The notes beneath the pieces are model-generated. The model worked only from the letters and a program-made list of their open reading frames with translations. It did not search any database and was not told where the DNA came from. Below are positions 1-62,794 of a stretch of 62,794 nt of DNA, piece after piece (the stretch's first letter is position 1; every line of letters starts with the position of its first letter). The stretch is from positions 1 to 62,794 of the forward strand of contig DULK01000032.1 of NCBI GenBank assembly GCA_012840385.1. The letters are read 5' to 3'. Made by a program: the position numbers and the translations under genes. The DNA is from Syntrophomonadaceae bacterium. Its GTDB lineage: Bacteria; Bacillota; DSM-12270; Thermacetogeniales; Thermacetogeniaceae.

Positions 1-15
1 GAAGGGTTACACAGT

Positions 16-3000
16 CTTTCAGTCCCCTTGTTATCGGGGTTATGAATGCAACGCTTCTGGAATACGGCCGTCTCAAGGGAATCAGCCAGCTTTCAGTCCC
101 CTTGTTATCGGGGTTATGAATGCAACGACTTGTCGGACATGGCGGGAAGTCAAAGTTCGGACTTTCAGTCCCCTTGTTATCGGGGTTATGAATGCAACAG
201 AGCTGCCCAGGCTGCGGAAAAGGCGGGGAACCTATACTTTCAGTCCCCTTGTTATCGGGGTTATGAATGCAACGGCGAACATCCTCAGCGAAGACCGGAA
301 ATTCGGGCTCTTTCAGTCCCCTTGTTATCGGGGTTATGAATGCAACGTGTTTGCTGAACTGGAGAGGAAACTTACGGCCGAGACTTTCAGTCCCCTTGTT
401 ATCGGGGTTATGAATGCAACAAGATTAGGCATCAACTCACCACCTTCGCAATTACCACTTTCAGTCCCCTTGTTATCGGGGTTATGAATGCAACAGCGGC
501 GCACCCTGGAGGGCACGGTGACGCAGGTTACTTTCAGTCCCCTTGTTATCGGGGTTATGAATGCAACCTTTCAGTTTTCCATAGGTCCAGGTAATGCCAT
601 TGCACTTTCAGTCCCCTTGTTATCGGGGTTATGAATGCAACGATGGGCACCGGCACGATCCGCACCTTAACCCGCAGGGCTTTCAGTCCCCTTGTTATCG
701 GGGTTATGAATGCAACAACTGTACCCGGAAGATGTCCGCCCTTTCCTCCGGAGTCTTTCAGTCCCCTTGTTATCGGGGTTATGAATGCAACATTCTTTGC
801 GAAGCGGTAGGCGAACATCTGCCCGATCTTTCAGTCCCCTTGTTATCGGGGTTATGAATGCAACGTAGTGGCCAGGCGGGCGATTGAACGGTTTGGATTC
901 CCCTTTCAGTCCCCTTGTTATCGGGGTTATGAATGCAACATAGTCCAGCGCACCTGAACGTTATCCGCGGTGCCGGTCTTTCAGTCCCCTTGTTATCGGG
1001 GTTATGAATGCAACAGCGCGAAGTGAGGCGCAGAGGGCTGAAGGTAGAGACCTTTCAGTCCCCTTGTTATCGGGGTTATGAATGCAACGTTGATTGGAAA
1101 GGGGATATTACTACTGCCTGTTTTGATCTTTCAGTCCCCTTGTTATCGGGGTTATGAATGCAACTACTGGGCCGCAGCTTTTCCGGCGGCAGAGGAATTG
1201 CCTTTCAGTCCCCTTGTTATCGGGGTTATGAATGCAACCTGCCTGGAAGCTTCAGGTGATGCAGGAAGCCCTGAAGGAACTTTCAGTCCCCTTGTTATCG
1301 GGGTTATGAATGCAACCCCTGTAATTTTCCCTGATGGCCTGGAGCACGTCCCTTTCAGTCCCCTTGTTATCGGGGTTATGAATGCAACACCCCGGGGACG
1401 TGGTGATCACATTCGGCAAACATAACTTTCAGTCCCCTTGTTATCGGGGTTATGAATGCAACGATGCTGCGCCTGGGTTGTCGGCGGAGACTGGATTTCT
1501 TTCAGTCCCCTTGTTATCGGGGTTATGAATGCAACAGTCCCGCTCAACCCACCGTCCGCCGACGACCCGGGCTTTCAGTCCCCTTGTTATCGGGGTTATG
1601 AATGCAACGCTACAGAGATAGGTATCACGTTGGTTTTCTCATACTTTCAGTCCCCTTGTTATCGGGGTTATGAATGCAACGGCAGGCTTGCTGGCGTCAG
1701 GGCCTGCCTGGATGGAGGCTTTCAGTCCCCTTGTTATCGGGGTTATGAATGCAACGGGGATTGCCACCAGATAACCGGCATTGGTCTCGGTTCTTTCAGT
1801 CCCCTTGTTATCGGGGTTATGAATGCAACGTAATGGTAGCGTTGCGGCATGGCAGGAAGGGGATCTTTCAGTCCCCTTGTTATCGGGGTTATGAATGCAA
1901 CCTGGTAATTTTTCAAAACAGCCCAGGTAAGCGATACTTTCAGTCCCCTTGTTATCGGGGTTATGAATGCAACTTCAAGATACTTCTCAGATGCCTTTTT
2001 AAACATCATCTTTCAGTCCCCTTGTTATCGGGGTTATGAATGCAACTCTGCGCGGGCGGCAGCCATTGCGTCTTGGGCTAACATCTTTCAGTCCCCTTGT
2101 TATCGGGGTTATGAATGCAACTTGGCATGGGCGCTGGCCGCCGTGCCATTCTGACCACGCCTTTCAGTCCCCTTGTTATCGGGGTTATGAATGCAACTAA
2201 GGGCGGTAATCAGGAGGGCCAAATCGGAAAGCTTTCAGTCCCCTTGTTATCGGGGTTATGAATGCAACTCAAAGAGGCTATGTTGTTTCAGCAAAAAGTA
2301 GTGGAACTTTCAGTCCCCTTGTTATCGGGGTTATGAATGCAACATGATGTCGGAGATTATCGCCGCTAGAGTCATGAGGACTTTCAGTCCCCTTGTTATC
2401 GGGGTTATGAATGCAACTTTATGGAGGTATAAGTATGTCTTCCCCAGAGGAGTCCTTTCAGTCCCCTTGTTATCGGGGTTATGAATGCAACGCTGGATAT
2501 GATACGGTGGTGCTGGAGAATTGTTTTAGCTTTCAGTCCCCTTGTTATCGGGGTTATGAATGCAACTTGAGGATGATGCGGGCAGACCGTCCCAGACGGT
2601 CCAGCCTTTCAGTCCCCTTGTTATCGGGGTTATGAATGCAACGCGGGTCGTAGAAGGCGGTCATGTCTTTACCTTCTGTTCTTTCAGTCCCCTTGTTATC
2701 GGGGTTATGAATGCAACAATTTTATCCTGCTGTTGGGCCAGCCATTCAGCTGTCCTTTCAGTCCCCTTGTTATCGGGGTTATGAATGCAACGGCCAGGCG
2801 CCCGCTCATCATCCGCCCCAGCATCTCATCTTTCAGTCCCCTTGTTATCGGGGTTATGAATGCAACGGGTGCGATTGCGTTTGGGCATCCTACGCTAACA
2901 AGGATCTTTCAGTCCCCTTGTTATCGGGGTTATGAATGCAACTATTTTCAAACGTAGTGCGTTCCTCACGGATCGCCTCTTTCAGTCCCCTTGTTATCGG

Positions 3001-6000
3001 GGTTATGAATGCAACAACGCACTAATGTGTATCTTGTGGTACAGGGGCGACCGAACTTTCAGTCCCCTTGTTATCGGGGTTATGAATGCAACCTCTTATG
3101 GCGTTGGCTCAGGAAATTGAACATGAAACTTTCAGTCCCCTTGTTATCGGGGTTATGAATGCAACTCGTGCGGCGGGCAAATAGGGTGCCGTCGGCAGCA
3201 ATGCTTTCAGTCCCCTTGTTATCGGGGTTATGAATGCAACTTTGGGCGAATCGGAGTACTTACATCCCAGTTTTGAAGCTTTCAGTCCCCTTGTTATCGG
3301 GGTTATGAATGCAACTCCTCTTTGTATGTTTTTGATTTTTGCTCCTCCAAGCCTTTCAGTCCCCTTGTTATCGGGGTTATGAATGCAACCGTTATTCCGG
3401 CTAGTACCCGGTATGGTCCTGGCCCCCTTTCAGTCCCCTTGTTATCGGGGTTATGAATGCAACTGCGATACACCAGACTGCTGAACAAGTACGCAAAGCC
3501 TTTCAGTCCCCTTGTTATCGGGGTTATGAATGCAACTTGACCGAGCGGTCATAGGTGCACTCAGCTTCTGGCTTTCAGTCCCCTTGTTATCGGGGTTATG
3601 AATGCAACTTCGATGGGCAAGGAAAGGTCTCCGTCCGCTATCAAACCTTTCAGTCCCCTTGTTATCGGGGTTATGAATGCAACTACGGAAGAAGCCGCCG
3701 TTCGCTGTTCCCCCGAAGCGGCTTTCAGTCCCCTTGTTATCGGGGTTATGAATGCAACGTGGATAAAAAATTGATAAGCCCCGGTTCAGGTCGCTTTCAG
3801 TCCCCTTGTTATCGGGGTTATGAATGCAACCAGGCACCAGTGCATAAGCGTGACCGTTTTCCCGGAACCTTTCAGTCCCCTTGTTATCGGGGTTATGAAT
3901 GCAACGCCCCGCAGGGATACCTGCCGAGACGTTAACCGTCTGCTCTTTCAGTCCCCTTGTTATCGGGGTTATGAATGCAACCCATGAGAGATGGGGAAAA
4001 TCCCTGTCTTACCGTTTCTTTCAGTCCCCTTGTTATCGGGGTTATGAATGCAACTGGATCAAGTTCCACTACGAGCCGCCCGAGGACCTGGCCTTTCAGT
4101 CCCCTTGTTATCGGGGTTATGAATGCAACCCGGACAGAGGGGAAATACTGGCTGATGTCGCACTTTCTTTCAGTCCCCTTGTTATCGGGGTTATGAATGC
4201 AACTTTTACCACCGTGCCGGCCGGAATGAGCAGGGGAGCTTTCAGTCCCCTTGTTATCGGGGTTATGAATGCAACCAGTAGGAAACGAAAGCCGGAGCCA
4301 GGCCCAGGTTGGGCTTTCAGTCCCCTTGTTATCGGGGTTATGAATGCAACCAATACAAGCTCTCATCCAAACCACCTCACTAAATTGTCTTTCAGTCCCC
4401 TTGTTATCGGGGTTATGAATGCAACCCAGTTCGTGCGGGAGTGTGCATCCGCAACGGTATTCTTTCAGTCCCCTTGTTATCGGGGTTATGAATGCAACTG
4501 GACTGAGCATCAGGGCTTCCCGCAGTGCCCTGTTCACTTTCAGTCCCCTTGTTATCGGGGTTATGAATGCAACGGCGGTGGCTGATGAGGTCAGGAAGTT
4601 GGAAAACCAAACTTTCAGTCCCCTTGTTATCGGGGTTATGAATGCAACAGTACTGGACGAAGGCATCGGTAGCCAGGATGCTGACTTTCAGTCCCCTTGT
4701 TATCGGGGTTATGAATGCAACTTTCTGATGTGCTACATATCCTTTTTTCCTTTGCTATCACTTTCAGTCCCCTTGTTATCGGGGTTATGAATGCAACCAA
4801 AACCGCAATGGCGGTCTCGTTTGGGGCTGTGTTCACTTTCAGTCCCCTTGTTATCGGGGTTATGAATGCAACAGTATCTAAAACATAATAACTGTATTCC
4901 TTGTTACAACTTTCAGTCCCCTTGTTATCGGGGTTATGAATGCAACAAGAAACCGTGGCACAAGAGTTCGGGGTTACTCCGGATCCTTTCAGTCCCCTTG
5001 TTATCGGGGTTATGAATGCAACAAAGATAAGGGATTCATCTATAACCGCACTAACGCTTGCTTTCAGTCCCCTTGTTATCGGGGTTATGAATGCAACCCT
5101 GAGCTGAGCATTGCAACCTGATCTAAATCTATTATCTTTCAGTCCCCTTGTTATCGGGGTTATGAATGCAACCTTTAATCTCAATCCAAAGCCCACCACA
5201 TTGGCCCGGACTTTCAGTCCCCTTGTTATCGGGGTTATGAATGCAACTTTTGATGCCCGCTTTCCTCAGGGCGCGCCTGGCTGCTTTCAGTCCCCTTGTT
5301 ATCGGGGTTATGAATGCAACGAACGACTACCCGCCCCAGCCGATACCGGGGCGCAAGGCTTTCAGTCCCCTTGTTATCGGGGTTATGAATGCAACTGTCT
5401 TGGCGAAGATGAAAATCCTCACCCGTGGGCCTTTCAGTCCCCTTGTTATCGGGGTTATGAATGCAACGGTATTTGGCCGAGAATGAAATTGTCCACCACG
5501 TCAACCTTTCAGTCCCCTTGTTATCGGGGTTATGAATGCAACTTCTGAAGCCCGAGTGTTCTGCTTGGAGCCGGTGCAGCCCTTTCAGTCCCCTTGTTAT
5601 CGGGGTTATGAATGCAACCCCGACCGGGGCATAACAGGCACCTTCCTGGTGCAGACTTTCAGTCCCCTTGTTATCGGGGTTATGAATGCAACAACGTACG
5701 CTCTTTATCCAGCATCACCTTTACCGGCTTCTTTCAGTCCCCTTGTTATCGGGGTTATGAATGCAACCACATAGGCAGGATTATTGGCGGAGATACTGGG
5801 AGGAATCTTTCAGTCCCCTTGTTATCGGGGTTATGAATGCAACTTCAGCTATTGCTTGTTACTGGCTCCAGCGGGTGCCTTTCAGTCCCCTTGTTATCGG
5901 GGTTATGAATGCAACGCCGTCCTGCGTTTCGTGCAGTTCAACCATTACGACTCTTTCAGTCCCCTTGTTATCGGGGTTATGAATGCAACAAAAACAGGCT

Positions 6001-6282
6001 CCGGGACGGAGCCGTCCACCACGACTTTCAGTCCCCTTGTTATCGGGGTTATGAATGCAACATAAATTGCGTTAATCCCGGCCGCCTGCAGTTTATCTTT
6101 CAGTCCCCTTGTTATCGGGGTTATGAATGCAACATCTGCCTCAGCCAGTCGGCCACCTCCTGGTAGGTACTTTCAGTCCCCTTGTTATCGGGGTTATGAA
6201 TGCAACCCTCCTTCCGCACCGGACCTCGGTGTGCACAGCGCAATCCTTTCAGTCCCCTTGTTATCGGGGTTATGAATGCAAC
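16..6282 (-). CRISPR. CRISPR array, 85 repeats of 37 bp
   Basis: I count 85 copies of a 37-bp repeat (first 16-52, last 6246-6282) separated by 84 unique spacers of about 35-39 bp; the mean period is 74.2 bp. The copies look identical. On the plus strand each begins CTTTCAGTCCCC and ends GGTTATGAATGCAAC. Read on the minus strand it starts GTTGCATTCATAACC and ends GGGGACTGAAAG. The ACTGAAAG end resembles the usual 8-nt crRNA 5' handle of type I/III systems, and the inner CCCC/GGGG arms form the short Cas6 hairpin. Orientation, the leader and the cas genes all indicate minus-strand transcription, so the newest spacers lie near 6246. No degenerate end repeat is seen, and the array runs off the left edge. 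Repeat-encoded open frames in this stretch are not genes. Confidence 0.99.
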
Positions 6283-6662
6283 CGCATCAGGCCGGATGGT
6301 TCAAAGCCTTACCGTACAGGGGATTCCGCGATATGTTAAACCGCTTTCCAAGGTAAAAATTTCGAAGCGAAGAATTTTGCACGGAAATCTTCTCCTCATT
6401 CGAAAATTTCGAAAACGCATTTTGTCAAGCAACAATAGCATTTCCAGGAACTTTTATGGCAGCTTTTACACTGGCAGATATCAGAAATTTCCTCCCTGGG
6501 CTCCTCTTTCGAAAAACCGTTGACAGATAACGAAACTTCACTACGGTTAGGAACACAAACGACCAACCGGCGGGAAAACCCTATTTTGTTACCGATCTTA
6601 CCAAATATTCTTCCCTATTGGAACCTTTCTCCTTTATTTCAAGAAAATTTATACCAGAGAAT
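6283..6662 (-). promoter_or_regulatory. CRISPR leader
   Basis: This 380-bp AT-rich, gene-free stretch lies between the last repeat and csa1, on the side where a minus-strand leader is expected. On the minus strand it contains a TTGACA box (6423-6428) about 140 bp before the first repeat; the matching -10 is weak. It also has several TTCGAA-centred palindromes, including TTCGAAAATTTCGAA near 6400-6416, a related TTCGAAGCGAA at about 6360 and a half site near 6510. These could bind a regulator or integration host factors. The leader role follows from position and repeat orientation; the promoter assignment is tentative. Confidence 0.8.
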
Positions 6663-7619
6663 CTACGGAATTGATGAAGGCAACAATTCGGGATTACCCT
6701 CAGCGCAGCAAACATGATAAAAGGGACAGGTGGCAGGGCAGTCGTCGGCCAGGCCGGGGTCAATTTCTTCGGCGACGAAGCGCGCCTTCTCATCGCGCTC
6801 CTCGATGAACCACTGCCGCAATTCATCGCTGATGATGTGAATATCTCGTTTTACAATCAGCCTGTCTCCCCTGAACTCACCGTAAATAATGCACCCCAGG
6901 TTCACCGGAAACTCGTAGAGGGCCTCCATCACCAGGGCGTAGCCGGTGGTACCCAGTCTGTGGAAATCCCGGGGCTCCCCGAATTTCAGGTCGAGGATCA
7001 TCGGCTCGGAAAAGATAAAGGCGTCCGTGCTTAAGTTACCGCTCAAGCCGAGAAAGGCCCCGTTGAGCTTCTGCTCTACTACAACCGGAATCGTGAGATT
7101 TGCAAGGGAATCCTCGCCAATGTAAGGGTACCGGGAGAGCACCTCTTGGAGGCGGGAGAGCACCCGCGCCTTTTCAAAGCTGCACAGGATCTCCACTTTT
7201 CTGCACAGATCGGCCGCCTCCGCCTCGGAAAGACCTGTAAGTGGAAGCGGCGCCGCCGGGGCGTACTTTTCGACGGTTTCGCAGATTGCCCGGTAGTTCT
7301 CCGTTCCGTGAAGGTAAATCGCCCGCTTCGCAGATACAAGAAGATCGGCCAGGATCTCATGGAGAACTGCCCCCTGAATCATGGCAGGGTTAGGTTCTCC
7401 CTTGATTCCATGTACCCGGCGCAGGAAGACATCCCGGCCGGATGGGCAGTACTTGCCGGCTACCTCGTACAAAGCGAGAACCGCCCCGTAGACAGGCTCC
7501 AGTGGAGGCTGGTGCCAGTTCCAGCCCCGCAACTCCTCGGCTACCCCAAGCTCCCGAGCTTTTGGAAGGTAGTAGCGCAGAAGCTGCTTTCTCTCGTCAT
7601 CAGCCAGAAAATACATCAT
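6663..7619 (-). CDS. csa1: Cas4-family protein Csa1 (second Cas4)
   Basis: This 318-aa protein belongs to the Csa1 branch of the Cas4 RecB-like nucleases. The N-terminus carries the family signature LRGWNWHQPP (residues about 30-39), followed by YCPSGRDVFLRRV and a helical nuclease core with VEQKLNGAFLGLSGNL and LDLKFGEPRDF. The C-terminus has a Cys cluster (CPATCPFYHVCC) for an Fe-S cluster. It is the last cas gene before the leader and overlaps the cas4 stop by 4 bp (ATGA), so the two are probably co-translated. Where paired Cas4 proteins have been studied (Pyrococcus), they set spacer length, PAM end and orientation. Csa1 is typical of subtype I-A, so its presence in a I-D locus is noteworthy. 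Confidence 0.88.
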   Translation of the reverse strand: MMYFLADDERKQLLRYYLPKARELGVAEELRGWNWHQPPLEPVYGAVLALYEVAGKYCPSGRDVFLRRVHGIKGEPNPAMIQGAVLHEILADLLVSAKRAIYLHGTENYRAICETVEKYAPAAPLPLTGLSEAEAADLCRKVEILCSFEKARVLSRLQEVLSRYPYIGEDSLANLTIPVVVEQKLNGAFLGLSGNLSTDAFIFSEPMILDLKFGEPRDFHRLGTTGYALVMEALYEFPVNLGCIIYGEFRGDRLIVKRDIHIISDELRQWFIEERDEKARFVAEEIDPGLADDCPATCPFYHVCCAEGNPELLPSSIP

Positions 7620-8242
7620 CCCACATCCCCGCAGTAGTTCTTGTACTCACAGTCGGCACACCGTCCCGCACTCCGGGATACGGCCGGAAAATGCTCCCGC
7701 CTGATTAGGGCGCGGATTGCTCCCAGAAGCCGCTTGGTATAGAGCCGGGCCTCGGGAGTGGCCTCTACGTAGACAGCGCGCCCTGCAGGAATTAGATAGA
7801 TAAAGCCGCCCCGCACAGGGTGCCCGAGCCGGTCCTCCAGCAGGAGGGCGTAGGCTAGAAGTTGGTATTTATGGTTGACCGCCAGGCGGCAAGTATTCTT
7901 GAAATCAACGGGAAAAGACCCCCGGGGAACGGCGATATACATGTCAAGCACCCCCTCCAGCCCCAGGCGAGGTGAGAAGAGGGGGGTGTTAAAGAACCGC
8001 TCCCCTTCCGCGAGGCCGTAGACGCGCAGCCGACGGCGCCCCTCAAGTTTCGCCGTTTTCATGTGCTCCTCTTTGCCAATCTCCATTTTGGAGGTCGTCC
8101 TTTTCTCCACCGGCAAAACGTAAGTAAAGTAGATGATCCTGGGACAGTAAAGATACTGCTTGATGTCGCTCACCTTTAAGATAGGTTCCAAATCAACATC
8201 CCTCTCAAGCAGGATCGTAGCGGCAGAATTACTTGAAACCAT
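7616..8242 (-). CDS. cas4: Cas4 exonuclease
   Basis: This 208-aa PD-(D/E)XK nuclease takes part in pre-spacer trimming and PAM selection. It shows the order typical of Cas4: an early Cys within SDIKQYLYCPRIIYF, the nuclease motifs GVLDMYIAVP and FPVDFKNT (the VDFK catalytic strand), a QLLAYALLLE helix, and a C-terminal CADCEYKNYCG cluster that completes the 4Fe-4S site. It sits between cas2 and csa1 in the adaptation block. The 172 bp upstream of it contain no gene, only a tandem GTTACATTAT-like decamer near 8250-8270. The ATG at 8242 has little SD, so a slightly later start is possible. Confidence 0.93.
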   Translation of the reverse strand: MVSSNSAATILLERDVDLEPILKVSDIKQYLYCPRIIYFTYVLPVEKRTTSKMEIGKEEHMKTAKLEGRRRLRVYGLAEGERFFNTPLFSPRLGLEGVLDMYIAVPRGSFPVDFKNTCRLAVNHKYQLLAYALLLEDRLGHPVRGGFIYLIPAGRAVYVEATPEARLYTKRLLGAIRALIRREHFPAVSRSAGRCADCEYKNYCGDVG

Positions 8243-8414
8243 CTCTCTTGGGTTACATTATGTTACATTATCAGTGACCACCAACACCCAGGAGGAGATA
8301 ACATCGCCCAGCTTTCCATAAACAGGCTTTAGGGAAACGGGTGTTAGCTGACCGGAATTCATATACCCGAAGCTCGCAAACCTGATTCCAGGACCGGTGG
8401 TTTCCACAACCCAT

Positions 8415-8717
8415 CTAGATAACCAGCGGCCCCTTTTGCAGCCCCGCCACCTTGCGGGAGAAAGAATCCGTCTCCGGAACCGCAACCTCGAGGATCAGAG
8501 AAAGGTCCTTATCGCAAACAGGGCAGATGAGAATCTTCCCCTCTTTGTCTCCAAGGACCCGGCACAGGCGCTGCTGCAGTTCCTGGCGCCGGTTATGGTT
8601 CAGTTCCCCGAAGAAGGCCGAATACTGGATGTGCACGAGACCGTAATCTTTGCAGGTCTCAAAGGCCTTGGTCCGGATCCGGTCATCGGGAATATCGTAA
8701 ACAACAAGAGTCTTCAA
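8415..8717 (-). CDS. cas2: Cas2
   Basis: Cas2 forms the core of the Cas1-Cas2 spacer integrase. The protein starts MKTLVVYDIPDDRIRTK, the ferredoxin-like first strand with its conserved Asp, and continues with a helix and SAFFGEL, then a second half with ILICPVCDKDL. I prefer the TTG at 8717, which has a GGGGGTGG Shine-Dalgarno 5-6 nt upstream and gives the standard N-terminus (100 aa). A GTG three codons earlier is also open. It lies directly after cas1 and before cas4, completing the adaptation set. Confidence 0.93.
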   Translation of the reverse strand: MKTLVVYDIPDDRIRTKAFETCKDYGLVHIQYSAFFGELNHNRRQELQQRLCRVLGDKEGKILICPVCDKDLSLILEVAVPETDSFSRKVAGLQKGPLVI

Positions 8718-8839
8718 GCTTTCCACCCCCAGCGTTTCACCCGCTCGGGAATTTCTTAAAATCCAAAAATCAGAACAGACATAGGACCAATCAAAGTAAT
8801 CGGAAGCCGTCAGGGCGCAGCGGAGATTAACAGCCGGGA

Positions 8840-9853
8840 CTACCAGCCGGCAATAAAGGGCTTATACTTCCCCTCACCTCTCAGGTAGGTGGCAACCCGC
8901 CTTGCCTGCCGCTGGATAATCGATCTCATCTTGTATTTTTTCCCCTCGTAATTCTCCTCGCCCTCAAGGCGCTCCAATACCCGCCTGGCAAGCTCGCGAC
9001 GGGTTTCTTCCGTGAGGCTCCCTTCTTCCTGGGCAATCGCGGTGCCCCGGAGGATCATGCCGATTACCGTGCGGTCCACGGTGCAGGCGCGGAACTCCTC
9101 GGTCAGGTCGAGCACAAGGCTAGGCTTGCCGGGTCGGTCGGTATGGAGAAAGCCGGCGAAGGGCTCCAGCCCCGCCAGCATGACCGCCCCCCAGACCTGG
9201 GAGTAGAGTATGCCGTAGCCGTAGTTCAGTGCTGAGTTCACGGGGTCCTCGGCGCCCCGGCGCTCCCGGCCGGCGAACTCGATCTTTTGCCCGAGCAGGA
9301 GACCCACCCCTTCCCAATAGGCCTGGGCGGCACGGCCTTCGATGGAGAAGATATTACCCCGTGCCTCATCTACCGTTCCGCCAGAAATACCCTCCAGTTC
9401 TTTTTTGATTTCCTCTATTGCGGTGATCCGGGAGGTTAACTCCTGGTAAAGGGCGGGATCGGAGGCCCGCCGGTACTTCCCGAAGTATTTCAAAACGTTT
9501 ACCTGGTTCCGGAGCTTCCCGTCGATGAAGGCCAACGCCAGGGCCAGCCCGCGGCCGTCGTTGTAGGCAAGGATCTGTTCCCTGCGGGTGAGCACCGTTC
9601 CGCTCAACTGAGGGGAGGTCACCTTGGCGTAGGGCTTGCCCGAAGGGGTCAGGAAGTTGATCTGGATTCCGTGCTGAATGCACTCGAGCACCACATCAGA
9701 GGAAAGGGAGACCCCACGCGAGGCAATGGTGAGGCATGTGATATCCTGGAAGGGTATCTCTCCTATCACCTTGCCCTGCTCTTTGATGACCAGCCGCTCG
9801 CTTTTCTTCCCCAAAGTCGTCCCGAAGTTTATGATGAAGATTTCGGACAGCAC
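8840..9853 (-). CDS. cas1: Cas1 integrase
   Basis: This 337-aa Cas1 is the spacer-integration nuclease. The N-terminal beta domain (MLSEIFIINFGTTLGKKSER) is followed by the all-helical catalytic domain. Visible family features are SSDVVLECIQHGIQINFL, an ARGNIFSIEGRAAQAYWEG segment with the first metal-binding Glu, LNYGYGILYSQVWGAVMLAGL (conserved YG and the helix before the His), and GFLHTDRPGKPSLVLDLTEEFR with the catalytic His and Asp/Glu. Length and motifs are complete. The GTG start is preceded by GGGGGTGAT. A DUF4282 membrane gene ends 35 bp upstream, so the adaptation genes are probably read from the same long minus-strand transcript. Confidence 0.96.
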   Translation of the reverse strand: MLSEIFIINFGTTLGKKSERLVIKEQGKVIGEIPFQDITCLTIASRGVSLSSDVVLECIQHGIQINFLTPSGKPYAKVTSPQLSGTVLTRREQILAYNDGRGLALALAFIDGKLRNQVNVLKYFGKYRRASDPALYQELTSRITAIEEIKKELEGISGGTVDEARGNIFSIEGRAAQAYWEGVGLLLGQKIEFAGRERRGAEDPVNSALNYGYGILYSQVWGAVMLAGLEPFAGFLHTDRPGKPSLVLDLTEEFRACTVDRTVIGMILRGTAIAQEEGSLTEETRRELARRVLERLEGEENYEGKKYKMRSIIQRQARRVATYLRGEGKYKPFIAGW

Positions 9854-9888
9854 GCATCACCCCCGACGGCCGCACCGCCATCTAAACT

Positions 9889-10248
9889 TTAAGAATCCGG
9901 CCCGGCTTCCTTCGCGCCTTCGCTGCTCTCAGGCCGCCCTCCCCCGCCGGCCCGGACAAGAGTCGACGTGTTCTCGGCAATGCGAAAAAGAACAATAATC
10001 GTCTCCATCCAAACCCGGCCGCCGATCACCCAGAGGAAAAAGAAGACCACCGCCCAGATCAGAGAAAGAAGAAAGACCCCAGCCGAAATGTAGCCGAAGG
10101 GCATTACACCCTTTCCCATGAGCATGCCCAGCGCCCCGATGGCCCCGATGGCAATCCACAGGCTGTACAACACCTTGATAACCTTGAGGGTTACAAAAGA
10201 AGAAAAGGAAAAATCAAACAGTTGGGACCAGAAACCCCTCTCCTGCAT
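9889..10248 (-). CDS. DUF4282 membrane protein (intact copy)
   Basis: This 119-aa protein fits the DUF4282 family. It has an N-terminal LFDFSFSSFVTLKVIKVLYSL segment, two hydrophobic spans (about residues 27-45 and 55-78), and the terminal motif VWMETIIVLFRIAENT. The family's function is unknown; it is a small inner-membrane protein with a cytosolic tail. It sits between the ATPase cassette and cas1. A second, broken copy with near-identical central sequence lies at 13428-13769, on the other side of the same cassette. It is therefore either an old I-D locus passenger duplicated when the cassette entered, or part of the cassette. Confidence 0.85.
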   Translation of the reverse strand: MQERGFWSQLFDFSFSSFVTLKVIKVLYSLWIAIGAIGALGMLMGKGVMPFGYISAGVFLLSLIWAVVFFFLWVIGGRVWMETIIVLFRIAENTSTLVRAGGGGRPESSEGAKEAGPDS

Positions 10249-10310
10249 CGTTTAACCCCCCTTATTGTGAGGCGAAGCACCGCTCCCGCTTGATCAAAGC
10301 CTTGGATGCT

Positions 10311-11520
10311 TTAAACGTCCACGTTCTCTACCGCGTCCCCCGCTGCCGCGGCCTCATCCAGCGCCAACTCCTCGGGGGTCCCCGCCAGCAACTGGGGCTC
10401 CTCTCCGTAAAGGTATTTCAGGTCAAGGTATTCCAGGGCATAGCGGATCTTAGTCCGCAGGCGGGCGTGCTTGGTGGCTTCCAGGATCGCGTCAATGTCC
10501 GCCTCCGGTTCCCAGCCATAGGCGCTGGCGTGTAAATCCCGCACCGCCGCCAGCATCCGTCGCACCTCCCCTGCCGGCAGGGTCTCGAGCGCAACCGCGT
10601 CCTGCAAAAGGGTATTCATCACCCTCCGGACGAGGTCTGCCCGGTGTGGTTCCCCTCTTGCAACCAGCCGGCGCGGCAACTCGTCGATGTCCGGCCGCCG
10701 GCTGCGCAACAAGACATCCGGCCAAAACCTCGAGGCAACGCTGAAAACAACATAAGTGGAAACCAGGAAATCCGCCTCTCCCGGTAAAAGGAACCGGCCC
10801 AGATTGGTATAAGCGTCGGCGCGGGCGGCAATCCCCATGGTGCCCACAAGTTCGAACTCATCGAAAAGGACAAGCCAGCCTGCACACCCTCTTCGCTTGA
10901 TGAGATTGGCCAGCAGCCGGAAATAGTCCCAAACGTCGGCCTTCGGCCGGAACCTGTCGATCTTCGCCGAGCGTCCAAAGTTCCTCTTGTGCACCGCCTT
11001 CAACTGGTCGACGGGCAGCCAGTGCCCGGCAAGGTCGCCGGCAAGGTCGTGCAGGTCTTGCGTGTCCCCAGCTTCGAAGTAATTCTCGAGGACGTAGAAG
11101 ACCTTGGAATGCAACTTGTGCCGTGCAAAAGTGAGGATTTCTTCGCCTATGGCGCTCCCCGGCCGGACATCCCGGAGCAGAGCTTCGATCCCCGGTTCTA
11201 CCTCACCGGGAAGGTAGGTGCCGGCAACCACTTTCGGGTACACGCGGTCGAGACGGCTGAACGGGGTTTCCTTACTAAGTACGACAAAACTGACCGCAAA
11301 ATTCTTTTCCTGCGCCCTGTTGAAAATAACGTTCAAGAGGTGTGTTTTTCCCTCTCCGTAATCGCCTTTTAATACCAGCACCCGTGAACTTTCGTCCCCG
11401 GCCGCGGCGTCGAGGTCCCTCTGCATTTTCTCCAGGAGCCCCTCGCGCCCGTAAGAGAAAATGGCCGAAAGGTGCCGGGAGGAGATACCCGAGCGCAGCG
11501 CTTCGATCACGCGGACCGCC

Positions 11521-11534
<14 letters not shown>
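10311..11534 (-). CDS. BrxD/DUF2791-like P-loop ATPase (cassette gene A)
   Basis: This is about a 407-aa ATPase of the DUF2791/BrxD-like family known from BREX and related anti-phage islands. With the TTG start at 11534, Walker A is GDYGEGKT at residues 57-64, followed by HLLNVIFNRAQ, SFVVLSKETPF (a family block), and Walker B GWLVLFDEFEL at about 219-229. A helical C-terminal region follows. I chose the TTG (or the GTG at 11543) because an AGGGGGT SD sits just upstream and because the frame extending to 11684 would overlap gene B by 160 bp and adds low-complexity, non-family sequence. It is the last of three translationally coupled genes. Its role in a CRISPR operon is unknown; an ATP-driven DNA- or effector-remodelling function is inferred. 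Confidence 0.85.
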
Positions 11535-13427
<1,893 letters not shown>

Positions 13428-13769
13428 CTATCCTCAGGCTGCCCTCCCCGGCCGGCCCGGACAAGAACCGACTTGTTCTCGGCAATGCGGAACGATAATT
13501 GTCTCCATCTAAACCCAGCCGCCGATCACCCAGAGGAAAAAGAAGACCACCGCCCAGATCAGGGCAAGAAGAAAGACCACAGCCGAAATGTAGCCGAAGG
13601 GCATCACACCCATACCCGTGAGCATGCCAAGCGCCCCGATGGCCCCGATGGCAATCCACAGGCCGTACAAGACCGGAGTGATCCTCAACGTGGCTACCGT
13701 AAAAAAGGAAACCCGAAAGGCCGGGAGAAAGGATTTTTCGGTTATTAACAAGCGAGGCTTACTCCCCAT
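13428..13769 (-). pseudogene. Broken second copy of the DUF4282 gene
   Basis: The centre of this stretch is nearly identical to the intact DUF4282 gene at 9889-10248, sharing LWIAIGAIGALGML and WAVVFFFLWVIGG. The copy reads ...VIGGWV and then meets a TAG where the intact gene has TGG (stop at 13509-13511). Just downstream the segment encoding IVLFRI carries a short deletion that changes frame. The IAEN and VRAG codons that follow can still be recognised down to about 13430. The N-terminus also differs from the intact copy. It lies between the Cas3 helicase gene and cassette gene C, so the pair brackets the cassette. Most likely a dead duplicate. Confidence 0.85.
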
Positions 13770-13849
13770 GGGAAGTTCTACTCCAGCTTCGCGACAAGTT
13801 AAAGGAGTAAAATAGGCGCCGACGCTACGAATTCTCTCTAAAAATGGCC

Positions 13850-15841
13850 TTACGCGTTATCTTGGTGCTGCTTCCACATCTCACACACCACAAGTGCCGC
13901 CCCGTCGAAAATGGCAGCCTTATTTCCTTGAGAGCCGCACCTAAACCAGGGAAGGCGCCAGTCTAATCTCCTGGCAAAATCGAGAGGCACCAACACGAAT
14001 ATATGGGGCCGCATGGTGAAGAGGTGTGAAATACTTGTAAGGTGGTTATCCTGCAAGACCTTAAGGGATGGATAGTCGGTCGTGGTTAGTATAATCCCCA
14101 CGTCTTCGTCCTCAAAGGACTCGGAGAGATGAAGTTTGTGAGGCTTTCCGGCACGAAAACCATCTATGTATATCGTGTCGCTTTTCTCCTTATACCGTGG
14201 AGAGCGGTTCCCCCACTTGAGGAGGGTGATCAGGTCGGCCTCGTATTCCGGAGAACGTCCACGTCCCGCTTCAGCCCAATCGTATACCGGTACCGTCGGG
14301 ATCGAACTCCGGAACCCAACTTCATCAATGTATTCCGTTATCCACCGCCCTACAGTCCCCCCTTGCCTGGCCTGCTTCACCCGCTTTTTTACCAGCGCCA
14401 GTTGCTTCTCCCAACCCATCCTTTTCCCAAATCCATCGATCACGCTATCCAACCAGGCGCCGATTTCTGCTTTGGCCGTTTCAATACCCATTTCATCCTC
14501 CTCAACCCGACGGCGGATCGATTCGGCCTGGGCAACCATTGTTAAGGCCCCGCAGAATGTGGCAGGGAACCAGGCAAAGGCATCACGGCCTTTGTATATC
14601 CGATTGACCATCTGTTCCAATGCATCCCGGTGCACCTCGTCGGGGAGAGATCGGAACGCAGCCTCCTCGCGGCTATCGCTTAAAAGGATAGCCGTCCCTG
14701 GGCCGTGCCGACCAACCCGGCCAATTCGTTGTAAAAATGACGCTGCATCCCCCGCCTCAAACAAGAGTAAACCAGTCTTGAAATCAATTCCCACCTCGAT
14801 AGCCGATGTCCCAATGACAACAACCCGGCCCGCAATCTGCCGCTCTTCTTTGGCCATCAGACCTCGTACAACACCGATCTTCCCCCTGTCCCAACCCGCT
14901 TCTACCAGGAGGTCTTCCAGCCGGATGGCAGAAACCACCGAATTCAAAATGACCACTGCAGGCACATATCCCTCATCCGAATTCGCTTTTCTCGCAGCTT
15001 CCAGTTCGTCTCTCCTCTCCTGGAGGTACGCAAAAGCTGCCTCTACTTCGTCCGAGCCGGAACCCGTACACTCAAAATTCAACGGAAATGTGGCTATTCG
15101 CTCCCCGGCACTAGTATGGAAAGTCTTCGCTTCTGAATCAAGCAGCAGCGGATCCTCTAGTAATTTATTAAGCAAATTAAGAACCTCAGGAGACGGTGTA
15201 GCCGAAAGGAGAACTACCCGGCTAAATCCACCGAATTGCCGGACGAGGTGGATTAAAAACAAGGCATGGGCCAGTTCAACCCCTGAATACAAGTGGAACT
15301 CATCGAACACTACCGTTCGATAGGCCTGAAAATGGGCCATCAACTCGGGACTTGCTCGCCTGTACTTAAGTGAAAAGATCAGGTAGAGGAGGTCGGGATT
15401 AATGAGCAAGATCTTGGGCCGGGATGGTTGAATCAGCCGTAACAGGGCAGAACCTTTGTCTCTGAGCTTCATCGCAACCCGAAACTCTTCTAGTCTATGC
15501 GCGTCAATACGTATTAAATGGTAATCTTCCCCTCCGAATTTTTCATCTACGTTATCGGGGGAAAGCACCCTGACAGAGACACCTTCCCGTTCCAACAGGG
15601 AGAGGATCGACCGTTCCTGATCCGCAATAAGGGCATTAGTAGGGTACACAAAAACAGCCGACTCCTTATGGTAAATAACTGGTAGCGTCGAAGCTGCGGT
15701 CTTCCCACTTCCGGTCTTGGTCACGAGGATAAAGGCGTCCCTTTGCTCCCAGGCATCAAGCAGGGCACATTGATGCTGGTACAGAGGCATCTTTGCCGCC
15801 GGATGGTGATACAACCTCATCGTTGTCCCCAGAACCCGCAT
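13850..15841 (-). CDS. cas3: Cas3 helicase, subtype I-D (no HD domain)
   Basis: This 663-aa superfamily 2 helicase unwinds target DNA after recruitment by the Cascade-like complex. Walker A is TKTGSGKT (residues about 41-48), box II is VVFDEFHLYSG (the DEFH variant seen in I-D Cas3 proteins), motif III is LLSATPS, and motif VI is QRIGRVGRHG. There is no HD nuclease domain; in subtype I-D that activity sits in Cas10d. I prefer the ATG at 15841, which has AAGGTGA 8 nt upstream, over the GTG at 15853. It lies 80 bp after csc1. The closest established family is the cyanobacterial-type I-D Cas3. Confidence 0.92.
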   Translation of the reverse strand: MRVLGTTMRLYHHPAAKMPLYQHQCALLDAWEQRDAFILVTKTGSGKTAASTLPVIYHKESAVFVYPTNALIADQERSILSLLEREGVSVRVLSPDNVDEKFGGEDYHLIRIDAHRLEEFRVAMKLRDKGSALLRLIQPSRPKILLINPDLLYLIFSLKYRRASPELMAHFQAYRTVVFDEFHLYSGVELAHALFLIHLVRQFGGFSRVVLLSATPSPEVLNLLNKLLEDPLLLDSEAKTFHTSAGERIATFPLNFECTGSGSDEVEAAFAYLQERRDELEAARKANSDEGYVPAVVILNSVVSAIRLEDLLVEAGWDRGKIGVVRGLMAKEERQIAGRVVVIGTSAIEVGIDFKTGLLLFEAGDAASFLQRIGRVGRHGPGTAILLSDSREEAAFRSLPDEVHRDALEQMVNRIYKGRDAFAWFPATFCGALTMVAQAESIRRRVEEDEMGIETAKAEIGAWLDSVIDGFGKRMGWEKQLALVKKRVKQARQGGTVGRWITEYIDEVGFRSSIPTVPVYDWAEAGRGRSPEYEADLITLLKWGNRSPRYKEKSDTIYIDGFRAGKPHKLHLSESFEDEDVGIILTTTDYPSLKVLQDNHLTSISHLFTMRPHIFVLVPLDFARRLDWRLPWFRCGSQGNKAAIFDGAALVVCEMWKQHQDNA

Positions 15842-15933
15842 GTGCCCCGTCACCTTACTTTCCCTGCGATCGACCCACCAAAAACCTCATCAGCCAACGC
15901 GCAGATTTCGCGCCCCATTTTCTCACCCCGCCT

Positions 15934-16680
15934 TCACCCTTGTCGCCTCGGTTCTAAATCAGGTATGCTCAAACTCTCTCGTACCCGCTTCGGCAACAGG
16001 ACCATCCTACCATCAGCGTTCACAAACCAGTCTCTGCAAATCTCCGCCCTGCGGAACAGCATATGAGGAGGCAGGATAATAGGTTCGTAAGAGAGAACCT
16101 CCCCGGAGATGTCTAGCGGGTTTATGGGATGCACCGGAACAACAGCTTCCTCCCGGAAGAAAGCCAGAGGGGATTCAATTCGCCTCCAGTATATACGAAC
16201 CGGGCATCCTTTCTTACCAAGCCGTGTAACAGAGGGGGGACGGTATCCTCCGCGTACGAAACAAAAGAAGTTATAACCACCTTCCAGGCGACGCCCCTCC
16301 CGCAGTAGTTCAAAGTAAGGATTCACGACCACACGCTTGCCAAGGTTCGGTGTGTTGATTTTTCCTCCTGCATCAGTACGCAAGGTAAGATCATCCATGG
16401 CATTCAATGTGATGGCAATCCTGGTAACAGACGAACAGATAGCAGGCGTCGTATATAGAGGCATTGATGCAAGATCTTCTTCATAGTGAGGATAGTTGCC
16501 TCTGGACAAGCCATGCGAGTATTGTGCGAGAGAATAACTTAGGGCGTAGTTATGGATAACCGGCCAGGTAGAAGATACCTTAGCAATCTCCGTCGAAGAA
16601 AACCAAAGGTAATCATGGTTGTAAAGCCGCCCTTCCAATAACGAGTAGCCGGCTTCCTCGAGATTGATAACTTTAGACAT
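15934..16680 (-). CDS. csc1: Csc1, Cas5-type subunit of I-D complex
   Basis: This 248-aa RAMP protein is the Cas5 subunit that holds the crRNA 5' handle. Family cues are an early LLEGRLYNHDYLWFSSTEI, a conserved central NALDD-like segment (ALNAMDDLTLRTD), TPNLGKRVVVNPYFE, and a C-terminal half with FVRGGYRPPSVTRLGKKGCPVRI. It lies 6 bp after csc2 and 80 bp before cas3, in the usual I-D order. The length is normal for Csc1. Confidence 0.92.
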   Translation of the reverse strand: MSKVINLEEAGYSLLEGRLYNHDYLWFSSTEIAKVSSTWPVIHNYALSYSLAQYSHGLSRGNYPHYEEDLASMPLYTTPAICSSVTRIAITLNAMDDLTLRTDAGGKINTPNLGKRVVVNPYFELLREGRRLEGGYNFFCFVRGGYRPPSVTRLGKKGCPVRIYWRRIESPLAFFREEAVVPVHPINPLDISGEVLSYEPIILPPHMLFRRAEICRDWFVNADGRMVLLPKRVRESLSIPDLEPRRQG

Positions 16681-16686
16681 AACGCA

Positions 16687-17613
16687 TTACCCTTTCTGTT
16701 GTTTGCGGTACTCGGCTACGTCAGCGTAAGCTCTATCAAGGAACTCCTTATTTAGGAGCATACTGGCAGCCTCTTTTACGACCTTGTCCACCTCTTCGGG
16801 GGTTAACACTTTCGTTTTAAGGGGGTTGCCTGCGTATACTTGGTACTTTTTAAGAATTTCGGCTACCGCTTCGCCTGAAAGCTCTTCTCGCCTGTCATAC
16901 AGCTCAAGGGTCAACTCCAGAGGAGTGATGATTTCTTCCCATCCTCCCGCAATACCGACAATTGTATTACGGATATCCCCGCCTATACGAGTTTCTGCCC
17001 CATAGTTTTTCGCTGCCAGCAAAGTCTTGAGGGCAAGAATCAACTCCCTTTCGGTTACGGACTTTAAGGTTACGATGGAAGGGAAAACCGTTGACGGCCG
17101 GACAGCGTAACGAGTCCCTAAAGCCTGTCCTGTTTTCTGGGTTTGATCATCTATGGCGTTGAAGGTGATCGCCTCTTCAATTTCTTCAAACGGAAGCAGG
17201 GAAAAGGCTGTACCATACTCGATCCGATGCTTGATATTAGCTATCTTTTCGCTGGCCGAATCGACATTGGTTCCCCCAAATAGGGCACACCGAGGACAGT
17301 TCAAGCACAGCTTATCCTTCAGGTGACAGTTCAGCTCCCCGCGTCCGGCTTCCTCCCCTGCGGTTCTAAGCATCCGCTCCAACTCCCGTGATTCCACCGC
17401 TTTCTGCTTGGTCCCGAGGAAAGCCACCCGCCGCACATCCTCAGACCTTGAGACCGAAAGTGGCGTTACCACTGTGTTTAACTCACGGGTTTCCTCAGTA
17501 CGCAATACCGTGTAGTCTAACACCTCCCTGAAAATTACAATCTGCACCGTCTTGGCACCGATGATCGGCCGGGGTACATCAACCAGGTAAGGGCTCAATA
17601 GATCGAGGCTCAT
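16687..17613 (-). CDS. csc2: Csc2, Cas7-type backbone subunit
   Basis: This 308-aa protein is the I-D Cas7, which polymerises along the crRNA spacer. It opens MSLDLLSPYLVDVPRP and has the Csc2 features FREVLDYTVLRTEETRELN, a Cys cluster for zinc (CHLKDKLCLNCPRCALFGG, residues about 97-115), FNAIDDQTQKTG, and the Gly-rich RIGGDIRNTIVGIAGGW. The start at 17613 is set by a GAGGAGGAG Shine-Dalgarno 8 nt upstream; the open frame continuing to 17637 would run into the previous gene. It lies 4 bp after the 207-aa gene, implying coupled translation. Confidence 0.95.
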   Translation of the reverse strand: MSLDLLSPYLVDVPRPIIGAKTVQIVIFREVLDYTVLRTEETRELNTVVTPLSVSRSEDVRRVAFLGTKQKAVESRELERMLRTAGEEAGRGELNCHLKDKLCLNCPRCALFGGTNVDSASEKIANIKHRIEYGTAFSLLPFEEIEEAITFNAIDDQTQKTGQALGTRYAVRPSTVFPSIVTLKSVTERELILALKTLLAAKNYGAETRIGGDIRNTIVGIAGGWEEIITPLELTLELYDRREELSGEAVAEILKKYQVYAGNPLKTKVLTPEEVDKVVKEAASMLLNKEFLDRAYADVAEYRKQQKG

Positions 17614-17617
17614 AATT

Positions 17618-18241
17618 TCACTCCTCCTCTTCTTCAATATCCTCTTCTAGTTCAAGGCTGGCATAGAAGGCATCGATATCTTCCTTGCGTTTCCCTTTGC
17701 CTTTCCGGTAGGCCTCATTTTTTCTGCTGGGGTAAACCTCAAAGGTTGCGTTTTTATCCTTCCAGGCCTCCCGGAGAGCTTCAACCGATTCATAGCGAGA
17801 TCGAAGAAATTTCTCGAATTCCTTCCTGATGCTCTCCATCCATTCGCTGGCCCTCTTCCTCCGGCGATAGTAAAGGGCGTATTCCAGCCTCTCCAACACC
17901 TTGGCCAGCGCCGTAACCGGGACTATGTGTGTGAGGCGTATCAACTCCTGAACGCCGCTTTCCATGGCAGCACGCGCTTCCGCAGGAACAAATCCTCTCG
18001 CCTTGGGATTCATCTCGTGTACCCTCAAAGCGTATCCTGCCAGAGCCTCCGCCGACCAGTGACCTGCTCCTGCCCGCTCAAGGATCTTGGCCACCGGCCC
18101 CATCACCGCGTGTTTTGTCCGGCCCAGCCGGTAAGGAGAGGCTTCCAGGTAACGGTCAAAGGCATCAATTACCGCTTCCATTTGCGGGTTAACAGTGGAG
18201 AGGTCAAACCTCTCGCCCCGCGTCACCAAAGGTTTCCTCAT
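17618..18241 (-). CDS. Helical 207-aa protein between cas10d and csc2 (possible separate Cas11-like small subunit)
   Basis: I do not recognise a named family. The protein is almost entirely helical. Residues 25-120 contain regularly spaced Ala/Leu helices (AVMGPVAKILERAGAGHW, EALAGYALRVHEM, ALAKVLERLEYALYYRRR). A basic segment with FEKFLRSRYESVEALREAW follows, and the tail is acidic (about 12 Glu/Asp at the end). It overlaps the cas10d stop by 4 bp (ATGA) and ends 4 bp before csc2, so it is made in step with the effector subunits. In other I-D systems the helical Cas11d subunit comes from internal translation of cas10d. Position, size and helicity make a stand-alone Cas11-like subunit plausible, but this is inference. 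Confidence 0.8.
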   Translation of the reverse strand: MRKPLVTRGERFDLSTVNPQMEAVIDAFDRYLEASPYRLGRTKHAVMGPVAKILERAGAGHWSAEALAGYALRVHEMNPKARGFVPAEARAAMESGVQELIRLTHIVPVTALAKVLERLEYALYYRRRKRASEWMESIRKEFEKFLRSRYESVEALREAWKDKNATFEVYPSRKNEAYRKGKGKRKEDIDAFYASLELEEDIEEEEE

Positions 18242-21030
18242 GATAACACCTCCTTGATCGCCTCTAAATATGAGAAGTAAACTGGGGGAACATAGCCGCT
18301 CTCACTTTTCATTTCTATACGACGCAAGATGTGGCCGGGAGTAGGACTGGATAGTATCTGGTACAGGTTGGATCTTTCTGGATAGTCTGCAACATAAGCC
18401 ACCTGTGCTGCAGCAGCAATCGCCCTGACCCATCTCTGGGCCTCATCAAGGCCGAGCCACTCGCGCCCGACCAGTTCGCGCAGAGCCGGCACAGGAGGGA
18501 CCCTCGCTATTCCCTCACCACCGGTCAAACTCAGTTCTTCCCCATCGCGGATCACTGCCACTGAACAATCCAGGGCCATTCCTACGATGAGCATGGCAAA
18601 GAGCTCCCTTATCGCGGCATTTACCTCTGAGTCTTTCTCTATAGCAATCGGGTTCCGGATTGGTATGAGGATGAGGTGTGGGGTCTCACAGATGAAACGC
18701 ATCTGCGGCACGAGCTTGTAAGCCTTTGCTCGAATTTCCCTGAGGGCGCCGGTAGGATCGGAAATCGAAAGGTTGGTCACTCCATTGAGGAAGTCCTCCT
18801 CAGACCTAAAATCGGTCTCAAAGTACTCATTCCATTCGGCAAGCCCGTCGCCGATGGACTCGTTCAATAATGCCTTCAGCTGGCGGCGGTACTCCTTGGC
18901 CTTATCAGCGCCTGTTTTATAAGTGAAGGCCTGTACCAGTTCTTCAGGGGTGATTAATTCCATATCTTTCTCGGGCAGTCGCCGCGCTATCTCCCCGGTC
19001 AAGCTGAAAGAAATCCTTTCATGCGGGTCAGGGTTATCTTCGGACATGGTGGCAGCTATTAGATTCCATATTTGTAAGGCTTTACTTTTGAAAACCTCTC
19101 CGGAACGGTAGCCGATATTCATGCGCGGTATAAGAACCATCATTTGGGCCGGTTTGTCTTCCAGAATCTGCTGTTGGAGGAACCGTTCGAACTTGCAGGC
19201 ATCACAAATAACGATATAACCCGGCCTGCCGTGAGATGGTGCCCGATTGGTATGAGACTCGGGATTATTAAGGAAATTAGCCCGGGCATTGGTCCCCCCT
19301 GTAAATGGACGGTTGCAGATGGGACACAGATGCTGCCCTTCTGCCTTGCGAGCCACCGGTTTGGTAGCCCTGTAGGCCTCTATCTGTTCACTCACCAGCT
19401 CTTCAAAAGATACCTGTTCGGCGGGGAAAACCAGGTCCTGAAGGAAGCTCTCAGCCACTCTTTCGGCTCTGATGCGCTTAGGACGGTTTTCCTCATTGAG
19501 GATAGAAAACGCCTCGTCTGCAATCTCCGCCAGAGTATTCACCAGGAGTTCCAGCCGCTTGTCATCTGGGAGAACTTCTATCGGGGTATCATCACCTCCC
19601 GGCATCAAATGGGAATAGGGTAATGCCCAAAATAGATCTACAGAATAAGCCATATCCTGATGCGGTTGGAGTGTACTGGTTTTCCTAAGCAGTTCAAAAG
19701 CTCCCTGTCCAAATCTTTTATCGTAGGTAGTTTTAACCGTCTCAATGAGGTCCTCGTAAATTCTCCTCTGGGCTCTCTCGACTTCCTTCTCGTATCTTTC
19801 GGTAACCCTTTCATTCCCTTCCTTATCCGCGTATTTCTTGTTCAACTCTTCCAGAGTAGCAGGGGGTAGCACAAATTTACAATAGTCGATCACTTTTTCA
19901 CTAAAGACCGTCTTGAATAACTTGAACACCACCATTTCAGGGTGGGCCCGGCTGAGACGGTCGCTCTGGTAGTCCAGATCCGGGTTGTTAAGCAACCCAT
20001 CCGGCCGACCACACTTGCGTCTCTTCTGGCACTCTCGTGGACATTGACATCGCCCTTCTTTCTGACATAGTGCCACCAGATAGCGATCAAATACCGCCTG
20101 CCTGGCGGCCATCTTTTTCTTCCGGAAAGTCTTAGCGCTTACACGATCCGCTGCAACCCTAAGGTACTCTCGCATCTCGCGGTAATCAAATAGGTCTGGC
20201 TTGGGTACCATGGACGCCACTGGATTACCCACCACCCTCTGGGCAAAATCGGAACCCATGGCTTTCTCAACCTCTCGGGCCAAACGCTGCAGAATGCTTC
20301 CGCGATCGGGTATCGGAATATTTGTCTGGGCCCCGGCAGCATAAATCGTCCCGTTAGGGTAATGGACGAGGGGAAGCCAACCGGCCTCCATAAATGCATC
20401 AACGGCAGCCTTGTGTAGGAGAACTGTGGATACGCCACGCAGCACAACCTGATGATAAGTGGTTTTAAGGTGAGGGCCCAGGGTGCCACGCTCCAACGAA
20501 GCGAGACCAGCAAATAATCCGTTAGCAGAAGCCAAGTTATCGATCGCATCAGTTATTTCCGCCAGCATCTTCCACCGCGCCAAAGAGTGACCTGCTATGG
20601 CCCGGCTGAGGACCATCGTAGGCGTCCGGGAATCTTTCATATGTAGCAAGACACCAGAGATTGCCTCCGGCATGGTCGCCTCTCCCCAGCCGTATTCTTC
20701 CATGAGCCCTTTCAGGGCTTCCCTGGCCAGTTCGGGAATACAGTGTCCAACAGCAGGTTTTTGGCCGAGAATATATGCCTGCCAGGCGTCAGTCTCCTTT
20801 CCCACATCATGGGCTAGTGTTGCCGCCCATAAGACTTTCGCCTCCTCTTCTGAGAGCCCAAACGCCTCCTTGCGCTGCAACAGCGGAAACAAAGAGAGCA
20901 ATACGTCCAGTTGAAGAAGGGTATGTTCAAACAGGGATTGCTCGAACCCTTTCTTCTTTGCCAGCTTGGACTTCCAGCCTCGGCGAATCATCCACAGGAC
21001 AGCCTTATCCCTCGCTTCGTCCCAGTCCAT
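18238..21030 (-). CDS. cas10d: Cas10d (Csc3), large subunit with HD nuclease
   Basis: This 930-aa large subunit is the defining protein of subtype I-D. The N-terminus carries an HD domain: FEHTLLQLD (His36) and LAHDVGKETD (His74-Asp75). A Cys-rich stretch (CQCPRECQKRRKCG) lies in the first half, and a zinc finger HLCPICNRPF...CDACKF in the second. No GGDD cyclase motif is visible, as expected for Cas10d. The ATG at 21030 follows a run of Gs that can act as SD; the frame open to 21096 adds 22 residues without family character. The C-terminus ends soon after a YLEAIKEVLS segment and overlaps the next gene by 4 bp. The HD domain probably cuts DNA in partnership with the HD-less Cas3. Confidence 0.95.
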   Translation of the reverse strand: MDWDEARDKAVLWMIRRGWKSKLAKKKGFEQSLFEHTLLQLDVLLSLFPLLQRKEAFGLSEEEAKVLWAATLAHDVGKETDAWQAYILGQKPAVGHCIPELAREALKGLMEEYGWGEATMPEAISGVLLHMKDSRTPTMVLSRAIAGHSLARWKMLAEITDAIDNLASANGLFAGLASLERGTLGPHLKTTYHQVVLRGVSTVLLHKAAVDAFMEAGWLPLVHYPNGTIYAAGAQTNIPIPDRGSILQRLAREVEKAMGSDFAQRVVGNPVASMVPKPDLFDYREMREYLRVAADRVSAKTFRKKKMAARQAVFDRYLVALCQKEGRCQCPRECQKRRKCGRPDGLLNNPDLDYQSDRLSRAHPEMVVFKLFKTVFSEKVIDYCKFVLPPATLEELNKKYADKEGNERVTERYEKEVERAQRRIYEDLIETVKTTYDKRFGQGAFELLRKTSTLQPHQDMAYSVDLFWALPYSHLMPGGDDTPIEVLPDDKRLELLVNTLAEIADEAFSILNEENRPKRIRAERVAESFLQDLVFPAEQVSFEELVSEQIEAYRATKPVARKAEGQHLCPICNRPFTGGTNARANFLNNPESHTNRAPSHGRPGYIVICDACKFERFLQQQILEDKPAQMMVLIPRMNIGYRSGEVFKSKALQIWNLIAATMSEDNPDPHERISFSLTGEIARRLPEKDMELITPEELVQAFTYKTGADKAKEYRRQLKALLNESIGDGLAEWNEYFETDFRSEEDFLNGVTNLSISDPTGALREIRAKAYKLVPQMRFICETPHLILIPIRNPIAIEKDSEVNAAIRELFAMLIVGMALDCSVAVIRDGEELSLTGGEGIARVPPVPALRELVGREWLGLDEAQRWVRAIAAAAQVAYVADYPERSNLYQILSSPTPGHILRRIEMKSESGYVPPVYFSYLEAIKEVLS

Positions 21031-21050
21031 AAATGTCCCCCCCCAAACAT

Positions 21051-21285
21051 CTAACTGGTTATTTTGATGGCATCCCGCAGTATCTTGCTTTTCCATTCCT
21101 CAAACCCGGCCTCCACGTCATCGTAGTAGCGGATGCAGCCCAGTAATAAGCGCGGGTATTTTTCGTAAGCGGTAGGCCCGCGCGCTCAAAAAGAGGGGCA
21201 AAAGGTCACCTCCTAGCCGGTCAAGTGTGCGGAAGAGAATCTGGCAGAACTCGTACAATTCCGTTGTGTTTACCTGTCTTGGCAT
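21051..21285 (-). pseudogene. Small frameshifted ORF before cas10d
   Basis: An ATG at 21285 sits behind a textbook AGGAGGTGA. It opens MPRQVNTTELYEFCQILF and reads to a TGA at 21118 (55 aa). Around 21160-21180 coding character moves to the +1 frame, which continues AYEKYPRLLLGCIRYYDDV and ends ...AIKITS at the TAG 21051, just 20 bp before cas10d. Joined, the product would be about 78 aa and helical. Either the gene is broken by one indel, the assembly has an error, or frameshifting is used. Family unknown; the strong SD says it was translated. Confidence 0.6.
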
Positions 21286-21297
21286 CGTGTCACCTCC

Positions 21298-21432
21298 TCA
21301 ATTTGCTGTCGCCGCAAGGTGCGTTTCTCCATACTTAACCCGAGTGTAGGCTTGGAAAAGATCCTTCACCGGTTCAGGAACGTTTTCGTCTGTCTCGGGC
21401 GGCTGGTTGGTAACCAAAACAGACAAAGGCAT
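21298..21432 (-). CDS. 44-aa small protein
   Basis: This is a short ORF with a GAGGAGG Shine-Dalgarno 9 nt before the ATG. It begins MPLSVLVTNQPPETDENV, continues VPEPVKDLFQAYTRVKYG and ends with TGA. The stop overlaps the SD of the next small ORF (21285), so the two are arranged like a coupled pair. The sequence is proline- and acid-rich at the start, then helical. No family is recognised. Size and tandem arrangement recall toxin-antitoxin or anti-sigma-like micro-pairs, but nothing in the sequence proves it. Confidence 0.5.
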   Translation of the reverse strand: MPLSVLVTNQPPETDENVPEPVKDLFQAYTRVKYGETHLAATAN

Positions 21433-21507
21433 TCGCAAAGACCTCCTCTACTCCATAAAAAGGCGCAGGTGCTGGGGACAAGGGGGAAGGTAGGTGGCTC
21501 GTGGTTC

Positions 21508-22149
21508 TCACTGCCCGTCTACCGTTTCTCTCCACACCTCGATATACAGCTGTTCGTTGGGGTCGGAGTGCGGCCCCATCACCGCCGCCACCCGGGCGGC
21601 GAATACCTCGCCCCTTGCGTACCGGTGGGCGAGGATGGCCGCCAGGGAGGCGCGCAGGTAGCCAAGCTGGACGCCCCAAGGAGCAACTACGGCCACGGCG
21701 TGGGGATCGTGCCGGTTCTCCGGTTCACGGACCAGGTTTACGGGCATCCCCGGCTGCAACGCCGCCAGTTCCTTCTGGCGGTCTTCGTAGCGGAGTCCAA
21801 CCACACGGGTAATAAAGCGGGAAGCATGAGCATAATATTGGGGAACACCCAGCGCCGCCGGCCCCAGCACGGATCCCAGCAACAAAAGCACACGGTTGTT
21901 GTCACAGAAGGAGTTATGGTAAAGCTCTGCAGCAGTGTTCAAAAGCGTATCCTCCGGAACGTAGCGGGCAAGAAATCCAGAGGCCGCAGCATGCCAGGCA
22001 TCGATTTCTTCCAGAACGTGAATGGCAGCCCACAATGCTTTACACCGAAAATAGCCTATGGCCCGTACCAGAAGCAGAAGATCCTGGCCCTCCGTGGGCC
22101 ACTCGTCGATCATGCCATTCTGAACAATCTCTTTCAGGACGTCCAGCAC
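21508..22149 (-). CDS. HIRAN-domain protein
   Basis: This 213-aa protein has a helical N-terminal half of unknown type (residues 1-115) and a C-terminal HIRAN domain. The domain has the expected RVVGLRYEDRQKELAAL opening, LVREPENRHDPHAVAVV (the N-x-x-D-x-x-A-V core), and GVQLGYLRASLAAILA. HIRAN domains bind DNA ends or damaged DNA in proteins such as HLTF/Rad5. I chose the GTG at 22149 because AGGAGG lies 9 nt upstream; a GTG at 22167 is also open. It lies 4-20 bp after the membrane-protein gene and upstream of cas10d on the same strand, so it is probably a CRISPR accessory factor. Confidence 0.82.
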   Translation of the reverse strand: MLDVLKEIVQNGMIDEWPTEGQDLLLLVRAIGYFRCKALWAAIHVLEEIDAWHAAASGFLARYVPEDTLLNTAAELYHNSFCDNNRVLLLLGSVLGPAALGVPQYYAHASRFITRVVGLRYEDRQKELAALQPGMPVNLVREPENRHDPHAVAVVAPWGVQLGYLRASLAAILAHRYARGEVFAARVAAVMGPHSDPNEQLYIEVWRETVDGQ

Positions 22150-22170
22150 GAAAATCAGCCTCCTCACCAG

Positions 22171-22602
22171 TTAATCCTCGCGGCACTCATGACACCAATC
22201 CGCCAGAAGCAGTGCTGCCAGAAGCCAGAGCAGGGGCGTCGAAATGCCGCGCCTACAACGATCATCGGTTGCGCTGTCCCCTGTGGGGTCGCTCCAGGCA
22301 GAGGCGAGAACGCCTATCAAAGCAAGCACCGCTCCAGTCCCGGTTAAGGCCATCCAGAACCAGAAGGGCAGGCCGCACAGGGAGTGCAGGATGTAGGCAG
22401 CGAAGGCCGCCAGGCCCAGGGCAAAGCCAAGCAAACCGAGGCCGGCAGCGACCAGCAGGGCGAGCAGCGCCAGCATGAGCAACAGGACCGGGGAGAGCAC
22501 AACAAGGACAACCGCACCAAGCACCGCATAGCCGAAGGCGCGGACGGTCCATAACAGGCACTTTATGACTGTAGGTGGAAAAACGCCTGGCGCCATACCC
22601 AC
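22171..22602 (-). CDS. Small hydrophobic membrane protein
   Basis: This 143-aa protein consists largely of hydrophobic helices: about residues 15-35, 38-60, 60-78 and 80-102, with a final WLLAALLLADW near the C-terminus. A short soluble loop (SAWSDPTGDSATDDRCRR) separates the last two. An AAAAGGAGC SD precedes the GTG GGT ATG start. No family or function is recognised. It sits between the WYL regulator and the HIRAN gene in a tightly packed minus-strand row and is probably co-transcribed with them. It is the second membrane protein in this CRISPR locus besides DUF4282. Confidence 0.7.
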   Translation of the reverse strand: MGMAPGVFPPTVIKCLLWTVRAFGYAVLGAVVLVVLSPVLLLMLALLALLVAAGLGLLGFALGLAAFAAYILHSLCGLPFWFWMALTGTGAVLALIGVLASAWSDPTGDSATDDRCRRGISTPLLWLLAALLLADWCHECRED

Positions 22603-22650
22603 GCTCCTTTTTGCCGGCAGCGAGCGTCCTCTTCTCGAACCCTGTGCAGT

Positions 22651-23637
22651 TCATCTCCCGCTCGACGCGCCCTTATATAATGCCACAACAGCCTCCGCCT
22701 CCGCGGCCACTTCCTCCCGCAGGCTCTCCGGGGCGAGGACCTCGGCGTGGCTGCCGTACCCCATCACCCACCGCCTGACCTCCGCCAGGCCGCCGGTCCG
22801 GAAGCGGAGGATCAAACCCCCGTCCGCCAGTTCCTCTACTTCCTGGGTGGGATGCCAGCGCCGCTCCCGGATGTAGCGGGCCTGGTAGGGATCGAAACGG
22901 ATCGCCACCTCCACCGGCTCCTCCCCCCGCTCCAGCTGGAAGGCCTGCGCCATCCACTCTTCCAGGCGAAAGCCGGAGTCGCGGGTGAATCCGGAGGCCA
23001 GCACCTCCCAGCGGTCGACGCGGCCGGTATGGAAGGTACGGAAGGCGGAGCGCAGGTGGTCGAAGGCGATCAAATACCAGTCGCCGCCCCGGTTGTAGAG
23101 GTGGTAGGGGTCCACCACCCGCTCCTGCCAGCAGCCCCTGCTCGCGGTGTAGTAGTGAATCCTTACCTGATGTCGCTCCTGGATCGCTCGGTGCAGGTCA
23201 AGGAGGAAATCTTCCCGGGCTCCTGCAATGGGAAGAGGGGCAAAGGCATAGCATTCCCGCAGTTCCTCCAGGTTTACCTCTACCGGGGCTTTCAGGCTGC
23301 CTGTAATTTTGGCAACTGCCGAGCGCAGGGCGGCCTCAAAGGGGGTGCCCAGGCAGCGGCGCGCCGCCTCCACGCTCAGAAAGAAGGCCAAAAGTTCTCC
23401 CTCGGTCATCAGCACCGAAGGCAACACCCAGGTGGGATCGGTGTAGTACCAGCCGCCACGCCGCCGGTCGTAAGCCAGGGGAGCGCGCAGCCTGTCCAGG
23501 AGGAACTGCCGGTCCTGGTAGATGGTCCGCTCGCTCACCTCCAGCTCCCGGGCGAGGCTCCTGGCGCTCGGGTACAACCCTGCCCTTACCTGGCGGTCGA
23601 TTTCCATGATTCGCTCGAGCTGCTGCCTTCCGGACAC
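22651..23637 (-). CDS. WYL-domain transcriptional regulator
   Basis: This 328-aa protein has an N-terminal winged helix of the DeoR/YafY type (SARSLARELEVSERTIYQDRQFLLDRL, residues 25-50), then a WYL sensor domain (residues about 140-220; VVDPYHLYNRGGDWYLIAFDH contains the W-Y-L core), and a C-terminal WCX extension (EVAIRFDPYQARYIRERRWH). The GTG start has GGAGAGG upstream. WYL proteins sense ligands or nucleic acids, and one of them (Sll7009) represses the I-D CRISPR locus of Synechocystis. Here the gene lies between cas6 and the effector genes, so control of this locus is a reasonable inference. The TTCGAA palindromes of the leader are possible targets. Confidence 0.92.
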   Translation of the reverse strand: MSGRQQLERIMEIDRQVRAGLYPSARSLARELEVSERTIYQDRQFLLDRLRAPLAYDRRRGGWYYTDPTWVLPSVLMTEGELLAFFLSVEAARRCLGTPFEAALRSAVAKITGSLKAPVEVNLEELRECYAFAPLPIAGAREDFLLDLHRAIQERHQVRIHYYTASRGCWQERVVDPYHLYNRGGDWYLIAFDHLRSAFRTFHTGRVDRWEVLASGFTRDSGFRLEEWMAQAFQLERGEEPVEVAIRFDPYQARYIRERRWHPTQEVEELADGGLILRFRTGGLAEVRRWVMGYGSHAEVLAPESLREEVAAEAEAVVALYKGASSGR

Positions 23638-23761
23638 GTTCTTTTTCCTCTCCCCTTCCCTTGGATGGGTCGAACGATGAGTACCGAAACTGCAGTCACG
23701 CTTCAGTATTCTGGCCTCAGTGTAGCAGAGGACACTGCAGCCAGCGATCAGTCTTTAAAAG

Positions 23762-24751
23762 TCAGTCTGTAAAAATACGCAGGGAAAATTTCCCCTGCCC
23801 GAAGACCGTCCCCTTTCCCACGTGGATCAGCTCGCCGAGCAGGAGCAGGGGAAGGAAATCCGCAAGCGGCCCTTCGTAAACAGCCCTCCCCATAAAACCT
23901 TCCATAGGAACCCGCCGCCCCTGGCGGGATGAGTAGCGCCCGATGGTGACCCAGGAGGTTTCGTTCCGGGCCAGGCGCACCTCCCCGGCGCGCCGGATGA
24001 TCTCGTGAAAGTCCGCCTCATAGGCGAAGCCGTGGTGGAAGTAGCAGAGGGATGAGACGCGGCGGAGCAGGTTGCGGACAACGGCGTGGAACTCGGGGGT
24101 GCGGATGGCTGCGCCTTCATGGGTGATCCGGGTAGGTGTATAGAAGTTAGCCTCGATCTTCCGCAGGCCGTCAACCGGATATCCGGCGGCCCGGTTCCAG
24201 ATGTCCCCGGCTGTAACGGAAAGATCCCGGGGCCTTACAACCCGGTCTTCGCTGTGGTAGACAATGGTGCTCACGCCGGTGAGGGGGTTAATTGCAGCAA
24301 TTTCTTCCAGGGAAAAGGGCCTGCGCCCCTTGCCGATGCCCCGGCGAGAAAACTCCTCAAGGGTTACGATGAAGTAAGGCAAGAGGTTTCTGGCCTTCCC
24401 GAAGAGGATCAGGGCGAAATCAAAGGTTTCGCCCGGGCTATACCAGGTCTTTGTGTCTGGCGATGGCTCCAATACAAAGGGACGGGGAATGGCATCAAAG
24501 CTGCGCAGGGCTTCGGACCCTGGCGGAGGCTCGCTCTCAAAGACCAGGGGGTATGGGCAGTCGTGTTTCAAGGGGCACTCCTTGCACTCCCTGGTGCCCC
24601 CGGCGCAGACAAGGCGCCGAAAAGTTTCGGCAAAGCCTCCGCGAAAGGTCGCTCCCTTGTAGGGTGGGAGTATAACGCCGTCTTCGCCGGCGCGGAAACG
24701 GATTTCGTAGCGGGCAAGGGCAAGGCCCTGCGGGCAAGGAATGTGAGTCAA
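23762..24751 (-). CDS. cas6: Cas6 crRNA endoribonuclease
   Basis: This protein of about 329 aa cuts the repeat RNA to release crRNAs. The N-terminal RAMP fold opens with LALARYEIRFRAGEDGV and PPYKGATFRGGFAETFRR (the ligand loop of this Cas6 branch), with a Cys group CKECPLKHDCPYP. The C-terminus has the Gly-rich loop GKGTVFGQGKFSL that grips RNA. The TTG at 24751 has AGGTG at the right distance and gives the usual N-terminus; a TTG at 24784 is open but has no SD. Cas6 is the most upstream gene of the locus, separated from the WYL gene by about 125 bp. Confidence 0.93.
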   Translation of the reverse strand: MTHIPCPQGLALARYEIRFRAGEDGVILPPYKGATFRGGFAETFRRLVCAGGTRECKECPLKHDCPYPLVFESEPPPGSEALRSFDAIPRPFVLEPSPDTKTWYSPGETFDFALILFGKARNLLPYFIVTLEEFSRRGIGKGRRPFSLEEIAAINPLTGVSTIVYHSEDRVVRPRDLSVTAGDIWNRAAGYPVDGLRKIEANFYTPTRITHEGAAIRTPEFHAVVRNLLRRVSSLCYFHHGFAYEADFHEIIRRAGEVRLARNETSWVTIGRYSSRQGRRVPMEGFMGRAVYEGPLADFLPLLLLGELIHVGKGTVFGQGKFSLRIFTD

Positions 24752-24821
24752 GGTAAAACACCTGCCGCTTTCTGACGAACTCAATTAAAGCCAACTGTTA
24801 ACACGAATGGTGTCGAAATAA

Positions 24822-24857
24822 GACGAAAACAAAAAAGGCAAGAGAATTCCTCCTGCC
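24822..24857 (-). terminator. Intrinsic terminator ahead of cas6
   Basis: On the minus strand GGCA-G-GAG pairs with CTC-T-TGCC (24837-24857), followed by TTTTTTGTTTT. That is a good rho-independent terminator pointing toward cas6. No annotated minus-strand gene lies upstream; the gene on the right is on the plus strand. It could insulate cas6, end a small RNA, or act as a leader attenuator. Confidence 0.6.
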
Positions 24858-25104
24858 GTTTGCGTGCTTTCCGTAAGATCCCTGCTGCTGCACCCCATAT
24901 TTTTGTTCAGGATGCCGGAGAATCTCCTGAATAATGGTATTCACTTCCTAACATAACATAATATGTACATCTTTAATTCTTGCATTCGACACATAACGCA
25001 TTTTTCCTGCAACAGAAGATCCTCTATATTCCAGGAGCCGGCAAGACGCAAGCGGCAAACACACCAGTCCACCGCAGTATCCGGATGTCTGTGAAAAAGC
25101 TGCG

Positions 25105-25133
25105 TTTTATTCAAAAGAAAGTTGCGGTATAAT
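25105..25133 (+). promoter_or_regulatory. Probable promoter of the siroheme reductase gene
   Basis: A perfect TATAAT (25128-25133) lies 49 bp before the chosen start. The -35 region (TTTTAT, near 25105) is weak, so an activator may be needed. A start codon at 25122 would fall inside the -10 box region, which argues for the downstream ATG at 25182. The 400-bp gap 24785-25181 otherwise shows only the terminator ahead of cas6. Confidence 0.55.
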
Positions 25134-25181
25134 GTCTCAGGGGTTTTGCCGGCACCAATACTGAGGAGAGGAGAATGCCGC

Positions 25182-26081
25182 ATGCAGCCAACCGGAGAAC
25201 AACTCGAGCAGATCAGGAAGGTCTGCGTCATCCCACAGAAACAGGACGGCATCTATGCCATCAGGATACGGTCTGTTGCCGGTGACATACCGGTTAAACA
25301 CCTGGAGGCCATCGCAAAGGTGGCCGGCCGGTACGGCACGGGTACGGTGCATGTAACCACCAGGCAGGGCATGGAGATACACGGTGTGGCAGAGGAGCAG
25401 GTCGAGGCAGCCCTTTTAGAGTTGCTACAGAACGGCGTGAACCTGGGAGCCAGGGGGCCGCGGGTGCGCACCATTACCGCCTGTCCCGGCGCTGTAACCT
25501 GTGGAAACGGGATCATCGACACGAAGGAACTGTCGCGAGAGCTGGACCGGCGCTACTTCGGCAAGGATTACGGCAAGTTCAAAGTGGCCGTTTCAGGCTG
25601 CCCCAACAGCTGCACCAAGCCGCTGGAGAACGACGCCGGGATCATGGGAGCGGTGCGGCCGCACTGGAATCAGGCAAACTGCGGCGACTGCGGCATCTGT
25701 ATCGATGCCTGCCCGGCAGGAGCGATCGGCTCCGACGGCGCCGGGGTTTACACCCGGGATGCCGGCAGGTGCCTTTACTGCGGCACCTGCATCAGGGAGT
25801 GCCCCCAGCAAGCATGGGAAGCCGGGCAGAAAGGATTTTTCCTCTACCTGGGAGGAACCATGGGGAAAAGGCCCAGGCTGGGAACCAGGGTAGGCGGGCT
25901 TCTTCAGAGCAGGGAAGAGCTTTTCCGCTACCTGGACAGGACACTGGAATTCTTTAAACAGCACGGGAAAAAAGGAGAACGCTTCGGCCATATGCTGGAC
26001 CGGCTGGGCGTGGAGCGTGTGCTGGAAAGCATTGAAAAAGAAAGCAAACGCAGCCGCATACCCCCTCCCGCACCCAGGTAG
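25182..26081 (+). CDS. Nitrite/sulfite reductase-type siroheme protein with ferredoxin domain
   Basis: This 299-aa protein is likely a siroheme/4Fe-4S reductase of the short sulfite or nitrite reductase class. An N-terminal ferredoxin-like half-domain (IPVKHLEAIAKVAGRYGTG, TTRQGMEIHGV) is followed by the siroheme-Fe4S motif TACPGAVTCGNG...VSGCPNSCTKP. A 2[4Fe-4S] ferredoxin insert has two clusters, CGDCGICIDACP and CLYCGTCIRECP. The C-terminus is helical. The ATG at 25182 has GAGGAGAGG upstream. No partner electron-transfer subunit is adjacent, so its donor is unclear. It resembles the AsrC or Fsr-like group; sulfite versus nitrite as substrate cannot be told from sequence alone. Confidence 0.87.
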   Translation: MQPTGEQLEQIRKVCVIPQKQDGIYAIRIRSVAGDIPVKHLEAIAKVAGRYGTGTVHVTTRQGMEIHGVAEEQVEAALLELLQNGVNLGARGPRVRTITACPGAVTCGNGIIDTKELSRELDRRYFGKDYGKFKVAVSGCPNSCTKPLENDAGIMGAVRPHWNQANCGDCGICIDACPAGAIGSDGAGVYTRDAGRCLYCGTCIRECPQQAWEAGQKGFFLYLGGTMGKRPRLGTRVGGLLQSREELFRYLDRTLEFFKQHGKKGERFGHMLDRLGVERVLESIEKESKRSRIPPPAPR

Positions 26082-26102
26082 GCCGCCGGGTGGTGGCTGC
26101 TT

Positions 26103-27935
26103 TCAATGCTCTCCCGCAGCAGCCTCGGGATTCAGCGCCGGCAGCAGCACCTCAAAAGTGGTGCCGCTTCCGACTTTGCTTTTAACATTGATCCAGCCGT
26201 CATGTGCCCTGATAATGCCGTAAGCCACGGAAAGCCCCAGGCCTGTGCCCTTGTCGGGTTCCTTGGTGGTGAAAAACGGTTCAAAAATGCGGGACATTAC
26301 CTCCCCGTCCATCCCTGTTCCGGTATCGCTCACGGTAAGGCATACGAATTCCCTTTCCCGTGGGGCGTCTTGCTCCGGGGAGCATGGTTCTGCTATTTGA
26401 ACGTTTTCAGTTTTGATGGTGATGGTCCCGCCCCCGGGCATGGCATCCCTGGCGTTGAGCACAAGGTTGATGATCACCTGGTCGATATTGGCGGCGTCTG
26501 CCATAACCGGGCGCAGGTCACTGGAGAGTTCAAAACGGATCGTGATGTCTTCCCCGATCAACCTCTCGAGCATCTCCCGCAGTTCCTCAAGGTTGCCGTT
26601 GAGATCAAGGACAACCCTGAACTGCGGGTGCTTCCGCCCGAAGAGCATCAGCTGGCGGGCGAGGTTGGCGGATCTCCACGCCGCCATCCGGATTTTCAAG
26701 AGGGCATGGTAAAGAGGACTGCTCTTTGGGATGCGGCGGATTTGGAGGTCCACGCAGGCCTGGATTATGGTCAGCTGGTTGTTTAAAGCGTGGGCGATGC
26801 CGCCGGCAAGCTGGCCCACCGCCTCCATCTTCTGGGCATGGAAAAGCTGCTCCCGGGTAACATTAAGCATCTCGTAGACCCGACGGATTTCCGTAAACAG
26901 CCGGGCGTTCTCCATGGCAGCGGAGATGTAAAGGGCCAGCGTATCGGTCAGGGTACGCTGTTCCCGGGTAAAGCCGTCAACCCGATCAGAAACAAGCGCA
27001 AAGACCCCAAAAAGTTTCTCCCTGTAGTAGAGAGGCACAAAATAACATGAGCGGGCATTCGGGTCATCTGCAATCCACCTGGGGTCGGCACAGACGTCGG
27101 GCAGGTAAAGGGATTTTCTCGTGCCGGCAACCAGTCCGGCAATGCCCAGCTCCTCTCCAAGAGGGAACCTGTGATTGGCGAAAGCAGCCTTGACATCCCC
27201 CGCCACACCGGTGACGCTGACGAGGCCCAGGGACCGGGTGGATTCGTCGTAACCGAAATAAACTCCGCACCTGGCCGAGGCGAAATCGCAGGCAACCTTG
27301 ATTACCCGGTCGGCCACAACCTCCTCGTACCCCGCCTCCTGGAGAGAAAGAGCCATATTTGCAAGGTGGCTTATGCTGTCATCCCGGGAAGGAGGAGTAT
27401 GAGAAGCCTCGGCCAGGGCGCCGAGCATGGTGCTGTAAATGCGCTTCTGGGCGGCGATCTCACTCTCCCTCGCCTTGAGGGGTGTGATGTCTTCCAGGAG
27501 GACGAGCTTGTATCGGGGTTTGCCCCGCTTATCCCTGATCAGCGAAACGTTCAGGCGTCCCCAGACAGTTCCGCCGTCCTTACGGAGATACCTCCTCTCA
27601 AGGACGTAGTTTTCGATTACCCCCTTCAGCAGTGCCTCCCGCGGGTTGGCATCAAGATCCAGGTCTTCCGGATGGGTGAATGCCGAGCAGTGCATTCCGA
27701 TGAGCTCGTCCCTAGTGTAGCCAAGAAAGCTGCAGCAGGCCTGGTTCGCCTCAAGTATGAAATCGTTTTCATTCAGCAGGGCTATTCCCACGATGGCGTT
27801 ATTAAAAATCGAGCGCAACAATTCTCCGCTCTCCCGGAGTACATCCAGGGCCGGCCTTGCCGTAGCCTGCCTTCTCGTTGAAAAAAGAGCGGCATTATTT
27901 TGGGTATTGCCACTTTTTTCCCCATACAATTCCAT
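26103..27935 (-). CDS. PAS-GAF sensor histidine kinase (orphan)
   Basis: This 610-aa cytosolic kinase has no clear membrane segment. A PAS domain occupies about residues 38-155 ([19 protein letters not shown]; the PAC part has [14 protein letters not shown]), and a GAF domain about 205-365. The dimerisation/phosphoacceptor box is [22 protein letters not shown], with HA-LNN where HD-FNN is more common. The HATPase domain has the N-box [14 protein letters not shown], a G1 box [11 protein letters not shown], and [19 protein letters not shown]. No response regulator is next to it, and it converges on the siroheme reductase gene, ending 22 bp from it. Signal and target are unknown. Confidence 0.93.
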
Positions 27936-28229
27936 TAAATCAATTACCCCCTTGCACAGGCAGACAATTCGGCATTGCCTTCTTAAAATTTCTTGATAAT
28001 TTTGTATATTCCTTCATCATGACACAATGTTGGCAATCTTATCATTATCTAACATATTTCGGCAATTAGCGAGTATTCTCCATTAGGAAGGCCTCAGAGG
28101 GTAAACCGAAAAAATCGAACCGGCAGAGGACCTATCCAACCGTTACGGCAATACAACGGTCTTCCTTGTCAGGCTCTGCCAGTTATTCACACCTTTATCT
28201 CCCTTAATTCGGGGTTGCCCGGGTGGGTT

Positions 28230-30146
28230 TTAGCCCTGTGCGTCTCCTGTCAAGGTCCTGGCCCTGCTCTGGAGCATCTGCTTCTTTCTCCAAAGGGAAA
28301 TGTCCTCCAGGTAGAACGGCAGAACGGATACCACAACGTTGCGCTTGTGGAACAGGGCGTTGGCGATAAAGATGCTGGTGTTGTTGTGAAGCATCATCTG
28401 CCACCACTTGGAAACCAGGAACTGGGGAAGAAGAACGGTGATGACGTCCCCCGGTTTAGAGGCGTGCTCCTCAGAGTCGATGTACTCAATGAGGGGGCCC
28501 ACCACCTCCCGGTAGGGGGACTGCTTGATGATCAGGGGGATGTCCGTATTCAGCATCGCCCACTTTGCCCTCAGCTTGTCGGCCTCCCCTTCCCGGGTCT
28601 CCACGTGGAAGGCTTCCACGTTGGGACTCATGGACTTGGCGTAGCGCAAAGCCCTGACTACCATGACGTTGAGGCTGTCAATCGGAACGATAACGTAATG
28701 GGTGTAGCTAGGCTCAAAACTGATCTGGCTTAGAGTATCGTTGGGAAGGTCAAGCTGCTCGGCAACGGAGACGTAGTGGTTTTTGACCTTGAGCATGAGC
28801 AGAACAAACAGGGGGATTACCACGATCACGATCCAGGCACCCGATTGAAACTTCGTAACTCCGATAATAATTACCGTAACCAATGTGATGAAAGCTCCCA
28901 GGCCGTTGATAAAGGCCTTGTAATGCCAGCCCTCCGGCTTTAAGCGGAGCCAGTGCACCAGCATGCCCGTCTGGGAAAGGGTGAAGGAAGTGAAAACGCC
29001 TACCGCGTACAGCGGGATGAGCAGATGGGTATCACCTCTGAACACCAGCACCAGGATGATGGCCATCGCCGCCAGAAAAATGATCCCGTTGGAATAGTTG
29101 AGGCGGTGTCCCCGTAGGGCAAGCTGCCTGGGGGCGTAGCCATCCTGGGCAATCACAGAAAGCAGTGTCGGAAAACCGGCAAATGCGGTATTGGCCGCCA
29201 TGGCCAGGATGATCATGGTGGTCGCCTGGATGAAGTAAAACATAAACCCTTTTCCAAAAACGTCAAGGGTGATCTGCGCAATCACCGTCATTTTGGGATT
29301 GGGAACGGCATGATAGATTTTGGCAAGGTAGGCGACACCGCCGAAAGTGATGGAAACTGCAGCGGCCAGCATCAGGTAGGCGGTCCTGGCATTCTTCTGG
29401 GATGGTGGCGCGAAATTGGGAACTGCGTTGCTGATGGCCTCAACACCGGTTACCGCACTGCAGCCGGAGGAAAAGGCCCGCAGCAGCAGGAACACCGTTA
29501 TGGCGCCCGTGCCAAAGGATACGTGTGAAAGGGACGGGTTGGGTACATCAACGTAACTGCCGCTGAAGTGCTTGAGCAATCCTGCGACAATAAGAGCGAT
29601 AATCGCAGCTATAAAAGCGTAGGTTGGGATGCTGAATATTCGCGATGATTCCCTGACACCCCGCAGGTTACCGATTACCATCAGCACGATGATTCCTACG
29701 GAAATAGCCACACGGTGGGGATACAGGCCGGGAAAAGCGGAGGTGATCGCCGCCGTGCCGGCGCAGATGCTCACCGCAACGGTCAGGGTATAATCGACCG
29801 AGAGCGCGGCTCCGGCAATCAACCCGTAGACAGTCTTCAGATTTTCCTTGGCGACGATATAGGCCCCTCCGCCGTTCGGATAAGCCTCAACGGTTTGGCG
29901 ATAGGAAAAAACCAGGACCACCAAGAGAAGAATGATCGCCGTCGCCACCCTGGGCATCCACAGGTACGACGCCATACCGATAACAGGCACCAGTATCCAG
30001 AGCATTTCCTCGACGGCGTAGGCAACCGATGAGATGGCGTCACTTGAAAGTATGGGCATACCCCAGAAAACGTTGTAATTCTGCTCTTTGAGCTGGCTGT
30101 TGGCCAGCTTTTCACCAAGCACCCAGCGTATTAGCTGTCTGAACAT
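28230..30146 (-). CDS. kimA: KimA-like potassium/APC-family transporter
   Basis: This protein of about 638 aa has 12 predicted membrane helices and a soluble C-terminal third (from about residue 470). The N-terminal half closely follows the B. subtilis KimA (YdaO) pattern: LSSDAISSVAYAVEEML, YPNGGGAYIVAKENL, SVDYTLTVAVSICAGTAAITSAFP, and FSSGCSAVTGVEAISNAVPNF. KimA is a proton-coupled K+ importer inhibited by c-di-AMP, so the c-di-AMP phosphodiesterase PgpH encoded at 42.9-45.1 kb could affect it. The ATG at 30146 has GGAGAA upstream; a TTG at 30167 is also open. I see no ydaO-type riboswitch upstream. Confidence 0.87.
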   Translation of the reverse strand: MFRQLIRWVLGEKLANSQLKEQNYNVFWGMPILSSDAISSVAYAVEEMLWILVPVIGMASYLWMPRVATAIILLLVVLVFSYRQTVEAYPNGGGAYIVAKENLKTVYGLIAGAALSVDYTLTVAVSICAGTAAITSAFPGLYPHRVAISVGIIVLMVIGNLRGVRESSRIFSIPTYAFIAAIIALIVAGLLKHFSGSYVDVPNPSLSHVSFGTGAITVFLLLRAFSSGCSAVTGVEAISNAVPNFAPPSQKNARTAYLMLAAAVSITFGGVAYLAKIYHAVPNPKMTVIAQITLDVFGKGFMFYFIQATTMIILAMAANTAFAGFPTLLSVIAQDGYAPRQLALRGHRLNYSNGIIFLAAMAIILVLVFRGDTHLLIPLYAVGVFTSFTLSQTGMLVHWLRLKPEGWHYKAFINGLGAFITLVTVIIIGVTKFQSGAWIVIVVIPLFVLLMLKVKNHYVSVAEQLDLPNDTLSQISFEPSYTHYVIVPIDSLNVMVVRALRYAKSMSPNVEAFHVETREGEADKLRAKWAMLNTDIPLIIKQSPYREVVGPLIEYIDSEEHASKPGDVITVLLPQFLVSKWWQMMLHNNTSIFIANALFHKRNVVVSVLPFYLEDISLWRKKQMLQSRARTLTGDAQG

Positions 30147-30205
30147 ATTCCGTTCTCCATCCTCCAAGCAAATCAGGAATTAAAATGCCGTCCGGCCACA
30201 GCAAT

Positions 30206-30233
30206 ATTATAATACCGGTTTGAAAGATGTAAA
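30206..30233 (-). promoter_or_regulatory. Promoter of the kimA-like gene
   Basis: On the minus strand TTTACA (30228-30233) and TATAAT (30206-30211) are separated by 16 bp, about 60 bp before the gene start. This is a good sigma-A-type match. A second TATAAT-like sequence on the plus strand near 30313 may serve the divergent EamA gene. Confidence 0.65.
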
Positions 30234-30375
30234 GAAAAATCTTTACCGCACCGGGAACCGCCTTTTTGGTTGAGATTTATCATTCAAGGGCATTATAAAG
30301 GCTCATCTAAAGTTATAATATTTACGGTTTGGTCTTCTACCCTTTCCAATAGTTAGAGACAGGAGGGATTAAGCT

Positions 30376-30795
30376 GTGAAAACCTTTATCTTTGCCCTGA
30401 TCGGCATGCTTTTCTGGGGAATCGCCCCCATTTTCGGGAAAATGGGTTTGGTCCAGGTGAATCCAAACATAGCCCTTTCCATGCGGAGCATCGTCATCAC
30501 CGCCATCCTGCTGGTCTGGCTGCTGGCCACAGGACAGGCGGGAAGCCTGGCATCCGTCACCCCTAAGGCGTGGCTCTTCATAGGCCTGGAGGGGGTATGC
30601 GCCTCTCTGCTGGGGCACCTGGCCTACTACTACGCCATCAAGTTCGGGGAGGTTTCCCAGATCAGCCCCATCATGTCGGGTTTCCCCATCGTCACCGTCA
30701 TGCTGGCAGCACTGCTGCTGGGAGAAAAATTTACTCCTGCCAAACTGATAGGGGCCATACTGATCGTTTTAGGGGTGTTGATCATCAAACGTTAG
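30376..30795 (+). CDS. EamA-type small membrane transporter
   Basis: This 139-aa protein has four to five hydrophobic helices and corresponds to a single EamA (DMT) unit. It opens MKTFIFALIGMLFWGIAPIF and contains ALSMRSIVITAILLVWLL, LGHLAYYYAIKFGEVSQI and a terminal LGEKFTPAKLIGAILIVLGV. Single-unit EamA proteins are thought to work as dimers and export or import small metabolites; the substrate is unknown. The GTG start is preceded by AGGAGGGAT. It is divergent from kimA and appears monocistronic. Confidence 0.87.
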   Translation: MKTFIFALIGMLFWGIAPIFGKMGLVQVNPNIALSMRSIVITAILLVWLLATGQAGSLASVTPKAWLFIGLEGVCASLLGHLAYYYAIKFGEVSQISPIMSGFPIVTVMLAALLLGEKFTPAKLIGAILIVLGVLIIKR

Positions 30796-30798
30796 GCC

Positions 30799-31110
30799 CT
30801 CATGCCGCCCGCACGGCAACATCAGATAAAAACAGGCGTTGCTACATAGTTCCGCTGTGGCCTGAGAACTGATCTCAGCGAGCCCTGGTGATATCCGGGT
30901 CGCAAGCAGGAGCGGGTGGAAACAAACCACCCAGAGTTCAACCGTCACCCAAAATTACTGCCCTGGAAATACGTTCGTCTGTTGGTGCCGCCGGAGGCGG
31001 CCTGATCGTCTGCCATAGCATAAACAACCCAGTCTCATAATTCGTTCTGGAATGGTTCAGTCAGTGAATCTTTCTTGAGTGCCGGAAAGCAAGCGCAGCG
31101 ATAAGCCGGA
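30799..31110. repeat. Decayed dispersed-repeat remnants in an intergenic gap
   Basis: This 315-bp gap has no credible gene. At its left edge, CTCATGCCGCCC-GCACGGCA (30803-30822) resembles the hairpin preceding the repeats at 40.37 and 62.57 kb. At its right edge, the minus strand reads CCGGCTTATCGCTGCGCTTG (31091-31110), a degraded form of the CCGGTTTATCCTTGCGC end found at 58.3 and 40.6 kb. ATTCGTTCTGGAAT near 31043 recurs inverted at 58376. The middle is unassigned. Confidence 0.5.
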
Positions 31111-32250
31111 TCATTTATTTAGATAGGGTTCCAAAAGCAAAGCGGCTGCGCGGGCGGCGTCAGGTTTTTTCAGCCGGGAAGCCGCCTTCTGCATCCGCGC
31201 CCGCAGTTCCGGTTCCGTGAGCAGGCGTTTCAAGTCTTCTGCCAGTTCTTCAAGGCTTCGGGGGGCAAGGGCCGCCCCGGCCTGCACGAGAAAGTCCCTG
31301 TTCCCCTCCTCCTGGCAGGGGAGTGGGCGGTAAATGATCATGGGCAGTTCTGCAGCCAGGGACTCGCTCACCGTCATTCCCCCGGTCTTGGATATCAGGC
31401 AGGCCGCGGCCTCCATGAATTCAGGCACCTGCCGGGAGTACCCAAGGATGAAAACCCTGTTGCGCCGCTTTCTGACGGCCCGGCGCAGGGCAAGACGAAG
31501 GCGGGGATGCCTGACACCCAGCACCACTCCAATCAGGGGCAACGGGAAATCGGCCAGCAGCCGGCAGATGCTGGGGAGTTCCCCCCCGAAACTGGTTGCG
31601 CCGTTGATGACCAGTACAAGGGGAAGTTTTTCCTCTGCCGGAGACAGGCCCGGCAGCAGGTGTCCGGGAGTATACCCTTTGCGCTCTCCGAAACGGGGGT
31701 CGACCGGGATTCCGGTGGCTTTAACCTTTGGTGAGGGGACCCCGAGCCCGATCATGTCTTCGGCCAGGGCTTCGTTGGCTACAATGAAAAGATCGGTTCC
31801 GGGCTGCAGCCACTGTCTGTGCAGGGTGTAGTCTGTGATCACCGTCACCAGCGGGCGGTTGATCAGGCCGCGCCGCTTGAGGTGCGAGGCCACGGCGGCG
31901 GGGACCGGAAAGGTGCTGATCAGCAGGACCGGTTCGGCCCGTCGAAGATACCGGAGAAACCTGCGCCTCCCGCAGGCATTGATGATTCTCTGAAAAAGGG
32001 AACCCGGCCGGAGCTGGTTAGTATACGCAAAAAATCTCCGGTAAAGCCACGGGATGCGGATCATCAGGTCATGGTAAGCCAGTCTGGTCAGCCAGTCAAA
32101 TAACAAGCCCGCGAATACCAGGTAGTTGATAACTTCTACCTGGACCCCGGGGTAGGCTTCCTCCAACGCCCCTTTCAAAACCCGGGCGGCCTGCCAGTGG
32201 CCGTTGCCGAAGCGTACGGCCAGTATCGCAATCCGTCTCTTCTCTACCAT
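31111..32250 (-). CDS. GT28 glycosyltransferase (MGDG synthase/UgtP-like)
   Basis: This 379-aa glycosyltransferase of the MGDG synthase/UgtP/MurG class transfers a sugar from a nucleotide donor to a lipid at the membrane face. The N-terminal domain opens RIAILAVRFGNGHWQAARVL, and the following region includes ISTFPVPAAVASHLKRRG and VTVITDYTLHRQW, matching the lipid-acceptor part. The donor-binding half contains LVLVINGATSFGGEL (Gly-rich loop) and SKTGGMTVSESLAAELPMI. The ATG at 32250 gives the expected N-terminus; the open frame begins 14 codons earlier. It probably makes a glycolipid, with acceptor and sugar undetermined. Confidence 0.88.
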   Translation of the reverse strand: MVEKRRIAILAVRFGNGHWQAARVLKGALEEAYPGVQVEVINYLVFAGLLFDWLTRLAYHDLMIRIPWLYRRFFAYTNQLRPGSLFQRIINACGRRRFLRYLRRAEPVLLISTFPVPAAVASHLKRRGLINRPLVTVITDYTLHRQWLQPGTDLFIVANEALAEDMIGLGVPSPKVKATGIPVDPRFGERKGYTPGHLLPGLSPAEEKLPLVLVINGATSFGGELPSICRLLADFPLPLIGVVLGVRHPRLRLALRRAVRKRRNRVFILGYSRQVPEFMEAAACLISKTGGMTVSESLAAELPMIIYRPLPCQEEGNRDFLVQAGAALAPRSLEELAEDLKRLLTEPELRARMQKAASRLKKPDAARAAALLLEPYLNK

Positions 32251-32341
32251 TACTGCACGCCCCCGAAAGCTGAAACACCCGAAGGCCGGCATTCACCGAA
32301 GCGTTTTGCACGGGAACTGTAGTCCGTGATCGGGATTGGAA

Positions 32342-34639
32342 TTATTTCGAGTAATTCAGGGCCTGGTAGATCAGGGCGGCCACCTCCGCCCTGGTGGCCG
32401 AAGCCAGGGGACGGAAATACCCCTCGCTGCCGCGCATGATCCCGGCAGCAGCGAGGCGCTGCACCGCATCCCTTGCCCAGGCAGGTATCTGAGCCGCATC
32501 CTTGAAAACAACCGGTTCACAGGGGCCGGGCAGTCCAAGGGCCTGGCTCATCATAACGGCCAGTTCCGACCGGGAGATCGCCCTGTCGGGGCGGAAGGTT
32601 CCGTCGGCATAGCCTGCGAAGATGTGACGGCTCCAGGCGGCCTTCAGGCTCGGAAGCGCCCAATCTGGGATTTTATCCTTGAAGGGCAGCCTGACATCCG
32701 CCTCAGCCTGCCAGTTGAAGGCGTTCGACAGAATGGTCACGAACTCCGCCCTGGTAACAGGCTGGTCCGGGCGGAAGGTTCCGTCCGGATAGCCGTGCAC
32801 GATTCCCCTCCGGATCAGCTCCCTCACCGGGATCTGCGACCAGTGGTTTTTGACATCGGCGGGGAGGGGAACTCCGACCGCCACGGGGATTTCGGCGGTC
32901 AAGCTCAAGAAGCCGGCCTTTAACTTCCCAGTAGCATCCTCACCGGCCGCAGTGAATTTTCCGTTTGCAACGGTCCCGATTCCCCCGGTCACCTCCCAAT
33001 GCACTGCGTCAAAGGGCAACTGCCACACCCTTCCGTCCTTGCCGCGCACCTGTGCCCGGAGGGCAATCTCGCCACCGGGATCAAGCCTGATCTCACCGGG
33101 ATTGATCTCCAGGTCTGCCAGGTCGGCAGGTCCCACGACCCGCACCGGGAACTCCTTTTTAACACCCTGGTATGATGCTTCCAGGACGGCAGCGCCTCCC
33201 TCCGCCGGCCGGAACACACCGTTCTGCACGGACCCCCGCACGTTTTTAACCGTCCAGGTAACCCGGCCGGGATCGATGGACACAGGGTTGAAATACTGGT
33301 CGTAGGCGCGCACCGTATAGGTGCCGGCCAACCCCGCAAGCACCTCCTGCGGGCCTTTGATCACCAGGCCGGCAAGGTTCCCTTTGGGCGCGGTCGAGAA
33401 AACTCCCAGGGCAACCGGTACCGGGCGCTGGCTCCCCTGTGCGGGCAAATTGACAAGCACGTTCTGCTCATCTCCCAGGGGCCTGACGGCCAGGCTTGTG
33501 GAGCCGCCCCCGTCCAGGTTCAGGGCGCGCCACACTCCCAGCCGGTCCGCCAGGAAGCCGGCAAGCTCCCGCAGGTACATGCCGCGGCTCTCCTTGCTTT
33601 CTTCCACTGCCACGAGATATAGGGTTTTTCCGTCCCGGGTAAAGCCCAGGGCAGAACGGGCGAACTTTCCTTCCAGCTCTCTGCTGTATATCCCTGTCGG
33701 CTGCCCGTTCTCAACCAGGAGGTCCTTGCCCCCCATGGCGGTCTGAATCTCCCCGCCCAGGGGCGTAATGCTGTAGTCAACGCTCACCTTCGCGCCGGGA
33801 GTGCAGTTGTCCTGCAGGAAGCTGGCCGCAGCACCGTGCCCGGAGAGAACGTAACCGTTCTGGGGAATGGCGGCAGGGGGCTGATCCACCCGCACCTCCT
33901 GCACGATTCCCCGGTCTACCACGACCTCCGTCCAGCCGGGCAAACCGGCCTGTGCCCCCCGGCTGGTAGGGCCCCAGAAGGTATTATACAGCTGCAGGCT
34001 CCCGGTATCCGAATCGTAGACAACGCCGTTTACCGTTGTGGAATACGGCGGCTTGTTGATCCCCGAGAGGGGGAAACTGGCGGGGGATTCCGCCCCGGGC
34101 GGCGCTACCGTTACCGTTCCCTTAAATTCAAAGAGAGCGATATAAGGAGCGAGATCCTCCGTCAGGGCAAAGGAGTAAAAATCGTCCCGCAGCATTGGGC
34201 TCGTAACCACCTCGTCCTGCTTGACGGTAAACCCCAGGGGGTGCTTCCCCTCTTTCGTGATGAAGAAGTCCCCGTTGATGGCTGCCACCGCCCCGGCCTG
34301 CCGGGACATGTCAAGAACGGGACTCGCCTTGCCGAAACTCCTGTTGTCGGCCCCGGTAAGAACGTCCAGCCTGACGTACGGATTGGTCAGGTCCACACGG
34401 AGCACAAAGATCTTTAGGGGGCCCTCGTCGGTCTGCTGGCTGAACTGCTGCATGGTGACACCGGATGCCACCGGCTCTGTCACGATATCCTCATGCAGCA
34501 GGCTGTAGGCTTCCGCCGGCAGGGGCGCAGTCATGATAAAACAGAAAAAGAGGCAAAGAAAAGCCCCTGCCCATACTTTCTGAAATGTTTTCCCGGAGTG
34601 ATAACTCCCTTTCATCCGGCCTGTCCACTGCTTTTCCAA
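32342..34639 (-). CDS. Secreted phosphodiester glycosidase (NAGPA) protein with three SLH domains
   Basis: This 765-aa exported cell-surface protein has a signal peptide at about residues 15-45 (hydrophobic WAGAFLCLFFCFIMTAPL, likely cut at AEA). The NAGPA-type domain follows (about 90-420) with AAINGDFFITKEGKHPLGF, ARSALGFTRDGKTLYLVAVE and LNLDGGGSTSLAVR, the family core of the phosphodiester glycosidase fold. Two Ig-like or bacterial-surface repeats span about 425-600. Three SLH modules (NHWSQIPVRELIRRGIVHG, YPDGTFRPDQPVTRAEF and similar) end the protein and should bind it to secondary cell-wall polysaccharide. The TTG at 34639 has GGAGG upstream; an ATG eight codons later is possible. Confidence 0.92.
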   Translation of the reverse strand: MEKQWTGRMKGSYHSGKTFQKVWAGAFLCLFFCFIMTAPLPAEAYSLLHEDIVTEPVASGVTMQQFSQQTDEGPLKIFVLRVDLTNPYVRLDVLTGADNRSFGKASPVLDMSRQAGAVAAINGDFFITKEGKHPLGFTVKQDEVVTSPMLRDDFYSFALTEDLAPYIALFEFKGTVTVAPPGAESPASFPLSGINKPPYSTTVNGVVYDSDTGSLQLYNTFWGPTSRGAQAGLPGWTEVVVDRGIVQEVRVDQPPAAIPQNGYVLSGHGAAASFLQDNCTPGAKVSVDYSITPLGGEIQTAMGGKDLLVENGQPTGIYSRELEGKFARSALGFTRDGKTLYLVAVEESKESRGMYLRELAGFLADRLGVWRALNLDGGGSTSLAVRPLGDEQNVLVNLPAQGSQRPVPVALGVFSTAPKGNLAGLVIKGPQEVLAGLAGTYTVRAYDQYFNPVSIDPGRVTWTVKNVRGSVQNGVFRPAEGGAAVLEASYQGVKKEFPVRVVGPADLADLEINPGEIRLDPGGEIALRAQVRGKDGRVWQLPFDAVHWEVTGGIGTVANGKFTAAGEDATGKLKAGFLSLTAEIPVAVGVPLPADVKNHWSQIPVRELIRRGIVHGYPDGTFRPDQPVTRAEFVTILSNAFNWQAEADVRLPFKDKIPDWALPSLKAAWSRHIFAGYADGTFRPDRAISRSELAVMMSQALGLPGPCEPVVFKDAAQIPAWARDAVQRLAAAGIMRGSEGYFRPLASATRAEVAALIYQALNYSK

Positions 34640-34740
34640 CTGACCCGAGCCTCCCTGTGTACTGGTATTGTTTCCATTAATTACTTTACCACTTCCGCCA
34701 GGATTTGAACAGGGTATAACCCGGATGCAAACCAGGTAAT

Positions 34741-35193
34741 TTATGTTATCTCTCTTTCAATTAATTCTATCACTCTGGGGAGGCTGGCCGCCACCTCAGG
34801 TGTGAGTTCCATACCCCAGCCCAGTTCTTTGGGCTCAATACCGATGATCAAAACCGGCGTTTTTCTCCCCTCCAGCAGTTCCAGGTCCTTGAGCACAACC
34901 AGGACGCCCAGGTCATGGAGGGAGATGGAGACGCCTTCTTCCTGTGGCTCGCAGTCATCGGGGGTCAGGCAGTAGATGGCGCCGGGTTCCCCCCCGCCCA
35001 TCAGGGCGTCCACGATAATGATCTTTTCCGCGCCGCTCAGGTAGGGCAGCAGGTCCGCCCCGGCAGTCCCCCCGTCGATGAGCTCCACATCCGGCGGCAG
35101 GGCGCGCTTTTCCAAGGCCCTGATGACGTGAACCCCCACGCCCTCGTCCTTTAAAAGCAGGTTGCCGATCCCCACTACCAGCTTCTTCCCCAC
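34741..35193 (-). CDS. hyaD: Hydrogenase maturation protease HyaD/HybD type
   Basis: This 150-aa endopeptidase removes the C-terminal tail of the [NiFe] large subunit after nickel insertion. Motifs are GIGNLLLKDEGVGVHV (Glu near residue 16, a Ni ligand), DGGTAGADLLPYLSGA, VDALMGGGEPGAIY with the conserved Asp, and SLHDLGVLVVL (the His ligand). The GTG at 35193 follows AAGGGGG. It lies 300 bp after hyaC, separated by a strong hairpin and a repeat remnant, so expression may be partly uncoupled from the structural genes. It should act on HyaB. Confidence 0.93.
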   Translation of the reverse strand: MGKKLVVGIGNLLLKDEGVGVHVIRALEKRALPPDVELIDGGTAGADLLPYLSGAEKIIIVDALMGGGEPGAIYCLTPDDCEPQEEGVSISLHDLGVLVVLKDLELLEGRKTPVLIIGIEPKELGWGMELTPEVAASLPRVIELIEREIT

Positions 35194-35288
35194 AGGAATC
35201 CCCCTTCTTTGAACCTGGCGCATTGCAGGCTTTTATCAGATTATATCTATCCTGTCCCGCCTCTTTCAATTTATTTCAGTCAGACCTT

Positions 35289-35403
35289 TCTGCCGCTCAA
35301 GCGGCATCAGCAGAAGACTGCTACTCCTTGCGGGCAAAGAACCGTACGGCCCCGTTTCCCCGCCCTTGACGAGGAGCAACCAGCGGCAGTCGAAGCGAAA
35401 CAG
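35289..35403 (+). repeat. Diverged copy of the dispersed repeat
   Basis: TGCCGCTCAAGCGGCA (35291-35306) corresponds to the leading hairpin of the 40.4- and 62.6-kb copies. Downstream CGCCCTTGACGAGGAGCAAC and GGCAGTCGAAGCGAAACAG match the body of the element, but its middle is altered and no clear terminal inverted repeat remains. It lies between hyaC and hyaD. Confidence 0.65.
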
Positions 35404-35444
35404 TTTAACCCGGATCTCCACTTTAGAGTGGATTATACTGTTAA

Positions 35445-35471
35445 GGCCGGTTCGCTCGACGCGAACCGGCC
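35445..35471 (-). terminator. Strong hairpin between hyaC and hyaD
   Basis: An 11-bp perfect stem (GGCCGGTTCGC / GCGAACCGGCC) encloses a five-base TCGAC loop. On the minus strand it is followed by TTAACAG rather than a U-tract, so it may be an mRNA-stabilising 3' hairpin of hyaABC or a weak terminator. Just beyond it a second small hairpin (TCCACT-CTAA-AGTGGA) occurs. Confidence 0.5.
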
Positions 35472-35491
35472 CTTTCAAGCAACAGTCCGAG

Positions 35492-36145
35492 CTAGCCCTG
35501 CACGGTCCTTCCGGTTTCCTGAACGGCGGGTGCGTGCTTCTTCCTGTGCTTTTCGTGAAAATCGGCAGGTATGTACCCGGTGATCATCCCCACGATGTTG
35601 GCAACACCCTCGCTGAAGTCCAGGTAAAGGTGTGCCGCCACGCAGTAAACGAAAATCCAGGCAACCACGTAGTGGATAATGCGGATTATGTGGGGCCCAC
35701 CCAACCAGTAGGCCCAGTGGTTCAAGGCGGTCGGGAAGTAAAGGACGAACCCCGTGAAGATCTGGATGATGAGCAGGGGCACAAACCCGGCATACATCAT
35801 CTTCTGCCCGGGGTTGTACTTTTCTCCCCAGTCGGGCAGCTCGTCGCTCAGGAACAGGTAGTATTTCATGAGCTTGAACATATTCGGTATGTCCAGCAGG
35901 CGAGGCCTGAAGTTCTTATAATCACCGCTGATAAAGGCATAGTAGAGGCGCCCGATCAGACCGGCGATGACCGCGTACATGAAGATAAAGTGCAGCTTGC
36001 GGGCGACATCCATTGAAGGAAAAATAGGGAATCCGTACGGGGTATGGATGTAAAACCCCGTCAGGATCAGGATGAAAATCGAGACCGCATTCCACCAGTG
36101 AAAGAAGCGGACTGCCAGGGTATGACGGTAAATCCATCCCTTCAT
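35492..36145 (-). CDS. hyaC: [NiFe]-hydrogenase cytochrome b subunit
   Basis: This 217-aa membrane di-heme cytochrome b passes electrons from the hydrogenase to the quinone pool. It has four or five helices with His residues positioned for hemes: HTLAVRFFHWWNAVSIFIL, FIFMYAVIAGLIGRLYYAF, QIFTGFVLYFP, and RIIHYVVAWIFVYCVAAHLYLDF. The C-terminal tail is basic and soluble. It lies 12 bp after hyaB and completes the periplasm-facing uptake hydrogenase. Confidence 0.95.
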   Translation of the reverse strand: MKGWIYRHTLAVRFFHWWNAVSIFILILTGFYIHTPYGFPIFPSMDVARKLHFIFMYAVIAGLIGRLYYAFISGDYKNFRPRLLDIPNMFKLMKYYLFLSDELPDWGEKYNPGQKMMYAGFVPLLIIQIFTGFVLYFPTALNHWAYWLGGPHIIRIIHYVVAWIFVYCVAAHLYLDFSEGVANIVGMITGYIPADFHEKHRKKHAPAVQETGRTVQG

Positions 36146-36157
36146 GCTATATCCCCC

Positions 36158-37582
36158 CTAGTAGACCCGGAACTTGCGAACGTCCCGGCCCGGGGTAATG
36201 ACGTGTACGGCACAGGCAATGCACGGGTCGAAGGAGCGCACCACACGCACCAGTTCGATCGGGTTGTTGGGGTCCTTCACCGGCGTCCCGACCAGTGCCT
36301 GTTCGATGGGCCCCGGCTGCCCCTTGCTGTCGCGCGGCCCGCCGTTCCAGGTGGTTGGCACAACCGCATTGTATTTGGCGATACGGCCGCCTTCGATCTT
36401 GATCCAGTGGCCGAGAGCGCCCCGGGCGGCTTCGGTGAGGCCCATTCCTTCCGCCCTGTTAGGCACCTTGTGAGGCGTACAGGTAGGTTTTCCGGGCTCC
36501 AACTGCATCACCCAGTCGGCCATGGCGTGAGCGAGCTTCTGGCACTCCAGAGCCCTTGCGGCATGCCGGCCCATGACGGAGAATGCCTTGTCTCCCAATG
36601 CCCGGATTTTGGGTTCCCCTCCGATCCACATTCTGGCAAGCGGCCCTACTTCGTGCACCTTACCGTCGTAGCGCGGCGCCTTCAGCCAGGAATAGGCACC
36701 ATCCTTGCCGGGCTCAGGAGTGATCACGCTCTCACCGGGCTTGTTTCCGCCCGTATCGTCGTTGTACCAGGAGTATTTTACCTCTTCGGTGATCTTCTCC
36801 GGATCCAAATCGCCTTCCGACCCCTCGGTGTAAACGCCCCGCTTGAAGAAGAGGGTTCCGTTGTCGTCAACCGGGAATGCTCCGTAGGCAAGCAGGTTCT
36901 TGCACCCTGCCCCGATTTCAAGCCAGTCCTTGTAGACATCGGCCACCGCAAGCACGTCAGGCACATATACATTATCAATGAAGTCGATCAGTTCGGCCAG
37001 CCGGTATTTGAAGTGCACGATCTTCTCGGTATCGACCGTTTCGGTGACACCGCCCGGGACGATCGCCCTCTGGCCGGGCATTCTACCGCCGAAGATGGCC
37101 AGCATCTCGTGCGCCTTTTTGCGCATCTCCAGGGCCTGCAGGTAGTGGTTGACCGCAGCGGTGTTGACGGCGTCAGGCAGCCGGTAGTCCCCCTCGTAGC
37201 GAGGTGCCAGGGGCGGGATATTGTCCGGGGCCTTGACGTAGTCCAGTGCCGCCAGGTGATAGAAGTGCAGGATGTGGGACTGGATATAGTTGGCACCCAG
37301 GATCAGGTTGCGGATGATCCGGCCGTTATGCGGTGGCTTGATCTGAAAGGCATCATCCAGGGCCAGGGTGGCGGCGGTGCCGTGGCCGATCGGGCATACA
37401 CCGCAGATGCGCTGGACAATTTCCTGGGCGTCCCTCGGGTCATGCCCCCGAAGGATCAGTTCCAGGCCGCGGAACAGGGTGCCTGAGCTTTTCGCACTGA
37501 CTACCTTGCCTCCCTCGACCTCGACCTCTATCTTCAAATGTCCCTCAATCCTGGTTACCGGATCAACAATTACTTTTGGCAT
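36158..37582 (-). CDS. hyaB: [NiFe] hydrogenase large subunit
   Basis: This 474-aa large subunit carries the nickel-iron active site. The L1 motif RICGVCPIGH and the C-terminal L2 motif DPCIACAVH provide the four Ni/Fe cysteines. After AVH a 15-residue tail (VITPGRDVRKFRVY) is left for removal by HyaD. VTRIEGHLKIEVEVEGG at the N-terminus is typical. The sequence fits group 1 (membrane-bound, uptake). The gene lies 10 bp after hyaA and 12 bp before hyaC. Oxygen tolerance cannot be judged from this subunit. Confidence 0.97.
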   Translation of the reverse strand: MPKVIVDPVTRIEGHLKIEVEVEGGKVVSAKSSGTLFRGLELILRGHDPRDAQEIVQRICGVCPIGHGTAATLALDDAFQIKPPHNGRIIRNLILGANYIQSHILHFYHLAALDYVKAPDNIPPLAPRYEGDYRLPDAVNTAAVNHYLQALEMRKKAHEMLAIFGGRMPGQRAIVPGGVTETVDTEKIVHFKYRLAELIDFIDNVYVPDVLAVADVYKDWLEIGAGCKNLLAYGAFPVDDNGTLFFKRGVYTEGSEGDLDPEKITEEVKYSWYNDDTGGNKPGESVITPEPGKDGAYSWLKAPRYDGKVHEVGPLARMWIGGEPKIRALGDKAFSVMGRHAARALECQKLAHAMADWVMQLEPGKPTCTPHKVPNRAEGMGLTEAARGALGHWIKIEGGRIAKYNAVVPTTWNGGPRDSKGQPGPIEQALVGTPVKDPNNPIELVRVVRSFDPCIACAVHVITPGRDVRKFRVY

Positions 37583-37592
37583 TCCTGCTCAC

Positions 37593-38645
37593 CTACCCTT
37601 CCTTGTCCTTTTTGCCAAGCCTTCCGGTGGCAAGATTTCCAATCAGGTGGGCACCGATACCGGCCACCACCGCAGCACCCAGAACGGCGCCAACTGCGTC
37701 TGCGCTGGCGGTTATGTTGGGAAGCGGCACACCCTCCATTCTCTCGTAGAATGGCACGGCACAGCCCGGGAATCCCTTTTCGGTACAGGCAATGCAAGGA
37801 GCGCCCGCCTTGATGCACCAGTTCGTGCCGTTGTTCCACTGCCTGTCAAAGCTGTCGCAGTGGGCCAGCGGCCCCTTGCACCCGATCTCCAGGAGACAGC
37901 CCTCTTCACTGAAATTCCTGGCAAACTTGCTGGCGTCGAAATACTGGCGCCGCGGGCAGTTCTCGTGGACGACTTTCCCGTAGAAAACTTTCGGCCTCCC
38001 AGTTTGATCCAGTTCAGGAATCTCATTGAAGAGCAGAACATGGGCAAGACTCCCGATAATCCAGTCAGGATGAGGAGGACAACCAGCGATATTGATCACC
38101 GGGGTCTTGATACCCGCTTCATTGAATACTTCTGATACGCTCTTGCACCCCGTCGGGTTCGGCTTGGCGGCAGGAATCCCGCCAAAAGCGGAACATGTCC
38201 CCACAGCCAGGACGGCATCGGCCTTGCTGCCGAGCTCCTTAACCCTGTCGAGGAAGGTAATCTCCTTTCCGTCCCGCTCTCCAACGGTACAGTAAATCCC
38301 CCCGTCTTTCGTCGGAACCGCGCCTTCCACCACCAGATAGAACTTTCCGGCGCTCTCCGTTTCTTCGATTACCTTCATGGCCAAATCGCCGGCAGCGGCG
38401 GAAACGTTGGGATGAAATTTGAGGCTGATAATCTCGGTTAAAATCTCTTTCACGCCCGGCTGCGCCGAATTCAAAAGAGAAATGGAGCAGCCGGTACAGC
38501 TCGCCCCCTGAATCCATAGCACCGGGGGATTTCCCGCCGCAGGCACCGCCCTTGCCAGTTCCGGCATCAGGGCCTGGCTGAGGCTGACAGCAGCAACAGA
38601 GCCCGCGCACAGCTTCATAAAATCGCGGCGGCTGATTCCCTTCAT
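37593..38645 (-). CDS. hyaA: [NiFe] hydrogenase small subunit with Tat signal
   Basis: This 350-aa small subunit holds the Fe-S clusters that pass electrons away from the active site. The N-terminus is a twin-arginine signal (ISRRDFMKLCAGSVAAVSL) ending near LARAVPA, so the complex is exported folded. Cys motifs GASCTGCSIS, VGTCSAF, NIAGCPPHPDW and CIACTEKGFPGC are present, and a C-terminal hydrophobic helix (DAVGAVLGAAVVAGIGAHL) can anchor it next to HyaC. The ATG at 38645 follows GGGAGGGGAAG. It is the first gene of the operon. Confidence 0.97.
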   Translation of the reverse strand: MKGISRRDFMKLCAGSVAAVSLSQALMPELARAVPAAGNPPVLWIQGASCTGCSISLLNSAQPGVKEILTEIISLKFHPNVSAAAGDLAMKVIEETESAGKFYLVVEGAVPTKDGGIYCTVGERDGKEITFLDRVKELGSKADAVLAVGTCSAFGGIPAAKPNPTGCKSVSEVFNEAGIKTPVINIAGCPPHPDWIIGSLAHVLLFNEIPELDQTGRPKVFYGKVVHENCPRRQYFDASKFARNFSEEGCLLEIGCKGPLAHCDSFDRQWNNGTNWCIKAGAPCIACTEKGFPGCAVPFYERMEGVPLPNITASADAVGAVLGAAVVAGIGAHLIGNLATGRLGKKDKEG

Positions 38646-38757
38646 GAGCTTCCCCTCCCTTAAATTATTGATCGCTTGATCTGAACACCCCGGAGCCTTT
38701 CCTCTCCGGATCCGTACCATCGTTAACCGCAGGCATCACCTCACCCGTTCTGGTCTT

Positions 38758-38940
38758 TTAGTCAAAAAAATAAGAGGCAGTCTCCAGCATAAAGCCGGAA
38801 CCAGGAGTTGCGATAAACTCATAAAAGGGGTAGCTGGCCCCCCACTCCCTGGCCACCGCCTCAAAAGCTCTGCTAGAACCCGCCTCCTCCGAGGCAATAC
38901 AACAGAATAAAGCTTGCCTGTCCAGCAGAGAAGCATGCAC
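38758..38940 (-). CDS. Possible short ORF upstream of hyaA
   Basis: This 60-aa reading frame has protein-like composition (QALFCCIASEEAGSSRAFEA, ATPGSGFMLETASYFF). It lies on the hydrogenase strand 113 bp before hyaA. No family is recognised, and there is no strong SD. It may be a real small gene or the remains of a longer one. A second overlapping frame (38736-38942) is less protein-like. Confidence 0.3.
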   Translation of the reverse strand: MHASLLDRQALFCCIASEEAGSSRAFEAVAREWGASYPFYEFIATPGSGFMLETASYFFD

Positions 38941-38945
38941 ATGGC

Positions 38946-39654
38946 GCTTCGTAAAAATTCATCTTAATCGTCGCTTTAATCGCTTTCACCAGTTAAATTT
39001 AGCCTTTGCAATATAATATCCTGCCGCAGAAGAATGCTGTTTACAAAATATTAACATATTGTTACACAATTTTAACAATCTGAGGTAACCGGGAGTTCTT
39101 ATTAAAAATGCGGCAGGTAGCCCGCTGTGGCTCGCTGGTAGAGGCGCAATGACAAACCACCGGGCTATGGGCTGGGCTACCCTTAGCTCCCTTTGCAGGC
39201 ACCCACCGCCAAATTCGGTTTTGAAATGAAAATCCGTCCTCCTGTTAAATAAATACGTGAGTCAAACTGAACTTTTTTCGGTCATCAAGAACCTGGTTCA
39301 AAGAAGGAGTGGAAATATTGATAATAACAACATTATTATTAATTTTATTTTGAATTTTATATTTTGGCTTATCAATAGTGATTACCTGCCTGAGTTACAA
39401 AAAGTTTACAGATAATTTTAAGAATTTTTATTTTGTTGAATTAACAAAAATTAACCGGATGGTCCGAAGGGTTCCATCCGGGTCGATACGAAGCAATTTC
39501 ACCGTCTCATTTCCACACCGGGAGGCATATCCGTTTCCGGATGTACCCTATCGGTCCCACAACCATAGCCTGAAGCAACAGGCTGAGGGACTCGGAGAAC
39601 CATAGTTATTTCATTCGCCATCCTGAGGAGAATTCCTGCTATGAGAAAAAATAT
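38946..39654. other. Gene-poor 700-bp stretch with possible RNA structure
   Basis: No convincing gene is seen. AT-rich sequence at 38990-39080 and 39290-39450 probably includes the promoter of the hydrogenase operon and perhaps others. GGTAGCCC (39116-39123) can pair with GGGCTACC (39174-39181), enclosing 50 nt that contain GGCTCGCTGGTAGAGGC, which looks like a tRNA D-arm but lacks the rest of a tRNA. GGATGG/CCATCC and AGCCTG/CAGGCT hairpins occur at 39457-39479 and 39568-39584. A minus-strand frame there reads VKLLRIDPDGTLRTI, possibly a gene remnant. Confidence 0.4.
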
Positions 39655-40332
39655 TTACAAGAGGCTGTCTTCTTCCTGTAAGAGAGCAGGCCCGCAGCTC
39701 GTCCCCAGGCGGTGCGCCCCTGCGGCCATCAGGGCCAGCGCCTGTGCCCTCGTTCTTATCCCTCCGGCGGCTTTAATTTTCAGCCGCCCGTCTGCAGCCC
39801 CCTTCAGGAGGCTGACGTCCTCCACCGTTGCCCCTCCGGGCCCAAACCCTGTCGAGGTTTTTACAAAGTCCGCTCCGGCTTCCCGAATCAGGCGGACGGC
39901 CAGCAGCTTTTCGGAGTCGGTCAGGTAGCAGGTTTCAATGATAATCTTGAGCAAGGGGCGCTCCGGCTTAAGGCCGTCACAGACAGCTACAAGATCCCGG
40001 AGTTCTTTTTCCACCTCTTGAAAACGCCCTTCTTTCAAGGCGCCGATATTCAGCACGGCATCTAACTCCTGCGCTCCCTCCGCAAGGGCGTTTTCCGCTT
40101 CCCGGACCTTGACGGGGCCGGTCTGAAAGCCGAGCGGGAACCCGATCACGGTGACAACCCGCACACTGCTCCCTGCCAGCAGGGAACGGGCAAATCTGAC
40201 GCGGTCCGGCGGGACGCAGACCCCATAAAAATGAAATTCCAGGGCCTCCCGGCAGAGCCGTTCGTAATCCACCGCAACCGCATCCGGCCGCAGCAGGGTA
40301 TGCTCGATCATCGGGGCAAGCTGTACTGCCAT
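39655..40332 (-). CDS. deoC: Deoxyribose-phosphate aldolase
   Basis: This 225-aa TIM-barrel class I aldolase splits 2-deoxyribose-5-phosphate into glyceraldehyde-3-phosphate and acetaldehyde. Motifs are IEHTLLRPDA at the N-terminus, VVTVIGFPLGFQTGPVKVREA, ELDAVLNIGALK, KIIIETCYLT, DFVKTSTGFGPGGAT (the Schiff-base Lys of FVKTSTGF) and LKIKAAGGIRT (second Lys). Length is normal. Its position after era and cdd fits a role in nucleoside salvage together with cytidine deaminase. Confidence 0.97.
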   Translation of the reverse strand: MAVQLAPMIEHTLLRPDAVAVDYERLCREALEFHFYGVCVPPDRVRFARSLLAGSSVRVVTVIGFPLGFQTGPVKVREAENALAEGAQELDAVLNIGALKEGRFQEVEKELRDLVAVCDGLKPERPLLKIIIETCYLTDSEKLLAVRLIREAGADFVKTSTGFGPGGATVEDVSLLKGAADGRLKIKAAGGIRTRAQALALMAAGAHRLGTSCGPALLQEEDSLL

Positions 40333-40371
40333 CGCCTTTCTCCCCTCGATACTTTAAACATTTGTCTATAG

Positions 40372-40618
40372 GCACTCATGCCGCCCAAGCGGCACCATTA
40401 AAAGAATGAAAATAGTGGTTTATCCTTGCAGGCGCAGCGACCTACGGAGGTTGTTACTCGCCCTTGACGAAGGAGCAGCTAACGGCAGCCGAAGCGAAAC
40501 AGGAATTTGATAGGCGACTCTGCGCCATGGACGGCGTCATAGGAGCCGGTCGGCTGCCGTCTGCGACGCGTTATAAGCGAGTTAAACCGGAGTCCGGGAG
40601 CAAGCGCAAGGATAAACC
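40372..40618 (+). repeat. MITE-like dispersed repeat, copy 1 (202-bp element plus 5' hairpin)
   Basis: The element 40417-40618 begins GGTTTATCCTTGC and ends GCAAGGATAAACC, perfect 13-bp terminal inverted repeats, and is 202 bp long with no coding potential. It shares most of its sequence with the inverted copy at 57757-57958, also 202 bp. The preceding 45 bp (hairpin TGCCGCCCAAGCGGCA, then AAAAGAATGAAAATA) is shared only with the copy at 62.57 kb. A short frame at 40464-40661 is a by-product. It sits between deoC and era. Confidence 0.85.
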
Positions 40619-40675
40619 GGAACATATTTCCAGGGCAGATCTCCAAGGGACTCGAAATTAGTCGTCGGTGAAGGG

Positions 40676-41564
40676 CTATTCATATCCGAAGGAACGCAGG
40701 GCTGTTTCGTCGTCACGCCAGTCTTTCTTTACCTTCACCCAGAGATCCAGGTAAACCCGGTTCCCGAGGATCGCCTCAAGCTCCTGTCGGGCGAGGCGGC
40801 CGATCTCCTTCAGCATCCTGCCGCCCTTGCCGATCAGGATGCCCTTCTGCGAATCCCGCTCCACGTAGACCACCGCGGCGATATAAAGCACCTGGTTGCT
40901 CCGCATCTGCATTTCTTCCACCACAACTGCAACGGAGTGAGGGACCTCCTCCCGGGTCAGGTTCAGAACCTTCTCCCGGATGATCTCACCTGCCACGAAT
41001 CGTTCCGGCTGATCGGTGAAGGTATCGGCGGGGTAGTAAAAGGGCCCCTCCGGAAGGTTGTCGGCGATCAGCCGGCGAAGCCCGTCCACGTTCTCCCCGG
41101 TCAGGGCGGAAACGGGCACCAGGTGTAAAAAGCTCCCCCTCGCCGAGAACCAGTCCAGCAGCGGAAGGAGATCGTTTTTTCTAACGGCGTCGATCTTGTT
41201 CACCACAAGAATGACAGGGGTGCTGATCTTGCGCAACTGCGCAAGGATGTATTCCTCGCCCAGTCCCGGCGGAACCGTAGCATCAACCACGTAGAGGACC
41301 AGGTCGACCTCCTCCAGGGTGCTTTCCGCAACCCTGATCATGTACTCCCCAAGCTTGTGGTGCGGCTTGTGAAAGCCCGGGGTGTCCATAAAAACCACCT
41401 GGGCGTCGTCGGTTGTGAGAATACCTAAGATGCGGTTTCTGGTGGTCTGCGGTTTATCGGAAACAATGGCTACCTTTCTGCCCACAAACCGGTTGAGCAG
41501 AGTCGATTTTCCCACGTTCGGCCTTCCGATGATGCAAACAAATCCCGATTTTATATAAAGTCAC
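40676..41564 (-). CDS. era: Era GTPase, start region frameshifted or non-ATG
   Basis: Era is the GTPase that assists 16S rRNA and 30S maturation. G1 is GRPNVGKST, G2 region DKPQTTRNRI, G3 DTPGFHKP, G4 NKID, and the C-terminal KH domain has GILIGKGGRMLKEIG; it ends LRSFGYE. Sequence clearly homologous to Era extends upstream of the GTG at 41515 (KSGFVCIIGRPN), but the frame then meets TGA without an ATG, GTG or TTG. The best signal is a GTG at 41562-41564 behind GGGGA. It would give MTLYKSGFVCII if one A were removed from the AAAA run at 41549-41552. Otherwise an ATA codon may be used. Coordinates assume the GTG. Confidence 0.88.
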
Positions 41565-41625
41565 TCCCCTGATAACAGATGTCAGAAGCATAAGGTTGGA
41601 GCGGAAACTCGACCGGGCATTGAGG

Positions 41626-42027
41626 TCAGCTCCCCGCCAGGCGAAAGGAAGCGGGAAAGATTTCCGCCAGCGTGGTAGACTCCCGCACCCCATCCTCCCC
41701 GCCGCGCAGGATGCGGAGGCCCGGAGCGAATTCGGCCAGGCACTGCAGGCAGGCGCCGCAAGGCCAGCTGGCGACAGGCGCCCAGACGGCCAGAGCTCTG
41801 AACCGGCGCACCCCTTCGGAAACGGCCTTCCCCAGGGCAACCCTTTCGGCGCAGATGGTCAAGCCGTAAGAGGCATTTTCCATGTTGCACCCGGTGAAGA
41901 TGGTCCCGTCCTCACCGAGCAGGGCGGCTCCCACCGGGAACCCGGAATAGGGGGCATAGGCATTCCCCGCCGCCCTTTTTGCCTCCAGGAGCAATTTTTC
42001 ATCCTCCACAGCCGGCATCCTTTTCAC
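41626..42027 (-). CDS. cdd: Cytidine deaminase
   Basis: This 133-aa zinc enzyme deaminates cytidine and deoxycytidine in pyrimidine salvage. It opens LLLEAKRAAGNAYAPYSGFPVGAALL and has CNMENASYGLTICAERVAL (the zinc Cys and catalytic Glu of the CAE motif) and PCGACLQCLAEF (PCxxC). Length is normal. GTG at 42027 and ATG at 42018 are both open with GGTGG upstream. It lies in the conserved order dgkA-cdd-era. Confidence 0.96.
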   Translation of the reverse strand: MKRMPAVEDEKLLLEAKRAAGNAYAPYSGFPVGAALLGEDGTIFTGCNMENASYGLTICAERVALGKAVSEGVRRFRALAVWAPVASWPCGACLQCLAEFAPGLRILRGGEDGVRESTTLAEIFPASFRLAGS

Positions 42028-42058
42028 CCACCGAATATTCTCACCCTTTTACGTAATT

Positions 42059-42421
42059 CTACCACAAAGCCTGCAGGTGAGGTAGAATAACCAGCACCCC
42101 GGTGACCACGGCGTTGCAGGCTGCAACGAGCACTGCTCCGGCGGCAATATGCTTGGCCAGCCGGGCCACGGGGTGGTAGGTCGGTGTATATAAATCAACG
42201 GTCTTCTCCACCGCCGTATTGAACATCTCGGCAGCCAGTACGAAGCTGACGGCGAAAACAACGAGAGCCATCTCCAGCCGGCTGAGCCCTAACAGCCAGA
42301 CCGTACCCAGGACGATGATGGCGGCCGCCAGGTGAATCCGCATGTTGCGTTGGGTTGTTACGCAAAACCACAGGCCCGCCCAGGCATCCCGAAAGCTTCC
42401 GGTAAAACTCCGCCTAGGCAT
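42059..42421 (-). CDS. dgkA: Diacylglycerol/undecaprenol kinase
   Basis: This 120-aa membrane kinase is the DgkA type that in Gram-positives phosphorylates undecaprenol. Three helices are seen (LAAAIIVLGTVWLLGL, EMALVVFAVSFVLAAEMFN, AAGAVLVAACNAVVTGVLVI). The signature AAEMFNTAVEKTVDLYTP contains the catalytic Glu. The ATG at 42421 follows GAGGAGC within the end of ybeY (8-bp overlap). The longer frame to 42514 would overlap ybeY by 100 bp and adds unlikely sequence. Confidence 0.95.
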   Translation of the reverse strand: MPRRSFTGSFRDAWAGLWFCVTTQRNMRIHLAAAIIVLGTVWLLGLSRLEMALVVFAVSFVLAAEMFNTAVEKTVDLYTPTYHPVARLAKHIAAGAVLVAACNAVVTGVLVILPHLQALW

Positions 42422-42896
42422 CTTGCTCCTCTCCGATGCCCACTCCGGCAAGCACTTCCCTCTGCCGCCGCCGCATCTCCGCTTCTTCCTCCGGTGTCCG
42501 GTGATCGTAACCAAGCAGGTGCAGCATGCCGTGCACCGTCAAAAAGGCCAGTTCCCGCTCCAGGGAATGGCCGTACATCTCCGCCTGGGCGAGGGCGCGG
42601 GGGACGGAGATCACGATATCCCCCAGCAGGACCTCTTCCCCGGAAGCGGGAGCATCAGGCTCGTCCCCCCCTTCCTCAAGCATGGGAAACGACAGGACAT
42701 CCGTGGGGCCATCAACCCCGCGGTAGCGCCGGTTCAATTCGGCCATCCTCTCGTCGTCAACCAGCACCAAGCTCACCTCGGGCTCTCCCGGAAATTCTTT
42801 TCCCTTCAGCGCCTCCGCCACAACCTTTTCCATTAAACTCAAGAGTTCGCCGCCGACCTCCACCCGGCTCTGATCATTACTGATTAATAGCTGCAC
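42414..42896 (-). CDS. ybeY: YbeY rRNA maturation endoribonuclease
   Basis: This 160-aa metal-dependent RNase is needed for 16S rRNA 3'-end processing. The zinc motif is HGMLHLLGYDH near residue 125, preceded by RGVDGPTDVLSFPM and GDIVISVPRA. The GTG at 42896 has GGAGAAGG 7 nt upstream and gives the usual MQLLISN start; the TTG at 42917 is less likely. It overlaps the end of pgpH by 20 bp and the start of dgkA by 8 bp, so the three are probably translated together. Confidence 0.95.
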   Translation of the reverse strand: MQLLISNDQSRVEVGGELLSLMEKVVAEALKGKEFPGEPEVSLVLVDDERMAELNRRYRGVDGPTDVLSFPMLEEGGDEPDAPASGEEVLLGDIVISVPRALAQAEMYGHSLERELAFLTVHGMLHLLGYDHRTPEEEAEMRRRQREVLAGVGIGEEQDA

Positions 42897-45063
42897 CCCG
42901 GGACCTTCTCCTTTCAATCTCGTTAATCATGCTTTCGGGATACTCGATGCGGGAATGGAATATGCCTCCCAGCACCCGCACAAAGGCGGTCGCTATTCTG
43001 TCCAGATCCTTGAATGTCAAATCGCACTCGTCCAGCTGGCCGTCCTGCAGTTTTTCTTTAATAATCTTCCTGGTCAGGCCCTCCAGCCTTCCCGGCGTGG
43101 ACTTCTGCAGGGAGCGGATGGCGGCTTCCACGCTGTCGGCCAGCATTACCAGGGCGGCCTCCTTGCTCTGCGGCTTCACGGAGTCGTAGCGAAAGTCGGA
43201 TTCCGCCACCAGTTCCGGGCGGTCGCTTTCCAGGGCGCGCTGGTAAAAGTAAGAGACCAGCCCGGTGCCGTGATGCTGTTCGATGATCGCCTCAATTGCA
43301 CGCGGGAGCTTGTACTCCCGGGCCAGATCCAGACCATCCTTCACGTGGGAGGTGATGATCAGGGTGCTCAGGCTGGGGGCGATCTTATCATGCGGGTTTT
43401 CCCGGGCCATCTGGTTTTCAATGAAGAAATAGGGGCGTTTGAGCTTCCCGATGTCGTGGTAGTAGGAACCGACGCGCACCAGGAGCGGGTCGGCCTGCAC
43501 CGCCTCCGCAGCCGCTTCCGCCAGGTTGCCGACGAGGATGCTGTGGTGATAGGTACCGGGTGCCTCCATCAGCAGGCGCTTCAAAAGAGGCTGGCTCGGG
43601 TTGGAAAGCTCCAAAAGCCGGACGGAACTGGTGATCCCGAAAGCGGCCTCCAGGTAGGGGAGCCCGCCCAGGGTCAGAACTGAAGAGAAGAAGCCGTTTA
43701 AAATGCCCATCCCCATTCCCATAAAAACGGTGCTGCCGCCGGTCCTGTTCAGTAGGCCCATGACCAGGATGACCACGGCATTCGCAAGGGAGACGTAAAT
43801 GCCTCCCCGGATCAGCCCCGCCCTGTCGCTTAAACTGGAGATGCTGAAGATTCCCGCCAGGCAGCCGGCCAGCCCGGCCATTACGAAAGACAACTGCCCA
43901 TCCATCATTATGCCCACCAGAACGCTTAAAATGACAGCAGTAAACACGGCTAGGCCGGCGTCCAGCACCACCGTGATCAGCATCGCACCCCCCGCAAGGG
44001 GGACGAGATAGCCGACCAGGCTCGCTATCTCCGGGTCGGTGCTGATCTTCAGCACCGTCACCCCCTTGGCAATCAGCAAGGTCAGCACAAACAGCAGGCC
44101 ATAAAGGATTATGTACTGGTCATTCTCCAGAAAGCGGCGGCGGAACTTGTAAAGGTAGAGAAGGAGCAGGCCAGCCAGCAAAAGCACAAAAAGCCCCACC
44201 CCAAGCAGGGAGGGCCAGATAACCCGCGGCTTTAAAAGCCCCAGCTGGTTCAGGACCAGAAGATCGCTTTTATCTATCGGCTCCCCCTTCCGTACGATAT
44301 TCTGGCCGGGTAGAATCGTCCGCTGGACCGGGAGCACCGCTTCCTTCGCTGCGGCCACCTCTTTGTTGTACCCTTCGCGGTCAAAAACAACGTTGGGTCT
44401 AAGTGTCCGGATCAGGATAAAATTAACCGCCGGCTGCAGGGATCTGTCAATCCCCGCCTCGGCCACCTGTGCGGCAATGTCCTTCCTGGCGGCAGGAAGG
44501 GCATTTTCCCGCAGGGTGTACTTCAGCTTCTCCTTTAACAGGCCCCTGCTAAAGGATTCCAGATAATCGAGTTCATCACCGCTTCTCTGCAGGAGGTCGC
44601 TCAGCGAAGCGATCAGCGCCGGGCTGAAAGCCTCGACCGAAGCCCCCGTTACCTGTGAGATGTAGTCCCGCAGCTGGAGGGTACGCTCCGACGGAGACAG
44701 GTTCGCCTTCTGCAGCTCCCTGATTTTTGTATAGATCCCCTTGAGGTCCTGGTCTACCTGTTCGGAAACCTGGGCATCCTGGTAGAAATACTGATCCCTC
44801 GGAATCCGGCCGGCCGCCTCGTTGCGGAGCCGTTCCGTTTCCACCTCGTCGATATAGACAACTTTGCGCGTCGCCGGAATATCCTGGGAAGCAATTTCAC
44901 CCTCTTTAAAGGAATAACCGCGCCAGAGATAACTGGACGCCAGGACGAAAGCCGTAATGAAAAAGAAAAAAACACCCCACGCCAACCTGCGAAAGAGCGG
45001 CTGGCGGGTGATTCTGGAAAGGCTCTGGTTGAGCCAGGGACTCCCCTTTGGCCAGGAAAGCAT
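42877..45063 (-). CDS. pgpH: PgpH-type 7TM-HD c-di-AMP phosphodiesterase
   Basis: This 728-aa membrane protein has one N-terminal helix (residues 28-48), a large extracytoplasmic domain (about 50-290), seven closely packed helices (about 290-480), and a C-terminal HD domain. The HD motifs are HHSILVGNLAEAAA and SYYHDIGKLKRPYFF, with TSHVKDG and EQHHGTG downstream. PgpH degrades c-di-AMP, the nucleotide that controls K+ import. It is in the conserved yqfF position between phoH and ybeY. The KimA-like importer in this window is a likely downstream effect. Confidence 0.95.
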   Translation of the reverse strand: MLSWPKGSPWLNQSLSRITRQPLFRRLAWGVFFFFITAFVLASSYLWRGYSFKEGEIASQDIPATRKVVYIDEVETERLRNEAAGRIPRDQYFYQDAQVSEQVDQDLKGIYTKIRELQKANLSPSERTLQLRDYISQVTGASVEAFSPALIASLSDLLQRSGDELDYLESFSRGLLKEKLKYTLRENALPAARKDIAAQVAEAGIDRSLQPAVNFILIRTLRPNVVFDREGYNKEVAAAKEAVLPVQRTILPGQNIVRKGEPIDKSDLLVLNQLGLLKPRVIWPSLLGVGLFVLLLAGLLLLYLYKFRRRFLENDQYIILYGLLFVLTLLIAKGVTVLKISTDPEIASLVGYLVPLAGGAMLITVVLDAGLAVFTAVILSVLVGIMMDGQLSFVMAGLAGCLAGIFSISSLSDRAGLIRGGIYVSLANAVVILVMGLLNRTGGSTVFMGMGMGILNGFFSSVLTLGGLPYLEAAFGITSSVRLLELSNPSQPLLKRLLMEAPGTYHHSILVGNLAEAAAEAVQADPLLVRVGSYYHDIGKLKRPYFFIENQMARENPHDKIAPSLSTLIITSHVKDGLDLAREYKLPRAIEAIIEQHHGTGLVSYFYQRALESDRPELVAESDFRYDSVKPQSKEAALVMLADSVEAAIRSLQKSTPGRLEGLTRKIIKEKLQDGQLDECDLTFKDLDRIATAFVRVLGGIFHSRIEYPESMINEIERRRSRGAAINQ

Positions 45064-45076
45064 AAGGATTCAACTC

Positions 45077-46063
45077 CTAACAATCTTGGCCTGTTTCATC
45101 CTTTTCCGCCTCGTAACGGTCATAGGCTTCAACGATCTTTTGTACCAGTGGGTGGCGGATGACATCCTCCCGGGTCAGGTATTGAAAAGAGACTCCCTCC
45201 ACCCCTTTCAAAACCTTTTGCACCTCAATCAGGCCAGAAGACTGCCCTTTCGGCAGGTCGATTTGTGTAACATCCCCTGTAACTACCGCCTTGGAGCCGA
45301 ACCCGAGACGTGTCAGGAACATCTTCATCTGTTCGGGAGTGGTGTTCTGCGCCTCGTCCAGGATGACGAAGGAATCGTCAAGGGTTCGCCCCCTCATGTA
45401 GGCGAGAGGGGCAACCTCGAACACGTTGCGTTCCATAAAGCGCTGGGCGGTGTCCGCTCCCAGCACGTTGTACAGCCCGTCGTAAAGCGGGCGAAGATAG
45501 GGGTCCACCTTTTCCTGGATGTCTCCCGGGAGAAACCCGAGCTTCTCCCCTGCCTCCACCGCCGGCCGGACCAGGACGATCCGGGATACCTCCTTGTTTT
45601 TAAACGCCCTCACGGCCATCACAACAGCAAGATAGGTCTTGCCCGTACCTGCAGGCCCGATTGCAAACACCAGATCGTGGTCCTTGATTGCCTGGATATA
45701 GCGGGCCTGCCCGGCCGTTTTCGCCCGGATCGGCTTGCCGCGGGCATTGGTCAGAATGACCTCGGAGCGAATATCAACGAGCCTTGCCTGGGAATTATCC
45801 TGAATCAGGTGCCAGGCGTAATTAATATCGGAAGTCGTAACGGGATTTCCCTGCTCCGTCCAGGCTATCAACTGTTTTAATAAAGCTACGGCTCGCCCTA
45901 CGGCTTCCTCTTCGCCCCGAACGATGATCTCCCCGCTCCGTGCAATGATCCGGGTGGAACTCTTTTCCTCGATCAATTTAAGGTTTGCATCAAGGCTTCC
46001 AAAAAGATTCACCGCATCCCCGTTGTCCTGTACGGAGACTTTGGCTTCAGCACATCCGGCCAA
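45077..46063 (-). CDS. phoH: PhoH-family ATPase/RNase-associated protein
   Basis: This 328-aa PhoH-like (YbeZ type) protein has an N-terminal KH-like segment (TRIIARSGEIIVRGEEEAV) and the P-loop ATPase core FAIGPAGTGKTYLAV. Further motifs are LVRPAVEAGEKLGFLPGD (family block) and DDSFVILDEAQNTTPEQMKMF (Walker B), then TGDVTQIDLPKGQSSGL. It often works with YbeY in RNA maturation. The start is a TTG at 46063 with AAGG upstream, just after yqfD ends. Confidence 0.95.
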   Translation of the reverse strand: MAGCAEAKVSVQDNGDAVNLFGSLDANLKLIEEKSSTRIIARSGEIIVRGEEEAVGRAVALLKQLIAWTEQGNPVTTSDINYAWHLIQDNSQARLVDIRSEVILTNARGKPIRAKTAGQARYIQAIKDHDLVFAIGPAGTGKTYLAVVMAVRAFKNKEVSRIVLVRPAVEAGEKLGFLPGDIQEKVDPYLRPLYDGLYNVLGADTAQRFMERNVFEVAPLAYMRGRTLDDSFVILDEAQNTTPEQMKMFLTRLGFGSKAVVTGDVTQIDLPKGQSSGLIEVQKVLKGVEGVSFQYLTREDVIRHPLVQKIVEAYDRYEAEKDETGQDC

Positions 46064-46072
46064 ACCTTATTT

Positions 46073-47347
46073 CTACCCCCCTGTCAATCCCTCTAAAGTT
46101 TGTTCTGGTTGATCACTTACACCACGCCCCTGCTTGGGCTGAAGCTTCCTGCTGATGCCGATGTCTTCAACGGTCTCTACGGTCAGAACTACCCTCACCA
46201 GGTTGGCGTCGCCGTCATTAACAAGTTTAAGGTAGCGCCTGACAACCGGCACCCCGGCGGGCAGGCGCTGTGCCATTTTGCGGCAGGCCTGCTGTGTCGC
46301 AAGCCGCAGGGCTTCATCGTCGCTGCGGTGCACGCGCACCCGCCTGATCTCCTCTGCCTCTATTGTAACAAATTCGACAGGGAAAGTAATATCCCTCCAC
46401 TCGGGAATTTTCAGCCGCCTGACTCTCAGTTTATAGAACCGGTACGGTATTTCACGGGGTCCCTTTATAATTATTTCCTTTTGATCCATTTTGATACAGA
46501 TAATCTTCGTCGCCCTGCCTGTCTTCAGCTCTTCCAGTTCGGAACGGAAAGCCTCACCGTAACAGCGATACCAGATGCGGGCGCGCACGATCCCTTTCGC
46601 TGCCACGTAGCGGATCGCTGAGGGCTGTGGCGCATCGCCGCGTTTCGCCTCAGGGACGGGCGGCCTGATTATCCCGGAGATCACCACATCCCCTCTTTTT
46701 ACAATGTCCCCCTCCTTTACCCGCGGAGTACCGGACAGAACCAGCAGGTTTTCGATCATTCCGTCCTTATTGGCGATAATATCGCAGGGAGTGTTTTCCC
46801 TTTTAGGCACTACCCTCTCCACGATCTTGATCCTTGACCGGGCCCGGACGTCCACCTCGGCAAAGGCCACGCCGGGAATTTGCTGCATGAGGTAATCGGC
46901 CACATCCCTCCCGCTGACCTGGTATCTCAAAACCCCGGGGCGCAGCCCCGCCGCAGCTGCCATCCTTTTAACCAGTGCCGGGGAGACCCGTCGCGTCCCC
47001 ACCACGTTGACGGTCCAGACAAAGGAACACAAAAAATAGACCAGGAGGCAGAAGAGTACCCCGCCTCCCACCAGCATCCGGCGCCGCCTCAGGCGGTGGA
47101 TCAGAAAGGGAAGCCCCCGCTTTGCCCGGATCCCGAGCCGGCACCGCGCCCGGCGCGCAATGTGGCGCAGCGAACGGAAAGAGCGGGCGTAAACCTTGAC
47201 AAGCAGTACCTCACTGTCAACCCGCACCAAATCCCAGAGGAGAACACCCCTGGTCAATGCCAGATTGATAAAGCGTTCGGGGTGTTCTCCCCTGACAGCC
47301 AGGACCAGGTAGCCCAGCATGTAAGCCCAAAAACTTCTCAGAACCAA
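46073..47347 (-). CDS. yqfD: Sporulation protein YqfD
   Basis: This 424-aa membrane-anchored sporulation protein is related to stage IV YqfD. It has one helix near residues 92-112 (MLVGGGVLFCLLVYFLCSF), then a FtsQ/POTRA-like extracytoplasmic domain (NVVGTRRVSPALVKRMAA) and several beta-rich segments. A TTG start at 47347 is weak but consistent with the family N-terminus. It lies between yqfC and phoH, as in Bacillus. Its presence indicates a spore-former. Confidence 0.93.
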   Translation of the reverse strand: MVLRSFWAYMLGYLVLAVRGEHPERFINLALTRGVLLWDLVRVDSEVLLVKVYARSFRSLRHIARRARCRLGIRAKRGLPFLIHRLRRRRMLVGGGVLFCLLVYFLCSFVWTVNVVGTRRVSPALVKRMAAAAGLRPGVLRYQVSGRDVADYLMQQIPGVAFAEVDVRARSRIKIVERVVPKRENTPCDIIANKDGMIENLLVLSGTPRVKEGDIVKRGDVVISGIIRPPVPEAKRGDAPQPSAIRYVAAKGIVRARIWYRCYGEAFRSELEELKTGRATKIICIKMDQKEIIIKGPREIPYRFYKLRVRRLKIPEWRDITFPVEFVTIEAEEIRRVRVHRSDDEALRLATQQACRKMAQRLPAGVPVVRRYLKLVNDGDANLVRVVLTVETVEDIGISRKLQPKQGRGVSDQPEQTLEGLTGG

Positions 47348-47391
47348 GGTGCTCCGGCCTCCTTCCGGCCCGCCCGCCCGGCCTCACACCC

Positions 47392-47673
47392 TTACTCCAG
47401 AAGGGCAACGGCCCGGATCTTTCCGTCCACGCCGATCTCCTCGGGAAAAATGTTCCGCAGGGCGAGGCCCGCTCCTTCAATGCGCAGCTCCCCAAGGCTT
47501 GTACTGACCCTGACCCTCTCCGGGGTATACTCGATGATCCCCCGGTGGTTTTCCACAAACACCTGCATGTCCCCTATGATGGTAACCCGGGGCAGGTCCA
47601 GCACCAGGTCTTTGGGAAGTTCGAGATAGTGTGCCAGCAGGTATTCCAGTCGCTTTTTGCTCTCCCGCGGCAA
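47392..47673 (-). CDS. yqfC: Sporulation protein YqfC
   Basis: This 93-aa sporulation protein contains the family core ELPKDLVLDLPRVTIIGD, VFVENHRGIIEYTPERVRV and GLALRNIFPEEIGVDGKI. I prefer the TTG at 47673, which has AAAGGTGG 7 nt upstream and gives the usual family length. An ATG at 47697 (101 aa) is also open, and the frame continues without plausibility to 47820. It precedes yqfD by 44 bp. Confidence 0.92.
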   Translation of the reverse strand: MPRESKKRLEYLLAHYLELPKDLVLDLPRVTIIGDMQVFVENHRGIIEYTPERVRVSTSLGELRIEGAGLALRNIFPEEIGVDGKIRAVALLE

Positions 47674-47796
47674 AAAAATCCCACCTTTCTCATCCATTCT
47701 ATGCAGCCCGGACTCGAAAGAGAACAGCTGCTTAAGCCTGAGCCTGGAACCAGACCCTAAGGACGGTCGAAAGGTCGGACCAGCAGGCGGGCGCGC

Positions 47797-47834
47797 AAAG
47801 GGGCCGCCCCGTATCGCCATTTTGGGTGGCCCCT
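47797..47834 (-). terminator. Strong hairpin between DUF1028 gene and yqfC
   Basis: AGGGGCCGCCC (47799-47809) pairs with GGGTGGCCCCT (47824-47834), an 11-bp stem with one G-U pair and a 14-base loop. It lacks a T-tract on either strand. Given its place after the DUF1028 gene it may be a terminator or processing hairpin that separates the ABC-transporter operon from yqfC. The rest of the 200-bp gap shows no gene. Confidence 0.4.
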
Positions 47835-47900
47835 CTACTTACGGTGGGTGCGGGTTCAAGTCAGCGCTGAATTCCCAGCCTGCGCCACATACGCCTCCGA

Positions 47901-48785
47901 TCAATCCCTGACCTGCTTGCGCATAAAGTCCAGCACTTCCCCGTCGATGTAACCTTCTTCTGCAATGCGCTCGTCGAAATTCTCGGTCAGGTAGTAACGC
48001 ATCAGCGCATCCTGAAGCTCCGGGGACCAGTCTGAAACCGGCTGCCCGCTGTAATAACCCAGCTTTGTGAGAGCGGCGATGATCTCCAGCATGACATCCC
48101 CTTCCACCTTCACCAGGCGGCTGGGGTCGGTCTTGTAGAAGTATAGCCGGTACAGCTTGTGGAGCCTGATCAATTCCTTTATAGGGTCAGGGTGGTCGTC
48201 TACCCGCAAGTCCACATAGCGGTCGTTAAAACCTCCATAGCCGCCGCCACACTTCACCACCAGGATGGCTGCAGACTGCTTTCCCCTGCTATCACCGCCC
48301 GCTTCTCCGGCGGCGTCAAGCGCAAGCAAAAGCCTTGTGGCGAGGTCCCCCTTCGATTCCAGAAAGACCCTCTCCATCTCCGTCACCGTCTCCTTATTTA
48401 CAAGGATGTTCCCCTGGCAAGCATAGTTGGGGCCGGAAACCCCACCCGCCCAGGGGAAACACTCCTTTCCGGTAAAGGTTGCGGAACCTCCCCTGGAGTC
48501 AACTATCCCCACCTGCCTGTACTCGCGCCCCTCGTCCTCCGCCAGAAGCCGCTCCAGGGTCTCCTGGGCGGAGAGGCCATCCTCCAGCATCTGCAGGCCT
48601 TTGGGCCCAAAGCTGGTGTTTGCCCAGGATTGGGTGGCGATCGCTCCCACACCTCCGCGGGCCCACGGCACCACGGCCCCTACCGCCAGGAACTTGGACT
48701 GAACGGCGACCCCCAGTTCTCCCGTCTCCGGGTCCCTCGCTACTATGGAAAAGGTTGCAACAACATTTTCGAGAGTGTGCCTCAT
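47901..48785 (-). CDS. DUF1028 (Ntn-hydrolase-like) protein
   Basis: This 294-aa DUF1028 protein belongs to the Ntn-hydrolase-like superfamily. It shows the family opening ATFSIVARDPETGELGVAVQSKF, then VPWARGGVGAIATQSWANTSFG and NYACQGNILVNKETV. The C-terminal part (from about 210) carries a family extension. Thr13 or Ser15 could be the processed nucleophile if the leader is removed. The exact reaction is unknown. DUF1028 genes often sit with peptide transporters; this one is the last gene of the dpp operon (140 bp after dppC). The start is ATG at 48785, with GTG at 48791 possible. Confidence 0.9.
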   Translation of the reverse strand: MRHTLENVVATFSIVARDPETGELGVAVQSKFLAVGAVVPWARGGVGAIATQSWANTSFGPKGLQMLEDGLSAQETLERLLAEDEGREYRQVGIVDSRGGSATFTGKECFPWAGGVSGPNYACQGNILVNKETVTEMERVFLESKGDLATRLLLALDAAGEAGGDSRGKQSAAILVVKCGGGYGGFNDRYVDLRVDDHPDPIKELIRLHKLYRLYFYKTDPSRLVKVEGDVMLEIIAALTKLGYYSGQPVSDWSPELQDALMRYYLTENFDERIAEEGYIDGEVLDFMRKQVRD

Positions 48786-48924
48786 GCTCACATTGCCTCC
48801 TGTCGTTTTTAAATGCTCTGCATTTAATTTCGGTGCACTGCAACCAGTTAATCTTATCCGGCAGCCTTCCCGCCAGGTCTGCGGCGCCTGCTCCCGGTTC
48901 GATCTCCCTCAAGACTCAGCATGG

Positions 48925-49848
48925 CTACTGCCTCAGCCTCGGGTCAAGAGCATCGCGCAGGCCATCTCCCAGCAGGTTCAGGGAAAGCACCACCAGAAAG
49001 ATGGCTATTCCCGGCAGGAGGGATATATGGGGTGCAACAAGGATGAGTTTCTGTCCTTCGCCGAGCATGACACCCCACTCCGCCATGGGAGGCTGAGCCC
49101 CCAATCCCAGGAAGCTCATACCGGCTGCGGCGATGATCATCCACCCGACATCCAGTGTCCCTGCCACGATAATCGGTGAGAGGGCATTGGGAAGTATGTG
49201 CTTAAAAATGATCCTGAAATTGCTGGCCCCCAGGGCGCGCTGCGCTTCTATGAACTCGCGCTCCCTGAGGGAGAGAACCGTCCCACGAACAATCCTGGCG
49301 TAATAGGGAATCCCCACGATCGAGACTGCTATCATGGCGTTTATCAGGCCGGGCCCCAGGGCGGCAATAATGGCTATGGCAAGCAGCACATAGGGGAAGG
49401 CCATCAGTACATCCATACAGCGCATGGAAATTGCGTCGAACAGCCCTCGATAAAACCCGGCCAGGAGCCCTATCAGCACTCCGAAGAACATGGCTATACC
49501 CACGGCGATAAAGCCTACCGCCACGGAAATCCTCCCCCCGTAAAGCAGCCGCGAAAGCATGTCGCGACCGAGCTGGTCGGTGCCGAGTATGTGCCCCGGC
49601 GTTCCGGGCGGCAGCAGCCGTGCAGCCATCTCCACCTTGTTGGGATCATACGGCGCTATGAGGGGAGCAGCTACCGACAGCAGGATGATACAGACGAGGA
49701 CAATTCCACCCATCAGGGCGACCCTGTCCTTCTTCAGCCTGCGCCAGGCATCCTTCCACGGGCTGGTTTGCTCCTCCATCCAGGCAAAATCGTCATTCGC
49801 ATGACCCGTCTTTACCCCATCATTTTCCAATGGCATCTGAGTAGACAC
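48925..49848 (-). CDS. dppC: Dipeptide/oligopeptide ABC transporter permease DppC
   Basis: This 307-aa inner-membrane permease has the DppC/OppC N-terminal region (WRRLKKDRVALMGGIVLVCIIL), six hydrophobic helices in all, LLPPGTPGHILGTDQLGRDMLSRLLYGGRISVAVG, and the EAA loop (EAQRALGASNFRIIFKHILPNALSP) that docks on the ATPases. It ends GDGLRDALDPRLRQ, typical of DppC. It lies 11 bp after dppB. Confidence 0.96.
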   Translation of the reverse strand: MSTQMPLENDGVKTGHANDDFAWMEEQTSPWKDAWRRLKKDRVALMGGIVLVCIILLSVAAPLIAPYDPNKVEMAARLLPPGTPGHILGTDQLGRDMLSRLLYGGRISVAVGFIAVGIAMFFGVLIGLLAGFYRGLFDAISMRCMDVLMAFPYVLLAIAIIAALGPGLINAMIAVSIVGIPYYARIVRGTVLSLREREFIEAQRALGASNFRIIFKHILPNALSPIIVAGTLDVGWMIIAAAGMSFLGLGAQPPMAEWGVMLGEGQKLILVAPHISLLPGIAIFLVVLSLNLLGDGLRDALDPRLRQ

Positions 49849-49859
49849 TGCATCACCCC

Positions 49860-50807
49860 CTAGCTGTAAGAGATGCGCGGATCCAGAAAGGCGTATACGA
49901 TATCAACGATCAGGTTGACAAGCACATAGACTGATGCCACAAAAAGTATAATCCCTTGAACAAGCGGGAAATCCCTGGCAAGAATGCCGTTCACCATCAG
50001 CGTTCCCAGCCCCGGCCAGGAGAAGATGATCTCCACCAGTACCGCGCCGGCCAGAAGGTAGCCGAACTGCATACCAACCACAGTCACCACAGGGATCATG
50101 GCGTTTTTCAGGGCATGCCTGAAGATCACGGCCCTCTGGCCGAGCCCCTTGGCACGTGCGGTCTTGATGTAATCCTGGCGGATCACTTCCAGCATGCTGG
50201 AACGGGTCATCCTTGCAATCTCCGCCATGGATCCCACAGACAGGGTCACTGCCGGGAGGATCAGATAGGGGACGGTGTCCAGAAAGCCCTCGCCGCCGGG
50301 AGAGTGCATGCCGGAAACAGGCAGCCATCCGAGCTTCAATCCGAAGATGATCTGCATGATCAGCCCCAGCCAGAAGACCGGCAGGCAGAAGCCAACCAGG
50401 GCCAGAAACATAAGGAGCCGGTCCCAGATGGAGTACTGCTTTGTGGCGGAAACGATCCCCGCAAACATCCCGAAGATGATGGCGATCAAAGCAGCAAATA
50501 CGGTCAGGAGAGCAGTAGCCTGAAATCGCGTCCAAACAAGGGGAAGCACCGCTCTCCTGAGTTGTATGGAGCGTCCCCAGTCTCCTGTCAGGACTTTTCC
50601 CAGCCAGATGAAATACTGCTGGTAAAGGGGTTTGTCCAACCCCAACTGGTGCCTTAAAGCGGTGATATTTGACTGGGTGGCCTTGGATCCCAGCATTATC
50701 TGGGCCGGGTCACCAGGGGCAAGCTGCATGATCAGGAAAACCAGAATCGTAACTCCGATCAGCACCGGTATCAAAGCCAGCAGCCTCTTCAGTATATACC
50801 TCTGCAT
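49860..50807 (-). CDS. dppB: Dipeptide/oligopeptide ABC transporter permease DppB
   Basis: This 315-aa permease partner of DppC has the DppB start MQRYILKRLLALIPVLIGVT, LAPGDPAQIMLG, the EAA loop (YIKTARAKGLGQRAVIFRHALKNA) and the final DIVYAFLDPRISYS. Six membrane helices are predicted by eye. It starts 92 bp after the binding-protein gene. Confidence 0.96.
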   Translation of the reverse strand: MQRYILKRLLALIPVLIGVTILVFLIMQLAPGDPAQIMLGSKATQSNITALRHQLGLDKPLYQQYFIWLGKVLTGDWGRSIQLRRAVLPLVWTRFQATALLTVFAALIAIIFGMFAGIVSATKQYSIWDRLLMFLALVGFCLPVFWLGLIMQIIFGLKLGWLPVSGMHSPGGEGFLDTVPYLILPAVTLSVGSMAEIARMTRSSMLEVIRQDYIKTARAKGLGQRAVIFRHALKNAMIPVVTVVGMQFGYLLAGAVLVEIIFSWPGLGTLMVNGILARDFPLVQGIILFVASVYVLVNLIVDIVYAFLDPRISYS

Positions 50808-50899
50808 TTCAACCTCTCCCAGACCTTAGCATACTCCACCCGAAAATTAAAACAACCGGGATGGACGGTTTCAGCCGGTCCACCCCGTCTCATGAAATC

Positions 50900-52495
50900 C
50901 TACTCCACCGTTACCTTGTCAAACCGGAACACGCCCGTCGGGTGGAGCTTGAAACCCTTGATGTTCTTCTTCATAACCACGATCTGAGTCTCGTGATCGA
51001 CGACAACAACCGGCGAATCGGCCATGATCAGCTTCTGAGCCTGCTGGTATAGCCTGGTCCTCTCCGCCCTGTCGGTCAGCGTTCTTGCCTTGCGGAGGAT
51101 CTGATCGACCTGCTCGTTCTTGTAGAATGCTTCGTTGTAGCCGTTCTTGGGCCACTGGTCCCCGCTGCACAGGATGTACAGGAAGTTATCGGGGTCACCG
51201 TTGTCGCCGATCCAGGACATTTCATGCAAGACCACATCGTTCTTTTCAACCGGCTGCATCACCTTGTCCAGATAGGTTCCCCACTCCAGTTGCTTGATGT
51301 TCACCTTTATACCTACAGCCGCCAGGTCCGACTGGATGGCGGTGGCCATGGTAACCGGCTGCTGCATGCCGGATCCGGACTGCGGTACATAGAAGTCCAG
51401 AACCAGACCCTTATCCTTGCCAGCCTCTTTCAGCAAAGCCTTTGCCTTTTCCGGGTTGTAGCTGTAGTCCTGCACATCATCCGTATAGCTCCAGATAACA
51501 GGCGGCAGGATGTTCTTTGCCAGGGTACCTGTCCCCTTCAGGATGTTGTCGACAATGGCTTTTTTGTTAATTGCGTAGTTAACCGCCTGCCGCACCCGCA
51601 CATCATTAAACGGCGGCTTGCTGCAGTTCATCACCAGGTACCATGTATGCATACCGGCCTGCTTCTGGACCTGCAACTTGGGATCGTTCTCCAGGCGCTT
51701 CAGGTCGTCAGGGAGAACCCCTACCATAAAGTCGATCTTGCCCGCAGCCAGCTCTGTCACGCGGGCCGCGTCATCGGTGATGGGCCTGTAGTATATCTTC
51801 CCGATCTTGGGAGCACCCCTCCAGTACTCGGGGTTTCTCTCCACAACCACGTTAACACCGGGCTCCCACTTGACAAACTTGAAGGGGCCGGTGCCGACCG
51901 GATGCTGGGAAATGTCTTTCCCGTATTTCTTGATGGCTGCCGGGCTCACCATGGCAGCTGCAGGGATGGCAAGGTTCGCCAGGAAGGGAGCAAACCTTTC
52001 CTTCAGGATGAACTTCACCGTGTTCTGATCAACCACTTTCACCTCTTTCACCATACCGAAGGTGAACTCGGCATAGCCGAATGTCCCCATGTTGTGGTAA
52101 GGGTTGTTCGGGTCGATCTGGCGCTCGACGTTGAATTTCACGGCGTCGGCATTGAAGGGGGTCCCGTCATGGAATTTGACGCCCTCCACCAGGTGGAAGG
52201 TGTACTCCAGTCCATCCGGGGAGACCTCCCAGCTCTTGGCCAGACCGGGCTGCAGTTCGGTGCTCCCGTCCTTGAACTCGACCAGGTTGTTGAACATCTC
52301 CATTCCGGCCCTGGTAGAGTTGTAATCAGACATCTGGGCGGGGTCCAGTGTGGTCGGTTCAGCCTGAAGGCCAACCACGATACTGGGGTACTCGCTCTTG
52401 CCGGCCTGCTTACCGCCACCGCAACCGGTGACCACCATCGTCACAAAGGCCAGCAGCAAGATGATGCAAGTCCATTTTTTCATCTGTCTTCTCAT
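50900..52495 (-). CDS. dppA: Peptide-binding lipoprotein of ABC transporter
   Basis: This 531-aa family 5 solute-binding protein has a lipoprotein signal (FVTMVVTGCGGGK; Cys near residue 25 is lipidated). Family blocks include VGLQAEPTTLDPAQMSD, SWEVSPDGLEYTFHLVEGVKFHDGTPFNADA, PVGTGPFKFVKW, and FNDVRVRQAVNYAINK. It should capture peptides, or related ligands such as glutathione or nickel-chelates, outside the membrane and deliver them to DppBC. The specificity cannot be read from sequence. A 160-bp spacer with a small hairpin separates it from dppF. Confidence 0.95.
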   Translation of the reverse strand: MRRQMKKWTCIILLLAFVTMVVTGCGGGKQAGKSEYPSIVVGLQAEPTTLDPAQMSDYNSTRAGMEMFNNLVEFKDGSTELQPGLAKSWEVSPDGLEYTFHLVEGVKFHDGTPFNADAVKFNVERQIDPNNPYHNMGTFGYAEFTFGMVKEVKVVDQNTVKFILKERFAPFLANLAIPAAAMVSPAAIKKYGKDISQHPVGTGPFKFVKWEPGVNVVVERNPEYWRGAPKIGKIYYRPITDDAARVTELAAGKIDFMVGVLPDDLKRLENDPKLQVQKQAGMHTWYLVMNCSKPPFNDVRVRQAVNYAINKKAIVDNILKGTGTLAKNILPPVIWSYTDDVQDYSYNPEKAKALLKEAGKDKGLVLDFYVPQSGSGMQQPVTMATAIQSDLAAVGIKVNIKQLEWGTYLDKVMQPVEKNDVVLHEMSWIGDNGDPDNFLYILCSGDQWPKNGYNEAFYKNEQVDQILRKARTLTDRAERTRLYQQAQKLIMADSPVVVVDHETQIVVMKKNIKGFKLHPTGVFRFDKVTVE

Positions 52496-52655
52496 CTCCT
52501 CGCTTTTCTTTTTGTTTCAGATTTTGAGGTGGTTCAGTTTCCTTAACAGTTCATACCTCCTCCCTCCACTCTCCGGCGCCGGCAGTGCCGGCGGGAAACC
52601 TTCACTCCTGTTATCTGTTGTGGCATAGCCGGAGGCGTCCTTATGCCACGTAACA

Positions 52656-53639
52656 TCAGCCACCAACCCGGTGGCATGCCACCAGGTGTCCGCTGTCCAA
52701 CTCCCGGAGTTCGGGGGATTCCCTCGCACAAATTTCATCCGCCTCAGGACACCTGGAATAAAAACGGCAGCCAGGCGGCGGGTCGATAGGGCTCGGAACG
52801 TCGCCACTCAGTATAATCCGCTCCCTCTTCACCTTCGGGTCGGGGATGGGAATTGCCGACAGCAGCGCCCTAGTATAGGGATGCCGGGGGTTGCTGTACA
52901 GCTCGTCGCCAGGAGCCAGCTCCATCAGTTTTCCCAAATACATGACACCAACCCTGTCGCTGATATACTTCACAACATTCAGACCGTGAGCGATGAAGAG
53001 GTAAGTCAGCCCGAGCTCGTCCTGGAGTTCAGAGAGAAGATTGAGCACCTGGGACTGGATGGAAACATCCAGCGCTGAAACCGGCTCATCGCAGACGATC
53101 AGATCAGGCTCTACAGCCAGCGCCCGGGCGATGCCGATCCTCTGTCTCTGCCCACCGCTGAACTCGTGAGGGTAGCGCCCCATGCAGTAGGAACCGAGGC
53201 CGACGTAATCCAGCAACTGCCTGACGCGCTTTTGCGCCTGCTCTCCTCTGGCAAGGCCGTGAATGTAGAGAGGCTCTGCTATAATCTCCCCGACAGGCAT
53301 CCTGGGGTTTAACGATCCATAGGGGTCCTGAAAGATGATCTGCATCCTGCGGTGAAGCTGCTTCTTCCTTTCTCCGGTTGCGGCGTGCACGTTCTCCCCC
53401 TCCAGCAAAACCTCGCCGGAGGTCGGAGCCAGCAGGCCTATGATCAGGCGCCCCATCGTAGACTTGCCGCAGCCGCTCTCCCCAACGAGCCCCAGTGTCT
53501 CCCCCCGGTTCATGCTGAAGCTGACACCGTCTACAGCCTTTAGCCAGGATATGGACCTGCCGAAGACCCCATGCCTGACAGGAAAGTACTTGGTCAGGTT
53601 GCGGACCTCCAAAAAAGCGCTATCCGGCATCTGATACAC
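52656..53639 (-). CDS. dppF: ABC transporter ATPase DppF
   Basis: This 327-aa ATPase has Walker A GESGCGKS (about residues 54-61), the signature [14 protein letters not shown], Walker [14 protein letters not shown], and the OppF/DppF C-terminal [14 protein letters not shown] Cys cluster. A GTG at 53639 and an ATG three codons on (53630) are open. It overlaps the end of dppD by 20 bp. Confidence 0.95.
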
Positions 53640-54603
53640 CTCCCGCCTTGTGGCAGCGAACCTGATGCCCGTTGCCCAGATTCCTCAACACAGGCATCTC
53701 TTTCAGGCAGCGCTCCCCGGCCACCGGGCAGCGCGGGGCGAAGCGGCAGCCCGACGGGAATCGAGCAGCGTGGGGCACGGTTCCCTCTATGACGAAAAGC
53801 TTTTCCTGCTTTACATCAAGCCTCGGAATTGACTGCAGGAGGCCGCGGGTATAAGGATGGACAGGGCTCTCAAATATGGTTTCCACATCCGAAAACTCCA
53901 CCACCTGGCCGCAGTACATCACCGCCACCTGGTCCGCCATCTCGGCCACAATCCCGAAGTCATGTGTAATGAGCAGGATGGCGGTGCCTAATTCATCCTG
54001 CAATTTCTTCATCAGGTCAAGGATCTGCGCCTGGACGGTTACGTCTAGAGCGGTGGTGGGCTCGTCCGCGATCAGCAACTCCGGCCGGCAGGCCAGCGCC
54101 ATGGCTATCATCACCCTCTGGCGCATCCCCCCGCTCAACTGGTGGGGATAGTCGTTCACCCTCCTGTCAGGGTCAGGGACTCCCACGTGGCGCAACAGTT
54201 CAACCGTGCGCTCACGGGCTTCTTCCCTGCTGGCATTCTGGTGCAGCCTGATAGCCTCTCCGATCTGGTAACCCACCCTCAGTACGGGGTTGAGGGATGT
54301 CATCGGCTCCTGGAAGATCATAGAGATCCGGTTTCCCCTGATCTCCTGCATCTGTTCCTCGGTCTTGCTGAGGAGATCCTCTCCATTCAGGGTTATGGAA
54401 CCTGAGACGATCTTGCCTGGGGGCTGGGGGATAATGCGCATGATGGATGATGCCATGATGCTCTTGCCCGAGCCGGACTCGCCCACTACGGCCAGCGTCC
54501 TCCCCCTTGGGATGGAGAGACTGACACCGTCCACTGCCTTAATTTCCCCTTCGTCGGTATAGAAATACGTCCTGAGATCTTTAACTTCCAGCAATGGCTC
54601 CAT
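53620..54603 (-). CDS. dppD: ABC transporter ATPase DppD
   Basis: This 327-aa ATPase is the first gene of the transporter operon. It has Walker A GESGSGKS, the Q-loop [13 protein letters not shown], the signature [15 protein letters not shown], Walker [13 protein letters not shown], and a C-terminal [14 protein letters not shown] cluster that binds Fe-S or zinc in this subfamily. Together with DppF it powers DppBC. The operon sits between yqeY and yqfC, which are neighbours in relatives, so it looks like an insertion into an old gene order. Confidence 0.95.
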
Positions 54604-54875
54604 CCATAAGAACCTCCGCCAATGTTGTTTCTACCACGAAAGGCTCCGGGTGCCACATGCCGTCACCGGTAGCCCCTCCGGGAAATCATAACAGTGCAAA
54701 TCATGAAAGAATAAATAACAGTATATTCGACAAAAACAGACGGGTTTCCTCTCCTTTCGACAAATTATTATGTATACATATCGGATGCGCCGAAGACCCG
54801 CGCAAGGATACGAACATCTGCGGGATTGAGGAAACCGCGTCGACACGGCAGGCGCCTTAAACCTGCGGCGCTTAC

Positions 54876-54903
54876 AAAAAGAAGCCGGTGTCTCTCCGGC
54901 TTC
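54876..54903 (-). terminator. Terminator of rpsU-yqeY
   Basis: GAAGCCGG / CCGGCTTC is an 8-bp stem with a TGTCTCT loop, and on the minus strand it is followed by TTTTTG. It lies 32 bp beyond the yqeY stop. The plus-strand side is also T-rich (TTTCTTTT), so it could work in both directions. The remaining gap 54604-54870 includes an AT-rich stretch with TATACATAAT on the minus strand near 54765-54780, a possible promoter for the dpp operon. Confidence 0.8.
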
Positions 54904-54934
54904 CGTTTCTTTTGACTTAATTGATTTAATGCAT

Positions 54935-55399
54935 CTATTTCCCCTCTGCTTCCGACAGGAGCGTCCGGACGATTTCCTGAACCACCTTTCCGTCCGCCCG
55001 ACCCTTCATCCTGGGCATCAGCGCTCCCATCACACGTCCCAGATCGCGTGTTCCTTTAGCTCCGGTGGATGCGATCACTTCCTGCGCTTCGGCAGTGATC
55101 TCCTCCCTGCTCAACTGTTGGGGAAGGTATTCTTGAAGAACCGCGATTTCCGCTTCCAGTTCGGCTGCAACCTCCGAACGGCCCACCCTGTTGTATTCCA
55201 GGATGGCTTCGCGGCGCTGCTTCACCTCACGGGCCAGGACCTCGATGACATCCTGATCTGTCAGCTCGCGTCCCAGCTCTATGGCGCGGTTCTTAAGGGC
55301 TGCCCGGGCCAAACGAATCACCGAAAGCCTGAGTTTCCCTGCTTCGCGTGCTTTTAAAGCTTCCTTCATATCTTCGAAAAGCCGTTCCTGAAGCGACAA
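54935..55399 (-). CDS. yqeY: GatB/YqeY-domain protein
   Basis: This 154-aa YqeY/GatB C-terminal-like protein may help with amide-charged tRNA or related RNA work. It opens MSLQERLFEDMKEALKAREA and has SVIRLARAALKNRAIELGREL, AEIAVLQEYLPQQLSREEI, and ends MPRMKGRADGKVVQEIVRTLL. I prefer the TTG at 55399, which has AGGAG upstream; a GTG at 55408 is possible. It lies 12 bp after rpsU. Confidence 0.94.
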   Translation of the reverse strand: MSLQERLFEDMKEALKAREAGKLRLSVIRLARAALKNRAIELGRELTDQDVIEVLAREVKQRREAILEYNRVGRSEVAAELEAEIAVLQEYLPQQLSREEITAEAQEVIASTGAKGTRDLGRVMGALMPRMKGRADGKVVQEIVRTLLSEAEGK

Positions 55400-55410
55400 A
55401 AGAACCACTC

Positions 55411-55587
55411 CTAAGACCAGCGGCGCTTACGTGCAGCCTCGGACTTCTTTTTTCTTCTAACACTGGGCTTCACATAATGCTCCCGCTTCCTTGCCTCAAC
55501 CAGAATACCTGCCTTTTGACAGGAACGCTTAAAGCGCCGCAGGGCACTATCCAGGGATTCGTTTTTCCCGACCCTAACCTCGGCCAT
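55411..55587 (-). CDS. rpsU: 30S ribosomal protein S21
   Basis: This 58-aa S21 has the family sequence [20 protein letters not shown], a middle [18 protein letters not shown], and a basic C-terminus [14 protein letters not shown]. The ATG at 55587 has GGAGGGAGA upstream and gives the normal length; the frame open to 55701 is 5' UTR. It is the first gene of a two-gene operon with yqeY. Confidence 0.97.
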
Positions 55588-55699
55588 ATCCAGTTCTCCC
55601 TCCCCCCAAACTAAGTTTGGTGCTCCAGACACTGCAACAACCAGATTCATTGAGGTGCCCCGGCAAAATAAACTTGATTTAACCTGATGACGCATCTTC

Positions 55700-55729
55700 A
55701 TTATACACTAGTCCTTCAAACAGCGTCAA
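55700..55729 (-). promoter_or_regulatory. rpsU promoter
   Basis: On the minus strand TTGACG (55724-55729) and TATAAT (55700-55705) are spaced 18 bp. This is the strongest sigma-A-type promoter seen in the window, about 110 bp before the rpsU start. The rest of the gap up to pdaD (55730-55921) shows no gene. Confidence 0.75.
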
Positions 55730-55921
55730 CAAATGGCTGACCAACCTGTCGTATCATAACAACGGTATGTCGATAATGCATTAAGGTTTATTCCAAACCA
55801 GACGGGGCAACAACTCCCGGCACTGATCAGAGCAGGGCCACCAGCCCCCGGCCCGCCGGGAGAATCCGGCAATCGGCATTACCGGCTATCCGATGGCGCC
55901 ACCGGAACGGCACAGGTACGT

Positions 55922-56380
55922 CTAATACCATAAAACCGCTGCCGCAATCACGCTCCCGACCTGCTCCACCCTGTGCTCTATCCCCTTCACCAGCATTTCG
56001 CACAGTGGCAGGCCGCGCAGCCGGAACCCCTCCTCCACCATCGCCCTGACCCGTGTCTCGGCCTCTTCCCTTGAACAGAAGCCCTCAAACTCCATGATCA
56101 CTCCGTAGGTGCCGTAGCTGATGCCTACACCTATGGCCGCGGCGATTAATTTCCCGGGCTCACAGCTTTTCAGGAAGCCGTATGCCGTGGGAACCAGAGC
56201 GCCCGGAGGTATTTCCAGTTCCGGAAAATACCTCGCCCCCGGCGGCAGGATGCTGCTTACTCTGACTAAATTCAGGTTACCGATACCGGCGTCATACAGG
56301 GCGGCGTCAAATGCGTTCAAGGGTGTGGGACCCTCACCCCTGCCTACCGCTAACTTAAATTTGCTGGGAATTGGTAACAC
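55922..56380 (-). CDS. pdaD: Pyruvoyl-dependent arginine decarboxylase
   Basis: This 152-aa proenzyme decarboxylates arginine to agmatine for polyamine synthesis. It self-cleaves at Ser within NLVRVSSILPPGA (near residue 44) to make the pyruvoyl cofactor. Other family features are VPTAYGFLKSCEPGKLIAAAIGVG and YGVIMEFEGFCSREEAE. The ATG at 56380 is preceded by GGAGGAGGGG. It is divergent from the 56.5-kb gene. Confidence 0.95.
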   Translation of the reverse strand: MLPIPSKFKLAVGRGEGPTPLNAFDAALYDAGIGNLNLVRVSSILPPGARYFPELEIPPGALVPTAYGFLKSCEPGKLIAAAIGVGISYGTYGVIMEFEGFCSREEAETRVRAMVEEGFRLRGLPLCEMLVKGIEHRVEQVGSVIAAAVLWY

Positions 56381-56552
56381 GTGCTCCCCTCCTCCTCATT
56401 ATTTCGCTCTATTATATGGATAAAGGGGTTAAAGGGTACCTCGACCGCATACATCCCACACTTTCCATTAATTGATATCAGCTAACCTTATCTTCTCGCG
56501 GTTTCCCGCGCATATAAATAAATTAAGCAGCAGGCAGAGTGGGGGGCGGGGG

Positions 56553-57095
56553 ATGCTGACCGAATTTATCGTTGCGGCACTGGCCTTTGCAGGCACCCTG
56601 ACGGGGGCCCTGGCGGCGTACTTCTGGTACCAGGGAGACAGCGAGATCCTTTTCGAGACCGACGCAGTCCGCGACGTTTCGGTTGTCATGAACGCCGCCA
56701 ACCGCGAGATTCACTGCCGCTGCCTGATCCCCCTCACCAACCGGGGCCGGCAGCAGGGAATGGTGGTCAACGTCTTCTGCCAGCCGATGTACTACGGCAA
56801 GATCATGGAGAAGCTGGAGATCCTGCAGCGCCTCAGGCTGCTGCGCGAGCCCATGCGGGAAAGCGGTTACTGGGAGGCTGTGATCATCAAGAAAAACACC
56901 TCGCAGCTTGTAGAGCTGGAATTGACCATCCGCTCCCACACCGACCTGAACGACGTGATCAGGGAAATTCCCTGGCTCACCGTGATCATCCATTACCAGG
57001 TTGTCAGTAAAAGCGGGATCAGGTGGCATCTTGCCGAAACCCGCTTTAACCTCAAGAAACTACAGGGTAAAGGTGATGGGGCCCGATGCCGGTAG
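56553..57095 (+). CDS. Membrane-anchored protein of unknown function
   Basis: This 180-aa protein has one N-terminal hydrophobic helix (EFIVAALAFAGTLTGALAAYFWY, residues 4-26), then a soluble domain with alternating beta-like segments (SVVMNAANREIHCRCLIPL, VVNVFCQPMYYG, TVIIHYQVVSKSGIRWHLAETRF). No family is recognised. The ATG at 56553 follows GGGGGGCGGGGG. It overlaps the next gene by 10 bp, so the two are probably translated together, and a link to the CofE-like protein is likely. Confidence 0.75.
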   Translation: MLTEFIVAALAFAGTLTGALAAYFWYQGDSEILFETDAVRDVSVVMNAANREIHCRCLIPLTNRGRQQGMVVNVFCQPMYYGKIMEKLEILQRLRLLREPMRESGYWEAVIIKKNTSQLVELELTIRSHTDLNDVIREIPWLTVIIHYQVVSKSGIRWHLAETRFNLKKLQGKGDGARCR

Positions 57096-57751
57096 GAGTA
57101 GTCCCCTTGCACACAAAGGTAATCACTCCCGACGACGATCTCATGGAGATAATTGCAACCTATGCCCAACCCTTTCTAAAACACGGCGACATCCTTGTTA
57201 TTGCGGAAAGCGTTGTGGCGATCTCCCAGGGCCGGATCGTCCGGCCTGAAAACGTCAAACCGGGCCTCTGGGCCCGTCTTTTCGCCCGTTTTGTCCACCC
57301 GGACGGAAGCCTTTCCTCTCCTTTCGCCATGCAGGTAATCATGAACGAGGAAGGGACCGCCCGCACGGTATTTGCCTTTTTCATCAGTTCCCTGACCCGC
57401 ATCCTGCTGGGCCGGAGGGGGGATTTCTACCGCCTTGCCGGAAAACAGTCCTCCCTGGTGGACGACGTCACAGGGAACATGCCCCCCTTTGACAAGCACA
57501 TCGTCCTTGGGCCCCGGGAACCGGAAAAGGTGGTGGAAGAAATCAAAAACCGCTTCGGTGTCGAAGCGGCCATCATCGATGCCAACGATCTGGGGAGAAC
57601 CCATATCCTGGCGGCCACCAGAGGAGTCAACCAAAACCTCCTGGTACGAGTTTTTAAGAAGAACCCCGCCGGCAACGCCGATGAGCAGACGCCCCTGGTC
57701 ATCGTCAGGAAAGACCACCACGCCGCCTCCGGCGGCACCAACAGAGGCTGA
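57086..57751 (+). CDS. CofE-like F420-0:gamma-glutamyl ligase domain protein
   Basis: This 221-aa protein resembles the CofE domain of coenzyme F420-0:L-glutamate ligase. It has the opening GVVPLHTKVITPDDDL, the family-like HGDILVIAESVVAISQGRIV, an RGDFYRLAGK segment, and DDVTGNMPPFDKHIVLGPR. The C-terminus RGVNQNLLVRVFKKN fits the same fold. No other F420 biosynthesis gene is visible here, so the real product could be a relative with another role. It overlaps the upstream membrane-anchored gene. Confidence 0.75.
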   Translation: MPVGVVPLHTKVITPDDDLMEIIATYAQPFLKHGDILVIAESVVAISQGRIVRPENVKPGLWARLFARFVHPDGSLSSPFAMQVIMNEEGTARTVFAFFISSLTRILLGRRGDFYRLAGKQSSLVDDVTGNMPPFDKHIVLGPREPEKVVEEIKNRFGVEAAIIDANDLGRTHILAATRGVNQNLLVRVFKKNPAGNADEQTPLVIVRKDHHAASGGTNRG

Positions 57752-57756
57752 AATCT

Positions 57757-57958
57757 GGTTATCCTTGCACTTGCTCCCGGACTCCGGTTTAACTCGCCCT
57801 AAAACTCGTCGCAGACGGCAGCCGACCGCCTCCTACGCTGCATCCATGCAGCGGAGTCGGCTACTTCGGCATCCATGCCTCAGTTCAGCTGCCGTTAGCT
57901 GCTCCTTCGTCAAGGGCGAGTAACAACCTCCGTAGGTCGCTGCGTCTGCAAGGATAAC
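57757..57958 (-). repeat. MITE-like dispersed repeat, copy 2 (inverted)
   Basis: This element is bounded by GGTTATCCTTGC and GCAAGGATAACC, perfect 12-bp inverted repeats. On the minus strand it follows the same course as copy 1 at 40417-40618, with blocks TTACTCGCCCTTGACGAAGG, GCAGCTAACGGCAGC, GTCGGCTGCCGTCTGCGACG and AAACCGGAGTCCGGGAGCAA. Both copies are 202 bp. The centre differs: here it carries GCATGGATGC and GCATCCATGC repeats that could form a hairpin. It lies between the CofE-like and DUF3343 genes. Confidence 0.85.
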
Positions 57959-57968
57959 CAGAACGTAT

Positions 57969-58271
57969 TTACAGGGCAGTCCCCAATACCCGCTGCCAGA
58001 GCCGGGCGCGCTGTTTTTCTCTCGTAATCTCATGACCGCCCGCCAGGGCAACCCCCCCCTCATGCAACAGCATCTCCGCCTTTTCCCTCAGCTTTGGGGA
58101 AAGGAGAAGAGCCACTCCACAATCCGAGCGGATCTCACCGGGAAGAGGAATTACCATCACGGGGATCCCTGCTTCCTGGCAGATCTTCTCCGCCCTGAAG
58201 GCGTGATGGGAGGAAGGAAAAGTCAAGACAGTGGCTGTAACCATTTCCTGGTCCACCGCGTCCTCGTTCAC
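57969..58271 (-). CDS. DUF3343 protein
   Basis: This 100-aa small protein opens with a mixed region TATVLTFPSSHHAFRAEKIC, then IPVMVIPLPGEIRSDCGVAL, with a conserved CG as in the DUF3343 family. The family is suggested to carry reduced sulfur or selenium via that Cys. A helical C-terminus follows. It is not obviously linked to its neighbours. Confidence 0.8.
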   Translation of the reverse strand: MNEDAVDQEMVTATVLTFPSSHHAFRAEKICQEAGIPVMVIPLPGEIRSDCGVALLLSPKLREKAEMLLHEGGVALAGGHEITREKQRARLWQRVLGTAL

Positions 58272-58323
58272 TTATGATTCCTCCGGTCGTACAATAAATT
58301 TTTTACAACTGCTCTAAATATTT

Positions 58324-58390
58324 ACCGGTTTATCCTTGCGCCTGCTTTGCCCGTGCTCAATTCCCAGCCTCAACTATTCCAGAACGAATC
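58324..58390 (-). repeat. Remnant of the dispersed repeat
   Basis: CCGGTTTATCCTTGCGC (58326-58342) equals the inverted end of copy 1. The following TGCTTTGCCCGTGCTCAA and ATTCCAGAACGAAT align with the decayed element at 31.04-31.11 kb in inverted orientation. The rest of the element is missing. The neighbouring bases up to 58433 hold nothing else. Confidence 0.6.
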
Positions 58391-58433
58391 GACTTTGAGC
58401 GCCGGGCCCACCCGGCACTCGCCGCAGACGTTA

Positions 58434-58826
58434 TCATATGTCGATCCTGTGGGTGAGTTCCACCTCGCTGGCCGGTTTGCCGCCGCGCACCCCGAAGTTC
58501 TCCAGGGGAGGCTCGTGCAGCACGATCATGATATCGTTCCTGTCGATGCCGGGGTCGCGGGCCAGGTTGTTCACGATCGCCTGGTAAAGCTTCTTTTTGG
58601 CCTCCAGGCTCCGCCCCTTGAACAGCGTGATCTCGATAAAGGTATAGTTCTGGCTTTTATCGGCAGCGATCTCCACATTAGGGGGGTCCATCTCGTACAG
58701 CCTCTGGTACCTGTCTTCCGCCGGGATCTGGATGGCCTCCATCAGGGCGGCGTGAATGCCGTCAAGAATTGCCTTCTTGTAGGAATCGCTCTTCCCCTTG
58801 TATATCTCCACTCTCACCAGGGGCAT
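58434..58826 (-). CDS. Tautomerase-family protein
   Basis: This 130-aa protein resembles the two-lobed tautomerase group. It starts MPLVRVEIYKGKSDSYKKAI, and Pro2 can be the catalytic N-terminal proline after Met removal. The first half has GIHAALMEAIQIPAEDRYQRL. The second half repeats the fold with YTFIEITLFKGRSLEAKKKLY and NDIMIVLHEPPLENFG. Substrate unknown. It stands alone, 25 bp before the endonuclease III-like gene ends. Confidence 0.9.
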   Translation of the reverse strand: MPLVRVEIYKGKSDSYKKAILDGIHAALMEAIQIPAEDRYQRLYEMDPPNVEIAADKSQNYTFIEITLFKGRSLEAKKKLYQAIVNNLARDPGIDRNDIMIVLHEPPLENFGVRGGKPASEVELTHRIDI

Positions 58827-58851
58827 AAAACCGCCTCCATAAATAACTTAT

Positions 58852-59523
58852 TCACTTCTGGCGATACTTTGCCTTGCAGAGATCAAAAACAGGGCACTCC
58901 TCACATCGGGGCCTGCTTTTGAAGCAGATATTGTGCCCCAGGGCGTCGATCTGGGCGTGGTACTCATTGTAAAGGGGAACATCCGGCGGGAGGTGCTTCA
59001 TGAAGAAGTCCTGCATCTCCCGGTATGTTGCCTTCTCCCCAAAATACCCGAGCCGGTGGAAGATGCGGTGGGTATAGGCGTCGATCACAAAGATGGGTTT
59101 TTCGGCAGCATAAAGAATTATGGCATCCGCGGTTTCAGGCCCGATCCCGTAAATCTGTAGAAGCCTGCGGCGCAGGGCTTGCATGTCCTGAGAGAGAAAG
59201 GCGCCCAGGTCGCCGCTAAATTCCTCTGCGATCACCTTGCAGAAGGCCTGCAGCTTGCGGGCCTTCTGGAGGTGGAAGCGTGCGGGACGCAAGAGGACCG
59301 CCAGTTCCTCCTCGCCGGAAGCAAGCAGCCCATCCAGGGAAAGCAGCCCCGCATCCTTAATGTTGGCAATGGCGGCGGAGGCGCTGCGCCACGAGACGTT
59401 TTGGGTCAGGATCGCCCCGACGATCATCTCAAAAGGGGTATCGGCAGGCCACCAGTGCCGGGGCCCAAAGTGGGCCAAAAGCCTGTTATAGATATCCATT
59501 AATCTGGAGTACATCATCTTCAC
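58852..59523 (-). CDS. Endonuclease III-like DNA glycosylase
   Basis: This 223-aa HhH-GPD glycosylase has an Fe-S cluster. An N-terminal FEMIVGAILTQNVSW helix is followed by the helix-hairpin-helix LLQIYGIGPETADAIILYA and the catalytic Asp region PIFVIDAYTHRIFHRLG. The C-terminus has CEECPVFDLC, part of the four-Cys cluster that starts near CFKSRPRC. Where endonuclease III uses a catalytic Lys in the HhH, the residue here is Glu (GPETAD), so it may be a monofunctional glycosylase, close to the MutY/MIG type. The start is ATG at 59523, with 59514 also possible. Confidence 0.92.
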   Translation of the reverse strand: MKMMYSRLMDIYNRLLAHFGPRHWWPADTPFEMIVGAILTQNVSWRSASAAIANIKDAGLLSLDGLLASGEEELAVLLRPARFHLQKARKLQAFCKVIAEEFSGDLGAFLSQDMQALRRRLLQIYGIGPETADAIILYAAEKPIFVIDAYTHRIFHRLGYFGEKATYREMQDFFMKHLPPDVPLYNEYHAQIDALGHNICFKSRPRCEECPVFDLCKAKYRQK

Positions 59524-59575
59524 CCGAAACAGATCCTACAACAACAAGGGGCGAAATAAAAGACCTGCTATTCGT

Positions 59576-59602
59576 AAAAAGCAAGCCCGGCCTGAACCGG
59601 GC
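59576..59602 (-). terminator. hinT terminator
   Basis: GCCCGG / CCGGGC with a six-base loop (59585-59602), followed on the minus strand by TTGCTTTTT. It lies 18 bp beyond the hinT stop. Confidence 0.75.
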
Positions 59603-59619
59603 GCAGCCTTACTTCATTT

Positions 59620-59964
59620 CTAGCCGGGAGGCCACTGCAGGGCACGCCCTCCCAGCAGGTGAAAGTGGAGGTGTTCAACGGTCTGACCGCCGTTCTTTCC
59701 GGTGTTGATCACCACCCGAAAGCCGTCCTCCGCCAGGCCGAGCTGCCCGGCCAGTTTGGCCGCCAGGGTGAGCATCCTTCCCATCAGGGGTGCATCCTGT
59801 TCAGGGACCTCCAGCAGGGAACTCACATGCTTTTTGGGGATCAGGAGCACGTGGGTGGGAGCCACAGGATTTATGTCCCGGAATGCCAGGAATTCTTCGT
59901 CTTCGTAGACGACGGTGGACCCGATCTCGCGGGCCGCAATCTTGCAGAAGATACAGTCGGACAT
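59620..59964 (-). CDS. hinT: HIT-family nucleotide hydrolase HinT
   Basis: This 114-aa purine nucleoside phosphoramidase of the histidine triad group has the N-terminal zinc-like SDCIFCKIAAREIGSTVVYED, LAFRDINPVAPTHVLLIPKKH, and the triad QTVEHLHFHLLGGR (H-x-H-x-H). Length is normal. It lies in the mtaB-to-yqeY stretch as in other Firmicutes. Confidence 0.96.
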   Translation of the reverse strand: MSDCIFCKIAAREIGSTVVYEDEEFLAFRDINPVAPTHVLLIPKKHVSSLLEVPEQDAPLMGRMLTLAAKLAGQLGLAEDGFRVVINTGKNGGQTVEHLHFHLLGGRALQWPPG

Positions 59965-60005
59965 GGCTTGCCTCCTTTTGTTATTACTGATTCAACAACC
60001 GGAAT

Positions 60006-60173
60006 TCAATCCCGGCAGGTTCGCGAAGCGTCCAGCACCTCCAGGCTTACCAGATTACCGCCCTCATCGTAATCGAGAACTATACCGGGTTTATCTTCAT
60101 CACTTTCAGAAATAGGGTTATCGCTGAAGATTACTGTTAAAGTATCTGTATGAGGGTCATACGTTACTTTCAT
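60006..60173 (-). CDS. DUF2283 protein (antitoxin-like partner)
   Basis: This 55-aa DUF2283 protein opens MKVTYDPHTDTLTVIFSD, with DKPGIVLDYDEGGNLVSLEV as the family core. The ATG at 60173 follows GGAGGGAAGGG. DUF2283 genes usually follow a DUF4258 gene, and both are listed as probable toxin-antitoxin pairs. Here the upstream partner is broken, and the ATG overlaps the pseudogene's last stop. The five codons upstream, from 60188, are not needed. Confidence 0.88.
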   Translation of the reverse strand: MKVTYDPHTDTLTVIFSDNPISESDEDKPGIVLDYDEGGNLVSLEVLDASRTCRD

Positions 60174-60353
60174 TTCCCTTCCCTCCAATACTTTTTTATC
60201 TTACTTGTTTTATAAACAGTAACCACCTCAGGTGGATTGCGATCTACATCAACAAAAACACGAGGATGCAAGCACTTCCAGCACAGTTGACTCATTAATA
60301 TTCCGCCTCGCCATTTCCATTAGTGCATGTTTCGTGAAGACCACATCTCTCAT
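60170..60353 (-). pseudogene. Broken DUF4258 (toxin-like) gene
   Basis: From ATG 60353 the frame reads MRDVVFTKHALMEMARRNI and NESTVLEVLASSC, a DUF4258 N-terminus, then stops at a TGA near 60257. In another frame the same stretch continues VFVDVDRNPPEVVTVYKTS and ends KKYWREGK, the usual DUF4258 C-terminus, with its stop overlapping the DUF2283 start (ATGA). The 184-bp span is not a multiple of three, and the middle of the family is missing, so at least one indel or deletion has inactivated it. Confidence 0.82.
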
Positions 60354-60395
60354 ATTTGAATCAACTCACCGTTGGTTATGCTAGCCGGCCGCCTA

Positions 60396-61808
60396 CTATT
60401 TTATCACACTTTTGGAATGCCTAGAATCCACCGGAAATGAAACAACAGGTTCTCCCCAGAGCGTGTCCCCCTCCCCCGGCTCCGTCAGGCGCACCGGCAG
60501 AAAGGCCCCCCGCAGGCCGTTTTCTCCAGGCGGCCCGGCGAAAACCACACGCAGGTAGTTATCCGTTAGCCCCTCCCAGCAGCCCTGCCTTCCCGAAGCC
60601 CGTCGCTCAACCAGAACCGCAAGCACCTGTCCGAGGAACCGCTTCGCAAATGCCTTCGACAGCTCATCGGCAAGCCGGAGCAGCCTGGCGCTGCGCCGCT
60701 CCTTGATCTCCGGCGGTATCTGATCCGGCAGGGCGGCCGCCGCGGTGCCGGGACGGGGGGAATACTTGAAAACATGCAGGTCGCGAAACGGCAGAGACGA
60801 GATAAACCTGTACGAGTTTTCGAATTCCTCCTCCGACTCTCCCGGGAAACCCACCATGACATCGGCCGTAACGGCCAGGCCGGGTATTTTCCTGCAGGCC
60901 GTTTCAAAAAGGGAGCGGTACTCTCCCGTCGTATAGGGCCTGCGCATCCTCTTCAAAACCCCGTCGTCCCCGGACTGAAGAGGGATGTGGAGATGACGGC
61001 AGAACCGCTCCGAAGAGGCCATCACCTCAAGCAGTTCCTCCGAAACGTCTGCAGGTTCCACAGAACTGAGGCGGAGGCGGAATTCACCGGGCAGGCCCGA
61101 CAGCATCCGCAGAAGTCCTGCCAGATCGATCCCGTCGGGCAGGTCTCTGCCGTAGGCGGAGGTGTGAATCCCGGTCAGGACGATCTCACGGTAGCCGGCC
61201 TCCAGCAGCTGTTCAATCCTTTCGCGCACCAGTTCCGGACGCAGGCTGCGCAGAGGCCCGCGGGCATAGGGAATAATGCAGTAGGCGCAGTACTGGTCAC
61301 ACCCGTCCTGGATCTTCAGGAAGGCCCGGGTGCGGCTGCGGTTGTCCGGTATGGGGAGTTCCTCAAAAACCGGCTTTTCCTGTATGGAACGAACGGCATT
61401 AATTTTCGGCGCTGCCTCCGGTGAAGCCGACCCAGCTTTCTGCCGGGCTGCCTCTTCCACCAACCGGACAAGCATCCCGCGGTCCTGGGTGCCCACCACC
61501 ACGTCGACACCGGGGATGGACAGGACCTCCTCGGGATTGATCTGGGCATAACAGCCCACCACCGCCACCACCGCATCGGGATTGCGCCCGGTGGCGCGGC
61601 GGATCATCTGTCGGGACTTGCGGTCGGCAAGGTGGGTGACGGTGCACGTATTTATTATGTAAACATCTGCGGAATTATTAAAGCCTACGATCTCATAACC
61701 GTGCTGCCGGAAAACCTCCTGCAGGGCTGCGGTCTCCTGCTGATTGACCTTGCAGCCGAGTGTGTAAAAAGCCGCCCTCTTCCCCTTTTCAGAGGCCACC
61801 CAGATCAC
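60396..61808 (-). CDS. mtaB: tRNA (t6A37) methylthiotransferase MtaB
   Basis: This 470-aa radical SAM enzyme adds a methylthio group to t6A37 of tRNA. The N-terminal methylthiotransferase domain has YTLGCKVNQQET, NTCTVTHLADRKSRQMIRRA and VVGCYAQINPEEV (three cluster Cys). The radical SAM motif is QDGCDQYCAYCIIPYARG, followed by TGIHTSAYGRDL, HIPLQSGDDGVLKRMRRPYT and GFPGESEEEFENSY. The C-terminal TRAM-like region follows. It overlaps the end of rsmE by 20 bp, as in the yqeU-yqeV order of Bacillus. Confidence 0.97.
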   Translation of the reverse strand: MIWVASEKGKRAAFYTLGCKVNQQETAALQEVFRQHGYEIVGFNNSADVYIINTCTVTHLADRKSRQMIRRATGRNPDAVVAVVGCYAQINPEEVLSIPGVDVVVGTQDRGMLVRLVEEAARQKAGSASPEAAPKINAVRSIQEKPVFEELPIPDNRSRTRAFLKIQDGCDQYCAYCIIPYARGPLRSLRPELVRERIEQLLEAGYREIVLTGIHTSAYGRDLPDGIDLAGLLRMLSGLPGEFRLRLSSVEPADVSEELLEVMASSERFCRHLHIPLQSGDDGVLKRMRRPYTTGEYRSLFETACRKIPGLAVTADVMVGFPGESEEEFENSYRFISSLPFRDLHVFKYSPRPGTAAAALPDQIPPEIKERRSARLLRLADELSKAFAKRFLGQVLAVLVERRASGRQGCWEGLTDNYLRVVFAGPPGENGLRGAFLPVRLTEPGEGDTLWGEPVVSFPVDSRHSKSVIK

Positions 61809-62538
61809 CCCATTCGTAGAGAACCAGGCTCAAGCCGATCAGGCCTGCCGTTTCGGTGCGCAGGATGCGCGGCCCCAGGCTTACGGTAATTCCCCCCCTG
61901 GCGATGCAGGCCGCAATCTCCTGCGGGCTGAAGCCCCCCTCGGGACCCACGAACAAATAGACGGGAACGCGGGGCGGCCGACCAACCTTGCGCAGGTAAG
62001 CCTTCAAGCCGGCAGTCTCCCGCTCCCAGCAGATCAGCTTGATCGCTCCTGCCTCCAGTATTCCCCAAATCCCGTCCAGTGTATTGATTTCCGCAATTTC
62101 CGGGATGCGCACCCGGCCGCACTGGCGGGCAGCCTCCCGGGCAATCGACTGCCAGCGCTGCAGGCGAGATGCCCGGCGCTCTTCGGGGATCCGGACCACC
62201 GTCCGCTCGGTAACGATGGGGTAGATCCGCCGCACCCCAAGCTCCGTTGCCTTCTGAATGATCAGTTCCAGCTTGTCCCCCTTCGGGATCCCCTGGACCA
62301 GGTTGAGAAACAGGGGGGATTCGGCGGTGTTCTCCAGTTCCTCCAGGACCCTCACATAAACAAACTGCCCTGTCACCTTGGTGATCAGGGCACGGTATTC
62401 TATCCCGGATTCGTTCCAAAGGATGATCTCGTCCCCTGGAGCCAGTTTCAGCACCCGGCAGATCTTCCTGGCATCTTCCGGGCTGAGGGGTAGCTCCTCC
62501 GCCCCGGGGGGTACGGAGGAGAGATAAAAGCGGTGCAC
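61789..62538 (-). CDS. rsmE: 16S rRNA m3U1498 methyltransferase RsmE
   Basis: This 249-aa SPOUT methyltransferase has the N-terminal MHRFYLSSVPPG and PUA-like domain, then LVQGIPKGDKLELIIQKATELGV and the knot region YLFVGPEGGFSPQEIAACIA, and SLGPRILRTETAGL. The GTG at 62538 gives the family start MHRFY, with GGAAGGATGAT further upstream and a GGGAG next to it. The frame open to 62598 translates the dispersed repeat and is not part of the gene. The repeat lies only 30 bp upstream, where the promoter would be expected. Confidence 0.96.
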   Translation of the reverse strand: MHRFYLSSVPPGAEELPLSPEDARKICRVLKLAPGDEIILWNESGIEYRALITKVTGQFVYVRVLEELENTAESPLFLNLVQGIPKGDKLELIIQKATELGVRRIYPIVTERTVVRIPEERRASRLQRWQSIAREAARQCGRVRIPEIAEINTLDGIWGILEAGAIKLICWERETAGLKAYLRKVGRPPRVPVYLFVGPEGGFSPQEIAACIARGGITVSLGPRILRTETAGLIGLSLVLYEWGDLGGL

Positions 62539-62567
62539 CTCCCAATCATCCTTCCCAGCACTTATTA

Positions 62568-62694
62568 GACGCTCATGCCGCCCAAGCGGCACCATCAAAA
62601 GAATGAAAATATTGGTTTATCCTTGCAGGCGCAGTGACCTTACGGAGGTTGTTACTCGCCCTTGACGAGGAGCAGCTAACGGCAGCCGAAGCGA
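62568..62694 (+). repeat. Dispersed repeat, copy 3 (partial)
   Basis: Bases 62571-62613 repeat the 5' hairpin block of copy 1 (TGCCGCCCAAGCGGCA then AAAAGAATGAAAATA). From 62614 the element body follows (GGTTTATCCTTGC, CTTACGGAGG, CGCCCTTGACGAGG, AGCAGCTAACGGCAGCCGA). It stops at GAAGCGA (62694), where an unrelated inverted-repeat segment begins. The right terminal repeat is absent. Confidence 0.8.
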
Positions 62695-62792
62695 CCCCGC
62701 ACTCAAAGGAAATTCTACCCATTAACGTTCATTCGGAACTGGCTGTTATTAATTATCTCGTTACAGAGAGAAGTGCCATTGAGTGCGGGGGA
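62695..62792. repeat. Short inverted-repeat segment at the right edge
   Basis: CCCCGCACTCAA (62695-62706) and TTGAGTGCGGGG (62779-62790) are perfect 12-bp inverted repeats, and similarity extends inward imperfectly (AAGGAAATTCT / GAGAAGTGCC). The 98-bp unit interrupts copy 3 of the dispersed repeat. It may be a very small mobile element or the end of a larger one cut by the window edge. Confidence 0.5.
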
Positions 62793-62794
62793 GC

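Follow-up and report, generated by a model that had tools for sequence, protein, structure and literature searches.

A CRISPR array lies at the left end of the stretch of DNA analysed here (the window: 62,794 bases, the complete contig C15 of a 2.70 Mb draft genome in 105 contigs), beside type I-D effector genes that were, very probably, exchanged in place and that would serve a memory of CCN-flanked phage DNA written by a conserved adaptation module. Effector shuffling is already known, and the locus is a well-documented case of it, unusual in its quality: such shuffling is inferred from mismatched gene trees, and in this family four frames, closely related to one another, each hold a different effector cassette, two of them record the same phages and the same motif, and a relic remains at one junction. 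Should, as a more tentative reading has it, the incoming effector read CCN and have inherited a memory written at least in part under another effector, immunity could survive the replacement of its effector, and the limit on effector exchange would be set by the compatibility of PAM and crRNA handle. The case lets one ask whether an acquired memory is still usable after a change of effector, and whether it is the adaptation module that sets PAM reading or the effector that has to match it.

The locus and its components

Judged by the gene families present, the array is part of a type I-D locus that is complete and extends from 6663 to 24784 (table 1). Identical repeats, unique spacers, a leader and matching protospacers with a motif identify the array as such. 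Every copy of the repeat reads CTTTCAGTCCCCTTGTTATCGGGGTTATGAATGCAAC or, on the minus strand and hence in crRNA orientation, GTTGCATTCATAACCCCGATAACAAGGGGACTGAAAG, and the spacers measure 34-41 nt. The leader is homologous to those of two arrays of the relative G005 and of one array of the relative G006, and in G005 it likewise abuts the first repeat. It is by this homology that the leader is placed on the right, and array transcription is therefore assigned to the minus strand, the orientation in which the 5' CCN motif is also seen.

Table 1. Features of the array and of the adjoining locus, in window coordinates; gene functions are those predicted from family membership.
Feature	Coordinates	Strand	Evidence or remark
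CRISPR array	16-6282	-	85 identical 37-nt repeats, 84 unique spacers; spacer 1 closest to base 6282
Leader	6283-6662	-	59% A+T; adjoins first repeat; homologous to leaders of relatives
Csa1-type Cas4	6663-7619	-	TIGR01896, 217.5 bits (cut-off 103.35)
Cas4	7616-8242	-	TIGR00372, 113.8 bits (cut-off 65)
Cas2	8415-8726	-	TIGR01573, 51 bits (cut-off 24.5)
Cas1	8840-9853	-	TIGR00287, 268.9 bits (cut-off 71.7)
DUF4282 protein gene, intact copy	9889-10248	-	PF14110, 73.8 bits; present also in G005 and G011
Three-gene insert (BrxD-like trio)	10311-13406	-	two BrxD-like ATPase ORFs and a 294-aa protein without family
Two BrxD-like ATPase ORFs	10311-11684, 11521-12525	-	PF10923, 90.7 and 40.7 bits
294-aa protein	12522-13406	-	no family match; third gene of the trio
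DUF4282 gene, second broken copy	13433-13746	-	far side of the trio from the intact copy
Cas3' helicase, type I-D	13850-15853	-	TIGR03158, 164.3 bits (cut-off 69.1)
Cas5d/Csc1	15934-16680	-	TIGR03159, 66.4 bits (cut-off 41.4)
Cas7d/Csc2	16687-17637	-	TIGR03157, 116.7 bits (cut-off 38)
Cas11d small subunit, separate gene	17618-18241	-	PADLOC PDLC01194, 250.3 bits
Cas10d/Csc3 large subunit with HD motif	18238-21096	-	PADLOC PDLC01192, 1165 bits; alignment; AlphaFold2 model
Broken cas11d relic (G005-type I-D cassette)	21068-21317	-	89.6% nucleotide identity over 250 bases
WYL/WCX transcriptional regulator	22651-23637	-	PF13280, 75.8 bits; PF25583, 84.1 bits
Cas6 endoribonuclease	23762-24784	-	PF10040, 74 bits; PDLC01477, 317.1 bits

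Csc1 and Csc2 are both recognised above their cut-offs, and the Cas3' helicase, on which no HD family is found, stands apart from the HD nuclease, which is carried by the Cas10d large subunit. None of the cas proteins of the window that were scanned reached the curated cut-off of a type I-B effector family; the set sought (Cas8b, the I-B Cas7 and Cas5, and a Cas3 with fused HD and helicase) is present in G006 and, as its similarity to G006 indicates, in G011. The WYL regulator and Cas6 stand beyond a gap that follows Cas10d.

The assignment of Cas10d is based on the PADLOC score, the fold and the HD residues. Its AlphaFold2 model, built from six sequences with a mean pLDDT of 71, has as its four best PDB matches, with Foldseek and VIA-align, the solved Cas10d chains 7sba, 6thh, 6yes and 7sbb (for 7sbb: Z 17.1, rmsd 5.5, 469 aligned; for 7sba: Z 16.1, rmsd 5.2, 651 aligned), and the H96-D97 pair is invariant in all six aligned sequences. 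However, the protein reaches only 22.9 bits with the NCBIfam Csc3 model, under the cut-off of 60, and has no Pfam match, which counts against the preferred explanation. The first nine or so codons of the open reading frame overlap the relic and most of the aligned homologues start near residue 23; therefore, the true start probably lies near 21030.

The locus falls within type I-D, its variant features being CCN beside the protospacers, a separate cas11d and the BrxD-like trio. As in the systems of Synechocystis, S. islandicus and S. acidocaldarius (PMC10212523, PMC9123187 and PMC10577407), Cas3' is separated from an HD-bearing Cas10d, and the likeness extends to Csc1, Csc2, Cas4-Cas1-Cas2, Cas6 and the solved chains matched by the Cas10d model. 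On the other hand, the window protospacers are flanked by CCN instead of GTN, a three-gene insert lies inside the locus, and the small subunit has a gene of its own both in the window and in related loci, while the type I-D review describes a widely conserved Cas11d translated from inside cas10d. A sequence search with the window Cas11d against solved structures gave no convincing relative (best E 0.41).

The idea that the BrxD-like trio belongs to the core of the I-D system was rejected, because the trio stands beside type I-B effectors in G006 and in Ammonifex sp. SURF_55, in both of which the same trio lies between cas1 and the effector; it was not found at the G011 and G005 loci. Among its distant relatives (about 30%), no cas gene was found in the longer stretches L035 and L038, and in L038 the BREX protein BrxC stands beside the trio relative. 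In view of the second, broken DUF4282 gene, the trio may have come in together with a duplication.

Given these components, Csa1, Cas4, Cas1 and Cas2 would cut CCN-flanked phage DNA and insert it at the leader end of the array, on the right side, Cas6 would process the minus-strand transcript, and the effector would be a type I-D complex of Cas10d, Csc1, Csc2 and the separate Cas11d acting with Cas3'.

One frame with different effector cassettes

The leader, the repeat family, the adaptation genes, the WYL regulator and Cas6 are common to the relatives and constitute a frame into which different effector cassettes were probably exchanged. Identity of Cas1 to that of the window is 95% in G011, 95% in G005 and 93% in G006, and Csa1, Cas4, Cas2, WYL and Cas6 are 79-93% identical in the same three genomes (86-93% for WYL and 79-86% for Cas6). 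Between the two halves of the frame, G006 carries a type I-B cassette with Cas8b, G011 another type I-B cassette, recognised by its similarity to that of G006 and 52-64% identical to it, and G005 a different I-D cassette, in which Cas10 measures 686 aa and the HD protein is separate. Over positions 13747-21067 of the window, no nucleotide match to G005, G006, G011 or the locus L076 was found. The type I-B (Cst2/Cas8b) loci of G006 and G011 resemble the window in leader and repeat family, in Csa1-Cas4-Cas2-Cas1, in WYL and in Cas6, G006 and Ammonifex sp. SURF_55 do so in the trio, and G006 does so in its CCN motif and its phages, whereas the effector cassette differs in all three. In G006, the array contig (C81) and the contig of the I-B cas genes (C27) overlap inside the leader, over 77 bases that are identical. 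A point against the preferred explanation is that C39 of G006 bears a further fragment of a nearly identical Cas1, which is truncated at the end of the contig and has no effector in the stretch examined.

Among 299 genomes searched with the window Cas10d, eight match in all, the genome itself included, and four of these only weakly; strong matches are confined to three genomes from farther away in the phylum (G103, G134 and G147), and none was found in the ten relatives listed from the genus and the family.

The relic lies at the start of cas10d and matches the beginning of a cas11d gene of the G005 type, with its frame broken and a truncation near codon 82. The simplest account of this broken fragment at the junction is that a G005-like I-D cassette formerly occupied the locus and later gave way to the one now present, also of type I-D, which would give both the direction and the order of the exchange. 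No spacer is shared exactly with the 281 spacers extracted from relatives; this counts against the preferred explanation and, for the same reason, the array cannot be shown to be older than the exchange.

In situ shuffling of effector modules is an established trend, for which Cas1 proteins of one cluster at 90% identity beside effectors of different clusters are a published criterion (PMC12669027); for type I-D, PMC10212523 notes that effector genes can be shuffled where the adaptation genes or cas6 are conserved. In Sulfolobales, according to PMC4390879, Cas1, repeat, leader and PAM evolve together and interference modules swap partners. The locus agrees with the descriptions of in situ shuffling (PMC12669027) and of archaeal module exchange (PMC4390879) both in having a close Cas1 beside unlike effectors and in a PAM that goes with Cas1, repeat and leader. 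It differs from them in the broken gene of a related cassette that marks the junction and in the protospacers recorded for two species whose effectors are not alike.

Phage targets and the CCN motif

The spacers had initially been taken as a record of the phages and plasmids met by the lineage, and for phages this proved correct. Over a set of 229 phage loci (208 from IMG/VR and 21 genome stretches; 3.12 Mb), 33 of the 92 spacers tested have a protospacer at no more than eight mismatches, 32 of the 84 in the window and one of the eight in a second array of the genome on C65, a rate that is biased since the loci were collected partly through phages already known as targets, and some overlap on one contig. 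Sixteen of the 33 match exactly. Reversed and de-interleaved control spacers gave 0 and 0 matches at the same threshold, 1 and 1 at 10 mismatches and 13 and 14 at 11. The plasmid part of the claim was not borne out: 72,556 plasmid records yielded three weak partial matches (E 0.04-0.1), which were treated as chance. The array had no match in 50,697 phage records, and an exact scan of IMG/VR with the degenerate spacer 33 found nothing. Protospacers came to light when the array was compared with genomes of relatives: in a comparison with 348 genomes, two candidates were scored per genome listed, so that misses are likely; of 28 chosen genomes compared at up to 10 candidates each, again with misses likely, 16 had a match.

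One IMG/VR contig of 35.6 kb, 3300034524_000062, has protospacers of ten spacers (2, 3, 26-31, 71 and 76), eight of them exact. A prophage in a genome of the same genus (G001:C6) is matched by the same set and, more weakly, by spacers 53 and 56; ten of its proteins were scanned, and the small and large terminase, portal, head protease, tail sheath, tape measure, baseplate wedge and reverse transcriptase are among the matches.

Taking one best protospacer per spacer, CC occupies positions -3/-2 strictly in 28 of 33 cases, against a background frequency of 7.7% for this dinucleotide in a sample of four stretches that bear phages, and GT in none of the 33. The five protospacers without strict CC, which weigh against the preferred explanation, are those of spacers 15, 30, 62, 72 and 82; for 30 and 62 the CC is displaced by one base, and for 72 an exact target carries CTT. 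The motif is the same for spacers near the leader (2 and 3) and for the distant spacer 83. In the I-B relative G006, 12 of 36 spacers have a protospacer at six mismatches or fewer, all 12 with CC, and 8 of the 36 match the G001 prophage contig; in G005, 112 spacers gave one match only, also with CCT. Since the I-B array of G006 and the single G005 match also show CC, the motif follows the adaptation module.

For the effector of the window a CCN motif is unexpected, because the type I-D complexes studied so far use GTN or GTH (PMC10212523 and PMC9123187); GTN is a property of those systems and no criterion of classification, and the motif read beside the window protospacers differs from it. S. 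acidocaldarius is a counter-example, its I-D system clearing CCN, GTN and TCN targets alike (PMC10577407). No published description of a bacterial type I-D array with CCN was found in a search lying mostly outside the subscription literature. Either the Cas10d lineage of the window accepts CCN, perhaps already in the donor, or part of the memory is stranded.

We give about even chances to there being no PAM conflict at all, in that the Cas10d lineage would travel with this clade of Cas1 and Cas4, CCN having been recognised already in the donor, so that the exchange was one of matching specificities. Consistent with this, five of 80 named loci (L081, L086, L096, L114 and L148, four from other phyla and one from Thermincola) have the same Cas10d lineage next to a Cas1 that belongs to this broad clade, with 44-57% identity, and the S. 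acidocaldarius system provides a precedent for acceptance of CCN. However, for G147, the one such donor from which arrays were extracted, no protospacer was found for any of 50 spacers, and the window Cas10d is too diverged from 7sba for a comparison of PAM-reading residues by sequence, the alignment with the Synechocystis protein (K326 and G433) covering only chain residues 75-320. That the incoming I-D effector took over a ready CCN memory, at least partly written under another effector, with a new Cas10d that reads CCN, is a tentative extension of the preferred explanation, regarded as rather less likely than not. On the preferred explanation, too, the present effector would read CCN targets.

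Order of the spacers

Spacers against one phage tend to stand together. Among the 11 spacers that match the G001:C6 prophage, six are consecutive, a run met in 10 of 200,000 random orders; array neighbours share a target contig in 8 cases against 2.36 expected (35 of 50,000 random orders), and co-target pairs within three array positions number 22 against 6.98 expected (0 of 50,000), target contigs having been merged only where they were recognised as the same. In the array of G006, nine consecutive spacers (11-19) have matches. Consecutive spacers from one phage would reflect primed or repeated uptake. Naive uptake over repeated infections, instead of priming, is given somewhat less than an even chance: block 26-31 derives from sites on the prophage that lie on either strand and as much as 20 kb from one another, and several phage groups recur along the array, as such uptake would have it, while the runs of six here and nine in G006 exceed chance order in the way that priming predicts. 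Clustering is also predicted by naive uptake within one outbreak.

Other CRISPR loci of the genome

A second array sharing the repeat, as had been suggested for checking, is indeed present: nine further identical copies enclose eight spacers at C65:66556-67188. It is flanked on both sides by non-array DNA and has no spacer in common with the window array, and no convincing similarity was found between its flank and the window leader. The proposed comparison of the array with its own genome was also carried out (E 0.001; 19 of 19 candidates scored), and only the two arrays themselves match.

Two type I-B loci, on C3 and C53, lie beside arrays of at least 31 and at least 132 repeats, respectively, the latter being larger than the window array. 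Their effectors could act in trans, a point against the preferred explanation, and the window array might then be read by one of them, with the I-D complex idle or reading something else. CCN is indeed the motif of the I-B relative G006; however, the repeats of both arrays differ in sequence from that of the window, a Cas6-like protein is encoded at the C53 locus itself (43.7 bits, below the cut-off of 58.65), and the I-D genes are open and adjoin the array. Trans reading is regarded as improbable.

Uniformity of the array

The initial annotation, which mentions neither the effector genes next to the array nor the CCN motif nor an exchange of effectors, described 85 unmutated repeats with 84 spacers, and both counts are confirmed; a Hamming scan of both strands of the window outside the array found no further copies with 1-14 mismatches. 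Two of its readings are not supported. The missing end repeat, regarded as a sign of activity, is an effect of the contig end, which makes the array break off near base 16, and the 15 bases to the left of the first repeat may be a portion of another spacer or trailer. Nor does uniformity point to recent or very active acquisition, because some relatives carry arrays of this repeat family that are just as uniform: identical repeats number 112 of 113 in G005, 37 of 37 in G006 and 27 of 27 in G127, with less uniform arrays in G147 (32 of 34 and 14 of 19) and G037 (39 of 42). That uniformity and length are artefacts of a collapsed assembly, as a draft of 105 contigs with the array at a contig end might suggest, is very improbable, given that all 84 spacers differ, that phage loci of other origin contain matches to 33 of 92 and that G005, which is assembled in a single contig, is as uniform.

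A candidate retroelement on the most-targeted phage

The prophage on contig C6 of the same-genus genome G001, which is the phage most targeted by the array, carries what looks from its sequence like a diversity-generating retroelement. Its reverse transcriptase contains an LTSQ motif, typical of such elements, and the region holds two copies of a 126-nt repeat. They differ at 13 positions, 11 of which are adenines in the template copy. The reverse transcriptase gene is the site of the protospacers of spacers 27, 29 and 31, and is also matched internally, with nine mismatches, by spacer 7 of the separate array on contig C65 of the own genome. No protospacer mapped to the prophage falls within the variable repeat.

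Related CRISPR loci and associated genes

Of the 129 spacers of the larger array on contig C53 of the own genome, six match the same phage set as the window array (at most six mismatches); in our reading, and allowing for an offset in one case, TGG (CCA on the opposite strand) stands on the 3′ side for five of these six. The third CRISPR locus encodes a TIGR02221-family protein.

Features of the window, the own genome (G000) and the G001 prophage
Feature	Position	Strand
Trio: two BrxD-like ATPases plus a 294-aa protein without known family	window 10311-13406	
Molybdenum/tungsten cofactor riboswitch	window 39490-39609	minus
TwoAYGGAY RNA	window 57779-57935	
Larger array (132 repeats or more) adjacent to a type I-B locus	L037 and L176, G000:C53:32299-41069	
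Third CRISPR locus, type I-B of Csh kind, at least 31 repeats	L036, G000:C3	
Candidate diversity-generating retroelement	L155:8766-12105 (G001:C6:48765-52104)	

The BrxD-like trio, flanked in the window by two copies of a DUF4282 gene, was found in three genomes within cas operons, whose types include both I-D and I-B; distant relatives of it are seen elsewhere, in one case adjoining BrxC. The interval from cas1 to the BrxD-like genes in the relative G006 holds an isolated sequence with 86% similarity to the array repeat (contig C27, L031:4465-4506).

Spacer 9 of the window array (5619-5655) shares 92% identity across 37 nt with spacer 16 in the array of the relative G005, so both species appear to have taken a spacer from one and the same site in related phages.
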